From contig NC_065538.1 in NCBI RefSeq assembly GCF_932294415.1, positions 11,104,330 to 11,168,329 of the forward strand: DNA of 64,000 nt. The letters run 5' to 3'. Under the pieces are notes generated by a model. That model was not told where the DNA came from, did no database searches, and worked only from the letters and a program-made list of their open reading frames with translations. Positions 1 to 64,000 of the stretch are shown here, piece after piece. The stretch's first letter is position 1, and each line of letters opens with the position of its first letter. The stretch comes from Quercus robur. Taxonomy: Eukaryota; Streptophyta; Magnoliopsida; Fagales; Fagaceae. The position numbers and the translations under genes were made by a program.

Positions 1-830
1 CAAATTACTGTAAAACTTTCAAATTCTTCGGCAATTGATTATTTTCATTGTTCCTTTTTTGGGTTTAGAGAAATGAAACTTGAGCACTGTAGTTGACTAC
101 TTGAATTGTTATCATTGTTGAAGTTTTATATACAGGGCATTTGAAGTAGGGAGCATTTGGATTGCAGGGCCAATAATTTAATTCCTTTACCTTCTACCCA
201 AGCATGAAGGGGATAACCTTTGCTTCCACCACATCGTGCACTGGGGGGAAGTTGGGGAGAAGAGGGGATGGATTTCTTGGGCATTTGGAAATTGTCTGGT
301 TACTATATGATAAGACATATATATATATATATATATATAGATATATATATATATAATAAAATAAAATAAAATAAAAAAACAAAAAAAAAAACATGGAGGC
401 TGTGTATTCACTATTCATTCCAAAGTTGATAGATTATAATCTTTTATGCTTTGATCCTATATGATGGTCGTTAGTGCTTATTCAAGGCTAGGCATGATGC
501 AGTTAAAGATGAGTTTGCTGTGTGTCAACTCAAGAAGAAGGAATACCATATGATCAAAAATCTTGATCACAGGTGTCTTATTCCTCTGTAAAGTACTACT
601 TTACCTGTCCACATGAGTTTTTTTTTTTTTTTTGGGGGGGTGGGGGGGGAAGGGGTTGATATGGGTATAATGTCTGTAACTTAAATGTATTTTAGCTAGT
701 GCCAGTTCATCTTGTAATAAAAGAACAAACTTAGGATGGAGAAAATTGAGGGTTTCAATGAGAAAGGATAGAACCCTAGGTGGCTTCAATGAGAAGACCT
801 TAGCATCAACTCTCTTCTACCAAAATGTGT
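1..830. other. Non-coding left edge with AT microsatellite
   Basis: I see no supportable gene. There is an AT dinucleotide tract at about 319-353 followed by an A-rich stretch to about 391, and a poly-T/poly-G tract at about 618-650. A short open stretch at 481-572 reads like a charged exon fragment but has no convincing start, splice pair or family match, so it is not annotated as a gene. Confidence 0.6.
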
Positions 831-2179
831 AACATTCCTCATAAAAAGGATGCATATTGCTTCATTTGGGGAATTCTGGAGTTTGTTGTTGATGACATTT
901 CTTCTTGTTTTGTTAAAATGGTAGTAACAGGAATATCTAGAGGCATTCTTCTACATTACTAGAGCCTTATGGTTGCCTAATCAGAGTGATGTTTTTGGCT
1001 ATTTGTCATGGATCTTACAGCCAATGGTCAAGTAAAAGACTTACTTGTCTATCCTTTATAAGTTACAAACAATAATCATGATTCATGACCATTTTCTCAT
1101 TAGCATAATCAGTATGGATTATTCGGGAGTGGGAAAAGAGTAAAGACATAAACATAATCATTACAAAAGGTGGGAGAAAAAGACAAACAAAATGCATTTC
1201 TTGCAAAAATTATTTACTGGCCAGCTAAAGCTCTGCTACTTGTAATTATAATCTTTTACAAGTAATCTTTGGCTTTATACATGTCTATGATGAGCAATAT
1301 GTTGAATAGACAAAGTTAGTATATCAATTCCTTTAGATGTGCCTAGTATCTTGTATCGCATACTGTAACATTAAGTAGGATGGAGTTATTCATGTGCCTC
1401 ATTTGGAGCTTATAATTACATATTATTTTTGCTTAAACTAACTCACCTGTTTAAAATTAAGAGTAAGGCTGCCTATCAATCACCTTTCCCAAATCTCGCA
1501 AAAGTGGGAGTTTTGTGCATTAGATATGATTATTTTAATATATTGGATCTACATCTGTTGATCATCTTTAATATCTTGTTTGGTGTCTCAGTCAGGTTTG
1601 AGAAGGAAAAATTGGAATATACAAGAAGACTTCAGGGGTGGTAAACTGGTTTCATTACATTGAAATGGAAGTAGAGTGAGCAGTCTGATAAAGGAAATAT
1701 ATTCCTTGCATGTTATGATCCTATATAGTTTGAGAGTTATTCATATCTAGTTTTGTGGCCAAACTTGGTTTTTTCCTGTGTTTCTATGTAGTTTTTCTAT
1801 ATAACTAGTAAGTTTTTTATTCTCTAAATATGCTTGTTATGAGTTTCTGTGAACTTCATACCTTTATATCCTACCTCTTTATGCGGACAAAGAAGAAAGA
1901 TGAGCACATAGAGGAAGAAATTGCAACACCAGTTTCAACTTTCAACCACAGCTGCAAAAACTTCTCCTCTTGCTGAAAATCCCTTCCCCCCTCGCCACCC
2001 ATCACAGTGCCTGTGATGTTGCGGGAACAAATTCCAGAGAATCAGCAATGCAAACTTTTCAAGTGAATGTTGGAAGAGAAAAGGAAGAACAAATCGAATG
2101 ATCATGAAGAAAAGAAGCGCATTAAGAAAAAGCCTTTCTCAAACAGTTTATTTGAGTAATATCTATCCCTAGTTTCTAA
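831..2179 (+). pseudogene. Fragment of small membrane-protein gene (last intron and last exon), copy A
   Basis: This stretch is collinear with 54260-55730 (same intron text followed by the same last exon), so it is a duplicated 3' part of that gene. The exon-equivalent part is 1887-2179 and begins with the codons for TKKKDEHIEE, as in the right-hand copy. It is broken: the splice acceptor AG is changed to GG just before 1887, indels shift the frame, and TGA replaces the Trp codon of the FKWMLEE segment. The first exon is absent. The fragment runs directly into repeat unit A. Function is unknown; the parent is a short single-span protein that I recognise only as a conserved plant hypothetical. 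Confidence 0.75.
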
Positions 2180-3545
2180 TTATTAATACTATCAATGAAC
2201 ATTTTCCTTCGTTTTTACATGAAATTTTATTTATCCTTTATTCAAATATCAATGAGTCTCCCAATTGTCTACATAAAATCATGTGCAAAAACTTCATCTA
2301 ATTGCATTGAAGTTCTTTAGATCATTGTTGTTCAATGCAAGAATAATGTTGGTGTTAGTCGATAAAAGATGGCGCGGACTAGTGACTTCCATGTTCTGCT
2401 ACTTGAAGAGCAGATGACCCATTTATCTTTTTCATGTAACAAATGTTTCATCAACAGAGATCACTCAAATTTTCTGTTCTAGGTGAAGACTTGAGGGGCA
2501 GAACCTCAATTTTTCCCAACCAAAATCACTCAGATTGGTGGTTGAATGAGCCATCAGCCCTCGGCTAAAAGATAACTACTGAAAATGATAATAACAATAA
2601 GCTCTCCTCATTGCATTCAACGATCTTAGGATACAATTTTTGACATTTAACTTTATTAAATGGGAAGTGGCCCAGCCATTAGCCCAACAGTCTAGGTCCG
2701 ACCCTGATGCTAAGCCCCTATCAAACCAAGCCCCAGATTGGTGCTTGTAACCATTGATTTCAATGAATCATATCACTAGGGGGTGTGCATTCAACCCACT
2801 AACTAACAAAACCAACCCAACCTAATGCATTGGATTGTTTTCATGAGTTGTGCATTGGGTTGAAATTTTATTTTGGGCCTTAGATAGTTTTTTTCCATCC
2901 ATATGACCCAACTCAAAGCATCTTTTATATATATTTATTTATTTATTTCATTACCTTATTTTAATTTGTTTGGTTTGACTATTTTGGTATTTTGAGAATT
3001 AGTTTTGATAAAGTTAGAAATTTGGAATATAATTTAGACATTTATGTGAATTGTAAAAATTTATTGAAAGATGAATAGTTGATGAAAGTCCAATTTTTAT
3101 AAGAGATGAAATGGCTAAGCATAACTCACTGACCCAACTCAACCCAACCCTTGGGTTGGGTGGGGTTGTATTTTCCACACATGTGATGGGTTGGAAATTT
3201 CTCATCCCTGCCTTATCAAGTTGGATTTTGAAAAACATTATCCAACTTGATTCATACACACCCCTACATATCATAATTCAAGCTCATAAGCCATTTCTAG
3301 CTACCAATTCTCCAGGCTGCACTAATGTCCAACAACACCCACATAAAACCAAATAATAATAATAAAATACCATGTTTTTTTTTATGGTCCATTCACTACA
3401 TTTTCCTTGTTGCTTCACATTTTGATCAAAGTAGTCAATAATGTATTAGTGATTCAATGACCATTTCGTATTGATTATAGAAATAAAATATTTCAGTATT
3501 AGTTAATATCAATGTACCATTTTGTAATTATTAATATACATATAC

Positions 3546-3576
<31 letters not shown>

Positions 3577-4280
3577 AATGAACATGTATATTTAATTAGA
3601 AGTCCATAAATTATTAATAGTTAAAAAATGTAAACCCTTACATGTTTACACCATCGTAATTCTTAATAAATTTAACTTTTGTTTTTTTAGAAGACCTAAT
3701 CAATTTAACTAAATATATACTTTGACCCACTTATTCTAACCAATGAAAATCATGCATGGAGTTTTAAAAAAATCTCGATAAAATACAAATAAAAGAATAA
3801 AATACTACACGTATAAGCTTAGCAATTGCATGAGGTGAAGGATTGAGTCAAATGAGAAAGTTTATAGACACAAAAAAAAATTAAACATTTACTGATATGA
3901 CAAATTATTAATAGTTAGTAAAAATGTAATGTTAATAATAGCTCTAAATGAAAACTAGAAAAGACTTGTCACGTCAATTAATATAAAAAAAATGTTGTCA
4001 AATTTGTGTGGCTGACACGGAGAAAACGAAGATACGATAAAAAATTAAAACTAAAAAATAAACGGAAGGAAGCAGTAGTGGTCGACGAAGAAGACAAAGT
4101 AGTGGTCGACGACGGCGAGAAGAAGAAAATAAGGTGACAGCATCATCAAAGTTCCCCACTGCCACTTTGGTTTTAATATTGTTTTAGACATTTGGAGTTT
4201 TGGACACATAACAAAATGTCACTGTATTGGAGGTCATACTCATATCTAGACGCGGTTATCTAGTCCTTTAGATCACTTAA

Positions 4281-4318
<38 letters not shown>

Positions 4319-4718
4319 TCTTCTTCGATGAGGTGGCACTGGCACCCATTATATTTATACACAGAGAAGAAACGGGGTTTCCCTTTTCCAATGATTGGGC
4401 ACCAGTAATTTTATAAAGAGCTTAGGCAGAAAGACCTACAGAGAAGACTTGAGTTTTATTAAGGGAAAAGGCTAAAGAATGACTTAAAAGGAATTGGTTT
4501 GGAAAAGAGAAATGTTATTTATAAATCTCTTTAACAGGACCCATTAAAAATAAATAAATACATAGGAGACTGACATCTTTATTATACAATGCGAGTTTAG
4601 ACTCATTAGACAAAAAGACGTAGAAAGAGTTTACGGAGTGGACTAAGTTTCGAAGTCCGCAGATGGGAAGAGGTCTTTTTAAAAAAAAAAAAAATTAGGC
4701 GAATGAAAGTAGTCCATT

Positions 4719-4756
<38 letters not shown>

Positions 4757-5567
4757 TTATTAAAAGAAAAATAGACCCGTCCATTAGTTCAAGTCTCCCA
4801 AGGGAGAAAAATAATCATTTTCTGGAACATCATAATAAGAGTCTTTTGGCTGAGTAAGAACAAAATTTGGTTATAAATCCCACTAAAAAAATAAATATTG
4901 CTACATATTTAAAAATCTAACAATTAAATTGCATATTCTTTATATTCTTAACATGCATGTCAAATTTTGTACGAACCTAATGTTATTTATTATGAAAAAC
5001 TTATTTTTTATAAATAATTTTACATTATAAAAACGTGAAATTTAAATATTTGATTGATAATATAATTATTGATCTTTGATTTTTTTTAAATTTTACAAAT
5101 ATAAAGGATATAAGATGAGCGTAGGTACAATCATTGGCGAGTTTATTAAGAATACTATAGGTACTGTTAAAAGTCGTTCTTTAAGAAAATAATGTAGTGA
5201 TATTACTGAAATGATTGAAAATTCGGTGGTGTGATTGTCGAATTACATTAGAAATAAAAAAAAAAAAAATACAACCAAAATGTGGTAGTGATAGTACCGA
5301 ATTACTACCTGCCCTGCTGCCCATAACAGAAATAATAACTTCAATTAAAAAATTTACATGAAAATTATAATGTGTAAAATTATGCGGTCTCAAAACTTAT
5401 GTGTATGAGCTCAATGAAAAGTCATACAAATTCGGTTTTATATATATATTATAGATTATAGATTATAGATTGTACATTAGAGAAAGTTTATTGGTATAAA
5501 AAAAAATCTCATAATATTTTTATGACAACTTTGTTTTAATTTGTGGTAGGTTGGTATAATCTTTATA

Positions 5568-5607
<40 letters not shown>

Positions 5608-5805
5608 TGACTTGTGGTGGGCTAACATTTCAATTTGTTGTAAAAATCTTGTGAAATTTTGTTGTGGCCGTAGAAGAAATATTTAGATTATAAATTATAG
5701 AAATGCTACTGAAGAGAGAAGAAAAAAAAAACACACACACACAAACAAACAACCTGAAACCCTTAAAAAATTCACACACTTAATCTATGATTTATTTACC
5801 ATCTT

Positions 5806-5850
<45 letters not shown>

Positions 5851-6417
5851 TATGGAACTCAATTGTCTTTTTTCAGTTCTTGTCATCAATGATTGATGAA
5901 AAAGAGGTTAATTTCAGTAAAATTTTGATGTTTACGTTATTTAGGGTTTGAACTATATAAGTTTGGAGGAAAAAAAAAAAAAAAAAACGTGAGAGTCAAG
6001 TATGAGTTTGGGGAAAGAGAGCATGAGTAGGATATATATATAAATAGTCAAGTGAGTTATTTTAGTGCAAAAGACTAGGAATCCAGCATAAATGAATCAT
6101 AAAAAAACACAATCATATATCTAATCTATAATTCTATACCATTCCTTAAGTTCCCATAATCTACAGTATTTATAAGATAAACTATCGCAACAATTTGTAT
6201 AAATCTACCACCCAAAGAACCAATGTCTTTGAAACATACTACGTTAAAATTCAAATTCAAATTTGTTATCAATTTAAATCCAAAAGTCATAATTTTGATG
6301 TTTGGATTGCTCCAACTTGACGAAATGTAGGGGAATATTACTTCAAACAATCAAAGAACCGAGATAAGCAAGTTTGTTCTATTTATCATCTAAATAAGTA
6401 AATATGATGTAGGAAGA
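2076..6417. repeat. Tandem repeat unit A (about 4.3 kb, first of three)
   Basis: The unit starts inside the last exon of the small membrane-protein gene (GAGAAA codons at 2076) and ends at 6417, where unit B starts at the same exon point. Landmarks shared with units B and C, in order, are the exon tail, a 3' flank, a 490-bp hAT MITE, a run of AT-rich DNA, a GTCGACGAAGAAG-rich stretch near 4080, a GA tract near 4290, a second AT/GA tract near 5810-5850 and a final block at 5985-6417. No gene is seen in the rest. Poly-T tracts (4721-4753) and AT/GA microsatellites are frequent. Confidence 0.85.
2777..3266. mobile_element. hAT-type MITE, copy in unit A
   Basis: The ends are TAGGGGGTGTGCAT on the left and the inverse, ending CACCCCTA, on the right. 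Flanking 8-bp direct repeats are CATATCAC (2769-2776) and CATATCAT (3267-3274), one mismatch. An 8-bp duplication is the hAT hallmark. The interior is rich in CCAACCCAACCC-type motifs near both ends and has no transposase. The same insertion sits at the same place in units B and C, so it predates the triplication. Confidence 0.85.
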
Positions 6418-6525
6418 GAGAAATGGAAGATCAAACAAAAAGATCCTGACGAAAATAATTGCATTGATGAAGAGAGAGTCATTCTCAAACAGTTTATTCG
6501 AGAAAAATCGATCCCTAGTTTCTAA
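6418..6525 (+). pseudogene. Last-exon remnant at start of unit B
   Basis: Thirty-six codons read in frame to a TAA at 6523-6525: the translated start is EKWKIKQKDPDENN and the end is IREKSIPSF. This is the C-terminal end of the small membrane protein whose other copies are at 1887-2179 and 55454-55730. No upstream exon precedes it; the preceding sequence is the end of unit A. It therefore cannot be expressed as the original protein. The frame is better preserved here than in the longer copies, which suggests recent duplication from an intact parent. Confidence 0.75.
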
Positions 6526-6978
6526 AATACTATAAATGAATATTTTCCTTCGTTTTTACATGAAGCTTAATTTATCCTATATTCAAATATCAACGAGTTT
6601 CCCAATTGTCTGCCTAAAAATATGTGCAAAAACTTCATCTAATTTCATCGAAGTTCTTTACATCATTGTTGTTCAATGGAAGAATAATGTTGGTGTTAGT
6701 AAAAGATAGCGTCGACTAGTTACTTCCATGTTCTACTTATCGAAGAGCAGATGACCCATTTATCTTTTTCATGTAACAAATGTTTCACCATCAGAGATCA
6801 CTCAGATTTTCTGTTCTAGGTAAAGACTTGAGGTGTGTGGAACCTCAATTGCCCAGCCCAAATGGGCCAAATCACTCAGGTTGGAGGCTAAATGAGCCAT
6901 CAGCCCTTGGCTAAAAGATAACAACAGAAAATGATAATAACAATAAGCTCTCCTCATTGCATTCAATGACCTTAGGAT

Positions 6979-8145
6979 CAAGGTTGTCAAAATCGGGATC
7001 CTATATAGGATCGTTGAAGGTAGGTGAGATCGTAGATCGTAGGATCGGATCGTGAATCGTAAGATCCTACATATTTTCAGATTTAAAGCAAAAAACACAT
7101 TGATAATGATTTTGTATGTTGAATAATTACGTAAATTATAAATTCATCCATAAAAAAACTTAGATTTGCATCATATGATGTAATTTGCATGTCATACATT
7201 GCTAAGTCTATATTAACGAAACAAATATATTTAAGTTTTGACTTAATGTATCTAAAAGGTTTAATAAATATTTAATTAGCAACCAAATACCAAAATATTT
7301 ATCAAAACATAAGAAAAATATTTTTAAGTTCTAAGTTCCAAATTTGAAATCCAAAATAAGTTAGCAAATGGAAACTAGCTAACTACAATATGAAATTCAA
7401 AAGTAAGATGAATATTAAGATAAAGTGAATATTTAATTATTCCCATTCTAAGGTTCTTATAACCACCGTCCTAAATTCCTAATAATCATCATTCATTTCA
7501 TCATCTATGTAGACATTATATATTTGTATACTAGAGTTGTAAAAGATATCAAGATATAATTTCACACTCAACTATTCAAGTTATACCACTCAGCAACAAT
7601 TAAAGAGTATACTCAAAAAAATCAATCAATCTATATACAAATACAAGCATAACTGATAAAATTATATTAAAAAAAAAATTTAGTAATATTAGAACACAAA
7701 TTAGTATATTGATCAAACAAATTTAACAATATTATAGCTTAAAATGCAGCAAAGCCAAGTCAAATTCTTCATTTAGAAATGATGAAACATTCTTTTATTT
7801 TAATTACAAGTGAACTAGAAACTAGAAAACATTTGCTTAGGTTGACATAATTTTATAAAATAAAAAATAAAAAGTCATACCATCACAACATGAAAAAATA
7901 AAAATCCTTAAAGCTTCATCAAAACAAAAAATTTATCCAAAAACAAAAAACAAAAAATTATGTTTTTGGTAGAATCGGTAGGATCAGTAGAATCTCATTC
8001 GATCCTACGATCCTATACGATCCTACACGATCCTACGTACGATTTTACCATTTTTACGATCCTAGTGCGATTCTAATCGTTTTGGTGAGGTGGAATCGTA
8101 AAATCGTGCGATCCTACGATCTAGATTGCGATTTTGACAACCATG
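6979..8145. mobile_element. Non-autonomous hAT element, 1,167 bp
   Basis: A perfect 8-bp target duplication CTTAGGAT flanks it (6971-6978 and 8146-8153). The terminal inverted repeats are CAAGGTTGTCAAAATCG and, on the other strand, CATGGTTGTCAAAATCG. Units A (near 2632) and C (near 24574) carry the uninterrupted target, so the insertion postdates the duplication. The subterminal 130 bp at each end are packed with variants of GATCCTAC/GTAGGATC; hAT transposases are known to bind short subterminal repeats, so these are probable binding sites. The interior is AT-rich with no transposase frame. Confidence 0.92.
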
Positions 8146-8354
8146 CTTAGGATACAATTTTTGACATTTACCTTTATCAAATGGGAAGCAGCCCAACATT
8201 CAAGGTCTGACCCTAATGCTAAGCCCCTATCGAACCAAGCGCCGGATTGAGGTTTCAAGTCACCTAGAAATTTATCCTCGCACATATATTCTTTTGTGAA
8301 CATTATATTTTGTTCTTGGCCCTTGTAACCATTAATTTCATTGAACCATATCAT

Positions 8355-8865
8355 CAGAGGTATGCATCCAACCCACCAACTTGACGAAACTAACCCAACC
8401 CGATGCCTTGGGTTGGTTTCTTGAGTTGGTGCAATGGATTGAAATTTTATTTTGAACCTAAGTTAGGGTAGAATTCAGGTTATTAGTTTTTCTTTTCCAT
8501 CCATATGACTTAACTCAATCCACCTTATATATAAATTTATTTCATCACCTTATTTTAATTTGATTAGTTTGATTACTTTAGTATTTTGAGAATTTGATTT
8601 GATAAATTAAGAAATTTGGAATATAATTTAGACATCGATGTGAATTGTAAAAATTTATTGAAAAAAAAAGTGTTTAAATAATTGATGAAAGTCCAATTTT
8701 TACAAGAGATAAAATGTCTTAAGGATAATTCATTGACCCAACCCAACCTAACTCAACTCTCGTGTTGAGTTTTCTACACATGTAATGAGTTGGAAATTTC
8801 TTATCCCCACCTCATCAAGTTGGATTTTGAAAAAAATTATCCAACTAGATTTGGACACACCCCTA
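8355..8865. mobile_element. hAT-type MITE, copy in unit B
   Basis: Orthologous to the element at 2777-3266. The target duplication is a perfect CATATCAT on both sides (8347-8354 and 8866-8873). The left terminus has decayed to CAGAGGTATGCAT, while the right end keeps CACCCCTA. No coding potential. Confidence 0.85.
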
Positions 8866-10192
8866 CATATCATTATAATTCAAGCTCCTAAGCCATTTAT
8901 AGCTACCAATTCTCCAGGCTGCACTAATGATCAACAACACCCACATAAAACCAAATAATAATAATAAGATACCCTTTTTTTTATGGTCCATTCACTGCAT
9001 TTTCCTTGTTGCTTCACATTTTGATCAAAGTAGTCAATAATGTATTAGTGAATCAATGACCATTTCGTTTTGATTATAGAAATGAAATATTTCAGTAATA
9101 TATATATATATATATATATATATGAACATGTATATTTAATTAGAAGTTCATAAATTATTAAGAGTTAAAAAATGTAAACACTTACATGTTCACACCATCG
9201 TAATTCTTAATAAATTTAAATTTTGGTTTTTTATAAGACCTAATCAATTTAACTAAATGCATACTTTGACCCACTTATTCTAACCAATGAAAAACATGCA
9301 TAGGGTTTGAAAAAAAATACTATAAAATACAAATAAAAGAATAAAATATTACACATATAGGCTTAGCAATAGTATGAGGTGGAGGATTAAGTCAAATGAG
9401 AGAGTTTATAGACACAAAAAAATTTGACTTTTACTGATATGATAAATTGTTAGTAGTAGGTAAGAATGTGATGTTAATAATAGATTTAAATGAAAACTAG
9501 TAAAAACTTGTCACCTCAATTAAAAATGTTGTCAAATTTGTGTGGTTGACACGGAGAAAACGAAGATATGATTAAAAATTTTAAAACTAAAAAATAAACG
9601 GAAGGAAGCAGTAGTGGTCGACAAAGAAGACAGAGTAGTGGTCGACGAAGACGAGAAGAAGAAAATAAGGTGACAGCGTGATCAAAGTTCCCCGCTTTGG
9701 TTTTAATATTGTTTTAGACATTTGGAGTTATGGACACATAACAAAATGTCACTGTATTGGAGGTCATACTCATATCTAGACGCGGTTATCTAGTCCTTTA
9801 GCTCACTTAATTTAAGAGAGAGAGAGAGAGAGAGAGAGAGGATTTCTTCTTCAATGAGGTGGCACTGGCACCCATTATATTTATACACACAGATGAAACC
9901 GGCTTTCCCTTTCCAATGATTGGGCACCAGTAATTTTATAAAGAGTTTAGGCAGAAAGACCTAGAGAGAAGAATTGGGTTTTATTAAGGGAAAAAGCTAA
10001 AGAATGACTTAAAAGGAATTGGTTTGGAAAAGAGAAATGTTATTTATAAATCTCTTTAACCGGACCCATTAAAATAAATAAATACATGGGAGACCGGCAT
10101 CTTTATTATACAATGCGAGTTTAGACTCATTAGACAAAAAGACGTAGAAAGAGTTTACGGAGTGGACTAATTTTCAAAGTCCGCAGATGGGA

Positions 10193-10239
<47 letters not shown>

Positions 10240-11039
10240 AAAATTGACCATTAGTTCAAGTCTCCCAAGGGAGAAAATTAATCATTTTCTGGAACATCAT
10301 AATAAGAGTCTTTTGGCTGAGTAAGGAAAAAGTTTTGGCTATAACTCCCACTAAAAAAATAAATATTGTTACATATTCAAAAATCTAACAGTTAGATTGC
10401 ATATTCTTTATATTCTTAACATGCATGTTAAATTTTGTGTGAACCATATGTTATTTATTATGCAAAACTTATTTTTTATGAATAATTTTACACTACAAAA
10501 ACTTGAAATTTAAATATTTGATTTATAATATAATTATTGATCTTTGATTTTTTCTAAATTTTGCAAGTATAAAAGATATAAGATGAGTGTAGGTACAGTC
10601 ATTGGCAAGTTTATTAAGAGTACTGTAGGTACTATTAAAAGTTCTTTAAGAGAATAATGTAGTGATATTACTGAAATAGTTGAAAATTCGGTGGTGTGAT
10701 TGTCGAATTACATTAGAAATAATAAATAAATAAAAAATACAACCAAAATGTGGTAGCGGTAGTACCGAATTACTAGCTGCCCTGCTGCCCATAACAGAAA
10801 TAATAACTTCAATTAAAAAATTTACATGAAAATTATAATGTGTAAAATTATGCAGTCTCAAAACTTATGTGTATGAGCTCAATGAAAAGGCATTCGAATT
10901 CGGTTTTATATATATTATAGATTATAGATTGTACATTAGAGAAAGTTTATTAGCATAAAAAAAATCTCATAATATTTTTATGACAACTTTGTTTTAATTT
11001 GTGGTAGGTTGGTATAATCTTTATTTATATATCTATATC

Positions 11040-11071
<32 letters not shown>

Positions 11072-11255
11072 GACTTGTGGTGGGCTAACATTTCAATTTG
11101 TTGTAAAAATCTTGTGAAATTTTGTTGTGGACTTAGAAGAAATATTTAGATTATAAATTATAGAAATGCTACTGAAGAGAGAAGAAAAAAAAAACACAAA
11201 CAAACAACTTGAAACCCTTAAAAAATTCACACACTTAATCTATGATTTATTTACC

Positions 11256-11326
<71 letters not shown>

Positions 11327-11453
11327 GGAACTCAATTGTCTTTTTTCAGTTCTTGGCATCAACGATTTATGAGAAAGAGGTTTATTTCAGTAAAATTTTG
11401 ATGTTTACGTTATTTAGGGTTTGAACTATATAAGTGTCTGTTTGGATACTGCT

Positions 11454-11905
11454 TGAAGATGATAAAATATTGGGCATGATGGGCTTACCTTAATGGGCCT
11501 GACGGATTGGGCCTCTTGGGCCTGCGTAAGTACGGTCCCAGCTTTGAAGGCCCATCACTACTGACGCAGCAAGGGCCCATGGTCCGGTAATGAGAATCCT
11601 TGCTCACCACGTTTGGAAGAATTGGGAATAGAGTCCCACATTGAAAAGATGTGGGAACCAAAAAGGGAAAGTCAACCCCTTATCACTATAAAAGGCGTAA
11701 TACCCACAGAAATCGAGGTATGCTTTTATGAACCCTCTCTAACGCACTAAGTAAAACAGAGGAATTCTAACTTGACCGTCGGAGAGTCTTTGGCCGGCAC
11801 CACACCGGTGCTCTCTGAAGGATTCTTTAGTTTTCTTCGTCGTGCAGGTTCAATTCGAGTCGCGAGTACGGTGTGACCCATTGGTGACGGTTTTCGACGT
11901 CATCA
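11454..11905 (+). repeat. 5' LTR
   Basis: 452 bp, starting TGAAGATG and ending GTCATCA. It matches the 3' LTR except for a G in place of A at about 11564 (ACTGACGC here, ACTAACGC there). It contains the TATA box at 11687. Confidence 0.97.
11687..11693 (+). promoter_or_regulatory. TATA box in 5' LTR
   Basis: TATAAAA within CTATAAAAGG, mid-LTR, is the probable core promoter for genomic RNA; transcription would start about 30 bp downstream. An identical copy lies in the 3' LTR. Confidence 0.75.
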
Positions 11906-11907
11906 GT

Positions 11908-11925
11908 TGGCGCCGTCTGTGGGAA
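11908..11925 (+). other. Primer-binding site
   Basis: TGGCGCCG... begins three bases after the LTR end. The leading TGGCGCCGT matches the complement of the 3' end of a plant tRNA of the Asp/Arg type; the rest matches less well, so the exact primer tRNA is not certain. Confidence 0.75.
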
Positions 11926-11957
11926 AGCTGCATAACATTCCTAGACAAAAGAGTTAC

Positions 11958-14900
11958 ATGGTACTCACGCGCTCGATGGCAACCACTAACGACGTCCACG
12001 AAGAAGCCCCTATGACTGCCCTCGAGAGACAGGTCAAGACGCTCGCCGCAGCCGTGGAGCGCCTCACCAAGCGAAACCACGACCTGGTAGAGCAGCTGAA
12101 TCAAAAGAGTGTGGCGGTGAATAGCCAGGGAGATCAAGAAGGGAACAGTGCGGAGAGGAGAAATAACGACGGACCGCAGGAGAGCAACGCACCGAGCAAA
12201 CAAGTGCGACGGGACACTAGCATCCCTTCAGTGACGGATACAGCTCCACAACCCATCATCGCGGAAATGCAGGCGATGAAGGAGCAGATGGAAGTGCTGA
12301 TGAACGCTCTCAAGGGGCGAGTGTCCAGTGACCTTGACGACCTTGTCAACCGGACCGACTCGCCATTTACGGCGTCCGTCAATTCCTTCCCCCTGCCGAG
12401 CAAGTTCCGCATGCCAAGTATGGACAGTTATGACGGAATAAGGGACCCTCTCGATCACCTAGAGACCTTCAAAACCCTGATGCACCTTCAGGGAGTGGCA
12501 GACGCAATTATGTGTAGGGCATTCCCTACAACCCTGAAGGGCGCGGCGAGGATTTGGTTCAGCCGACTAACACCAAACTCCATCGGCACCTTCAAGGAGC
12601 TGAGCGCTCAGTTCACAACACACTTCATTGGAGGACATCGGTACAAGAAATCCACGGCTTGTCTGATGAACATCAAGCAGAGAGAGGAGGAGACGTTACG
12701 GGCCTACATATCACGCTTCAATAAAGAAGCGCTCTCGATTGACGAAGCCGACGACAAAATATTGGTGGCCGCGTTCACAAACGGGCTGAAGGGGGGTAAG
12801 TTTTTGTTCTCCCTATACAAAAACGACCCAAAGACAATGTCGGAGGTGCTTTACAGGGCCACCAAGTATATGAACGCTGAAGACGCTCTACTAGCAAGAG
12901 AAGACAGACCAAAGAAAAGAGACAGACAAGAGGATCCCCGACAGGACCAGGGGCGGAAAAAAGGACGGATGGGAGATCGAAGGGACGAGAGACGTCCAAA
13001 ACCCATGGGTGGAAGGTTCACAAGTTTCACCCCGTTGACCGCTCCGATAGACCAAGTCCTAATGCAGATTAAGGACGAAGGATCCCTGACGTTTCCGGGA
13101 AAGCTGAAGAGTGATCCCAACAAAAGGTCAAGAGACAAATATTGCCGCTTCCACCGTGACCATGGTCACGACACTGTCGATTGTTACGACTTGAAGCAAC
13201 AAATCGAAAACCTTATCCGACAAGGAAAGCTGAAGAAGTTCGTCAGCAAGGAAAGAATGGATCAACCCCAACAAGAACAACACCCCCGTCGAGAAAACGA
13301 GCGGCCAAGGCCCCCAATAGGGGACATAAGGATGATAATTGGAGGAACAGCTGCGGCCGGATCGTCCAAAAAGGCTCGCAAAACGTACCTTCGGATGGTA
13401 CAGAATGTCCAATTAGCAGGCACAGTGCCAAAGATGGCAAGAAGGGAAGGCCCTATTATCGGGTTCTCGGAAGAGGATGCAAGGCGCCTACACCATCCAC
13501 ATGACGATGCCCTCGTCGTCACCTTGCGGGCAGGCGATTACAACATCCACCGAGTGTTGGTCGACAACGGTAGTTCGGCCGACATCTTGTATTATCCGGC
13601 GTTCCAACAAATGAGGATTGATAGGGAGCTGCTGATACCAACAAACGCCCCGCTCGTTGGTTTCGGAGGGAGTAGAATCTTCCCTTTGGGCGCAGTCACG
13701 TTATCGGTGACGGTAGGAGATTACCCACAACAAATCACCAAGGACGTAACATTCTTGGTGGTCGATTGCTCGTCAGCCTACAATGCTATTATTGGGCGAC
13801 CCACGCTCAACTCGTGGAAGGCGGCAACATCAACTTACCACCTGATGATCAAGTTCCCAACAGAGTATGGGGTAGGAGAGCTACGCGGAAGTCAAATTGC
13901 CGCACGAGAATGCTACGTAGCTATGATGGAGGTGGAAGACCAGATCCAGGCTTTGAACATAGAAGAGCACCGAACGACGACAGAACCTACAGAGAAGCTA
14001 GAGGAGATAACTCTCGACGGTTCCAATCCAGACCGAACCACCAGGATCGGAACGCTTGCAAAACCCGCAATCCGTCAAGAGCTCGTGGCTTTCTTGAGAA
14101 GCAATAAGGATGTGTTCGCCTGGAGCCATGACGATATGCCAGGAATCGATCCCTCGGTCATGGTACATAAGTTGAACGTGTTGCCCTCGTTTCCACCCGT
14201 CCGACAAAAGAAGAGAGTATTCGCCCCGGAACGAGACCAAGCAATAGCGGAAGAGGTCCGCAAACTCCAAGATGCAAGCTTCATCAGGGAAGTCTACTAC
14301 CCCGATTGGCTGGCGAATGTGGTAATGGTGAAGAAAACGAGTGGCAAATGGCGGATGTGCGTGGACTTCACCGATCTTAACAAAGCATGCCCCAAAGATA
14401 GCTATCCCCTTCCAAGGGTCGACATCCTAGTGGACTCGACGGCTCAACACCAATTGCTAAGCTTCATGGATGCTTTCTCGGGTTATAACCAGATCCACAT
14501 GCACGAGGACGACCAGGAGAAGACTTCGTTTGTAACCAGTCAAGGTCTCTTCTGTTACAAAGTCATGCCATTCGGTCTGAAGAATGCAGGGGCAACATAC
14601 CAGAGACTAATGAACAAGATGTTCGCACAGCAAATCGGGAGGAACGTCCAAGTTTATGTCGACGACATGCTGGTGAAGAGCCGGAAGGAGGAAGACCATT
14701 TGGAAGATCTCAAGGAAACATTCGGCACACTCCGATCCTACAACATGAAGCTCAATCCAGGAAAGTGCGCGTTTGGTGTAACGGCAGGAAAATTCCTAGG
14801 ATTCATGGTATCTCAAAGGGGGATCGAAGCTAACCCGGACAAAATCCGAGCCATAATGGAGATGGCCCCCCCGAGAAACGTGAAGGAAGTACAGAGCCTT

Positions 14901-17186
14901 AACGGCAAGGTAGCGGCATTGAATAGATTCGTGTCGAGAGCGACGGACAAATGTTTACCTTTCTTCCGAACATTGAAAAAGTCATTCGAGTGGACGGACG
15001 AGTGTCAACGAGCATTCGAGGAGTTAAAAATCTATCTATCTTCGCCACCTCTACTGAGCCCCTCGCAACCAGGTGAAGAGCTCTTCCTCTATTTGGCCGT
15101 CTCCACTGTGGCCGTCAGCGCGGCCTTAATCAGAGAGGAGGACAGGGCACAGAAGCCCGTGTACTACGCCAGCCGGGCGCTCCGCGATGCCGAGGAAAGA
15201 TACCAACCTATGGAGAAACTCGCTTTTGCGTTGGTCACGGCGGCTCGCAAGCTCAAGCCCTACTTTCAAGCCCATACCGTGAACGTAATAACCGACAAGC
15301 CCTTGCGAAGGGCACTAAGTAATCCTGAGGCCGCAGGTCGACTGACGCTGTGGGCAATAGAATTGAGTGAGTTTGACATCAAATACCGTCCACGTGTGGC
15401 CATTAAAGGACAAGCTGTAGCCGACTTCATAGCAGAATTTACGCATGACGCGGACAAGGGGGCAGAAGAACCCCCCCAGTGGAACATCTACACCGACGGA
15501 TCATCCAATAAGCGAGTTGGAGGAGCCGGCATAATATTGCTGTCACCTGAAGGAGACGAGATTGAATCTATGATCCGTCTCGACTTCCCCATTACCAACA
15601 ACGAAGCAGAATACGAAGCGGTAGCAGCAGGACTCGACCTGGTCAAAGCCGCCGGAGCTGAAAGTGTGGTCGTGCATTGCGACTCTCAAGTCGTGACCAA
15701 TCAAGTAAACGGAGATTATGAATGCAAAGGGGAAAGGTTGAAGAGATATCTTGATCAAGTGAGGGCTAGAGTCGACGGGCTGAAAGCAATATTCGTCCAG
15801 ATCCCCAGGGGAGACAATGAGCCCGCTGATCGGCTAGCCAAAGCCGCTTCAGCAGAACATATGATAACACCGGGTAATGTGCTTTCCTTTGTTCAAATCT
15901 TTCCGCTAATAGACCCCGACAACATGCAGGAGATACGCTCCGAAAGAAACTGGACTACGCAGATAACTTCATACCTAAAGGACGGGATATTGCCTGAAGA
16001 GAAGGAGGCAGCGAGAAAGTTAAAAGTCCGAGCAGCAAGGTTCGTCTTGATAAAAGACATTCTTTACAAGAGAGGTTTCTCCCGTCCTTACCTAAGATGT
16101 CTCGGGGTTGAAGAGGCAGACTACGTGATGAGGGAAGTACACGAAGGAATATGCGGGAATCATTCTGGATCGCGGTCGTTGGTGCACAAACTGCTACGAG
16201 CTGGGTATTACTGGCCGACCATGCAAAAGGATGCTGAGTCCTACGTTAAAAGATGCGACAAATGCCAGAGGTTCAGCAATTTTATCGGACAGCCAGCTGA
16301 AGAGCTAACCCCCATAACGGCTCCATGGCCGTTCGCTCAGTGGGGACTGGACATCATGGGACCTTTCCCAACGGCGATAAGGCAGTTAAAGTTCTTGGTA
16401 GTGGGTATTGACTACTTCACGAAATGGGTAGAAGCAGAAGCCTTGGCCACCATTACAGAAAAGAACATTAGAAGTTTTGTCTGGCGAAGCATAGTATGTA
16501 GGTTTGGTATCCCTAGAGTCCTTATCTCAGATAACGGGAGGCAGTTCGATAACGGCCCCTTCCGTGATTTCTGCACACAGCTAGGGATAAAAAACCACTA
16601 CTCATCACCCGCCCATCCTCAGGCTAACGGTCAGGTTGAGGTCACAAACCGATCCCTGCTAAAGATTATCAAGACTCGGCTCGAGGGGGCAAAGGGCATA
16701 TGGCCAGAAGAATTGCCAAGCATACTGTGGGCGTATAGGACAACGGCGAGGACTCCGACAGGAGAGACACCGTTTCGACTGACATACGGGAGCGAGGCAG
16801 TCATCCCAGCAGAAGTTGGGCTCACAAGCTACAGGGTTCACAACCACGACGAGGGCAGGAATGACGAATCCACGAGGCTACAGCTGGACCTTATAGATGA
16901 GGTCAGGTCGGCTGCAGAGCAGAGGATCGCTAGATACCAGGATCGCATGTCCAGGCATTTCAACTCCCGGGTCCGACAAAGAAGCTTCCAAGTAGGAGAC
17001 CTCGTACTCAGGAGGGTCATGGGTGCAACAAGAGACCCTACACAGGGAAAACTCGGCCCCAACTGGGAAGGACCTTACAGAGTTGCGTCGTGGAAAAGGA
17101 AGGGAACATACCACCTGGAGACAGTAGACGGAGAAAAGCTGCCGCATCCGTGGAATGCTGAGCACTTGAGGAAATACTACCAGTGA
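11958..17186 (+). CDS. gag-pol: Gag-pol polyprotein (Ty3/gypsy, Tat lineage)
   Basis: One frame of 1,742 codons plus stop. I place the start at the ATG at 11958; an upstream in-frame extension has no ATG, and a second ATG follows at 11976. Approximate domain order: Gag core from residue 143; a CX3HX4HX4C zinc knuckle near 396; aspartic protease with DNGSSAD near 535; reverse transcriptase with YVDD at 900-903; a first, connection-like RNase H near 1030-1120; a second RNase H starting at the TDGSS motif near 1180; integrase HHCC near 1395-1436 and catalytic D1465, D1525, E1561 (35 residues between the last two). A basic C-terminal integrase tail ends the protein. No stop or frameshift is present, so the product could be active. 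Gag and Pol are not separated by a frameshift, so cleavage would rely on the protease. Confidence 0.96.
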   Translation: MVLTRSMATTNDVHEEAPMTALERQVKTLAAAVERLTKRNHDLVEQLNQKSVAVNSQGDQEGNSAERRNNDGPQESNAPSKQVRRDTSIPSVTDTAPQPIIAEMQAMKEQMEVLMNALKGRVSSDLDDLVNRTDSPFTASVNSFPLPSKFRMPSMDSYDGIRDPLDHLETFKTLMHLQGVADAIMCRAFPTTLKGAARIWFSRLTPNSIGTFKELSAQFTTHFIGGHRYKKSTACLMNIKQREEETLRAYISRFNKEALSIDEADDKILVAAFTNGLKGGKFLFSLYKNDPKTMSEVLYRATKYMNAEDALLAREDRPKKRDRQEDPRQDQGRKKGRMGDRRDERRPKPMGGRFTSFTPLTAPIDQVLMQIKDEGSLTFPGKLKSDPNKRSRDKYCRFHRDHGHDTVDCYDLKQQIENLIRQGKLKKFVSKERMDQPQQEQHPRRENERPRPPIGDIRMIIGGTAAAGSSKKARKTYLRMVQNVQLAGTVPKMARREGPIIGFSEEDARRLHHPHDDALVVTLRAGDYNIHRVLVDNGSSADILYYPAFQQMRIDRELLIPTNAPLVGFGGSRIFPLGAVTLSVTVGDYPQQITKDVTFLVVDCSSAYNAIIGRPTLNSWKAATSTYHLMIKFPTEYGVGELRGSQIAARECYVAMMEVEDQIQALNIEEHRTTTEPTEKLEEITLDGSNPDRTTRIGTLAKPAIRQELVAFLRSNKDVFAWSHDDMPGIDPSVMVHKLNVLPSFPPVRQKKRVFAPERDQAIAEEVRKLQDASFIREVYYPDWLANVVMVKKTSGKWRMCVDFTDLNKACPKDSYPLPRVDILVDSTAQHQLLSFMDAFSGYNQIHMHEDDQEKTSFVTSQGLFCYKVMPFGLKNAGATYQRLMNKMFAQQIGRNVQVYVDDMLVKSRKEEDHLEDLKETFGTLRSYNMKLNPGKCAFGVTAGKFLGFMVSQRGIEANPDKIRAIMEMAPPRNVKEVQSLNGKVAALNRFVSRATDKCLPFFRTLKKSFEWTDECQRAFEELKIYLSSPPLLSPSQPGEELFLYLAVSTVAVSAALIREEDRAQKPVYYASRALRDAEERYQPMEKLAFALVTAARKLKPYFQAHTVNVITDKPLRRALSNPEAAGRLTLWAIELSEFDIKYRPRVAIKGQAVADFIAEFTHDADKGAEEPPQWNIYTDGSSNKRVGGAGIILLSPEGDEIESMIRLDFPITNNEAEYEAVAAGLDLVKAAGAESVVVHCDSQVVTNQVNGDYECKGERLKRYLDQVRARVDGLKAIFVQIPRGDNEPADRLAKAASAEHMITPGNVLSFVQIFPLIDPDNMQEIRSERNWTTQITSYLKDGILPEEKEAARKLKVRAARFVLIKDILYKRGFSRPYLRCLGVEEADYVMREVHEGICGNHSGSRSLVHKLLRAGYYWPTMQKDAESYVKRCDKCQRFSNFIGQPAEELTPITAPWPFAQWGLDIMGPFPTAIRQLKFLVVGIDYFTKWVEAEALATITEKNIRSFVWRSIVCRFGIPRVLISDNGRQFDNGPFRDFCTQLGIKNHYSSPAHPQANGQVEVTNRSLLKIIKTRLEGAKGIWPEELPSILWAYRTTARTPTGETPFRLTYGSEAVIPAEVGLTSYRVHNHDEGRNDESTRLQLDLIDEVRSAAEQRIARYQDRMSRHFNSRVRQRSFQVGDLVLRRVMGATRDPTQGKLGPNWEGPYRVASWKRKGTYHLETVDGEKLPHPWNAEHLRKYYQ

Positions 17187-17450
17187 TAACGACACGACAA
17201 CCAGTTTTTCCTTTAAGACTTTTTGACATTATTAACTTTTCCATCAACTGTTTAACTATTTTTGCTACAATCTTGTCGTGCCTTTTTTTTAAGCCCGGGG
17301 GGGCAGGCACTTTTCCTTTACGTATTTTCTATCAACTTTGGTTTTCTACTTGGATGTCATTACAATTGTCCACAAAATAACTGAATTCCACCAAATAGAC
17401 GGATACAAAATCGACGGATAAGCCTACGAGGATTATCACTTTCAACAAAG
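17187..17450. other. Post-pol untranslated region of the retrotransposon
   Basis: AT-rich after the stop codon, with a G-run near 17297-17303 (AAGCCCGGGGGGGCAGGC). GACGGAT motifs appear from about 17398 and lead into the tandem array. No gene. Confidence 0.6.
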
Positions 17451-18187
17451 AGTCCACAAAGTGGACGGATCACCAACGTGATTAAACATTAGTCCACAAG
17501 TGGACGGATCACTAAGGTGATTGAACATAAGTCCACAAAGTGGACGGATCACTAAGGTGGTTCAACGAGTCCACAAAGTGGACGGATCACTAAGGTGACT
17601 AAACAAGTCTACAGTGGACAGATCACTAAGGTGATTGAACATAAGTCCACAAAGTGGACGGATCACTAAGGTGGTTCAACGAGTCCACAAAGTGGACGGA
17701 TCACTAAGGTGACTAAACAGATCACAAAGTGGACGGATCACTAAGGTGATTAAACGTAGTTCCACACAGTGGACGGGTCACTAAGGTGAACATAATTCCA
17801 CAAAGTGGACGGATCACTAAGGTGATGAAACATAAGCCACAAAGTGGACGGATCACTAAGGTGAATGAACACAAGTCCACAACGTGGACGGATCACTAAG
17901 GTGATTAAACGAGTCCACAAAGTGGACGGATCACTAAGGTGACTACACAAGTCTACAGTGGACAGATCACTAAGGTGATTAAACAAGTCCACAGTGGACG
18001 GATCACTAAGTTGATAAAACATAAGTCCATAAAGTGGACGGATCACTAAGCTGATTGAACATTAAGTCCACATAGTGGACGGATCACTAAAGTAAACGTA
18101 GTTCCACACAGTGGACGTGTCACTAAGGTGATGATACATAAATCCACGCAGTGGACGGATCACTAAACGTAAGTTCACAGTGGACGG
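17451..18187. repeat. Minisatellite array of about 20 two-hairpin units
   Basis: The units are about 36-40 bp, with consensus pieces GTCCACAAAGTGGACGG and ATCACTAAGGTGAT plus a spacer of the type TAAACATAA. Each unit therefore holds two adjacent dyads: GTCCAC/GTGGAC with a 1-3 nt loop, and ATCAC/GTGAT with a TAAG loop. Most differences between units fall in the loops or spacer, or give G-T wobble pairs. The array lies between gag-pol and the tail of the opposite-strand gene. Tandem repeats here are common in Tat elements; the double dyad is a direct observation. Confidence 0.93.
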
Positions 18188-18652
18188 ACTATCCAACGGG
18201 GATAAATAAAAGAGCACGTACGAAAAATGGACGGACAACTAACAACGTTAATTTCCGTAAGTTCATTCAAGTGTCAACAACACCGCAAAATGGACGGATC
18301 CTTATAATAAACCTCCGAAACTAGACGGAGGAAAATTCTCACGGATGTAAGTGCTCAATCAACAAAAAATAAAAAAAAAAAAAAAAATAAAAAAATAAAA
18401 AAAAATTACTAGGTCCGCCATATGGACGGAGTATCACGTACAAACAAAATATTCTCATACAAGCCCTTCCTTAGGAAAGAGGACGGACCTTTGAGCAAAG
18501 TACCAAGCAATTATAGAAAGGATATATGAACATTAAGCCAAAAGCCCAAAAGGCAAGTGTTTAATACAATTAAAGAAGACGGACAGTTCTGATATGTAAA
18601 TAAATAAATAAAAAAAAGGGACGGATGGTTCTCAAAGTAAATTACATTAACA
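18188..18652. other. Region between minisatellite and opposite-strand gene
   Basis: Scattered GACGGA motifs and an A-rich tract at about 18364-18412. On the minus strand this is the 3' flank of the spliced gene that ends at 18653, so its polyadenylation region should be here. I see no further frame. Confidence 0.55.
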
Positions 18653-20801
18653 TCAATCTGCCTTTTGTTCGGCGACCTGGACGTCCTTCGACGGGGCGGA
18701 TTCTCCGTCTCCTGGAGCAACATCTTCGCCAAAGAGGAACTCCGTATTTTCTGAAGCGACGGGGAGGGCAGAGGTCTGGGCTTGGTCCTCAAGTTTGACC
18801 ATTGATAAATCCAGCTCTGGATAGGCGTTCTTGACTTGACGGAGAGAATCGTCGAAGCCTTGAAGGAAAGAGTCTGACAGCTCGCCCAAGCAGGACTCTG
18901 AGCATCGGTACTCCTCGACGGCTACCTCCTTCGCATGACGGATCTCTTCCTTTAGTGCTTTGATCTCCGCCTCCCTTTTCTCGATGACCGTCAGCGCAGA
19001 GGCCGTCTTTTCCTCCAGCTCCTTCCTCGCCTTCTCAGAAAGCTCCAGCTTCCTCTCCATCTTGGACCTCCATTGATGGAGTTGTCCGAGCTCTTCCTCC
19101 GTCTGCTCTGCCTTTGCGCGAACCCGGTCCAAGGCACTCTCACGGTTGAGACACCGGTCCAGTAGACCCTTCATCATGACCAAGGACTGCGAGTAGAAAA
19201 GAGACCGTCACATAATGTAAATAAAAAAAAAAGAAGAGAAAAAAGAAAAGTATAGAAACTTATTTGACATAGCCAACCTGAGCGACGGAAAAGAGGCCCG
19301 TCTCCCCCATGGCCTCCGTCGAATGGTTCCCCAGATCTTCGTAGTCTTCTGCCGTGATGATGGACGACAGCTTCTCCAATGCATACTTGGAGTCGTCGCG
19401 GAGAAGGGAAGGAGGTCTCTCTTGCTTACCCTCCGGGGCCGTCATCAGTCCTTTACCCGTCCCCTTCTTAGCTGGGGTGACGGTCTTGATACCCTCAGCC
19501 ATTAAACCAACCACAGGTTCAAGTGAGACCTTTGGTTGCTTGAATGGACGGTCAGATTTTGATGTTGGTTTCCTCTTAGGTGCTGAAGCCGACACCTTAG
19601 GAACCACCTCGCCGGATTCCCTCTTCTTGACGGCTTGGGATTTGATCAGGGCTCTCCTTTTTGCGTCCTCCATCTCTGCAAATAATGACGGATGAAATTA
19701 AAACAGAATAAAGCTAAGTAAATGGCAAAGTAAAGTCTACGGGCTTACGTCTATGAACGCGCTCGTCGTATCTTATTGCTTCTTGGGTGGGCTCAGGACC
19801 GTCGCAGTACCAATGTATGGTCCTCGGATTCACCAACTTAGCCCAAGTCCTTTCCTCCGGCGTAGTCTTCTTGCAAACCTTTTCAAGAAAGCTAAACTCC
19901 TCGAGGCTGACTTGAGGGCGCCGTCTACCTGCAAAGAAAAATGATCAAGATATACACATATAACTGGACGGATATGAAGGGCAGTACAAAATTTAGACGG
20001 ATGCATACGTGTCTGATTTATAACTGCCCAAGTTGTGTCGACGGGCATGTAATCCGTCTCCCCTGGATGGTTCATCCATCGGTCACCCTCCAGGAAGAAG
20101 TACCGACTCTTCCAGTCTCTATTTGAGTCTGGGGTCTCAAAGATCACCTTCAACAAGGGGCTCCGACTGGCAAAACTGTACATCCCCCTTGATCCCGAGA
20201 TCTCGTCTGGACGGTAACAGTGAAGAAATTCACGGACCGTCAACTTCCTTTCCCCGTTTGACATTGCACCGTAAAGAATCTCCATGGCTATGAAGACCCT
20301 CCAGGCGTTAGGGGATATCTGGGTGACGGACAACCCTAGATACTGCAAGAGTTCCCTATGAAGTGTAGAAAGCGGGAATCGAAGTCCAGCCTTCAATGCC
20401 TGCTCGTACACTCCTACGCCGTCTACCCCTTCGTAATAACACTTCTCCGACCCATATGGTAGACGGATGGAGACATAGTCTGGGATTTGGAAGTTGGTCC
20501 TGAAGGTGCTGAAATGTTTTTCCCTGATGACAGATGTAAACCTATGCACAGTCCACTCTGGCAACATGATGAACTGCCTTAGTCCATCAGCGCCTACGAC
20601 GGACTCCAGTGGTTGATCCCCGTCATCATCGGAACCCTCTACTTCGACTATCTCCACATCCTCATTTGTTGAGGACGAAGAGGAGGCAGACGGACTCCTA
20701 TCTTCGCCGGGGCTCTCTTGGTCTTTATGACCGGACGGGTATACATCCTCGTATTCCGTCCCATCACGAACCACCGACTGGTTACTTGACGCACTAGACA
20801 T
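18653..20801 (-). CDS. Spliced opposite-strand gene inside the retrotransposon (putative gypsy-type transposon protein)
   Basis: Four minus-strand exons join in frame: 20801-20009, 19928-19749, 19675-19278 and 19186-18653. The introns are 80, 73 and 91 nt, all GT-AG, and the product is 634 residues with a stop at 18653. The N-terminus is Ser/Asp/Glu-rich and low complexity. A globular part, about residues 70-330, resembles the plant family annotated as 'putative gypsy type transposon' (Transposase_28-like; assigned from memory of the family, not searched). It is followed by a basic Lys/Arg stretch that could act as a nuclear signal, then a long heptad-rich coiled coil in the last exon and an acidic tail. 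Extra opposite-strand frames in Tat elements are known; their role is not. The frame survives all three splices without a stop, which argues for selection on the protein. The splice sites are inferred by eye. Confidence 0.85.
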
Positions 20802-20804
20802 TTC

Positions 20805-20923
20805 CTACAATTGACAATAAAACCTAAGACCGACGGGTTTGAAAGTGTTGACGGGTATGGAAAGCCTAACAACAATGCATGGACGAAAATGTAACTTGAC
20901 TATAGTAAATTAGAAGCACTTAC
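20805..20923 (-). other. Leader intron of the opposite-strand gene
   Basis: On the minus strand a donor GTAAGTGC begins at 20923 and an acceptor TTGTAG ends at 20805, four bases upstream of the ATG at 20801. The sites are strong and the size (119 nt) matches plant introns. It would place an intron in the 5' untranslated leader. Confidence 0.65.
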
Positions 20924-21083
20924 CGAACTTAGCAGAGGATAGGTGACGGTTGGTGTAATCAGCAAGTATTCGTCCTCGACGGATTGCACTGATAAGGTTG
21001 ACGGCTTTGCTCTGACAGGGTTGACGGCTTCGCTCTGACAAGTGTTTTCTGAGTGAAAATTGAAAAATGAAAGAGTAAGGCGC

Positions 21084-21096
21084 CTTATATATATAG
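21084..21096 (-). promoter_or_regulatory. TATA box for the opposite-strand gene
   Basis: Read on the minus strand: CTATATATATAAGG. It lies about 285 bp upstream of the ATG at 20801 and about 160 bp upstream of the leader-intron donor, a sensible position for a core promoter pointing away from the 3' LTR. Confidence 0.65.
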
Positions 21097-21155
21097 GAAG
21101 TGCACGGAAGACGAAGCGACACTTCGATCCTATACAACGACCATTCAGAGAGTGA

Positions 21156-21161
21156 CACGTG
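21156..21161. promoter_or_regulatory. G-box (CACGTG)
   Basis: Palindromic CACGTG in the context ACACGTGGC, 60 bp upstream of the minus-strand TATA box. This is the core bound by plant bZIP/bHLH factors and the ABRE core, so the opposite-strand gene could respond to stress or light. Regulation is inferred. Confidence 0.5.
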
Positions 21162-21319
21162 GCATGCTTAATAAATGCTGACAACCTGTCAGTACGTACC
21201 AACAGATTTGTACCTGCCATGTATCCGTCAACTTGATGATTCTTCCTTTGACGGGTTGATCCAGCTGGGACCGTCGTTCTATCTTGCCTGAATCCGTCAT
21301 AGCCATATGTAAGGACCGT

Positions 21320-21365
21320 CACCCCACTGATCCTTTGACCTTAAAGGTGACGGATCATTGGGGTG
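21320..21365. other. Hairpin abutting the polypurine tract
   Basis: The left arm CACCCCACTGATCC (21320-21333) and right arm GGATCATTGGGGTG (21352-21365) pair at 13 of 14 positions around an 18-nt loop that holds a further CCTT/AAGG dyad. The right arm overlaps the start of the purine tract. Confidence 0.75.
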
Positions 21366-21376
21366 AAGGGGGCAAC
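21360..21376 (+). other. Polypurine tract
   Basis: GGGGTGAAGGGGGCAAC lies immediately before the 3' LTR and is expected to prime plus-strand DNA synthesis. Confidence 0.8.
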
Positions 21377-21828
21377 TGAAGATGATAAAATATTGGGCAT
21401 GATGGGCTTACCTTAATGGGCCTGACGGATTGGGCCTCTTGGGCCTGCGTAAGTACGGTCCCAGCTTTGAAGGCCCATCACTACTAACGCAGCAAGGGCC
21501 CATGGTCCGGTAATGAGAATCCTTGCTCACCACGTTTGGAAGAATTGGGAATAGAGTCCCACATTGAAAAGATGTGGGAACCAAAAAGGGAAAGTCAACC
21601 CCTTATCACTATAAAAGGCGTAATACCCACAGAAATCGAGGTATGCTTTTATGAACCCTCTCTAACGCACTAAGTAAAACAGAGGAATTCTAACTTGACC
21701 GTCGGAGAGTCTTTGGCCGGCACCACACCGGTGCTCTCTGAAGGATTCTTTAGTTTTCTTCGTCGTGCAGGTTCAATTCGAGTCGCGAGTACGGTGTGAC
21801 CCATTGGTGACGGTTTTCGACGTCATCA
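21377..21828 (+). repeat. 3' LTR
   Basis: 452 bp with TG...CA ends, one base different from the 5' LTR. It is followed by the target duplication CTGCT at 21829-21833. Confidence 0.97.
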
Positions 21829-22583
21829 CTGCTTATTGCTAAAAACTGAAAATAATGTCGCAAAATAATTTTTAAATGTGTGAATAGTATCGTGAGACCC
21901 AGTTTTAAAATTAGTGGTCCATTTAGATACAGTTTATTTTGCTTAAAACTGAAAACACTGTAGCAAAATAATTTTTAAATGTGTGAATTTAAATGTGTGA
22001 ATAGTGCCGTGAGACCATTTTTTAATGAAAACGTTACTAGAAAGTAAGATTTGTGGGTCTCATGAACAGTGCACGAGACCCACTGGTATGCACTGTCCAC
22101 CGCTTATTTTGCTAGTGTGAACAGTGCACTGACAAAAAAGTCAAAAATCATAGCTCAAAAAAAAAAAAAAAAAAAAAAAAACCGCAAATGCGAAACGCGT
22201 TGCTTTTCATCCGTATCTAAAAATATACTAGAAGTGCTAAAATTCGTACTTGCAGGTCCCGTAAATAGTACACGAAATCCACAGAAAAATACCAAACGCA
22301 GGGAGAGAAATAATTTCAGTGCAATCCAAACGTAGGCTAAGTATCAGTTTGGATAGCACTAAAAACAAATTTCAGTTGCATTGGGCTTCTTTTTTTTTTT
22401 TTTTTTTTTTTGTGTGGATCTCGTGCACTATTCACGGGGCCCGCAAGTACAAAATTCAGAAAATATAATTTTAAAATTAGGTCTCACAGCACTATTCACA
22501 CATTTAAAAATTATTTTACTACAGTATTTTCAGTTTTCAATTTTCAGCAATAAGCAGTATCTAAACAAATCCTAAGTTTGGAG

Positions 22584-22824
22584 TAGGGGTGTGCAGAAAT
22601 CCCACCGATCTGCCAAACCCGACCCGACCCACCAGGTTGGGTCGGTTTTTAAGGCTTGGTGGGTTGGGTTGGGTTACCAAAATTTTTTTTTATAGCGGGT
22701 CGGGTTGGGTTTGGGTCATAAAATTACAAACCCGCCAAACCCGACCCGACCCACCCATATTTAATGTATATTTAAAATATATTTTATATTTAATAAATTA
22801 AAAAAAAATCAATTGTAGGGCACT

Positions 22825-22857
<33 letters not shown>

Positions 22858-23175
22858 TTATATAATTAATAAATTTTTTTAAATAACCAATTCTTCCTAT
22901 CTTATATAAAAGCCAATTAGTTCACACAAATCCTAATAAATTACTATTGTTGTTTAGTCATTAGTGTTGATACTAATCTTTAGGTTTTTTTAATATATTA
23001 ATATTTATATTTTTTTCTACTCAATTTAATAATAATAATAAAAAAAATTTGTCAAACCCATGGATTCAACCCGACCCAACCCGACTCATGTGGGTTGGGT
23101 TGGGTTGAATTTTTTTTGACCCACCATGGTGGGTTGGGTCTAAAAATCCCCTCAACCTGACCCATGCACACCCTA
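22584..23175. mobile_element. hAT-type MITE, 592 bp
   Basis: The ends are TAGGGGTGTGCA and the inverse TGCACACCCTA. The 8-bp flanks are GTTTGGAG (22576-22583) and CTTTGGAG (23176-23183), one mismatch. Subterminal CCCGACCCGACCC / GGGTTGGGTT motifs match the family at 2777 and 24780. Unit A lacks it. It sits beside the TAA duplication of the Tourist-like element. Confidence 0.85.
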
Positions 23176-23250
23176 CTTTGGAGGAGGGAAAAAAAAAAAA
23201 AAAAAAAAAACGTGAGAGTCAAGTATGTGTTTGGAGAAAGAGAGCATGAG

Positions 23251-23254
23251 TAGG

Positions 23255-23328
<74 letters not shown>

Positions 23329-23330
23329 AT
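23251..23330. repeat. Compound AT/TG/TATG microsatellite
   Basis: An AT run passes into about 22 TG repeats and then GTAT repeats. Unit A has only a short AT run at the matching place (about 6033-6044), so this tract expanded in unit B. Confidence 0.85.
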
Positions 23331-23704
23331 AGTCAAGGGAGTTAGTTTAGTGCAAAAGACTAGGAGTCCAACATAAATGAATCATAAAAAAAAAACACAA
23401 TCATATATCTAGTCTATAATTATATACTATTCCTTAAGTTCCCATAATCTACAATATTTATAAGATAAACTACCGCAACTATCTGTATAAATCCACCACC
23501 CAAAGAACCAATGTCTTTGAAACATACTCCGTTAAAATTCAAATTCAAATTAGTTATCAATTTAATCCAAAAGCCATAATTTTGAAGTTTGGATTGCTCC
23601 AACTTGACGCCATGTAGGGGATTATTACTTTAAACAATCAAAGAACCGAGATAAGCAAGTTTGTTCTATTTATCATCTAAATAAGTAAATATGATATAGG
23701 AAGA

Positions 23705-23812
23705 GAGAAATGGAAGATCAAACAAAACGATCCAGAAGAAAATAATTGCATTGATGAAGAGAAAGTCATTCTCAAACAATTTATTCGAGCAAAATCGATC
23801 CCTAGTTTCTAA
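23705..23812 (+). pseudogene. Last-exon remnant at start of unit C
   Basis: Thirty-six codons in frame to TAA at 23810-23812, ending IRAKSIPSF, parallel to the remnant at 6418-6525. No upstream exon. It marks the second junction between tandem units. Confidence 0.75.
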
Positions 23813-24189
23813 TTATTAATACTATAAATGAATATTTTCCTTCGTTTTTACATGAAGCTTAATTTATCCTATATTCAAATATCAACGAGTTTCCCAATTG
23901 TCTGCCTAAAAATGTGTGCAAAAACTTCATCTAATTTCATCGAAGTTCTTTACATCATTGTTGTTCAATACAAGAATAATGTTGGTGTTAGTTAGTAAAA
24001 GATAGCATTAACTAGTTACTTCCATGTTCTGCCAATCGAAGAGCAGATGGCCCGTTTATCTTTTTCATGTAACAAATATTTCATTATCAGAGATCACTCA
24101 GATTTTCTGTTCTAGGTAAAGACTTGACGGGTGTGAAACCTCAATTTTGCCCAGCCCAAATGGGCCAAATCACTCAGGTTGGAGGCTAA

Positions 24190-24488
24190 GGGTCTATTTG
24201 GATTGAGCTTATTTTTGCTGAAACTGAAAACTGAAACTGAAAACACTGTAACAAAATAATTTTTAAATGTGTGAATAGTGCCATGAGACTCATATTTAAT
24301 GAAAAAGTTGCTGAAAAGTGGAATTTGTGGGTCCGTGAATAGTGCACTGGTGCACTATTTACTGTGGAAAAGTCAACCTTTGCGGCTACTGTTCATGAAC
24401 AATAGTCGCATTACTCCTTGAAATGCGTGAAAAAAAAAAAAAAAACCCAGAAAACGCAGACTTATAAACGCCGAATTCAAACCCCACC
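24190..24488. mobile_element. Tourist-like MITE, about 299 bp
   Basis: It interrupts a run that is continuous in unit B (GGAGGCTAAATGAGCC near 6885-6898). The ends are GGGTCTATTTGGATT and the inverse ending CAAACCCC. Flanks TAA (24187-24189) and GAA (24489-24491) fit a 3-bp duplication with one change. The interior shares the ACTGTAACAAAATAATTTT text with the elements at 11434 and 42054. Confidence 0.75.
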
Positions 24489-24779
24489 GAAATGAGCCAT
24501 CAGCCCTTGGCTAAAAGATAACAACAGAAAATGATAATAACAATAAGCTCTCCTCATTGCATTCAATGACCTTAGGATACAATTTTTGACATTTACCTTT
24601 ATCAAATTTGAAATAGCCCAACATTCAAGGTCCAACACTAATGCTAAGCCCCTATCGAACCAAGCCCTGGATTAAGGTTTCAAGTCACCAAGAAATTTAC
24701 CCTCACACATATATTCTTTTGTGAACATTATATTTTGTTCTTGGTGCTTGTAACCATTAAATTCAATGAACCATATCAT

Positions 24780-25291
24780 TAAGGGTGTGCATCCAACCCA
24801 CCAACTTGACGAAACTAACCCAACCCGATGCCTTGAGTTGGTTTCTTGAGTTGGTGCAATGGGTTGAAATTTTATTTTGAGCCTAAGTTAGGGTAGGATT
24901 CAGGTTCTTAGTTTTTCTTTTCCATCCATATGACCTAACTCAATCCACCTTATATACAAATTTATTTCATCACCTTATTTTAATTTGATTAGTTTGATTA
25001 ATTTAGTATTTTGAGAATTAGATTTGATAAATTAAGAAATTTGGAATATAATTTAAACATTGATGTGAATTGTAATAATTTATTGAAAAAAAAAAGTGTT
25101 TAAATAGTTGAGGAAAGTCCAACTTTTACAAGAGATAAAATGTCTAAAGGATAATTCATTGACCCAACCCAACCTAACCCAACCCTCAGGTTGAGTTTTC
25201 TACACATGTGATGGGTTGGAAATTTCTTATCCCCACCTTATCAAGTTGGATTTTGAAAAAAATTATCCAACTTGATTTGGACACACCCCTA
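24780..25291. mobile_element. hAT-type MITE, copy in unit C
   Basis: Orthologous to 2777-3266 and 8355-8865. The left end is TAAGGGTGTGCAT and the right end CACCCCTA. The 8-bp flanks are CATATCAT (24772-24779) and CATTTCAT (25292-25299). Confidence 0.85.
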
Positions 25292-25764
25292 CATTTCATA
25301 ATAATTCAAACTTGCAAGTCATTTCTACATACCAGTTCTCCAGGCTTCACAAATGTCCAACAACACCCACATAAAACCAAATAATACTAATAAAATACCA
25401 TTTTTTTTTTTTTTATGGTCCTTTCACTGCATTTTCCTTGTTGTTTCACATTTTGATCAAAGTAGTCAATATTGTACCAGTGATTCAATAACCATTTCGT
25501 ATTGATTAGGGAAACAAAATACTTAAGTATTAATTAATATCAATTATTAAGAGTTTAAAAAATGGATAACCTTACATGTTCACACCATCATAATTCTTTT
25601 TGAGAAGACGTAATTGATTTAACTAAATGTATACTTTGACCTACTTAATCTAACCTATGAAAAAACATGCACAGAGTTTGAAAACATCACCAGAAAACAC
25701 ACATGAAAGAATAAAATATTACACATATACACTTAGCAATCGTGTTAGGTGGAAGATATATTGA

Positions 25765-25952
25765 GAGTCTGTTTGAATACCGCTTATTTTGCTGAAACTA
25801 AAAATTTATTGTTGAAAGTACTGTAAATAAAGGTAAAAGTACAGCGAGACTTATGAATAGTACCAAAAAGTGCAGTGGGACCTATGAATAATGGCAAAAA
25901 TAAGCTGAATAGTGAAATAATTTTCATTTATAATCTGTATCTAAATAGAGGC
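25765..25952. mobile_element. Tourist-like MITE, 188 bp
   Basis: The left end GAGTCTGTTTGAATAC mirrors the right end GTATCTAAATAGAGGC. Flanks are TGA and TAA. It is absent at the matching place in units A (near 3841) and B (near 9380) and abuts the next MITE. Confidence 0.65.
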
Positions 25953-25955
25953 TAA

Positions 25956-26156
25956 GGGTGTGCTTGGATACCACTTATTTTGATGAAACTGAAAACTTAT
26001 TGCTGAAAGTATTGTAGATAAATGTAAAAGTTAGTTAAAATGGTACAGTAGAACCCATGAATAGTACCAAATAATGCAGTGAAGCCCATGAGTAGTAGTT
26101 AAAATAAGCTGAATAGTAAAATAATTTTAATTTTCCATTTCAATCCAAACGCACCC
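25956..26156. mobile_element. Tourist-like MITE, 201 bp
   Basis: Perfect TAA duplication (25953-25955 and 26157-26159). The ends GGGTGTGCTTGGAT and ATCCAAACGCACCC are inverted with two mismatches. It shares the TAA with the preceding MITE, so one inserted at the edge of the other. No coding capacity. Confidence 0.85.
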
Positions 26157-26640
26157 TAAATCAAAAAGAGAAAGTTTAGGGACACAAAAAATTTGATATT
26201 TATTTATATGACAAATTGTTAATAATAGGTAAAAATAGATGTTAATCATAGACTTAAACCAAAACCAATAAAAATTTGTCATTTCTACTAATATTAAAAA
26301 TGGTGCCAAATTTTGTGTGTACGTACCCCTTTATTTTCTTATGCTGAATTTGTGTCTACGTACCTTACTCAAGTAAAATTTGTCTAGAAAGTACCTCAGA
26401 TTAGTAGACCTACCCATTTGGCATAAGTAAATAAAAAGAAGCAAAAGTGACAAAAAATAAAATAAAAAAAGCGTGTGGCTGAAACCGAGAAAAGTCAGAA
26501 AACGAAGATAAGATTAAAATTTTCAAACTAAAAGATAATACAAAATGAATCAGTGGTCGAAGAAGAAGAAGACATAGTAGTGGCAAACGATGAGATGAAG
26601 AAAATAAGGTGACAACATCAAAGTTCCCCACTTTGGTTTT

Positions 26641-27504
26641 TAATATTGTTAGACCTATGTGACAGGAGGGGCCTATTTGATATAATCACATAGTTACCGT
26701 AAATCCGAAGAGAAAAAAATATAGGTGTAATTACACACCTCCCTTTTGAAGTTTGAGAGAATAATACTAAATTTTAAATATGAAGGAAAAAAACACTCCT
26801 GTTTCTTGAAGTTTGAAAAAATTAACACTTTTTTCCTCCCTTTTTGTTTATAATAGTAACGAAATATTCTAAATTTTTATTGGAATCTCTTTACAAAAAT
26901 TTAATCATAGTTAGTTAAAAAATAACTGATAAATTTAGAATAAAAATACCAAATTTATCTAGTGTATATAAGTGTCATTTCTCCAAATTTTAAAAGAGAT
27001 GAGTGTAGTTACCCAAAAATATATATGCCATATTAGTGTAAAAGCATAAAAGTTCAAGGAAGTTAGTAGCCAACTTTCACACTAATATATTTGTTAGTAC
27101 CAGCATATAGTAAAGTTGTAGCCAAGCCTTCAGCTATCAAGTGTACTAAAGATCAAGGCATGAACATGTGGTTCATGTGAGAACAAATCTAGATCAAAAA
27201 AGTTTGTGGAGTTTAGAGCCTAGTTTGGTAACTGTGTTAGATTTACTACGAATTGATATTCTTGACTGTAAATCTCAATTTCATATATTGGATTGTTCTT
27301 TTGGGATAGTTTCCCCAAGGTTTTTTACCTTGAAACAAGTTATTTCATTGGTTTTCTTAGGTCATCATATCTTGTTTTATTTACTTTTCCATTGTGTTTG
27401 ACACATGTGTTGAATGTTTAACCTAAATTTGAATAATTAACCTAAGTAACTACTTGACTATAAATTAGGTTAAACATATTGTGTTTTCTAGGGGCCTAAA
27501 TCCT
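26641..27504. other. AT-rich stretch without a recognised gene
   Basis: No exon-like frame with family resemblance. The 77-codon frame at 27168-27401 has no support. Confidence 0.55.
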
Positions 27505-27680
27505 TATAGCTTCTAATCCTTCCTTACTTCGTAGTGATGATAGTCATGGCACATTGCTATTAACACAGCCACTTGCTAGAGGAGAAAATTATCCAACTTG
27601 GACAAATAAAATTATATTTGTAAATAGATCCATTCTTATTCCAAATTGCCTTCTCCATAGTTCAATTATTGGACCACAAT
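27505..27680 (+). pseudogene. Copia-type gag N-terminal remnant, copy I
   Basis: A short stretch reads LLLTQPLARGENYPTWTN, the pattern seen at the N-terminus of plant Ty1/copia gag proteins. It decays within about 40 codons. A diverged second copy lies at 31190-31345 and the downstream sequence of both is collinear, so the remnant was duplicated with its surroundings. No LTRs seen. Confidence 0.55.
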
Positions 27681-27808
27681 TCAATTCATGATATACAATC
27701 TCCGCATATTAAAAAATATATATTTAACAAAAAGAAAATGTGCCATCGTTATCAAAATTAATGGATTTGTATTGTATTGATTGGTAGGGTATAAGGATTC
27801 CATATCAA

Positions 27809-28036
27809 CCCAGGGAGTTGGCCAAGTTGGTTGGGCTCTTGGTCTCAAAGTACTTGTACTGAACTCGACTAGGTGTGCTCCCTAGTTCGAGTCCTGCTAC
27901 CCGCACTTTGAAAAGAATTTCCTAGGCCATTGCTTTACCCCTTTGTGGGTCCACCCGGTATGAACAGTGATTAGTCTCTAATTGAAAGCCTTGAGCAAAC
28001 ACCGTGAGAAGCCAAAAAAAAAAAAAAAAAAAAAAA
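27809..28036 (+). mobile_element. tRNA-derived SINE with poly-A tail
   Basis: A 228-bp element with pol III promoter boxes: A box TGGCCAAGTTGG at 27819-27830 and B box AGTTCGAGTCC at 27884-27894. It ends in an A-run. A perfect 12-bp target duplication ATTCCATATCAA flanks it (27797-27808 and 28037-28048). The paralogous site near 31551-31580 is empty. It was mobilised by a LINE in trans. Confidence 0.92.
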
Positions 28037-28139
28037 TTCCATATCAATCACCAAACAAGTATGGTTATGTTCCTTACACCATTTCAAACATTCGCCCTAA
28101 TTTGTCTTGTATTGTTCATTTCCACGCGGTTTAACAATT

Positions 28140-28365
28140 TTTTATTCTTTGCTTTCGTCATTTTTTTGGTCTGCCGCAGCTTTTTCCAATTTCTTATTCG
28201 TTTTCTTTAGTTATGTCTTCTGTTTGTGGCAGTGTTTAGCCTGTTTCTTGTGCTGTAGTCTAGGCAGATTGGCCTATTGTGGCCCAGGAACCTATTCTTA
28301 TACTTTTGTACTTTTGCCGATTTTAATATATCAATTCTATCTTCTTCAATAAAAAAAAAAAAAAA
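28140..28365 (+). mobile_element. 5'-truncated L1-type LINE 3' end
   Basis: About 210 bp resembling plant L1 3' tails (Cys/Leu/Phe-coding end, then TTTAATATATC and a run of 17 A). The target duplication AACAATT lies at 28133-28139 and 28366-28372. The paralogous locus near 31976-31990 is uninterrupted (TTTTGACAATTCTAGATGG). Confidence 0.8.
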
Positions 28366-28390
28366 AACAATTCTAGATGATAAATACAAT

Positions 28391-29415
28391 TTAGAGCTTG
28401 ACAGAGTAGTTTGAATAATATTATTTATATTTTTTAAAAATATGTGTGGATAAAAAAGTATGTAAAAATATATATATAATATTATTTAAAAACTAAAAAC
28501 ATGTGTTTAAAATACTCTACCAAACAACCTTTAAATTCTTTGAAATTTCAGCTCTTGTACTACTTTTCTTCTTTCTCTCTTCCTTATCAATCACGTCTCC
28601 TTTTATATTTTCTTTGTCCCGCCACCCACCCATATGAACTTTACTTTTTTATTTTATATTTATTTATGTTCTTTGCCAAATGATTCGTTGGTGTGCTATA
28701 TCTCGGTAAGATGTTTTTAATTTTTTTTTTTAATTTAGAGCTCGTTTGGTAGAGTAGTTTAAGAAATGTTATTTGTATTTTTTTGAAATATGTGTAGATA
28801 AAATATGTAAAAATATGTGTAATATTATTTAAAAACTAAAAACATGTGTTTAAGATACTCTACCAATCCATATTTAAATTCTTTGAAATTTAAGCTCTTG
28901 TACTTCTTTTCTTCTTTCTCTCTTCCTTATCAATCAGGTCTCCTTTTATATTTTCTTTGTCTCACCACCCACCCATATGAACTTTACTTTTTTATTTTAT
29001 ATTTTTTTATGTTCTTTGCCAAATGATTCGTTGGTGTGCTATATCTTGGTAAGATGTTTTTAATTTCCTTCATTTTAGAGCTCGTTTGATAGAGTAGTTT
29101 GAGTAATGTTATTTATATTTTTTTGAAATATATGTGGATAAAAAAATATATAAAAATACGTGTAATATTATTTAAAAACTAAAAACATGTGTTTAAGATA
29201 CTCTATCAAACAACCTTTAAATTTTTTGAAATTTCGGCTCTTGTACTTCTTTTCTTCTTTCTCTCTTCCTTATCAATCAGGTCTCCTTTTATATTTTCTT
29301 TGTCCCACCACCCACCCATATGAACTTTACTTTTTTATTTTATATTTATTTATGTTATTTGCCAAATGATTCGTTGGTGTGCTATATCTTGGTATGATGT
29401 TTTTAATTTTCTGCA
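28391..29415. repeat. Three tandem copies of a 343-bp unit
   Basis: Identical landmarks (ATGTGTTTAA) recur at 28501, 28844 and 29187, exactly 343 bp apart. Each unit opens with a roughly 125-bp palindromic MITE-like block whose ends are TTTGGTAGAGTA and TACTCTACCAAAC, followed by about 215 bp of pyrimidine-rich host text. The related locus at 31990-32200 has the host text once and lacks the palindromic block. So the small MITE inserted first and the whole unit was then triplicated. The 60-codon frames in each unit are by-products. Confidence 0.9.
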
Positions 29416-29977
29416 TTCTCCCATCATTTAAGATATGTAAATTGATGCCAAGAGATTTATATCTAAACTGACTCATTTTATTATTTCTAGTGTGGATATC
29501 TAAGTTCCCAATCCCCTTCCTTCTAATTATCGAATTATTTATAAAACAAAAATAAGGAAAGAAAAATATGTATGATTGATTTTTTTTTTTTTTTTTTTTT
29601 AATTTATTTTAGAAACAATGTATGATTGATTAAGGCTGTAATTGGTGAATACATTATCTGCTAACATATTAGGCTATAAATTAGTTTACATTTATTATGG
29701 CTCTTATAGAAATAATTCTAAAATAATATACATGTATAAATCGTTATTAAAATATTTAATTTTCTTAAATTGAAACAACTTTTGCTATGGTATCACAATT
29801 TTTCTTATCATTAATAAATGCCTACAAAATTTTATTACATTAACATTAAAAACCTATCCGAGTTACAAAGTCCGCCACAAACCGGCTGGGTTTGACTTGA
29901 TTAGACTAGATTTTGTGTATAAATGTTCTATTTAAACACCCAGCCTGATCTACATGTCAGTTCGATGGATTTCGTTC

Positions 29978-30008
<31 letters not shown>

Positions 30009-31189
30009 GTTCGATGGATTGACCGACCAGACCGGTCCAAGTTTAATAATCTTTTGCTATGGTATTTGTAATTGCAATATCTCCTCTATCATTTATTCTT
30101 TTGCAAATTCTTTCACTTTGTGCAGAAGTGTGTAATGTGTTCTACTGAATCTTTTAAATTACACAAATCACAATCTCTCGTTTCTACTAGGTGTTGGTCA
30201 TAACTTTCCATGTCTTGTCGTGTCTTTTCTTTAGTAATCAATAACATCCACTGATGATTCTTCTATAATGCCTACTAAAAGTCCCCCATGCAATATTTTA
30301 TTGAATAAAGTTAGAAATATTCAATAAGATTATTCCGCTGCACTTGATTACCATTTATTTAACTGATGCAAATGCTTTTCCGTTGCGTATGTTTTAGGCT
30401 ATAATGTTACTTAATTTCGTAAACTTGTCTAATTTTTTGGTAGGTTGATCATGTCAAGCCCCTCTAACCAAGGATATAAAGTTAAAAACAGAAGGAGAAG
30501 GCTAACTAAAACTTTTGATGGTCATGAAACGACAGATGATGAATTATCAGATAATTAGGATGTAAATGAAAACATAATTCAAACAAAAAATATTGCTTAA
30601 TGCGGAGAGTTTGAGACTGCCTATATTTAGGATGCGTTTTTTTTAAAGTCATAGTGGGTCTCAATTCTCAATCGCCTGATTCTGAATGCTCAGGGTGTTT
30701 ATAGGTATGCTAAAGGAAAGAAGAGACTTTTTTTTTTGGAGAAGAAAGGAAAGAAGAGACTTGAGTATCAAACGGCATCGGTTAATGATGAAAACATGTT
30801 ATTAAAGCAAACGGTATATATCGTCAAATGCTTCAAATTTACACGCGTGCACATGCATGTACATTAAGAACAGTGTTGCTGGCTTAAGTGACTCACGAGA
30901 AGATCACATGAGGCTTATAGAAGTTTTGTTAGTATAATTGGTAAAATGTGAAATTAGTGGAGTCTGTAAGAAAGCCGTTAGCTCTGGTTTTGGGAGTTAG
31001 TGATATTTTTCCTTTTCTTTTAGTCTTGGATTAGTGCTTAAATAGAAGAGCTTAATCAATAATCATAATGTAATTTTTTCTCTTTTTCAATAATATAGAT
31101 CTCAAACTCTATTTAGAGCGAGTGACTCTTCACATGATATAGCTCTGATTTTCTCATCAATGACTTCCAACATTAATACTATTGCACTT
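29416..31189. other. No recognised gene; AT microsatellite at about 29978-30002
   Basis: A 35-codon frame at 30451-30558 begins with ATG after a TAG and encodes a basic then acidic peptide; it could be an isolated exon but has no recognised relative. The rest is AT-rich intergenic DNA. Confidence 0.5.
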
Positions 31190-31345
31190 TTGACAAGCAA
31201 GCTCTCATCAATGGCGGAGGATGCTTCTAATCCTTCCTTCATAGTGGTCATAGTCCTAGCACATTGCTAGTAACACAACCAATTATTGAAGGGGAATATT
31301 ATCCAACTTGGACAAAGATCTATGATCATGGTATTGCTAGCCAAA
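31190..31345 (+). pseudogene. Copia-type gag N-terminal remnant, copy II
   Basis: Reads MAEDASNPS near 31211 and further on a NYPTW-like motif (YYPTWTK), separated by a small frame change. It is collinear with the copy at 27505 and shares about 500 bp of downstream text. Confidence 0.55.
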
Positions 31346-31610
31346 AATAAAATAAATTTTGTAACAAGATCCACTCCTATCCAAATTTGTCTTCTCCATA
31401 GTTCAAATTCTTGGACCACCACAGTTCAATTCATATAATATACATTCTTCACATACTAAATTCAATATTTATCCCAAAAAAAAAAAAAAAAAAAAAAAAC
31501 TAAACATGCCATAATCATCAAAATTAGTGGATTTGTACCATACCAATATGTGAGGTCCAATAATTTCATATAAGTCACCAAACTAGTATGATTATGTCCC
31601 TTGCAACATT

Positions 31611-31930
31611 GCCAAAATGGGCATTTGTCTATTTCACCCAAAATAAGTAGCAAAATGCCCCTATTTTAAACTCAATTTTCTAAAAATCAAGTTTCAATGA
31701 AAAACTCGATTTTTAGAAAATCGAGTTATAGGCCAAAAACTTATAAATAAATAAAAAAAATTACATGGAACTAGAGTTCCATGTAACATTTTGCAAGTAA
31801 CTCAATTTTTCATTAAATCGAGTTTTTCATTGAAACTCAATTTTTAAACAAGGGCATTTTGCTAGATAGTTTCAGAATAAGGGCATTTAGATACTTGTTT
31901 TGTGCGAAAGAGGCAAATGCCCATTTTGAC
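31611..31930. mobile_element. Palindromic MITE with CTCGA-type internal repeats
   Basis: The ends GCCAAAATGGGCATTTG and CAAATGCCCATTTTGAC are inverted copies. Internally AAACTCGATTTTTAGAAAATCGAG-type dyads are stacked. The block I counterpart (about 28074-28100) lacks it. No clear target duplication. The ends resemble the foldback element at 34740. Confidence 0.7.
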
Positions 31931-31945
31931 CTTTCAAATATCCAC

Positions 31946-32270
31946 CCTAATTTATCTTGTGGCAGTCATTTTCATGTGTTTTGACAATTCTAGATGGTAA
32001 ACACAATTTGAATTCATAGAAATTTCGCCTCTTTTACTTCTTTTCTACTTCCTTATCAATCACGTTTCCCTTTATATTTTCTTTGTCCCACCGTCCACTC
32101 ATATGAACTTTATGTGTATTAATTTATGTTCTTTGTAAGATGATTCATTGGTGTGCACATGTATCGTTTCAATTTCCTTCATTCTCCCATCATTTAAGAT
32201 ATGTAAAATGATGCCAAGAGTTTTATATCTAAATAGACACAATTTTATTATTTTTAGTGAGGATACCTAA
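31946..32270. repeat. Diverged paralogue of the 28085-29470 block
   Basis: Shares ordered text with the left block (ACAATTCTAGATGG, TTCTTTGTCCCACC, CATATGAACTTTA, CATTTAAGATATGTAAA) but has neither the LINE tail, the small palindromic MITE nor the triplication. Confidence 0.75.
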
Positions 32271-32445
32271 GTTTCAAATATCCCTTCTCTTAATTATCAA
32301 ATTATTTCTAATAACTTTTGCTCATTATTAATAAAAGAAAAAAAATGCTAGAAACAAACTATTTAATTACTCTAAATAAAATGACTATAAAATTTAATCA
32401 TGTTAACATTAAAAAAATAATTACTTATTATCAATAAGGAACTAA

Positions 32446-33608
32446 GAGCATCTCCAACCGGTTTGGTCATCCCATCGTATTTTACCATCCTAAAAGGCTA
32501 CTTTATTAATTATATTATATCATTTTACAATACATCCAACATCCCAGAACTCTATTATTTTACCATTTTATTAAAATATTTTTTTTATTATTTCTTTCAA
32601 ACATTCTGCCAATCAGAACCACCAAAAACCACATCTTGCAAATCAGAACCACCAACCCTAGCAACCTACAACTAGCCACTGCCAACCACCACCATCGATG
32701 GCAAAAAAACCCACAAAACCTCAACCACCGTGAACCCTCTGTGACCCATTCCAAACGCACCTGAGACCCACGGCTACACCCATCTGCAACCCACGAAACC
32801 TCACCTGAGACCCACCTAAAACCCATGGCCATAACCATCTGCAACCCTCGAAACCTCACCTAAGACCCATCTGCAACCCACAAAACCCACGGCCACACCA
32901 CCTGAGACCTACCCACCATACCAAACCCAGCAAGCCACAAATCACAAAACTGACAATCCAATCTCACCTCACAAATCATAAAAGCGGCAACCCAAACCCC
33001 ACGAATCCGATCTCACCTCCAATGCCCACAATCCGATTTCACATGGGCTGGAGCCAGAGCCGAGAGGAGAGAGTACAGGAGAAGTGAGAGAGGAGAAAGA
33101 AAAGAGAACGAGAGAAAAGAAAATATACGTGTGTGGGAGTAAGAAGTGAGCGTTTAGGACAAACAATATTCTTTGCTTATACCATTTAGCTTCTCTAGCA
33201 TGTTGGGTTTATGGGATGAGTGAATCGGTAAAGGGATTTGGAGATGGGTGAGGGTGAATCGGCATTCGGCAGAGGCTTGGTGACAGCAGCTTGATGATTC
33301 GAAGAGAAAAAGCGAGGCTTGGTGACAGTGGCTTGGTGATTCGGAGAGAAAGAGAGAAGCTTGACAATGGCGCGAGAGAGGGGATTAGAGAGCAAATACC
33401 TGATCTGTAGAGAGAGAGAGAGGGGCTTGAACGGATTAAAATATATTATTTTGTTTTGGCATAGTGCTACAGTGCCATCTTACACTGTAGCACTATGCAA
33501 AAAAATTTACAATTTCCCACTTTTGGCATTCTAGCTACTAAGTCCAAGTGTTGCTCAATGCTAAATTTTGTGGACATTTGGCATATCCATGTCCCATTGT
33601 TAATGCTC
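32446..33608. mobile_element. Large Tourist-like element, 1,163 bp
   Basis: TAA is duplicated at 32443-32445 and 33609-33611. The ends are GAGCATCTCC and the inverse ending TTAATGCTC. The interior has a C/A-rich stretch of repeated ACCCACNGAAACC-like text at about 32690-32950 and GA runs near 33060-33120 and 33400-33425. No transposase. The frames in it arise from low-complexity text. Confidence 0.65.
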
Positions 33609-33611
33609 TAA

Positions 33612-34729
33612 CTTGGCATTTGGCACACCAAACACTACTATTCAAGCTTCATGAGGTGTTCTAAATGTTCTAAAATTTTGCAATAGTACCGTCTCAAATA
33701 TGAGACGATACGGACACAAATGTCAAACTAAAATGCTAATTTTTTATTCAACATTTTCTCTCTCCTCTCAATATTTAATTCAACATTTTCTCTCTCTTCT
33801 CACTGATTTGTCTCTCTCCAACCCATGTTCTCTCTCTCTCTTTCTTCTTCAGATCACCCTCCCTCACCCTCAAATCAACGGTACGGCAGCCTCACCGATC
33901 AAGCCGCCGCCATCGCTTCTCGTTTGAAGACTCCATCGTCGCCGATCTGAAGACGCCATCGTCGTCGATCTGAAGATGCCATTGCCACCTCGGTTTGAAG
34001 CTGCCATGCCGCCTCGATCTGAACCCATCTGAGCCACAGCTTGAAGCTGCAGCACCGCTCATCTGATGCGCATCTCAGCCACGGCGTGAAGCTAATCTTA
34101 GCCACTACCGCCGATCTAAAGCCACCACCGCCGACAAAGAAAGCCACCACTGCCGGATCTTTCTACCTTTCTTACCTGTTTGTTTTTGTTTTTAATCTGA
34201 TTTGTGGTGGGTGTGGCTGTGGATTTGTTGTAGGTATTTGGTTGGAATTTATTTGGTTTGTTTTGAGTTGTGTTTTGGGTCATGGAAGATGCGGTGGTTG
34301 TTGATTGGTGGCTATTGGTTGTGGTGGTGGTTGTTGGGTGGTGGCCACTACCACTGTTTGTGTTTGGCAGAGTTTTGTGTTACAAATATATTATTTTAAT
34401 ATTTGTATATATTATTTTAATGTTTAAAATCAAAGAATAAAAGATGTGATAAATGGTGAATTGTAAAATAGTGTGTTAAAATAATAAAGTAAGCTGTTGG
34501 TGTGTCAAAATGACATTTTTTATAAGATAGCGGATGAAAATGCTCTCAGGATTACAAAGCTCAAAAGAAGTGCCAATCACCCACAATGTCAAGCTGCTTT
34601 CATCATTATGTTCAAGAAGAATACCTTAATTATCATTTTCCAAATAAATAAAGCTAATAAAACAAAAAAGTATAACATAAATTTTTCTGAGTCCGAGCCC
34701 ATTCAAAACAGAAAATAATAAAATAGAAA
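33612..34729. other. CT/GCC-rich stretch without a recognised gene
   Basis: TCTCTC runs near 33755-33845, then GCCGCC/ATCTGAAG triplet-like repeats at about 33895-34150, followed by a G/T-rich run. Both strands carry frames of 60-90 codons, but they follow from repeats, not from a recognisable family. Confidence 0.5.
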
Positions 34730-34739
34730 GTGCAATTAG

Positions 34740-35195
34740 GGCCAAAATGGCCAAATACCACCTTTTTTGGAAATTTTTAGCAAAAAAAACACTGTTTTGG
34801 AAATAAATGACAAACTACCACTTTTTCCAGAACTCGAGTTTCAGAAACTCGAGTTCTTTATCAATTCTGCCATCGTGGCACTGTTGAGTTGGATTTATGC
34901 GATTAAAAAAAATTATGTGGTACTCGAGCTTGGTAAACTCGAGTACCATGCAACACAATACTCGAGTATACCAAGCTCGAGTACCTTTTATAAATAAAAT
35001 GCAAAAAAAAAAAAAAAAAAAAAAAATTACACAATCCAAACTCGAGTACTGTGTAAATTTTTTTTTTTTTTTTTTTGGGATAAACAACAAATAAACATAA
35101 AATAATAATAACTCCAAGTACAACTGCTCTAGGTTGTTTAGTGCACCTAACTCTAAAAATAATAATAAAATTTTTAGACATGGAAATTGTAAAAA

Positions 35196-35226
<31 letters not shown>

Positions 35227-37594
35227 TTGTATACTATGAAATAGTTATGAAAAGATATGTGGCATGCTATATGTAAAGTTTAAATAAAAGCAATATATAC
35301 AGATTTTGGTTTAACAGTTACAAATCCAAGAAAGAATTAGAAATGTCCACTTTGTTTTTATCATCAACATCATCAGTTAGACGAGTGAAAACTAAATAAT
35401 TTGTCCATAGTAAAAGACATTTTTCCTATTTAGGTGGAATTTTATAACAAGAATGTCAACCAATTTAAAAGTAAATGCTTCTATTACGACTTTTTACTTG
35501 TTCCTTTTTTTTTTTCTTTTTTTCTTTTTTTCTAAAATCCAAAATCTGTACAATATGGTTTTCAAAAGCATGAAACAAACTTTCAATTTCTGAAACTTCT
35601 GCTTTTGTTACTTTCATGAGAAAGTAGTAAAGTAAACATGACAGCCATTTTTCGAGTTCCATTGGTCTTCAAATCCATTAAATGCCTTGAAAAGAATAAT
35701 GGACAAACTCCATTAAAGAAAAATGATTCGTATAAATCACCTAATAGTAAATGCCTTGAAAAGAAAACACGATTTTACTAGGTGTTTTATGATAAAACAA
35801 TGAATAATTTTTTAAATAGTGAACAGAAAATAATTTATGCAAAAAAGAGAGCGAACAATTTCTTAAATAATGCTGAACAAAAAATAATTTTATGCAAAAT
35901 CGTAGAAATTGTTTATACAGAAAACAGTGAACAATTTTTATGAGAAAACAATGAACAATTTTAATTAATGTAGAAATTAAATTTATATTTCAAAATTAAA
36001 ATCTCTATATTTTACAATGTTTATTTAAATAAATAAAAACATAAAAAAAAGCTTCTTATTTTTATCTTTATGTTTATTTGTTGATTATCCCCAAAAAAAA
36101 AAAAAGTTTACATGGTACTCGAGTTTGGTAAACTTTAGTACTGTAGATTTTTTTTTTTTTTAACATTTTATTTATAAAAAGGTACTCGAGCTTGGTATAC
36201 TCGAGTATTGTGTTGCATGGTACTCGAGTACCACATAATTTTTTTTAATCACACAAATCCAAGTGGTTGTTTGCCATTTATTTCCGAAACTATGTTTTTT
36301 TGCTAAATATTTCCAAAAAAGGTGGTATTTGGCCATTTTGGTCAAATATTGGAGAAAACAATTTGGAAGGATCGTATACTACTAAAGGTAAGTTATACAA
36401 TGCTCAGACTCTTATATACACAGCAAGATAATCGTTACCAACATAATTTTAGAAAACCATAACCTATTATAAACTTTTTATAAATATTTTTCATGAGATT
36501 TCTTTTTAAAAAAATGAAACTAAACTTGTGTTCCTTAACATTTGAACCATTCTAACACGTGATTCTTTTGTAATTTAAAATAAATTTCGTATTACATTTT
36601 CCAATCCTTTATTATTCTCTTTAATAATTTTGCATCTCTTGCAATTCTAGTTATAATGATTTGGAATCACTTGTTAAAATTCCATAGCCTTCAAAAGAAC
36701 ATAGAGATCTTTTGTAACTCAATCAGTTTATGCACATATTTGAAGACCAATGGAACTCGAAAAATGGCTGTCATGTTTACTTTACCACTTTCTCATGAAA
36801 GTAACAAAAGCAGAAGTTTCAGACATTGAAAGTTTGTTTCATGCTTTTGAAAACCATATTGTACAGATTTTGGATTTTAGAAAAAAAAAAAAAGGAACAA
36901 GTAAAAAGTTGTAATAGAAGCATTTACTTTTAAATTGGTTGACATTCTTGTTATAAAATTCCACCTAAATAGGAAAAATGTATTTTACTATGGACAAATT
37001 ATTTAGTTTTCACTCGTCTAACTGATGATGTTCATGATAAAAACAAAGTGGACATTTCTAATTCTTTCTTGGATTTGTAACTGTTAAACCAAAATCTGTA
37101 TATATTGCTTTTATTTAAACTTTACATATAGCATGCCACATATCTTTTCATAACTATTTCATAGTATACAATATTAATATATATATATATATATATATAT
37201 TTTTTTACAATTTCCATGTCTAAAAATTTTATTATTATTTTTAGAGTTAGGTGCACTAAACAACCTAGAGCAGCTGTACTTAGAGTTATTATTATTTTAT
37301 GCTTATTTGTTGTTTATCCCCAAACGAGGAAAAAAAAAAAAATTACACAGTACTCGAGTTTGGTATACTTGAGTATTGTGTTGCATGGTACTCGAGTTTA
37401 CCAAGCTCGGGTACCACATAATTTTTATTAATCACATAAATCCAACTCAACGGTGCCACGGTGGCAGAATTGATGAGGAACTTGAGTTTCTGAAACTCGA
37501 GTTCTGGAAAAAGTGATAGTTTATCATTTATTTCCGAAACAGTATTTTTTTGCTAAAAATTTCCAAAAAAAAGGTGGTATTCGCCATTTTGGCC
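34740..37594. mobile_element. Mutator-type foldback element, 2,855 bp
   Basis: A perfect 10-bp direct repeat GTGCAATTAG flanks it (34730-34739 and 37595-37604), the size made by Mutator-like transposases. The ends begin GGCCAAAATGG and finish CCATTTTGGCC, and the arms (about 34740-35690 and 36730-37594) are long inverted copies of each other. A third copy of the right terminus lies inside, ending near 36343. The arms are loaded with ACTCGAG dyads. No transposase frame is present, so it is non-autonomous. Confidence 0.9.
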
Positions 37595-37818
37595 GTGCAA
37601 TTAGTGCTTTATGACTAAACAAAAAGTAGAGCCCACATGTCAAGTTGAAAGATAGCAATAAGATTCGGTAGAACCCAATTACACCACGTAGCCCATGAGA
37701 TTCTTTTGCCCAAAAACTTAACCAGAAGTTTACCATATTATATGGATTTAAATAAGAAAGCCTTCTCTTTCTCAAAATAAAAAATAAATAAAAAAATAAG
37801 AAAGCCTTTTAACTTTCT

Positions 37819-37826
37819 CTATATAA
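37819..37826 (+). promoter_or_regulatory. TATA box of the receptor-like protein gene
   Basis: TATATAAA within TCTCTATATAAAGG, about 95 bp upstream of the ATG at 37920, a normal plant spacing. Confidence 0.7.
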
Positions 37827-37919
37827 AGGCTCGTGGACTACTAACTTTCTTGTCTTGGGTACTAACACAGAAGTTGGTTTACCTAGAAAATTAAAGTAGG
37901 AGTTTCACAAAATTTCTCA

Positions 37920-38592
37920 ATGGGGTGGCCTTTAGTTAAATCTTTGCTGTGGTCTTTACTACTCTTTGTTCAAATTCATGAGCACAGAGCTTGTATTGAG
38001 GAAGAGAGGATGGGTCTCCTAGAATTGAAAACCTTTCTAAAATCCCACACTAATTATACCAAGCCCCTTCTTCTAACATGGGTTTATGAGACAAAGGGTG
38101 AGTGTTGTAGTTGGGAGCGGGTCAACTGTAGCACCAACACTGGTCACGTGATCAATCTCATGCTCTCCAATATAAACGAAGAGCAAGATTATGTGAAGGG
38201 GACTTGGTTCTTCAACGTGTCCTTGTTGCAGCCTTTCAAGAAGCTAAGAATTCTTGATTTATCTAACAATGGAATTGCTGGTTGGTTAGGAAATGAAGGT
38301 ACATGAACTCTTGCACCTACTATCATACACCCTATGAAGCACGGACGCGGCACCGGAGGTGCCGCACCCGCGTCGGACGCGGCGACGCGCGAGGGACGCC
38401 GTTGCCCGCGCGTCCGGCCGCGTCCGACCGAGTCCTGCCACGTGGCAGGCTCGAGATCTGAGCCGACTCGCGCCGATTCGCGCCGATGCGGCTCCGACTC
38501 GGGCCGATTCGGGCCGAATCGGGCCGACTCGGGCCGTATCGGCAGATATCGGCCGAAACGGCCGATTCAGGCCGATTCGGCCGAAACGGCCG

Positions 38593-38625
<33 letters not shown>

Positions 38626-41600
38626 CACACAGAACGCACCGTAATACTAAACCCTACTCACTCGGTTTTCACTCTCTGCCTCTCTGCCTCTTTTTCTTTT
38701 TCGTTAGTTCTCACTTCTCTAACTTCTCTCATCACTACCTCTCTCTCATTCCGTCTCACTCTCTCTTGCTCTGACCTCTGCGACTCTCCTCTGTCTCTGC
38801 TGCTTGGCTGGTTGCTGTGCTCATTCTTTCTTCAACTCTCTCTCACGCATTCTTAACTCAGGTACCTTTTAATCTTAGTTTGATCTTTGATTTCAATGAG
38901 ACTGATTTGTGAATTTGTGAGACTGATTTGTGAATCTTAGACTCTTAGTTTTCAATCTTAGACTGATTTGTGAGACTGATTTTATCTTAGTTAAGTTAGT
39001 ACTTATTACTCATTGTGAATTTGTTTTGTGAATATGTTTTGTGAATCTGTTTTGTGAATGGTGAATCTGTTTTGTGAATGAATTTGGGTTTGATTTATGT
39101 ATAATTTATTTAATTAATACTTAATACTTAATAGTTATTATTTGTAGGTTAAATTGAATCTATTGAATTTTCAATGGATGAAGTTACTAGCTCAGAAACT
39201 TCATCTCAAGAGATGCCAAATGCTGAATGTCCTCTTTGGCAGTATGTGACTAAAGTAGAAAAACCACCGGGTGCTACCGTTAAAAAAGGGGGAAACACAT
39301 ACTTTAAGTGCAATTATTGTGGTGTGGTTTATTTGGGATCCTATTCTAGGGTTAAGGCTCATTTGTTAAAAATTACTAATAAAGGTATTAAAGCATGTCC
39401 TAATGTGACACCGAGCCATAGGTTGGAAATGCAGCGAATGCATGATCAAGTTGAGAAGGATAAGTTAGAGAGTGAACAGAGAAGTCGAATTCCCTTACCC
39501 CCACCTATCCCAGGCCGTGGGCCTATACCTCTTTCCCCATTTCGGAGACAGGAAGGGAGTGATAGTACAAATCCGATTGATGGTAAGAGGAGGAAGGTGG
39601 CTGGGATTTCTCCTATTGAGAAAGCATTCCAGAATACTACTAGATATGAATTGGATAGTAGAATTGCTAGGATGTTTTACACTGGTGGGCTTCCATTTAA
39701 CTTTGCAAGGAACCCACATTATCGTAATTCCTATGCATATGCTGCTACTCATAACATCCCAGGTTATGTTCCTCCTGGATACAATGCCTTGAGAACAACA
39801 CTTTTGCAAAAGGAAAGAGCTCATGTTGAAAGACTCTTGAAGCCAATTAAGGATTCTTGGCTTGAAAATGGTGTAAGCATAGTTTCTGATGGATGGTCAG
39901 ATCCACAAAGAAGGCCTCTTATTAATATTATGGCTGTATCAGATGGGGGTCCGGTGTTTGTAAAGGCAATTGATGGGTCGGGTGAGTTCAAAGACAAGCA
40001 TTATATTGCTGGGGTGTTGAGGGATGCTATAAAAGAGATTGGACATGAAAAAGTTGTCCAAGTCATCACTGATAATGCTAATGTGATGAAATTTGCTGGA
40101 GCTCTTATTGAAGGTGAGTATCCTAAAATATTTTGGACACCCTGTGTTGTCCACACTCTCAATCTAGCTTTGAAGAATATTTGTGCAGCAAAAAACACTG
40201 AAAAGAATGAAGTTACATATGAGGAATGTAGTTGGATTACACGTATTGCTGATGATGCATCTTTCATACGTGTTTTTATTATGAACCATTCAATGAGGTT
40301 GGCAATGTTTAATGAATTTAGTCCATTAAAATTGCTCCAAGTTGCTGATACTAGATTTGCTTCAATTGTTATAATGCTGAAAAGGTTGAAGTTGATAAAA
40401 AGATGCCTTCAAGCCATGGCTATTAGTGAGCAATGGGCTTCTTATAGGGAGGATGATGTTGGAAAAGCTGTAAAGGTGAAAGATATGATTCTAAGTGATC
40501 TTTGGTGGGATAAAGTTGACTATATCCTTGAATTCACAGCACCTATTTATGATATGCTACGAGTAGCCGACACAGATAAGCCTTGTCTTCATCTTGTGTA
40601 TGAGATGTGGGATTCAATGATAGAGAAGGTGAAGACAGCAATATATCGGCACGAAGGCTTGGAAGATGGTGAGTATAGTTCATTTTGGAGTGTGGTGTAT
40701 GATATACTCATTGATCGATGGACTAAAAATTGTACACCACTACATTGCTTGGCTCATTCCTTAAATCCTAAGTAAGTACATTTATTTTCTATTTTCCTTA
40801 GTTTCCTCTTCTAGTAAAACATACGTTTCATCTATATTTGTTTTTTACTCTTTAACTAGGTATTACTCCATTGAATGGCTTTCGGAGAATCCAAAACGCA
40901 TCTCGCCACATCGGGATCATGAAATTTCTATGGAAAGGAGCAAGTGTTTGGATCGATACTTTGAAGATGAGAGTGAATTAAAGGCAGTGAAGTGTGAGTT
41001 TGCTTCATTCTCAGGAGGGAGGTTTCCTTCACCAGATGCCTTGACAGATAGGTGGGCCTTACTACCTTTGATTTGGTGGCAATACCATGGCTCCGCATTT
41101 CCAATTCTTCAATCCCTTGCCTTTAAACTTCTTGGACAACCTTGTTCATCCTCATGTGCTGAGAGGAATTGGAGCACATACAAATTCATTCATTCCTTAA
41201 AAAGAAACAAAATGGCTCCTGCACGCGCTGAAGATTTGGTCTATGTGCATTCTAATCTTCGACTCTTGTCAAGGCGCAATGAGGAGTACGTAAATACATC
41301 AACAAAGATGTGGGATATTGCAGGAGACTCTTGGAATGAGAGTGACATACATGGAGGAGCTGGCATTCTTGAGAATGCAGCCCTTACACTTGATGAGCCA
41401 GAGTTGGAGGCTATGGTTATTGGAAATGCTAACACTAGTGTTACTACTAGTGAAAGTGAAGTTCGAAGTGAAGCTATTGATGTTGATGTTGATGATGATG
41501 CTAGTATTTGATTGTCTTGTTGATGATCTTTTATTTTGTTTTAGTTTCAAATTTGCAAGTTGTATTCTAATTTCCGAACATCATGAATGTTTTAGTTTCA

Positions 41601-44600
41601 ATCTTGTGGGTTGTGTTTAATTTATGAACATCATGTTTTAGTTATTATCTACTATTGTCTATTGCTCTTAAATTTGGTATATATTTGTATAATGTAAAAA
41701 AGTATGCTTAGCAATATATTAAAAATATAAATAAAAATATTTTTAATAATTTTTTAATCGCCGAGTCCCGCCGCACCCGCACCCACCTTTTTCAAAAATT
41801 GCCGAGTCCCGCACCCGCACCCGCACCCGCACCCGAGTCCCGAAACGCACCCGTGCTACATAGCATACACCCCACTCCTAAAAAACACACACACCACAAA
41901 AGAACTTTATGCTTAATAGGAAAGACTTGGGAACATGGTAAGATTAGATTAAATATCCCTAATTGAATTAAAAATATAATAGTTCGTCATCTGCTCTCAA
42001 TTTGATTAATTAAATTTATTTTAGAGGAAGAGTCATTTTAATCATTAGATTAGGGGTATGTTTGGATAGAACTTATTTTGCTGAAATTGAAAATTGAAAA
42101 CACTGTAGCAAAATAATTTTTAAATGTGTGAATAGTACCGTGAGACTCATTTTTAATGAAAAAATTGTTAAAAAATGATATTTGTGGATCCGTGAATAGT
42201 GCACGGATGCACTATTCACGATTGAAAAGTCAACATTTGTGGCTATTGTTCATGATCAGTAGCCGCAAACTTCTTGAAACGCGTGCCAAAAATTAAAAAA
42301 AAAAAAGGAGAAAGGGTAAAACACTGACGTGAGACATGAACGTGGATCCAAACCCCCTCTAGATATAAGTTCTCTATTTTAAACTTTTTATTTTTAGAGT
42401 CTCATTTACTCTAAACTTTAAATAGAAATATTTAGACCATAAACTTTACATATGTCAAATATGTATAACGGTAATTTATTTAGAAGTATTTAAGGAGCCT
42501 CATTTTGATTCATCAAATTTTTATGACGTATACAAATTGTTGTTTTTCCATATAAAAACATAAGGTTTATATCACTCTAAAAGATAACACATGTTATTGC
42601 CGTATGCATCAACTAAGGGACACATAAAATGGTTCCGTCTGACTTCTTAATTACCCTCTCTCAACGTTTGTCAAAACCAAATAAAAAGGTGCAACAGTCC
42701 TCGCAAATTCTCTTATTATTTATATTTGATTTCATCCCTTCCTCTCTCGACCCTTTCTATCTCCATCAAACCCAGTTTGCGCCAAGCATTGTTTAGAAAT
42801 TTGTACTAAACTTGATATGAGTTCTCCTCATTCATAGATACAATGATTATGAACCAAAATTTTAAACTGAGGAAATCATTTTTCCTGTCAAAAAATTATT
42901 TTGGCTAATTTTGTTAGAGCATGGGAATGGCTATTGTTATATACGTTAGCTAGGAGATAAAGTTAAAATTTTTTGAAGGTTATGACAGATTATTCTCAAT
43001 TGATAAATTGATCCTCTAGGAAGTCTCATCATGTTTGAAACAAGCAAAGCCAAGTAATGTATCTGGTGTTAATGCTAAATCTTCATTTGTTCAACAATAC
43101 GATTAAGCCTAAACTCAAAATGGTCGATAAAACACATCCACAGAGGGTAGAGGGATCAGGGAATTAGATTTTTTAGAAAGTCAAAAGGGCCTAACTCTTT
43201 TTTTCTTAATTCTTTTTTATTCAAAACGGCCTAACTTTTTTTTCCTTTTTTTTTAAGTCAAAACATATGCGTAAATATTTTAGTTTGTCTTTCGTTATTG
43301 AATAATTGCTTTAGTATTTTATTGCTTTTACTTGTGTTTTATGATCAACAAACCAATTCAAGAACACAAATGACGACAATAAATGCCAATCATTAATAAA
43401 TTGTATTTTATATGGTTCATTACTTGTTTTTAATATTGTCCTTTACTTATGCTTTCTCACTAATTGCTACCATTACAGTATTTGCATCAATCAATGCAAA
43501 ATAGAAAAATGTATCAATTTTAGACATTTAACTCTCAAAATCATCCACATCAGTCATGTTAAAATTTTGTAAAATTACTATAATAATTGTATAAATTTAC
43601 ATTAACACTATTCACTTTATATATACTTTTTCATTCTTTTTTGTATCTTAAGACCGCAAGAAGATAATAGGTGGTAGTTATAGTATGCGAAAAAAAAAAT
43701 GATATTTTAATGTAATGAAGTGTAAAATAGATAATACGATGTGAAATTTTTTGAAAAGTAAGGCGCTTTTTGGTCACCAAGTTTAAACATTAGTGTTCAG
43801 TATTTAACGTGTTTGATGTACTAGTCTTGTTCCCTTGTTGTTTGGAAAACAGGGTTAAAAAACCAATGTTATAAAACCCATTTTTGAAATCACCTCCAGA
43901 CAGTTTTTAAACAACAAATACTAGTGCTAAGTGCCAATTCCGTAATTATATTAAACAACAAACACTAGTGCTTAGGTCAGTTTTTTCGTACTTTGGTCAG
44001 TTTTTTTTAAAATGTTTTGGTCAACCATGTTCTCTCTCCTGATTTATGGGCCCACCATATTCTTTCTTCTGATTTAAAATAAATTTATTTTGTATTTTGA
44101 TCAGCTTTTTTTATTATTCAAAATACACATACTAAACACATATTTTATATTTTTTGAACACTAAAAAATGTTATTTAAACCATGATACCAAACATTTTTT
44201 TTTTTCATATTCACACTAAAAACATGTTTTTATATAACACTTTTTAAACCACAGTTCTCACATCTTTTTAAAAAATAATTGTCTATCAAAAATGAGCAAG
44301 CCAACACAATTAAATTTAGGAGGTAACAACTTTGACAAGGAAATTTTAAGATCTTTAGGTGCTCTCCCAGTTCTTAAATCTTTGGATCTAAGTTCCAATA
44401 ACATGTGGCATCTTTCTAGCAAAGGTACGTGTATATCTAAATTTTCTTCGCAAGAATACCATGAAAAAGTTTATACAAAACTGAAATCTTATAACCAATA
44501 TTTACTTTTATCAAAATTTACTCTCTTCGTGTTAAAAGGCACAAAATGCTTCAGTTCAATTACTAATGCTTTCGATATATGCAAATTATAGTAGTAGTAT

Positions 44601-47600
44601 GCCTTCAATATTCAATGAGCATTTTAACCGAAATTTTTGTCCATCCCAATATAAAAATGTGTTTAGTTCTACTAGATCTTTCTTTAGTACTATGGTTTCA
44701 AGCTTATATATGAAAATTTGAATATCTCTTCACTGGTGATGTAGAATTGGTTTATCTAAGCAACTTGGAGGTCCTTATCTTGCAATCTTGTAGCCTTAAT
44801 GGAAGCCTACCATTCAAGGGTAAACATTCCAACATCTATTTTTATTGATTTTCCGTTGATAGATCAATTAATAGCCTTAATGGAAGCCTACCGTACCCTA
44901 GTTGCCTACAAGCCATTTTAAAGACTTTTACTGACACAATTATTGTCAATTCTCTTGGTAGATATGGCAAATTTCAACCGTTTGAAGATTTTAGATCTAA
45001 GTAAAAATAATTTCACTGGGAGCATTACTCCATATATCGGAGCGTTATCTTCTCTCAAGGCTATATCATTATCTAGAAATGAACTCAATGGAACTTTAAA
45101 CACTCCAGGTAAGAATCTCCTACAAAATCAAGTATTTGCAATTTTGATTAGGAAGGAGAGTGAGAAAAATTAAAAGAGAATGGTGGATAACTTGACATAG
45201 ATCAATCCTCATTAGCTGCAACTTGGAGCATAACATTCAACCATCCACTTTTTCTAAATGTAAAAATTATTTTACCCCCACTTACCCAAAAAAGAATAAA
45301 TAAAAATTTTCATTTTAATCCCACAGGACCGACTCTACCCTTTGTTTAACTCATAATTGGGCCAATACGCCTAAGGCGACCGTATAGAATAAGGTCCCAT
45401 AATTTTGGTCCTATAGTGGTACAATATTATATTTTTGTAACAATTTTAAATAAAATATGTCACATACTTATTTAATTTTTTGTTTTTGAAAAGTGACGGA
45501 GCTTAGCTTCTCTTTTTATATTTTACATCTAGACTTATCTCCTACCTAAAATCAATTATAAGAAAGCCATTAGGAGGATTAGACATATTATCAGTTATAA
45601 ATAAGTTGTTAATAAAACTTAAATACAAAAATTTAATTAGTAATTTTGCGTCTAAAAAACAGTGACAATCTTATTGCTTTTGACAGATTTTTGTGCACTA
45701 AAGAAACTTGAAGAGTTAGATCTTGGTGGTAATAACTTTGAAGGAATCCTTCCTCCATGCTTAACCAATTTGACATCTCTTAGGTTGTTAGATATATCTA
45801 ACAACCTATTCAGTGGAACTCTGTCTTCATCTGCAATAGTCAGCTTGACATCTCTTGAGTACATTGATCTGAGTTATAATCTTTTTGAAGGATTATTTCC
45901 ATTCAGCTTATTTGCTAATCACTCTAAGCTTAAGGTGATTCAATTTTTGAGTGCCAACAACAAGCTTGATATCCAAACTGAAAATCCAAGTTGGGACCCT
46001 TTGTTTCAATTAAAGGTTCTAGTACTGTCTAACTGTAATATAAACAAGCCCACTGGCAACCTTCCTAAGTTTCTCTTGGACCAGCATGAATTGGAAGTTC
46101 TTGATATCTCTCATAGTAAGTTGAATGGAAGCTTCCCCACTTGGTTGCTCGAAAACAATACTGGACTTCAATTGCTAAATCTTCGAAATAATTTTTTGAG
46201 GGGTCAATTTCATTTGCCATCAGATTACTATATGAATCTCCTCCGGTTGGATGTTTCCGACAATACCTTTGATGGGCATCTTCAAGAAAATATTGGAAAG
46301 ATCATTCCAAAATTAAGATATCTAAATTTATCTCGAAACTATTTTGAAGGTAATCTCCCATCGTCCGTTGGTGACATGAGTAACTTGTATAAATTGGATT
46401 TGTCCTTTAATAATTTTTCAGGAGAGATACCAATGGAGTTGGTTGCTAATTGCACCTCCTTGCATATTTTGAGGTTATCTAATAATTACTTTCATGGAAA
46501 TTTTTTTTCAAAGAACTTCAACCTATCTATGTTATCTTATTTAGAATTGAAAAATAATCAATTCATAGGGACTCTTCCAGTGGTATCCCCTAAGATTTGG
46601 GCAGTCTTAGATATTAGTAACAATCACATGTCAGGTATAATTCCCGTATGGGTAATAAATAATACACTATTGGGTAAACTCGATCTGAGTAACAACTTTT
46701 TCGAAGGTCATATTCCGTGTGGAATAAGTTCAACATATGCAATGAACCTTTCTCATAATTTTCTTACTGGATCGTTACCTTCTTGTTGGAATCTACAGAA
46801 AGTTAAGCATGTACTTTTAAGTGGGAACAAATTCACAGGATCATTACCAAAAGCTATTCTCAATTCATCATCTCTTCTGACACTGGACATTAGAGATAAT
46901 GGCTTTTCCGGTAATATCCCTGAAGAAATTGAAAGGCTTTCTAACTTACGAGTACTTTTATTGAGTGACAACCATTTTAGTGGTATGATTCCAAAGCAGC
47001 TGTGTCGATTAAAAAAGATAGGCATAATGGATCTTTCTAAGAACTTTTTTTCTGGGACAATACCATACTGCTTTCATAACATAACCTTTGGGAAGCTAGC
47101 TTCTAGTGACTTTGTCTACACACATTATCGTTATTTCTGGAGCTCGGGTTTTTCCCTCCCATATAAATCTCTTATAAAAAGGGATTTTGAGATTCAAGGG
47201 ACAGAATTTAAGCACCTGCATCAAGTTGAGATCGAGTTTTTGACTAAATATAGGTCTAACTTGTACGAGGGTCTCATCCTTGATATCATGTCTGCATTAG
47301 ATTTGTCACTCAACCAGCTAATAGGTGAAATCCCACCAGATCTAGGACAACTATCTTCAATTCATGCACTAAACTTGTCCTACAATCAATTGATAGGTCC
47401 TATTCCGAAAACATTCTCAAATTTGACTCAGTTGGAGAGCTTAGACCTTTCTCACAACAATTTGAGTGAAGAAATTCCTTCAGTGTTGACTGATCTGACG
47501 TTTCTAGCAGTTTTCACTGTAGCTCACAACAACTTATCAGGTAAAGTTCCAGAAATGAAACAATTTTCAACATTTGAAGAGAGCAGCTATGAAGGAAATC

Positions 47601-47896
47601 CATTTCTTTGTGGTGCACCACTAAAGAAAAGTTGCCCCGATGCTGATGAATCACCTCCAACATCACAAAAATCTTCAGAGGCAAGTGACGGCAGGTGGTA
47701 TGAAGTTGATCTTCTAGGCTTCTTTACAACTTTTTTGGTATCTTGCATTATTTTCTTTTTGGGTGTAGTCAGTGTTCTTTATATTAATCCTCATTGGCAG
47801 CAACGATGCTTCAACTTGGTTGAGGATCGTATGTACTGGTGTTATTTTTTTGCTTTAAATACCCTAAAAGAGCTGTCAAGCCGTATGTGTCATTAG
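37920..47896 (+). CDS. LRR receptor-like protein (RLP), six-exon model, second exon boundary unresolved
   Basis: Probable cell-surface immune or developmental receptor without kinase. Exon 1 (37920-38298) encodes a signal peptide (about residues 1-24), the LRR N-terminal cap with paired Cys (GECCSW) and the first LRR. Later exons are about 44255-44424, 44745-44819, 44962-45108 and 45687-47896, each a block of LRRs joined through phase-1 introns. The long last exon (736 codons with stop) holds most LRRs, an island region, the C-terminal cap (NPFLCGAPL), an acidic juxtamembrane part, one membrane helix (near LLGFFTTFLVSCIIFFLG) and a short tail. This matches RLPs of the RLP1/RLP14/Cuscuta-receptor type. 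Oddity: exon 1 ends in phase 1, but the only nearby acceptor for exon 2 (44253-44254) gives the wrong phase and a stop. So either an unseen boundary is used or the gene is damaged. Intron 1 is 5.9 kb and contains a 3.5-kb hAT transposon. Confidence 0.75.
38341..38597. promoter_or_regulatory. GC-rich left subterminal repeats of the hAT element
   Basis: Tandem and inverted variants of CGGGCCGATTCG / CGGCCGAAACGGCC. They are likely transposase-binding sites and, being CpG-dense, a likely target of DNA methylation. An A-run follows. The frames on both strands here are by-products. Confidence 0.6.
39174..41511 (+). CDS. hAT-family transposase (BED finger, DUF659, hAT dimerisation)
   Basis: Two coding exons, 39174-40771 and 40860-41511, join across an 88-nt GT-AG intron to give 749 residues without interruption. 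A leader intron is likely at 38862-39147. The N-terminal BED zinc finger has C46, C49, H63 and C75. A DUF659-type core follows, with the DGWSDP motif near residue 240 and the TDNANVMKFAG motif near 300, which carry the probable first two catalytic acids. The C-terminal hAT dimerisation region, about residues 600-680, includes SCAERNWS with the probable catalytic Glu. The length is usual for autonomous plant hAT elements. The protein should bind the element's ends and excise it. Confidence 0.93.
41757..41863. promoter_or_regulatory. GC-rich right subterminal repeats of the hAT element
   Basis: GAGTCCCG and CGCACCC repeated several times, ending in the terminal repeat CCGTGCTACATAG. Confidence 0.6.
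42054..42359. mobile_element. Tourist-like MITE in RLP intron 1
   Basis: 306 bp. The trinucleotide TAG flanks both sides (42051-42053 and 42360-42362). The ends are GGGGTATGTTTGGAT and ATCCAAACCCCCTC. The interior is near that of the elements at 11434 and 24190. Confidence 0.75.
42363..44250. other. Remaining part of RLP intron 1
   Basis: AT-rich, no LRR-coding text recognised. Near 44110-44240 there is a decayed MITE-like palindrome (AAACCATGATACCAAAC, AACACTTTTTAAACC) directly upstream of the second RLP exon, a possible cause of the lost acceptor. Confidence 0.5.
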
Positions 47897-49759
47897 ATGT
47901 ACTCAATTTTTGTAAAAACCTTTCGTGGTAGTATTGATAAATACCTATGTGTATGGGTATGTTTGGTTTTGAATTGTTATCATGCTCTATTATGAAACAA
48001 GGAGCACACTTGCAGTACTTTTTCATTCGTATTGTAATTATTGTGACTACCTAATGTCATGTGCGGGTCTCTTATAAGTTCATTTTAAAATAATTCGTAG
48101 AGAAGTTTTTATATAGGCCATGTGAAATTTATTTTGTCGTATATAATATAATTAAAAATTAGAAAAATTAGTTACAATTATATTATATGTCATGAGGGGA
48201 AAAAAAAAAGACAATGTAAAATGATAAGAATTATATGATTATTTCATTGATATAAGAAGAATGTGAAATATGACTTCAATGAATTAATAATTATTTGATT
48301 ACCAATAGCCTGTGGCCTAAGGATTGCCTCCTCCATTGTTGGTTAAATTTCTATGGTTTGAATCCGTCCACCTTTAACCTTAGCAAAAAATAATTATTAT
48401 TTAATTATCATTTAACTTAAGCACAAATATATCACAATTGGATAGGACTAGGAGTAAGTTCAGATCATAAATTTTCCAGCAAATTTAAATTATTCTTGTT
48501 TAGAAAAATAAATGTTTGACTCTATTGTTTTTGGAAAAATTGAAATTTAAAAAAAGGTTAATTTTCCATACAATTTCTTTGGGGGTCAAGTTAGGTTTTT
48601 TAGACCCCTTGATTTTACAGCAAAATTATCAACTTCAAATAACTAATCCGTTATGAATTAATAAGTGGAAAATAATCTCTAAAAAAAGCTTCTTTTTTTT
48701 TTTTTTTTCATTGATCAAGTTAGTTTTCTTTTGACTTATTTTTTCTGATGCTACCAAATACTAGAAAACACGGAAAACTATCTTTACACAAAGTTTTCCA
48801 TTGAAATAAACAAAACGCTAGATTCAGAGATTGATTTCTAGGTTAATTGTCACAGATTAAATATGTCACCAATAAAGCAATAAAATAGTAATTTCAATAA
48901 AAAAATAACATAAGACAACAATAGGGTGACCCAACAAAACCTATGAAACATACCGTTTCACAGTAATAATCTAGAGGGATTTAACCTATCAATTCCAAGG
49001 TAAATTGACCCACTAGAATAGAACTGAAGTTTATATACTAGACTTAACCCTAAATCTTCCCTTTAAAAAAAAGACTTAACCCTAAAACTCTCTATTTGTT
49101 ACTTTGAGGTTTGGACAAGCAACTTTAATCTGCACTATGACAACAGTGTTGATTGTTAGTGGAGGCTTTGATCAACTCTTTGAAAAACTTAGGGTTTCTC
49201 TCTCTCTAACCTCTTTATAAGTCATGCTTAATGGGCCTTTATATAGACTCTTCATTAAGGTTACAAAAACTAAAAAACCCACATGTACAGTCAACTAAAT
49301 AAATCACGTCAAACCTAAAAATATTGAATTCGCAATTCTTGATCAACTGAACTTCGAATCAAACAGGGGTCGAACTCATCTCTCGATCGGTTGAACTTGC
49401 AATCAAACTTACAAAAACTCAGTTTTCTTCCACAAATAACTTTCGTCTTGGACTCATAATTTTACATTAAGAACTCAACAAAACTCAATCTTTTTATCAT
49501 TGGTTACCAACACCTAATCCGTTGGACCTAACATGTCATACTCGTATCTTAGATTTTCTTGTATAGTTTTAGAAAAGATAGCACTATTTTTCATGTATTG
49601 AATAATTGAATAGCCAATGTTTTCAGTGCAACTAAACACCAAAAATTGGTAAAAATATTTTCTAAAAAAATTTTAAAGGAAACAAACACAAACGTACGGT
49701 AAAAAGGGATGATGGGATAAAACAATTCAAAAATTCTTTGACAAAATTTTAGAGTGCGT
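47897..49759. other. AT-rich intergenic DNA downstream of the RLP gene
   Basis: No gene or clear element recognised. Poly-T near 48690-48708. Confidence 0.55.
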
Positions 49760-50790
49760 AGCCTTGTAGGGATATGGATCCTCTCCGTTTCAAAGAGAAA
49801 TGGAGAGTATCCATTTCATGGACAAAATCTATTTAAAATAGATCTAAGGTGCAAAATGTGTCAACTTAATTAAATCTTATTACTCAACTCATCAACATGA
49901 ATGTGGTTTTTCCTAAAAAATAAAATAAAAATAACTGTGGTTAAACACATTATAGGTTAACGTTGTTTTACATAAAAACCCAAAAGATTAGCATTATCAT
50001 TAAGCTTTAGTTTTTTCGCTGAAAGCTATTGGGTATGGTGGTGTTGTGGCCGTTGGAGTTGCTAGTAGTGGCAGTGGTGGACTTTTGCAGTGATGGTCTC
50101 ATCCTCTGAAAGCCAATTGCCATGACCGCAACCGCCAACCTCTTTCAATCATGACGCCTTTGTCGACAGTGGACTCGCGTTTTTCTTTCTTTTCCTTCTC
50201 CTCTAGGCCTTTGGCAGAAAACTTCACAGTTTTTGTTTTTGTTTTTTTTTTTTTTTTTTTTTTTTTTTTTGGCAAATTACAATTTAACCACTTATGGTTT
50301 GGATGAAATTTAAGTTGTCTATATGTGGTTTGAAATTTGACATTTTATCCACTTGAGGTTAGTTTTAGTTAGGGCTCCACAACCCATCTTTGTTAAAAAC
50401 ATGACTAGATATGTAATTTTGTTCCACTTTTATGTATCTTTCCTTAAAAAAAAAAACATAAAAATACAATATCAAATAAGATAAAAAATAAAAATAAAAA
50501 ATCCAGCGAAACACTTGTATCATGGGATTTCAAATCACATGTAGGCAACTTAAATTTCAGCCAAACATTGAAAATATGTGTGGGTGAAAAAGTGTGTGGA
50601 AATACATATAATGTTGTTTAAACATTGAAAACTATTGTTTAAAATATACTACCAAACAGCCCCTTAAATTTCCATCGCTCACAATTCATAAGTCCGTAAG
50701 TTGTAATTGCCATTTTTATTTTTTAAAACTAACCAATGTTAACCTTTTGAGTTACTAATTTTAAAAGATGTGGTGAAATTATAGCCCTTA

Positions 50791-51974
50791 GAGCATCCAC
50801 ATCAGTGGATGCAAACTTTTTGTCTATTTTGCACATAAAAAACTACTTTTTCTATTTTACACACCAATTTTTATAAAATATCCACATCAGTTTATCTATT
50901 CTACACATTTATTCAATAAAATATTTATTCTTTTACAATTTTTTATTATTTCCTCACTCACTACCCCTCTCTCTCACAGACCCAACACTACCAACGATCT
51001 CTCCACGCCTAGCCACCACCATCACCCACCCAACCACCATCATCAAGAAAAGCCAACCTACTCAATCTAGCTAGATTAACCCCTCTACCAAAAAACCCAC
51101 TGATCAAAGAATGCGAAACAAAGGAAAGCCAAATCATTACCCACCCAACCCGAAACCCACTGATCAAACAATAAGAAACAAAGGAAGAGTGAGGTGATCA
51201 TAGAGGCTTCGGGCGATCGGCGAGAGATTAGTGGTGGTGGCAATCTGCGATAGTGGTGAGAGATCAGGGGGCTGCAAGAGGTATAATGGTTTTGTTGGTC
51301 TGATGATTTGATCAAATGAGAAAAAGGGAGAGTGAGGTGAGAGTGAGAGCAACCAGAGACAAGGAGAGAGAAAAAAAATACTAAAATATTAAATGCAAGT
51401 GCTATAGTAACCATGAATATATGCACGGTTACTATAGCACTTGTGCATTTACGCACAATTTTACACCCACAAATGTGGGTATTTTTTTGGTTAAAATGTG
51501 GAAAATGAAAGGTTTTTTGTATTTTGCAAGACTTTGCATTTGCACAATTATTGTTTATGCACAATTTTGCACCCACCAATGTGGGTGTTTTTTTGGTCAA
51601 AATGGGCGAAAATAGCCAAATAGCACATTTTTGCAAACTATATTACAATCTACCATTGTTTCGAAAATATGTAGGGATTTACCACTTTTTGAGTACTCGA
51701 GTTTAACAAAATCGAGTTTTCCATGGTACTCGAGTATCATGAAAAAATTTTCATAGTATATTTTTTCAAAGAACTTGAGTTTTTGGAACTCGAGTTTCAC
51801 GACAAACTTGAGTTTCAAAAAAGTGGTAGATCTCTGCATATTTTCAAAACAGTGGTAGATTACTAATTTTTTTGTTAAATAGTGGTAGTGAGCCATTTTT
51901 ACTGTCAAAATGTGTAAAATGAAGGGCTTTTTTATTTTGCAATATTTTGCAATAGTTTGCTTACATGGATGCTC
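50791..51974. mobile_element. Tourist-like element, 1,184 bp including an insertion
   Basis: TTA is duplicated at 50788-50790 and 51975-51977. The ends are GAGCATCCACATCAGTGG and the inverse finishing CATGGATGCTC. It belongs to the same broad type as 32446-33608. The frames in it are not supported. Confidence 0.75.
51605..51903. mobile_element. Mutator-type MITE, 299 bp
   Basis: A perfect 9-bp duplication GTCAAAATG flanks it (51596-51604 and 51904-51912). The ends are GGCGAAAATAGCC and an imperfect inverse. The interior carries ACTCGAG dyads like the 34740 element, so the two are probably related. Confidence 0.8.
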
Positions 51975-52017
51975 TTAGATATCTTTGAAATGAATCTCAG
52001 CCTTAAATGGACACTCC

Positions 52018-53107
52018 GGGTCTGTATGGATAAGCGGTTTAAAAAAGTGCGTTTTCAAAAATAGCGTTTTTAAAATAAGCATTTTGAAAACAAAATTTTG
52101 AAAATCACAATATAACGTTTGGCAAACTTGTGAACGGTATTAGTCTAAAATTGTTGTTTCGGTTCAATTTACCAAAAAGGGCCCAGCGTTTGGTTTGTCT
52201 ACTATTTAGTTTGTCTACTAAATTATCATCCAAATTTCAATATATTAAAAAAATATAATTAAATACAACCAATTACATAATGTATTGTTGTATATTATTT
52301 TTAGATATAATAATAGTTTGTTATGTTCATTTGACAAATAAAGATAAAAAAGAAAAGTCATAAAAGAGTTTATGACCCATACCATTACATGACCACCAAG
52401 GGAGTCTAAATTTTGAGACTTCTAGTTTCAACCATACACGTGGTGGAGGTAGGATGGGTAATTGATAAATTTTGCTTGGTAAAATCAAAAAGTCACTCTC
52501 TGTGCTTCATAAAAATGACGAAAGAACTAATGAAGAAATAAAGAAAGAAGAATTGGAAGAAAAAAAGTAGAAGAGTTAGGATGCTGGAGATTTCTCTTCA
52601 AAAAAAAAAAAAAAAAAGGATGCTGGAGATTTAGAGATGAGCTAAGAAAAGTGTGAAGACTGCTTATTTAGCAAGTGCCTACCCAGATGCATCTGCCAGC
52701 GAAAGCTAGTGTTGTCTACAACTATATGGTGGTGCAGATTAGGTAAGTTGCTAAAATTACATTAAGGTTGAAGTTTTTTTTTGGGAGGGCAAGCTTGAAG
52801 GTGGCTCCGCCACTGGACAAAGAGCAAGCTTAAAGGTGACCAGTGAGGTTATTTGCTAGCGGGTGTTTTTTTCATTTAGCAAAAACTTAAGGGTGTTTTA
52901 GGTATTTAAACTTTAAAATGTATAAAGTGATTTGCGTTTTCAATGAAGTTTTTCAAAAAGCTATCCCGTATCTCAGTTTCAAAATGTAGTATTTGACGTT
53001 TTAAATAACGCAATTTTTAGTAAGATCTTTATACCAAACACACACGTATTGACGATTTTAATAAAAATGCGCGTTTAGGATTTCATAACAACCTATCCAA
53101 ACGGGCT
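52018..53107. mobile_element. Inverted-repeat element of uncertain class
   Basis: The left end GGTCTGTATGGATAAG mirrors the right end CTATCCAAACGGGC. GCGTTTT / AAAACGC text is repeated inward of both ends. No clear target duplication found. Contains no recognised gene. Confidence 0.45.
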
Positions 53108-53460
53108 GTCCATTTCTTTTTGAAATGGAGAAGATCCGGATCCAGCCTTGTAGTAGGTGATCGAAAAAGAGTGTTGCAACGATGAGCGAAGGTCCAACCG
53201 TCCAAAGCTCTACACCAACAAACCCAAAAAATGTAAGCTCAAATCATTTCTACGCTTTCCAAAAAAAAAAAACAATATTTTTTTATTTTTTTGAGAAACA
53301 GTAACAAGGGATTCTAAAAGCAACTTCAGTGCTTTTGTTGTTTTTGCTTTCAGTATTTTGGTTTTAGTATCTGACTTTTGATTGATCGACTGCTTGCTTG
53401 TGGTCTTTCACAAACAGCACAACTGAAACAAAAACCTAACGAGTTTCTTCACCATCAGCA

Positions 53461-55730
53461 ATGGACACTCATGAGTCTTCAGCTTTGCTACCTCAGCCAC
53501 CACCAAAAGAGTCATTTGCTCGGCGTTACAAGTTTCTCTGGCCTATGCTCGTGGCTGTCAATCTTGCTGTTGGAGGTCCCTTTCTTTTTCTTATTCTTCA
53601 GCTTTGTAATTCACTGTTTATCTTAATTTCCTATCTACATTAATATATGTGGGTGTTTATTTCGTATGCAAAGTGATTAAATTTATAAAAAGGTGTAATG
53701 GGTTTTAAGATTTCAGCTTCAAAGATTTGTTTTTTAAGCTTAACGGGTGCTTTTCATGATGTTGTTGTTGATGGGTACTCTGTTGTTAGGATAGGGTTAT
53801 GGTTTTAAATATCTCATTTTTGGAGGAATCCTTGATGGGAACGGAGGAATTCTGATTAAATGGGATTTGGTGTTCCATGGTTGGGCTTGTGTGGTATTTA
53901 TGATTCTCCTTAGTTGAGAAATTGTGTGATAATATGTTGACTCTAGCCTCTATGGATTTAGATCTTAATTGGTTATGTCATATGTGACATTTAATTACTA
54001 ATATGCACTATAGGAACGTAAATGTGTAAAGAGGGGAAATAAACATTTTATGTCTTGTGTGGGACTTATGATTCTCCTTTGATATCCTTGGACCAAATGG
54101 CAATGTCTCCACCAACCCTCCCCTTCCCAGTTAGTTGAAGTAGAGGCAAAATCACGGTTTGAATCCCATGTCTCAGCTGTGTCAGTTGTTTTTTTTCTAT
54201 TGATAAAAACCATTATTTCTCAACTTAAACTTTTAGTTCACTACAGGTTTTGATCCACGCTCCTTATAAATGGATGCATATTCCTTCATTTTGGAAATTT
54301 TGGAGTTTGTTGTTGTTGGAACTTCTTGTTTTGTTAAAATGGGAGTAAGAGTAACAGTAATAGCTCATGGCATTCTTCATTTTATTAGTACAGCCTTATG
54401 CTCCTTATAAATGGATGCATATTCCTTCATTTTGGAAATCCTAGAGTTTGTTGTTGTTGGAACTTCTTCTTGTTTTGTTAAAATGGGAGTAATAGTAATA
54501 GCTCATGGCATTCTTCATTTTATTAGTACAACCTTATGGTTGCCTAATCAGAGTAATGGTTTTGGCTATTTATCATGGAAAACAGCCAATGATCAAGTAA
54601 AAAACTTGTTTGTCTATCATTCTAAGTATAATCATTACAATAGGTGGGAGAAAGAGACACACAGGATGCAATTCTTGGATAATTTTTAACTGGTCATCTA
54701 AAGCTCTACTACTTGATATGATTAAAATCATATACCAGTAATTTTTGGCTTTATCCATGTCAGTGATGAGCAAATTGTTGGATAGACAGAGTTAGTATCA
54801 ACTCCTTAGGGTGTGCATATTGCATAGTATCTTGCATACTATAACAGTAAGTTGGATGGATTCATTCAACTCGCTCATTAGGAACTTATGAAGTTATAGG
54901 TGAGTAGCAACATATACTATTTGCTCAAACTCGCTTACCTACTTAACTAATTGTTGAACAAATATTAATGACTTTATAAGTAGGGGTAAGGATGCCTACC
55001 AATCGCCACTCTCCAACCCCACAAAAGTGCAATCTTTGTGCACTAGGTATGTTCTTTTTAATAACTTGTTTGTCTCAGTCAGGTTTGAGAAAGAAAAAGT
55101 GGAGTATAATTGTATAAAAGAAGACTTCAGGGGTGGTAAAACTGGTTTCATCACATTGACATCGAAGTAGACTGAGCAGTCTCATAAAGGAAATATATTC
55201 TTTACATGTTATGGTCCTATATAGTTTGAGAGGTATTTATATTTAGGTTTGTGGTCAAACTTGGTCTTTTCCCCCTCTGTTTGTGTGTAATTTTTCTATA
55301 AGTTGTTAGTCTTTTATATTTTAATCTAGATAAGTTGTTAGTTTAAGCTTCTGTTAACACTGTCTTGAAGCCTATCACAATCTAGGGCTCTAAATATGCT
55401 CCTTAAGAAGTTAAGAGTTTCTGTGAACTTTTGTTGCCTACCTCTTTGTGCAGACAAAGAAGAAAGATGAGCACATAGAAGAAGGTGCAACCCCAGTTTC
55501 TATCTCCGCTGCTAAAACTGCTCCTATTGCTGAAAAATCCTTGCACTCACCATCCGTTACAAAACCTGTAACGTTGCGGGAACCAATTCCAGAGGATTAG
55601 CAGCGTGAACTTTTCAAGTGGATGTTGGAAGAGAAAATGAAGATCAAACCAAAAGATCCTGAAGAAAAGAAGCGCATTGCTGAAGAGAGAGCCATTCTTT
55701 ATTCGAGCGAAACCTATCCCTAGTATCTAA
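53461..55730 (+). pseudogene. Small single-span membrane protein gene, disabled copy
   Basis: Exon 1 starts at the ATG at 53461 and encodes 38 residues: a Pro-rich head, an FARRYKF motif, then a hydrophobic stretch (WPMLVAVNLAVG). A donor follows near 53574. The last exon starts at 55454 after a good acceptor and reads TKKKDEHIEE onward. A premature TAG sits at 55598-55600 (in the place of Gln before RELFKW), and an 8-bp deletion near 55697 shifts the frame relative to the remnants at 6418 and 23705. I could not find the short middle exon that phase requires. The parent family is a conserved plant protein of unknown function. This locus is the apparent source of the exon pieces at the left of the window. 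Confidence 0.65.
54260..54541. repeat. Two tandem copies of a 141-bp intronic unit
   Basis: CTCCTTATAAATGGATGCAT recurs at 54260 and 54401 and the copies are nearly identical. The left-hand paralogue (about 840-975) has a single copy, so the duplication is local and later. Confidence 0.85.
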
Positions 55731-57537
55731 TTATTTAACACTTGTTCTCAAATTTAGAGATTACTATAAATGAATATTTTCTTTCTTTTTACATGAAGTT
55801 AAGTTTATCCTTATGTCAAATCTCTTCAAAGTTCTTTAAATCAGTGTTGTTCAATGCAAAGGATAATGTTGATAATAGTCAGTAAAATATAGCACCAAGT
55901 GGCAACTGGATACATTTGCTTTGCTAATTGAAGAGCAGATGATTCCTTTCTCTTTTGCATGTAACAAATATTGCATCATAAGATATTATGTTTTAGGTGG
56001 ACTCAAGGGGATCATATTCATGCCCAAATCACTCATATTGATGTTTAAGCCATCAGCCCTCAACTAAAAGATAACCATTGAAAATGATAATAACAATAAG
56101 CTCTGTACTTCATTCGTTTTCAATGACGAGGGATACAATTGCTGACCATTACCTTTATCAAATGGCCCAGCCAAGCCCACAATATTTACTACTATTATGT
56201 TTATGTTGGTGGGCTGGACTGAGATTAATTTACTACTTCTTTCAAACCAGCTCTTACACTGTACCAATCACATCGACGAGATTTAAAAGCCTTTTGAATC
56301 CTAGCTTAAAGTAAAATACTAAAATAATGTAATATTAATAGCAGAGGTTATTTTTTTTTGTTCAAGAGATTCAAAGACATTCATTATCCAAAAATCGACT
56401 ATGCATATTTAATTAATGAATATTAATAATTAAAAATCAAATTAAAGAATTTTTAATTTAATTAGATTTTTTTTAATATTAGGTTGCTTTAACTCACGAG
56501 AGTCAAAAGTATTAGCTCTAAACTAATTAATTTAATCTTACATGATTTAATTACTCAAAAAAAAAAAAAAAAGAGAAGAAAAAAGAAAAGAAAAAGTTTA
56601 TTTTTTTACTCTCTTTCAATAACTAAAAAAAAAAAAAACTTTCGAGAGATTTTTTTCTTTTTTTAAATTTCAAGTTTTCACATATGTATTTTAAGAAAAG
56701 TTAGAATTAGTTTTAATTTTTTTTTTTTTTTTCCTTTCAATATGTCTTATAAAATTCAACCTAAATATTTTCTATTTGTGTAATAGTTACTAATTTATGC
56801 TATTAATATCTGTTTGTCAAAACCATTTATTTTATTATCCTTTTTTTATTTCTTTAAAAATACTAAATATTAACTTTGATGTTTATTAATTTTTAAATTT
56901 CTTATGCCACGTGAGTACACAAATTACAAATCTTCTACACCATATTTTGTGTACCACTTTATATTCTACTAACCACTATTTGCTACATTTTGATTTCATT
57001 TTCTTTATAAAATAACTGAAGTTTAAATTTTAAAATATAAAGCAATCATACACATGGAAAGTAATAATTGATGGAACATAAAATAGTACAGAGAATTTGC
57101 ATTCAATATTTATCCATGTTGGTTTCTGTCCACTTTATAACCAAACAGATAGCATCATTATATAAATAAAACGTTTAAAATTATTTTTGAAAAAAACAAC
57201 ATAAATGAAGAATAAAACAATAACTATGACAAAATTTTTGTCAAAATTACATATACAACTTTTAGCTATGGGAAGACTTTTGCTCTAATGATGAGGACAA
57301 ATTTTTGTATGAGCTGGGCGTATAAATTGTTTGTCACCTCACTTGTGACTTGCCGCCTTACAAACAGTCACAAAATGTTGCAAGTTCTGTCCGCGCGAGT
57401 CAGTAGCTGTCCAAAGCCACTCTGCTACTGCAAATCCTGCATATCTAGTAGTGGGTCATTGACTTATCCTCAACTTGCAAGTTATTTTTTCTTTTTTTGA
57501 CATTGGTGAGATAATGTTTACACCTACTTGTCAACAG
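55731..57537. other. Downstream flank of the disabled gene; no further gene
   Basis: 55740-56160 is collinear with the starts of units A, B and C (after their exon remnants), with small deletions. The rest to 57537 is AT-rich, with poly-A and poly-T runs near 56560-56740. Confidence 0.6.
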
Positions 57538-61777
<4,240 letters not shown>

Positions 61778-63057
61778 CTTTTGAAGGTAAACCGGTTCTC
61801 ACCTTGTATTTTGGAGGGAAACATTTAACATGTATCATTAGACTATAGGAGTGTACATGTAAAAGTCTTTTTTCATTTATGTTGAATTTTTTTGTTCAAC
61901 TACGTGGAGGACTAACTATAGTTAGTGTTGGACCATGTAAGATAAAACATTTGTTTATCTGTATATATTAAGAGGATTCAGAAAGTTAGTTATTGTTTTT
62001 TTTTCCGGTCAAAAATACCCCTAAATTAATTAACCAACAATTTTAAAATGGGGTTAAAATAGTAAATTGACAAACGAAAGTTAGTTATTGCTTTTTAAAC
62101 TATCAAAAATACCCCTATCTAAAACTTAAAAATAGGGTTAAAATAGTATATTAATAAACTCCTACTTCTATTCAATAGCATAAAAAACTCCCCACGTGTT
62201 GTCAAAAAAAAAAAAAAAAACTCCCCAAAGATGTCAAAAAAATAAAGAAACGTGTACAATAAATCTTCCCCACTTTTCTCCTCAAAAAAAGAACTTCCCA
62301 CTACTCACGTTTGTAAAAAAATAACTTCCCCTCCAAAAATTATCCCACGTTAAAAAAAAAAAGAAAAACAAATGATAAAAATTGTGTCAGTACGTTTGTA
62401 GGAAAATAACTACTCCTCCAATACAGTAAGCAAAAACTATCCCACGTTAAAAAAAAAAAAAACTTCTCAGTTGAACCCACGTCTACTCCTATTATTCCGG
62501 TTTGAAATAGAAATTTTTTTTGCACATCAACAAAAACTCTTCTCAATCATTACCATTCCTATTCCTAATTGAAATACAATTTCTATCAGGTGGCTACATC
62601 TTTGTATAAAGGAGCCTGTGTATGGTTTAATTGAATATAGAAGAGAAAACACATGGATCACGTTACTTTTTATTAGTGCCGTGGAACTTTTCAAAATCCT
62701 GTCCTTCAACAAGAACGAACTAAGGAACCGGAGGCGACAAGCTGAAGATTTTTCAAATGGTAAGATTTTTCTTTTGTTTAATTAATCAATTAATTTATTT
62801 TTCTTTGCTTAGATTTGTAATTCACTCTGCTCTCAAGATTTAGGTAATTCGTTCGTTAAATACTTATTGCAATTCTCCACCGATTTAGATAGATTTACTA
62901 ACCGTTACATTCAACATAAGATTACAAAATTATTTCTAAATTAACATTGGTGCCTTTACATGTTTGAGTAGAAAGAATTGTAGTATTTAGGCTTAGCAAA
63001 TTATAAGACAACTGAAATTTTGTGTGATATAGGTTTTTTTTTTTTTTTTTTTTTTTA
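61778..63057. other. Intergenic region with poly-A/T tracts
   Basis: Two diverged copies of a roughly 100-bp stretch begin AGTTAGTTATTG near 61985 and 62080. At about 62600-62812 a TATAAAGG, an open stretch and a GTAAGA...TTGCTTAG pair look like the 5' part of a transcript; no coding match is recognised, so it is not called a gene. Confidence 0.45.
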
Positions 63058-63145
63058 AGTCGTGTAGGTGTAAGGAATTTTTTTTTTTTTTTGCTAATAC
63101 CAGCAGATGCGTTTATGAACAATTAAAAGTCTTCAATTTTAGATA

Positions 63146-63198
<53 letters not shown>

Positions 63199-63364
63199 AA
63201 TAAATTTTAGATAAGTTAAAATCTAAGATTTTTAAGTTTTTACTTATCTAAAATTTTAAAAGGAGTAACCGAGTAAGAACCATGTATTCCGGGTGACTTT
63301 TTAAAAAGTGATAATTGATTCATATAAACCAAATTTTATTAAGCCTTCAACGTGTAGGTGTAAT

Positions 63365-63399
<35 letters not shown>

Positions 63400-63585
63400 A
63401 ATATCAGCAAATGTGTTTATGAACAATTAAAACTCTTAAATTTTAGATAAGTTTTGTTTTTATTTTTGTTTTTATTTTTTTATTTTTGAGAAAGATATTT
63501 TAGATAAGCTAAAACTTAAGATTTTAAAGTTGTTACTTATCTAAAATTTAAAATTTTAGTTAAGGAGTAACCGAGTAAGACAAAT
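63058..63585. repeat. Direct repeat pair of about 230 bp
   Basis: 63058-63285 and 63352-63585 share GTGTAGGTGTAA, a long T-run (about 44 T at 63150-63194), GTTTATGAACAATTAAAA, TTTTAGATAAG and GGAGTAACCGAGTAAGA in the same order. Confidence 0.8.
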
Positions 63586-63643
63586 TTCTAAACAATTTTA
63601 AAAGTTTTATTTTATTAAAAAACTTTAAAAAAAATAAAAGAAA

Positions 63644-63979
63644 CTAGCCTCTGAGCACGCGCTCATGCGCGTGCTCATAGGCTCTTCTATTTTTTGGGTA
63701 AGGGTTAATTTAGAACATTTATTATAATTACCTAGGGGTGTGATGAGTGTCATATGTGGAGAACTAATTTTCCAATCACAATAATTTTTCATCACAAAAA
63801 AATCTAGGGGTGTGATTGGAAAATTATTTTTCCACACATGACACTCATCACACCCCTAGGTTTTTTTTGTGATTGGAAAATGTAGTAATCCAAAATTATA
63901 ATAAATGTTCTAAATTAACCCTTACCCAAAAAATAGAAGAGCCTCTGAGTACGCGCGTGAGCGCGTGCTCAGAGGCTAG
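63644..63979. mobile_element. Palindromic element with Helitron-like ends on both sides
   Basis: 336 bp, almost completely self-complementary. Each end, read outward, has a GCGCGT hairpin, then GCTCAGAGGCTAG (left copy GCTCAGAGGCTAG on the other strand), followed by a T in the host. A hairpin shortly before CTAG, with T following, is what a Helitron 3' end looks like. A second inner palindrome (TAGGGGTGTGATGAGTG / CACTCATCACACCCCTA) lies within. No clear target duplication, no coding capacity. Confidence 0.7.
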
Positions 63980-64000
63980 TATCATTAAAGGTTTTGAGGA

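Follow-up and report, generated by a model that had tools for sequence, protein, structure and literature searches.

Can an intron-containing gene persist on the antisense strand of a young LTR retrotransposon, and what would its protein do there? The question is raised by a 64,000-nucleotide stretch of Quercus robur DNA (the window), in which an earlier reading of the letters (the original prediction) placed a spliced minus-strand gene beside the 3' LTR of such an element.

Host element

The retrotransposon proved as young as claimed, since a single base distinguishes its two 452-bp LTRs and the 5-bp duplication CTGCT lies at both ends (Table 1). The LTRs enclose a gag-pol frame of 5,280 bases, which encodes reverse transcriptase (RT), RNase H and integrase in the gypsy order. 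In the gag-pol product the Pfam RT_RNaseH match (1055-1156) is followed by a separate RVT_3 match (1196-1314), which we take to be the archaeal-type RNase H (aRH) and, on that basis, the aRH of the Tat lineage. Such a second, archaeal-type RNase H after RT-RH has been reported for Tat elements (PMC6317226). The sizes of the LTR (452 bp), the internal region (9,471 bp) and the pol-3'LTR region (4,190 bp), calculated from the coordinates, all fall inside the ranges given in the available text on Retand (315-1,194, 7,380-12,869 and 2,933-6,566 bp, respectively; PMC11963269). Its architecture marks the host element as a Ty3-gypsy copy of the Retand/Tat type. Another repeat family flanks it on both sides (2121-10915 and 23384-26635), with two or three copies that are 60-95% alike over blocks of 100-300 nt.

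Table 1. Features of the element and of its antisense gene, in window coordinates.
Feature	Position	Strand	Basis or remarks
Target-site duplication CTGCT, left	11449..11453	.	read off sequence
5' LTR	11454..11905	+	blastn vs 3' LTR: 452 bp, 1 mismatch
gag-pol open frame (gag, RT, two RNase H-like domains, integrase)	11907..17186	+	Pfam
Tandem array, ~40-nt unit, 18.6 copies	17451..18166	.	GTGGACGGATCACT in each consensus unit
Dispersed motif field, 34 GACGG + 20 CCGTC	18201..21376	.	3' UTR, exons, introns, 5' UTR, promoter
Exon 4: coiled-coil-like region and stop codon	18653..19186	-	dN/dS 0.227
Intron 3, phase 0	19187..19277	-	donor GT 47/47, acceptor AG 45/47 copies
Exon 3, basic linker	19278..19675	-	dN/dS 0.146
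Intron 2, phase 1	19676..19748	-	donor 46/47, acceptor 46/47 copies
Exon 2	19749..19928	-	dN/dS 0.079
Intron 1, phase 1	19929..20008	-	donor 47/47, acceptor 46/47 copies
Exon 1, coding segment with start codon and TRP28 core	20009..20801	-	PF04195 residues 132-169; dN/dS 0.109
Leader intron in 5' UTR	20805..20923	-	GT 47/47, AG 47/47 copies
TATA box	21086..21095	-	46-47 of 47 copies
G-box CACGTG	21156..21161	-	44/47 copies
3' LTR	21377..21828	+	blastn vs 5' LTR; 3 motif sites
Target-site duplication CTGCT, right	21829..21833	.	read off sequence

Structure of the antisense gene and selection among its copies

The four minus-strand exons join in frame, as predicted, into 634 amino acids followed by a stop, and the introns have GT...AG ends. 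The leader intron, the TATA box and the G-box also lie in the order claimed and are conserved across copies; the TATA region consists of two overlapping TATATATA words, kept in 46 and 47 of the 47 aligned copies. The three coding introns measure 80, 73 and 91 nt, none of which is divisible by three. Without splicing, exon 1 runs through intron 1 as an ORF of 323 amino acids (19830-20801), so that ORF-based surveys would take it as the gene and lose exons 2-4. A probe of the exon 3-exon 4 junction, allowing up to three mismatches, found no processed copy in the host genome; this search covered one junction without a positive control, and the exon halves of the probe differ by at most three bases in all 47 copies.

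To describe selection, we aligned 47 copies from the same genome: the window copy, its seven best DNA matches and 39 further loci. The latter are 40 loci picked from 145 protein matches to spread identity, minus L039, which was left out because it matches the first half only. Because similarity in exon 1 or in DNA decided which copies were chosen, the sample is biased towards conservation. At each of the eight splice sites, 45 to 47 copies retain the dinucleotide. The exon columns are ungapped apart from a 3-nt insertion in exon 4 shared by L045 and L048, whereas introns 1-3 and the 3' UTR are gapped and more diverged than the adjacent exons, and 37 of the 47 copies have no internal stop.

A dN/dS near 1 among related copies had been named as the result that would count against the gene; we found 0.14 to 0.25 in all seven divergence bins, with the pairwise ratio dropping from 0.25 to 0.14 as divergence rises. 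When copy L001 was compared with the 46 others, dN/dS was 0.14 in the gene frame and 1.46-2.37 in four of the five other frames; the fifth, the sense-strand mirror frame, gave 0.18 but contains 20 stops. Polymorphisms present in at least five copies comprise 67 non-synonymous and 140 synonymous changes, singletons 193 and 158, respectively, and nine of the ten stop changes are singletons. This pattern indicates purifying selection between copies together with decay after insertion. The codon comparisons show that the antisense gene is kept by natural selection, beyond what chance would leave.

Protein family and conservation of the introns

The suspected relationship of the product to Transposase_28 (TRP28) held up with the help of its relatives. 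The Pfam model PF04195 matches residues 132-169 of the 634-residue product with an E value of 6.4e-5 and 23.6 bits, below the Pfam cut-off of 26.2, which homologous families of the host genome do pass. Searching the host genome with PF04195 gave 150 scored matches among 4,148 candidates, and the same search of 14 control genomes gave none. Eight divergent loci of the host genome pass PF04195, match the window protein in tblastn with E values of 1e-14 to 1e-27, and encode a TRP28-type protein antisense to pol. Since these homologues both pass PF04195 and match the window protein, we regard the latter as a divergent TRP28 protein. No relative outside the host genome was confirmed in viral contigs, and none of the solved structures matched the exon-1 profile. 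Selection and homology together demonstrate a spliced, protein-coding and presumably transcribed antisense gene of a Retand/Tat retrotransposon.

The eight loci fall into family A (L049, L050, L051 and L056) and family B (L052-L055). Junctions were read directly in L050 and L051 and in L052-L055 (the start of exon 2 of L055 was not located), and the intron phases are 1, 1 and 0, as in the window gene. Introns 1 and 2 split a codon after its first base, exon 3 resumes after intron 2 with the split codon and then ATG, also as in the window; intron 3 falls on a codon boundary. The window protein is only about 28-35% identical to those of the two families, and 27-28% in exon 1 for family B. The shared phases at such divergence indicate that the introns are older than the families and survived many rounds of retrotransposition, which fits the original argument that introns antisense to the genomic RNA can persist because splicing never removes them from the transcript that replicates.

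Plant LTR elements are generally intron-free, with Ogre and EVADE named as exceptions (PMC12786077). Like the window element, Ogre is a plant Tat-clade element with an intron; the Ogre intron, however, separates gag-prot from pol on the sense strand, and some transcripts lose it by splicing (PMC6317226), whereas splicing cannot remove the antisense introns of the window element from its genomic RNA. The Retand survey identified antisense ORFs with ORF Finder, and its available text describes single ORFs and does not mention introns (PMC11963269), in contrast to the leader intron and three coding introns found here. The separate antisense ORFs of that survey, some of them labelled Smc, may be exons of one gene. 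The conserved introns also mean that ORF-based surveys detect only fragments of the gene. In the literature searched, which covered few subscription papers, we found no description of TRP28 genes as intron-containing.

Enrichment and conservation of the GACGG motif

Antisense TRP28 genes are a known hallmark of Retand elements, the lineage is already known to include an antisense gene driven from its own promoter, and in the available text of the survey such genes occur in 97% of the Retand clusters with recent activity, their function being called unknown (PMC11963269; PMC7264820). The layout at this locus follows that of maize Grande (GENE23), rice RIRE2 and Silene Retand, with antisense TRP28 between pol and the 3' LTR, a long pol-3'LTR region, tandem arrays and, as in Grande, an own promoter (PMC11963269; PMC7264820). 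We think that the more novel feature is instead a field of GACGG words, which the original prediction had missed and which is new here. A dispersed, selected GACG-type motif is unmentioned in the available text of the Retand reports (PMC11963269; PMC7264820), and the literature searched, with few subscription papers covered, yielded no report of one in such elements.

The motif field contains 54 GACGG/CCGTC sites where dinucleotides predict 5.9; beyond the element, the window shows 14 sites where 14.8 are expected. The whole element carries 103 sites, with density peaks in the tandem array, the promoter and the antisense gene, a thinner distribution in gag-pol and few sites in the LTR. The antisense CDS has 31 sites against 10.1 in synonymous shuffles and gag-pol has 24 against 11.4; in neither did any of 1000 shuffles reach the observed count, and in both GACGG ranks first among 5-mers. 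The hAT-like and LRR control frames of the window contain 0 or 1 site. Mutation bias or base composition as the source of the motif was rejected on the dinucleotide expectation, the synonymous shuffles, the non-CpG positions and the non-element controls. All motif starts in the element are at least 14 bp apart (of 102 gaps none is shorter, against 8.3 expected; P 0.001, with the limit set post hoc), a spacing which was not repeated in most of the 11 divergent loci tested and is given no weight; a period of 11 or 23 bp is weak.

One control slice (34937-38112) scored 23.1 for CTCGA, above the GACGG field, because this palindrome is counted on both strands within a repeated word. That word, with core CTCGAG and often ACTCGAGT, occurs at about 17 places in 34833-38451, runs upstream of and into a frame at 39174-41511 that is presumably a hAT-like transposase, and looks like the sub-terminal repeats of a DNA transposon. 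An LRR receptor-like gene (37920-47896) appears split into an N-terminal LRR frame (37920-38306) and a large LRR frame (45662-47896), with the hAT-like frames between them, as identified by reading translations.

Leaving out the LTR, we then compared the CpGs of the window copy across the aligned copies. CpG was kept in 2301 of 2386 comparisons within GACGG (96%) and in 2956 of 4014 outside the motif (74%). The difference holds in exons (1376/1426 vs 2593/3496 for other CpGs) and in non-coding DNA (925/960 vs 797/1116), and it repeats with six other reference copies. Within GACGA retention in the window family equals the background (301/414, or.727, at nine sites), and in the LTR, which has three motif sites, motif CpGs are not preferentially kept (107/138 vs 702/870). 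Four-fold sites are identical at.972 inside motifs (n=40) and.840 outside (n=256; p 2.6e-5), and at non-coding motif sites all five positions reach.962-.996 against a non-CpG background of.878. This conservation of all five positions indicates more than a CpG effect alone, and the use of both strands (34 and 20 sites) favours a reader of DNA over a reader of RNA.

The divergent families favour related words. GACGA is the top 5-mer in 11 of 12 divergent loci, the remaining one (L059) having CGTCA first and GACGA second, and the favoured hexamer is GGACGA in family A and TGACGA in family B. On the opposite strand, in the pol frames, CGTCC ranks top in all four family-A loci and CGTCA in two of the four family-B loci; in the other two (L053 and L055) the motif is not top-ranked. 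The antisense exons show a coding excess of GACGA in six loci (z 2.3-5.2) and none in L049 and L056, where short segments of 156 and 504 coding bases were located. With three reference loci per family, CpG retention in families A and B was.78-.86 in GACGA,.79-.91 in GACGG,.54 to.71 in GACGC/T and.61-.75 in other CpGs, so that GACGA, unlike in the window family, is retained above background. Family-B spacers also contain GACGG (4-12 per kb), and the contrast between families is therefore not absolute. In addition, the loci within each family are closely related, and the co-variation of protein and motif thus amounts to three family-level points only. The ATHILA lineage, sought as a motif control, gave no match among two candidates. 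Together, these data show a motif that is enriched, imprinted on codon choice and kept by selection, with the favoured word varying by family.

Proposed function and alternatives

Our preferred reading, to which we assign a probability of roughly 0.45, is a spliced antisense TRP28 gene whose protein reads GACGG for self-specific, most likely anti-silencing regulation. The TATA/G-box promoter beside the 3' LTR would drive a five-exon mRNA, with a non-coding leader exon and four coding exons, whose product would be a TRP28 protein that contains a basic linker and has a C-terminus resembling a coiled coil. This protein would enter the nucleus, as Grande GENE23 does (PMC7264820), and bind GACGG in double-stranded element DNA, in the tandem array, promoter and gene body and more thinly in gag-pol; DNA-binding residues of TRP28 have been given by a published predictor (PMC11963269). 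There it would regulate in trans, specifically for elements of its own kind, and most likely lift or prevent the silencing of related copies, as VANC does on VANDAL.

TRP28 as the motif reader and anti-silencing as the outcome are inferred. The nearest precedent understood in detail is Arabidopsis VANC/VANDAL, in which motif arrays are family-specific and the VANC protein removes methylation (PMC5735166; PMC10398659). Both systems combine an element-encoded protein with a short family-specific motif that also occurs in tandem repeats, here across three families and not absolutely. We do not claim that the window element belongs to that system: the carrier differs, VANDAL being a Mu-like DNA transposon and the window element an LTR retrotransposon. 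According to the available text, VANC binds mainly non-coding DNA and binds coding probes without the motif poorly (PMC5735166), whereas here the motif is also in exons and in pol codons. A regulatory antisense gene of an LTR element with a nuclear protein is known from HTLV-1 HBZ (PMC11963269); the likeness is an analogy of layout only, and the regulatory role here is our proposal.

A word that is used on both strands, imprinted on codons, maintained and shifting between families with a diverged protein is the trace expected of a self-recognition pair. We tentatively propose that TRP28 and its target words form a VANC-independent system of sequence-specific self-recognition (anti-silencing), in which selection would have written the words and protein and motif would co-diverge. 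Equally tentatively, the words would be GACGG here and GGACGA or TGACGA in the sister families, placed in arrays, promoters, introns and synonymous codons of both genes. The unconstrained motif in the LTR is a difficulty for simple anti-silencing, since such a factor might be expected at the LTR, and it leaves room for autoregulation, cDNA handling or integration roles.

Two other readings of the motif seem unlikely, to a similar degree. A host DNA-binding protein, such as a transcription factor recognizing a GACG core, could read the motif and be exploited by the elements, with TRP28 in an unrelated accessory role. The GACG core common to all three families would suit one family of host factors, and TGACG resembles the bZIP core; the favoured flank nevertheless varies by family (GACGG, GGACGA, TGACGA), GACGA is without visible selection in the window family, and the non-element DNA of the window has no excess (14 vs 14.8 expected). 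TRP28 might also bind the motif for replication, by coating or importing double-stranded cDNA or by directing integration to existing copies or away from them. This would agree with the sites in gag-pol as well as in the 3' region (103 per element, few in the LTR) and with the nuclear localisation reported for Grande GENE23 (PMC7264820), but a density that peaks over the tandem array, the promoter and the antisense gene and is lower in gag-pol looks more like regulation.

It is less probable still that the motif has no reader and is a by-product of context-dependent mutation or of an old repeat expansion. The tandem array shows that motif-bearing units expand, and some CpG contexts may mutate more slowly; these processes are at odds, however, with the excess found at synonymous positions of two genes that lie on opposite strands, the conservation of non-CpG motif positions, and a CpG retention that is unequal for GACGG and GACGA within the same DNA, with a preference that varies from family to family. 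Finally, a functional antisense transcript in place of the protein, acting through dsRNA or siRNA as suggested for such elements, is very improbable, because, although such regulation of LTR elements is known (PMC7264820; PMC12786077), the restriction of codon-level constraint to the gene frame (dN/dS 0.14), the nearly indel-free exons beside indel-carrying introns and the coding introns conserved between families indicate that the protein is required.

The conserved family-specific DNA word turns the question of TRP28 function into a direct binding test. If the preferred reading, of TRP28 as the reader of GACGG, is true, sequence-specific self-recognition would extend from VANDAL DNA transposons to LTR retrotransposons, and the codon-level imprint would show the extent to which an element rewrites itself for recognition.
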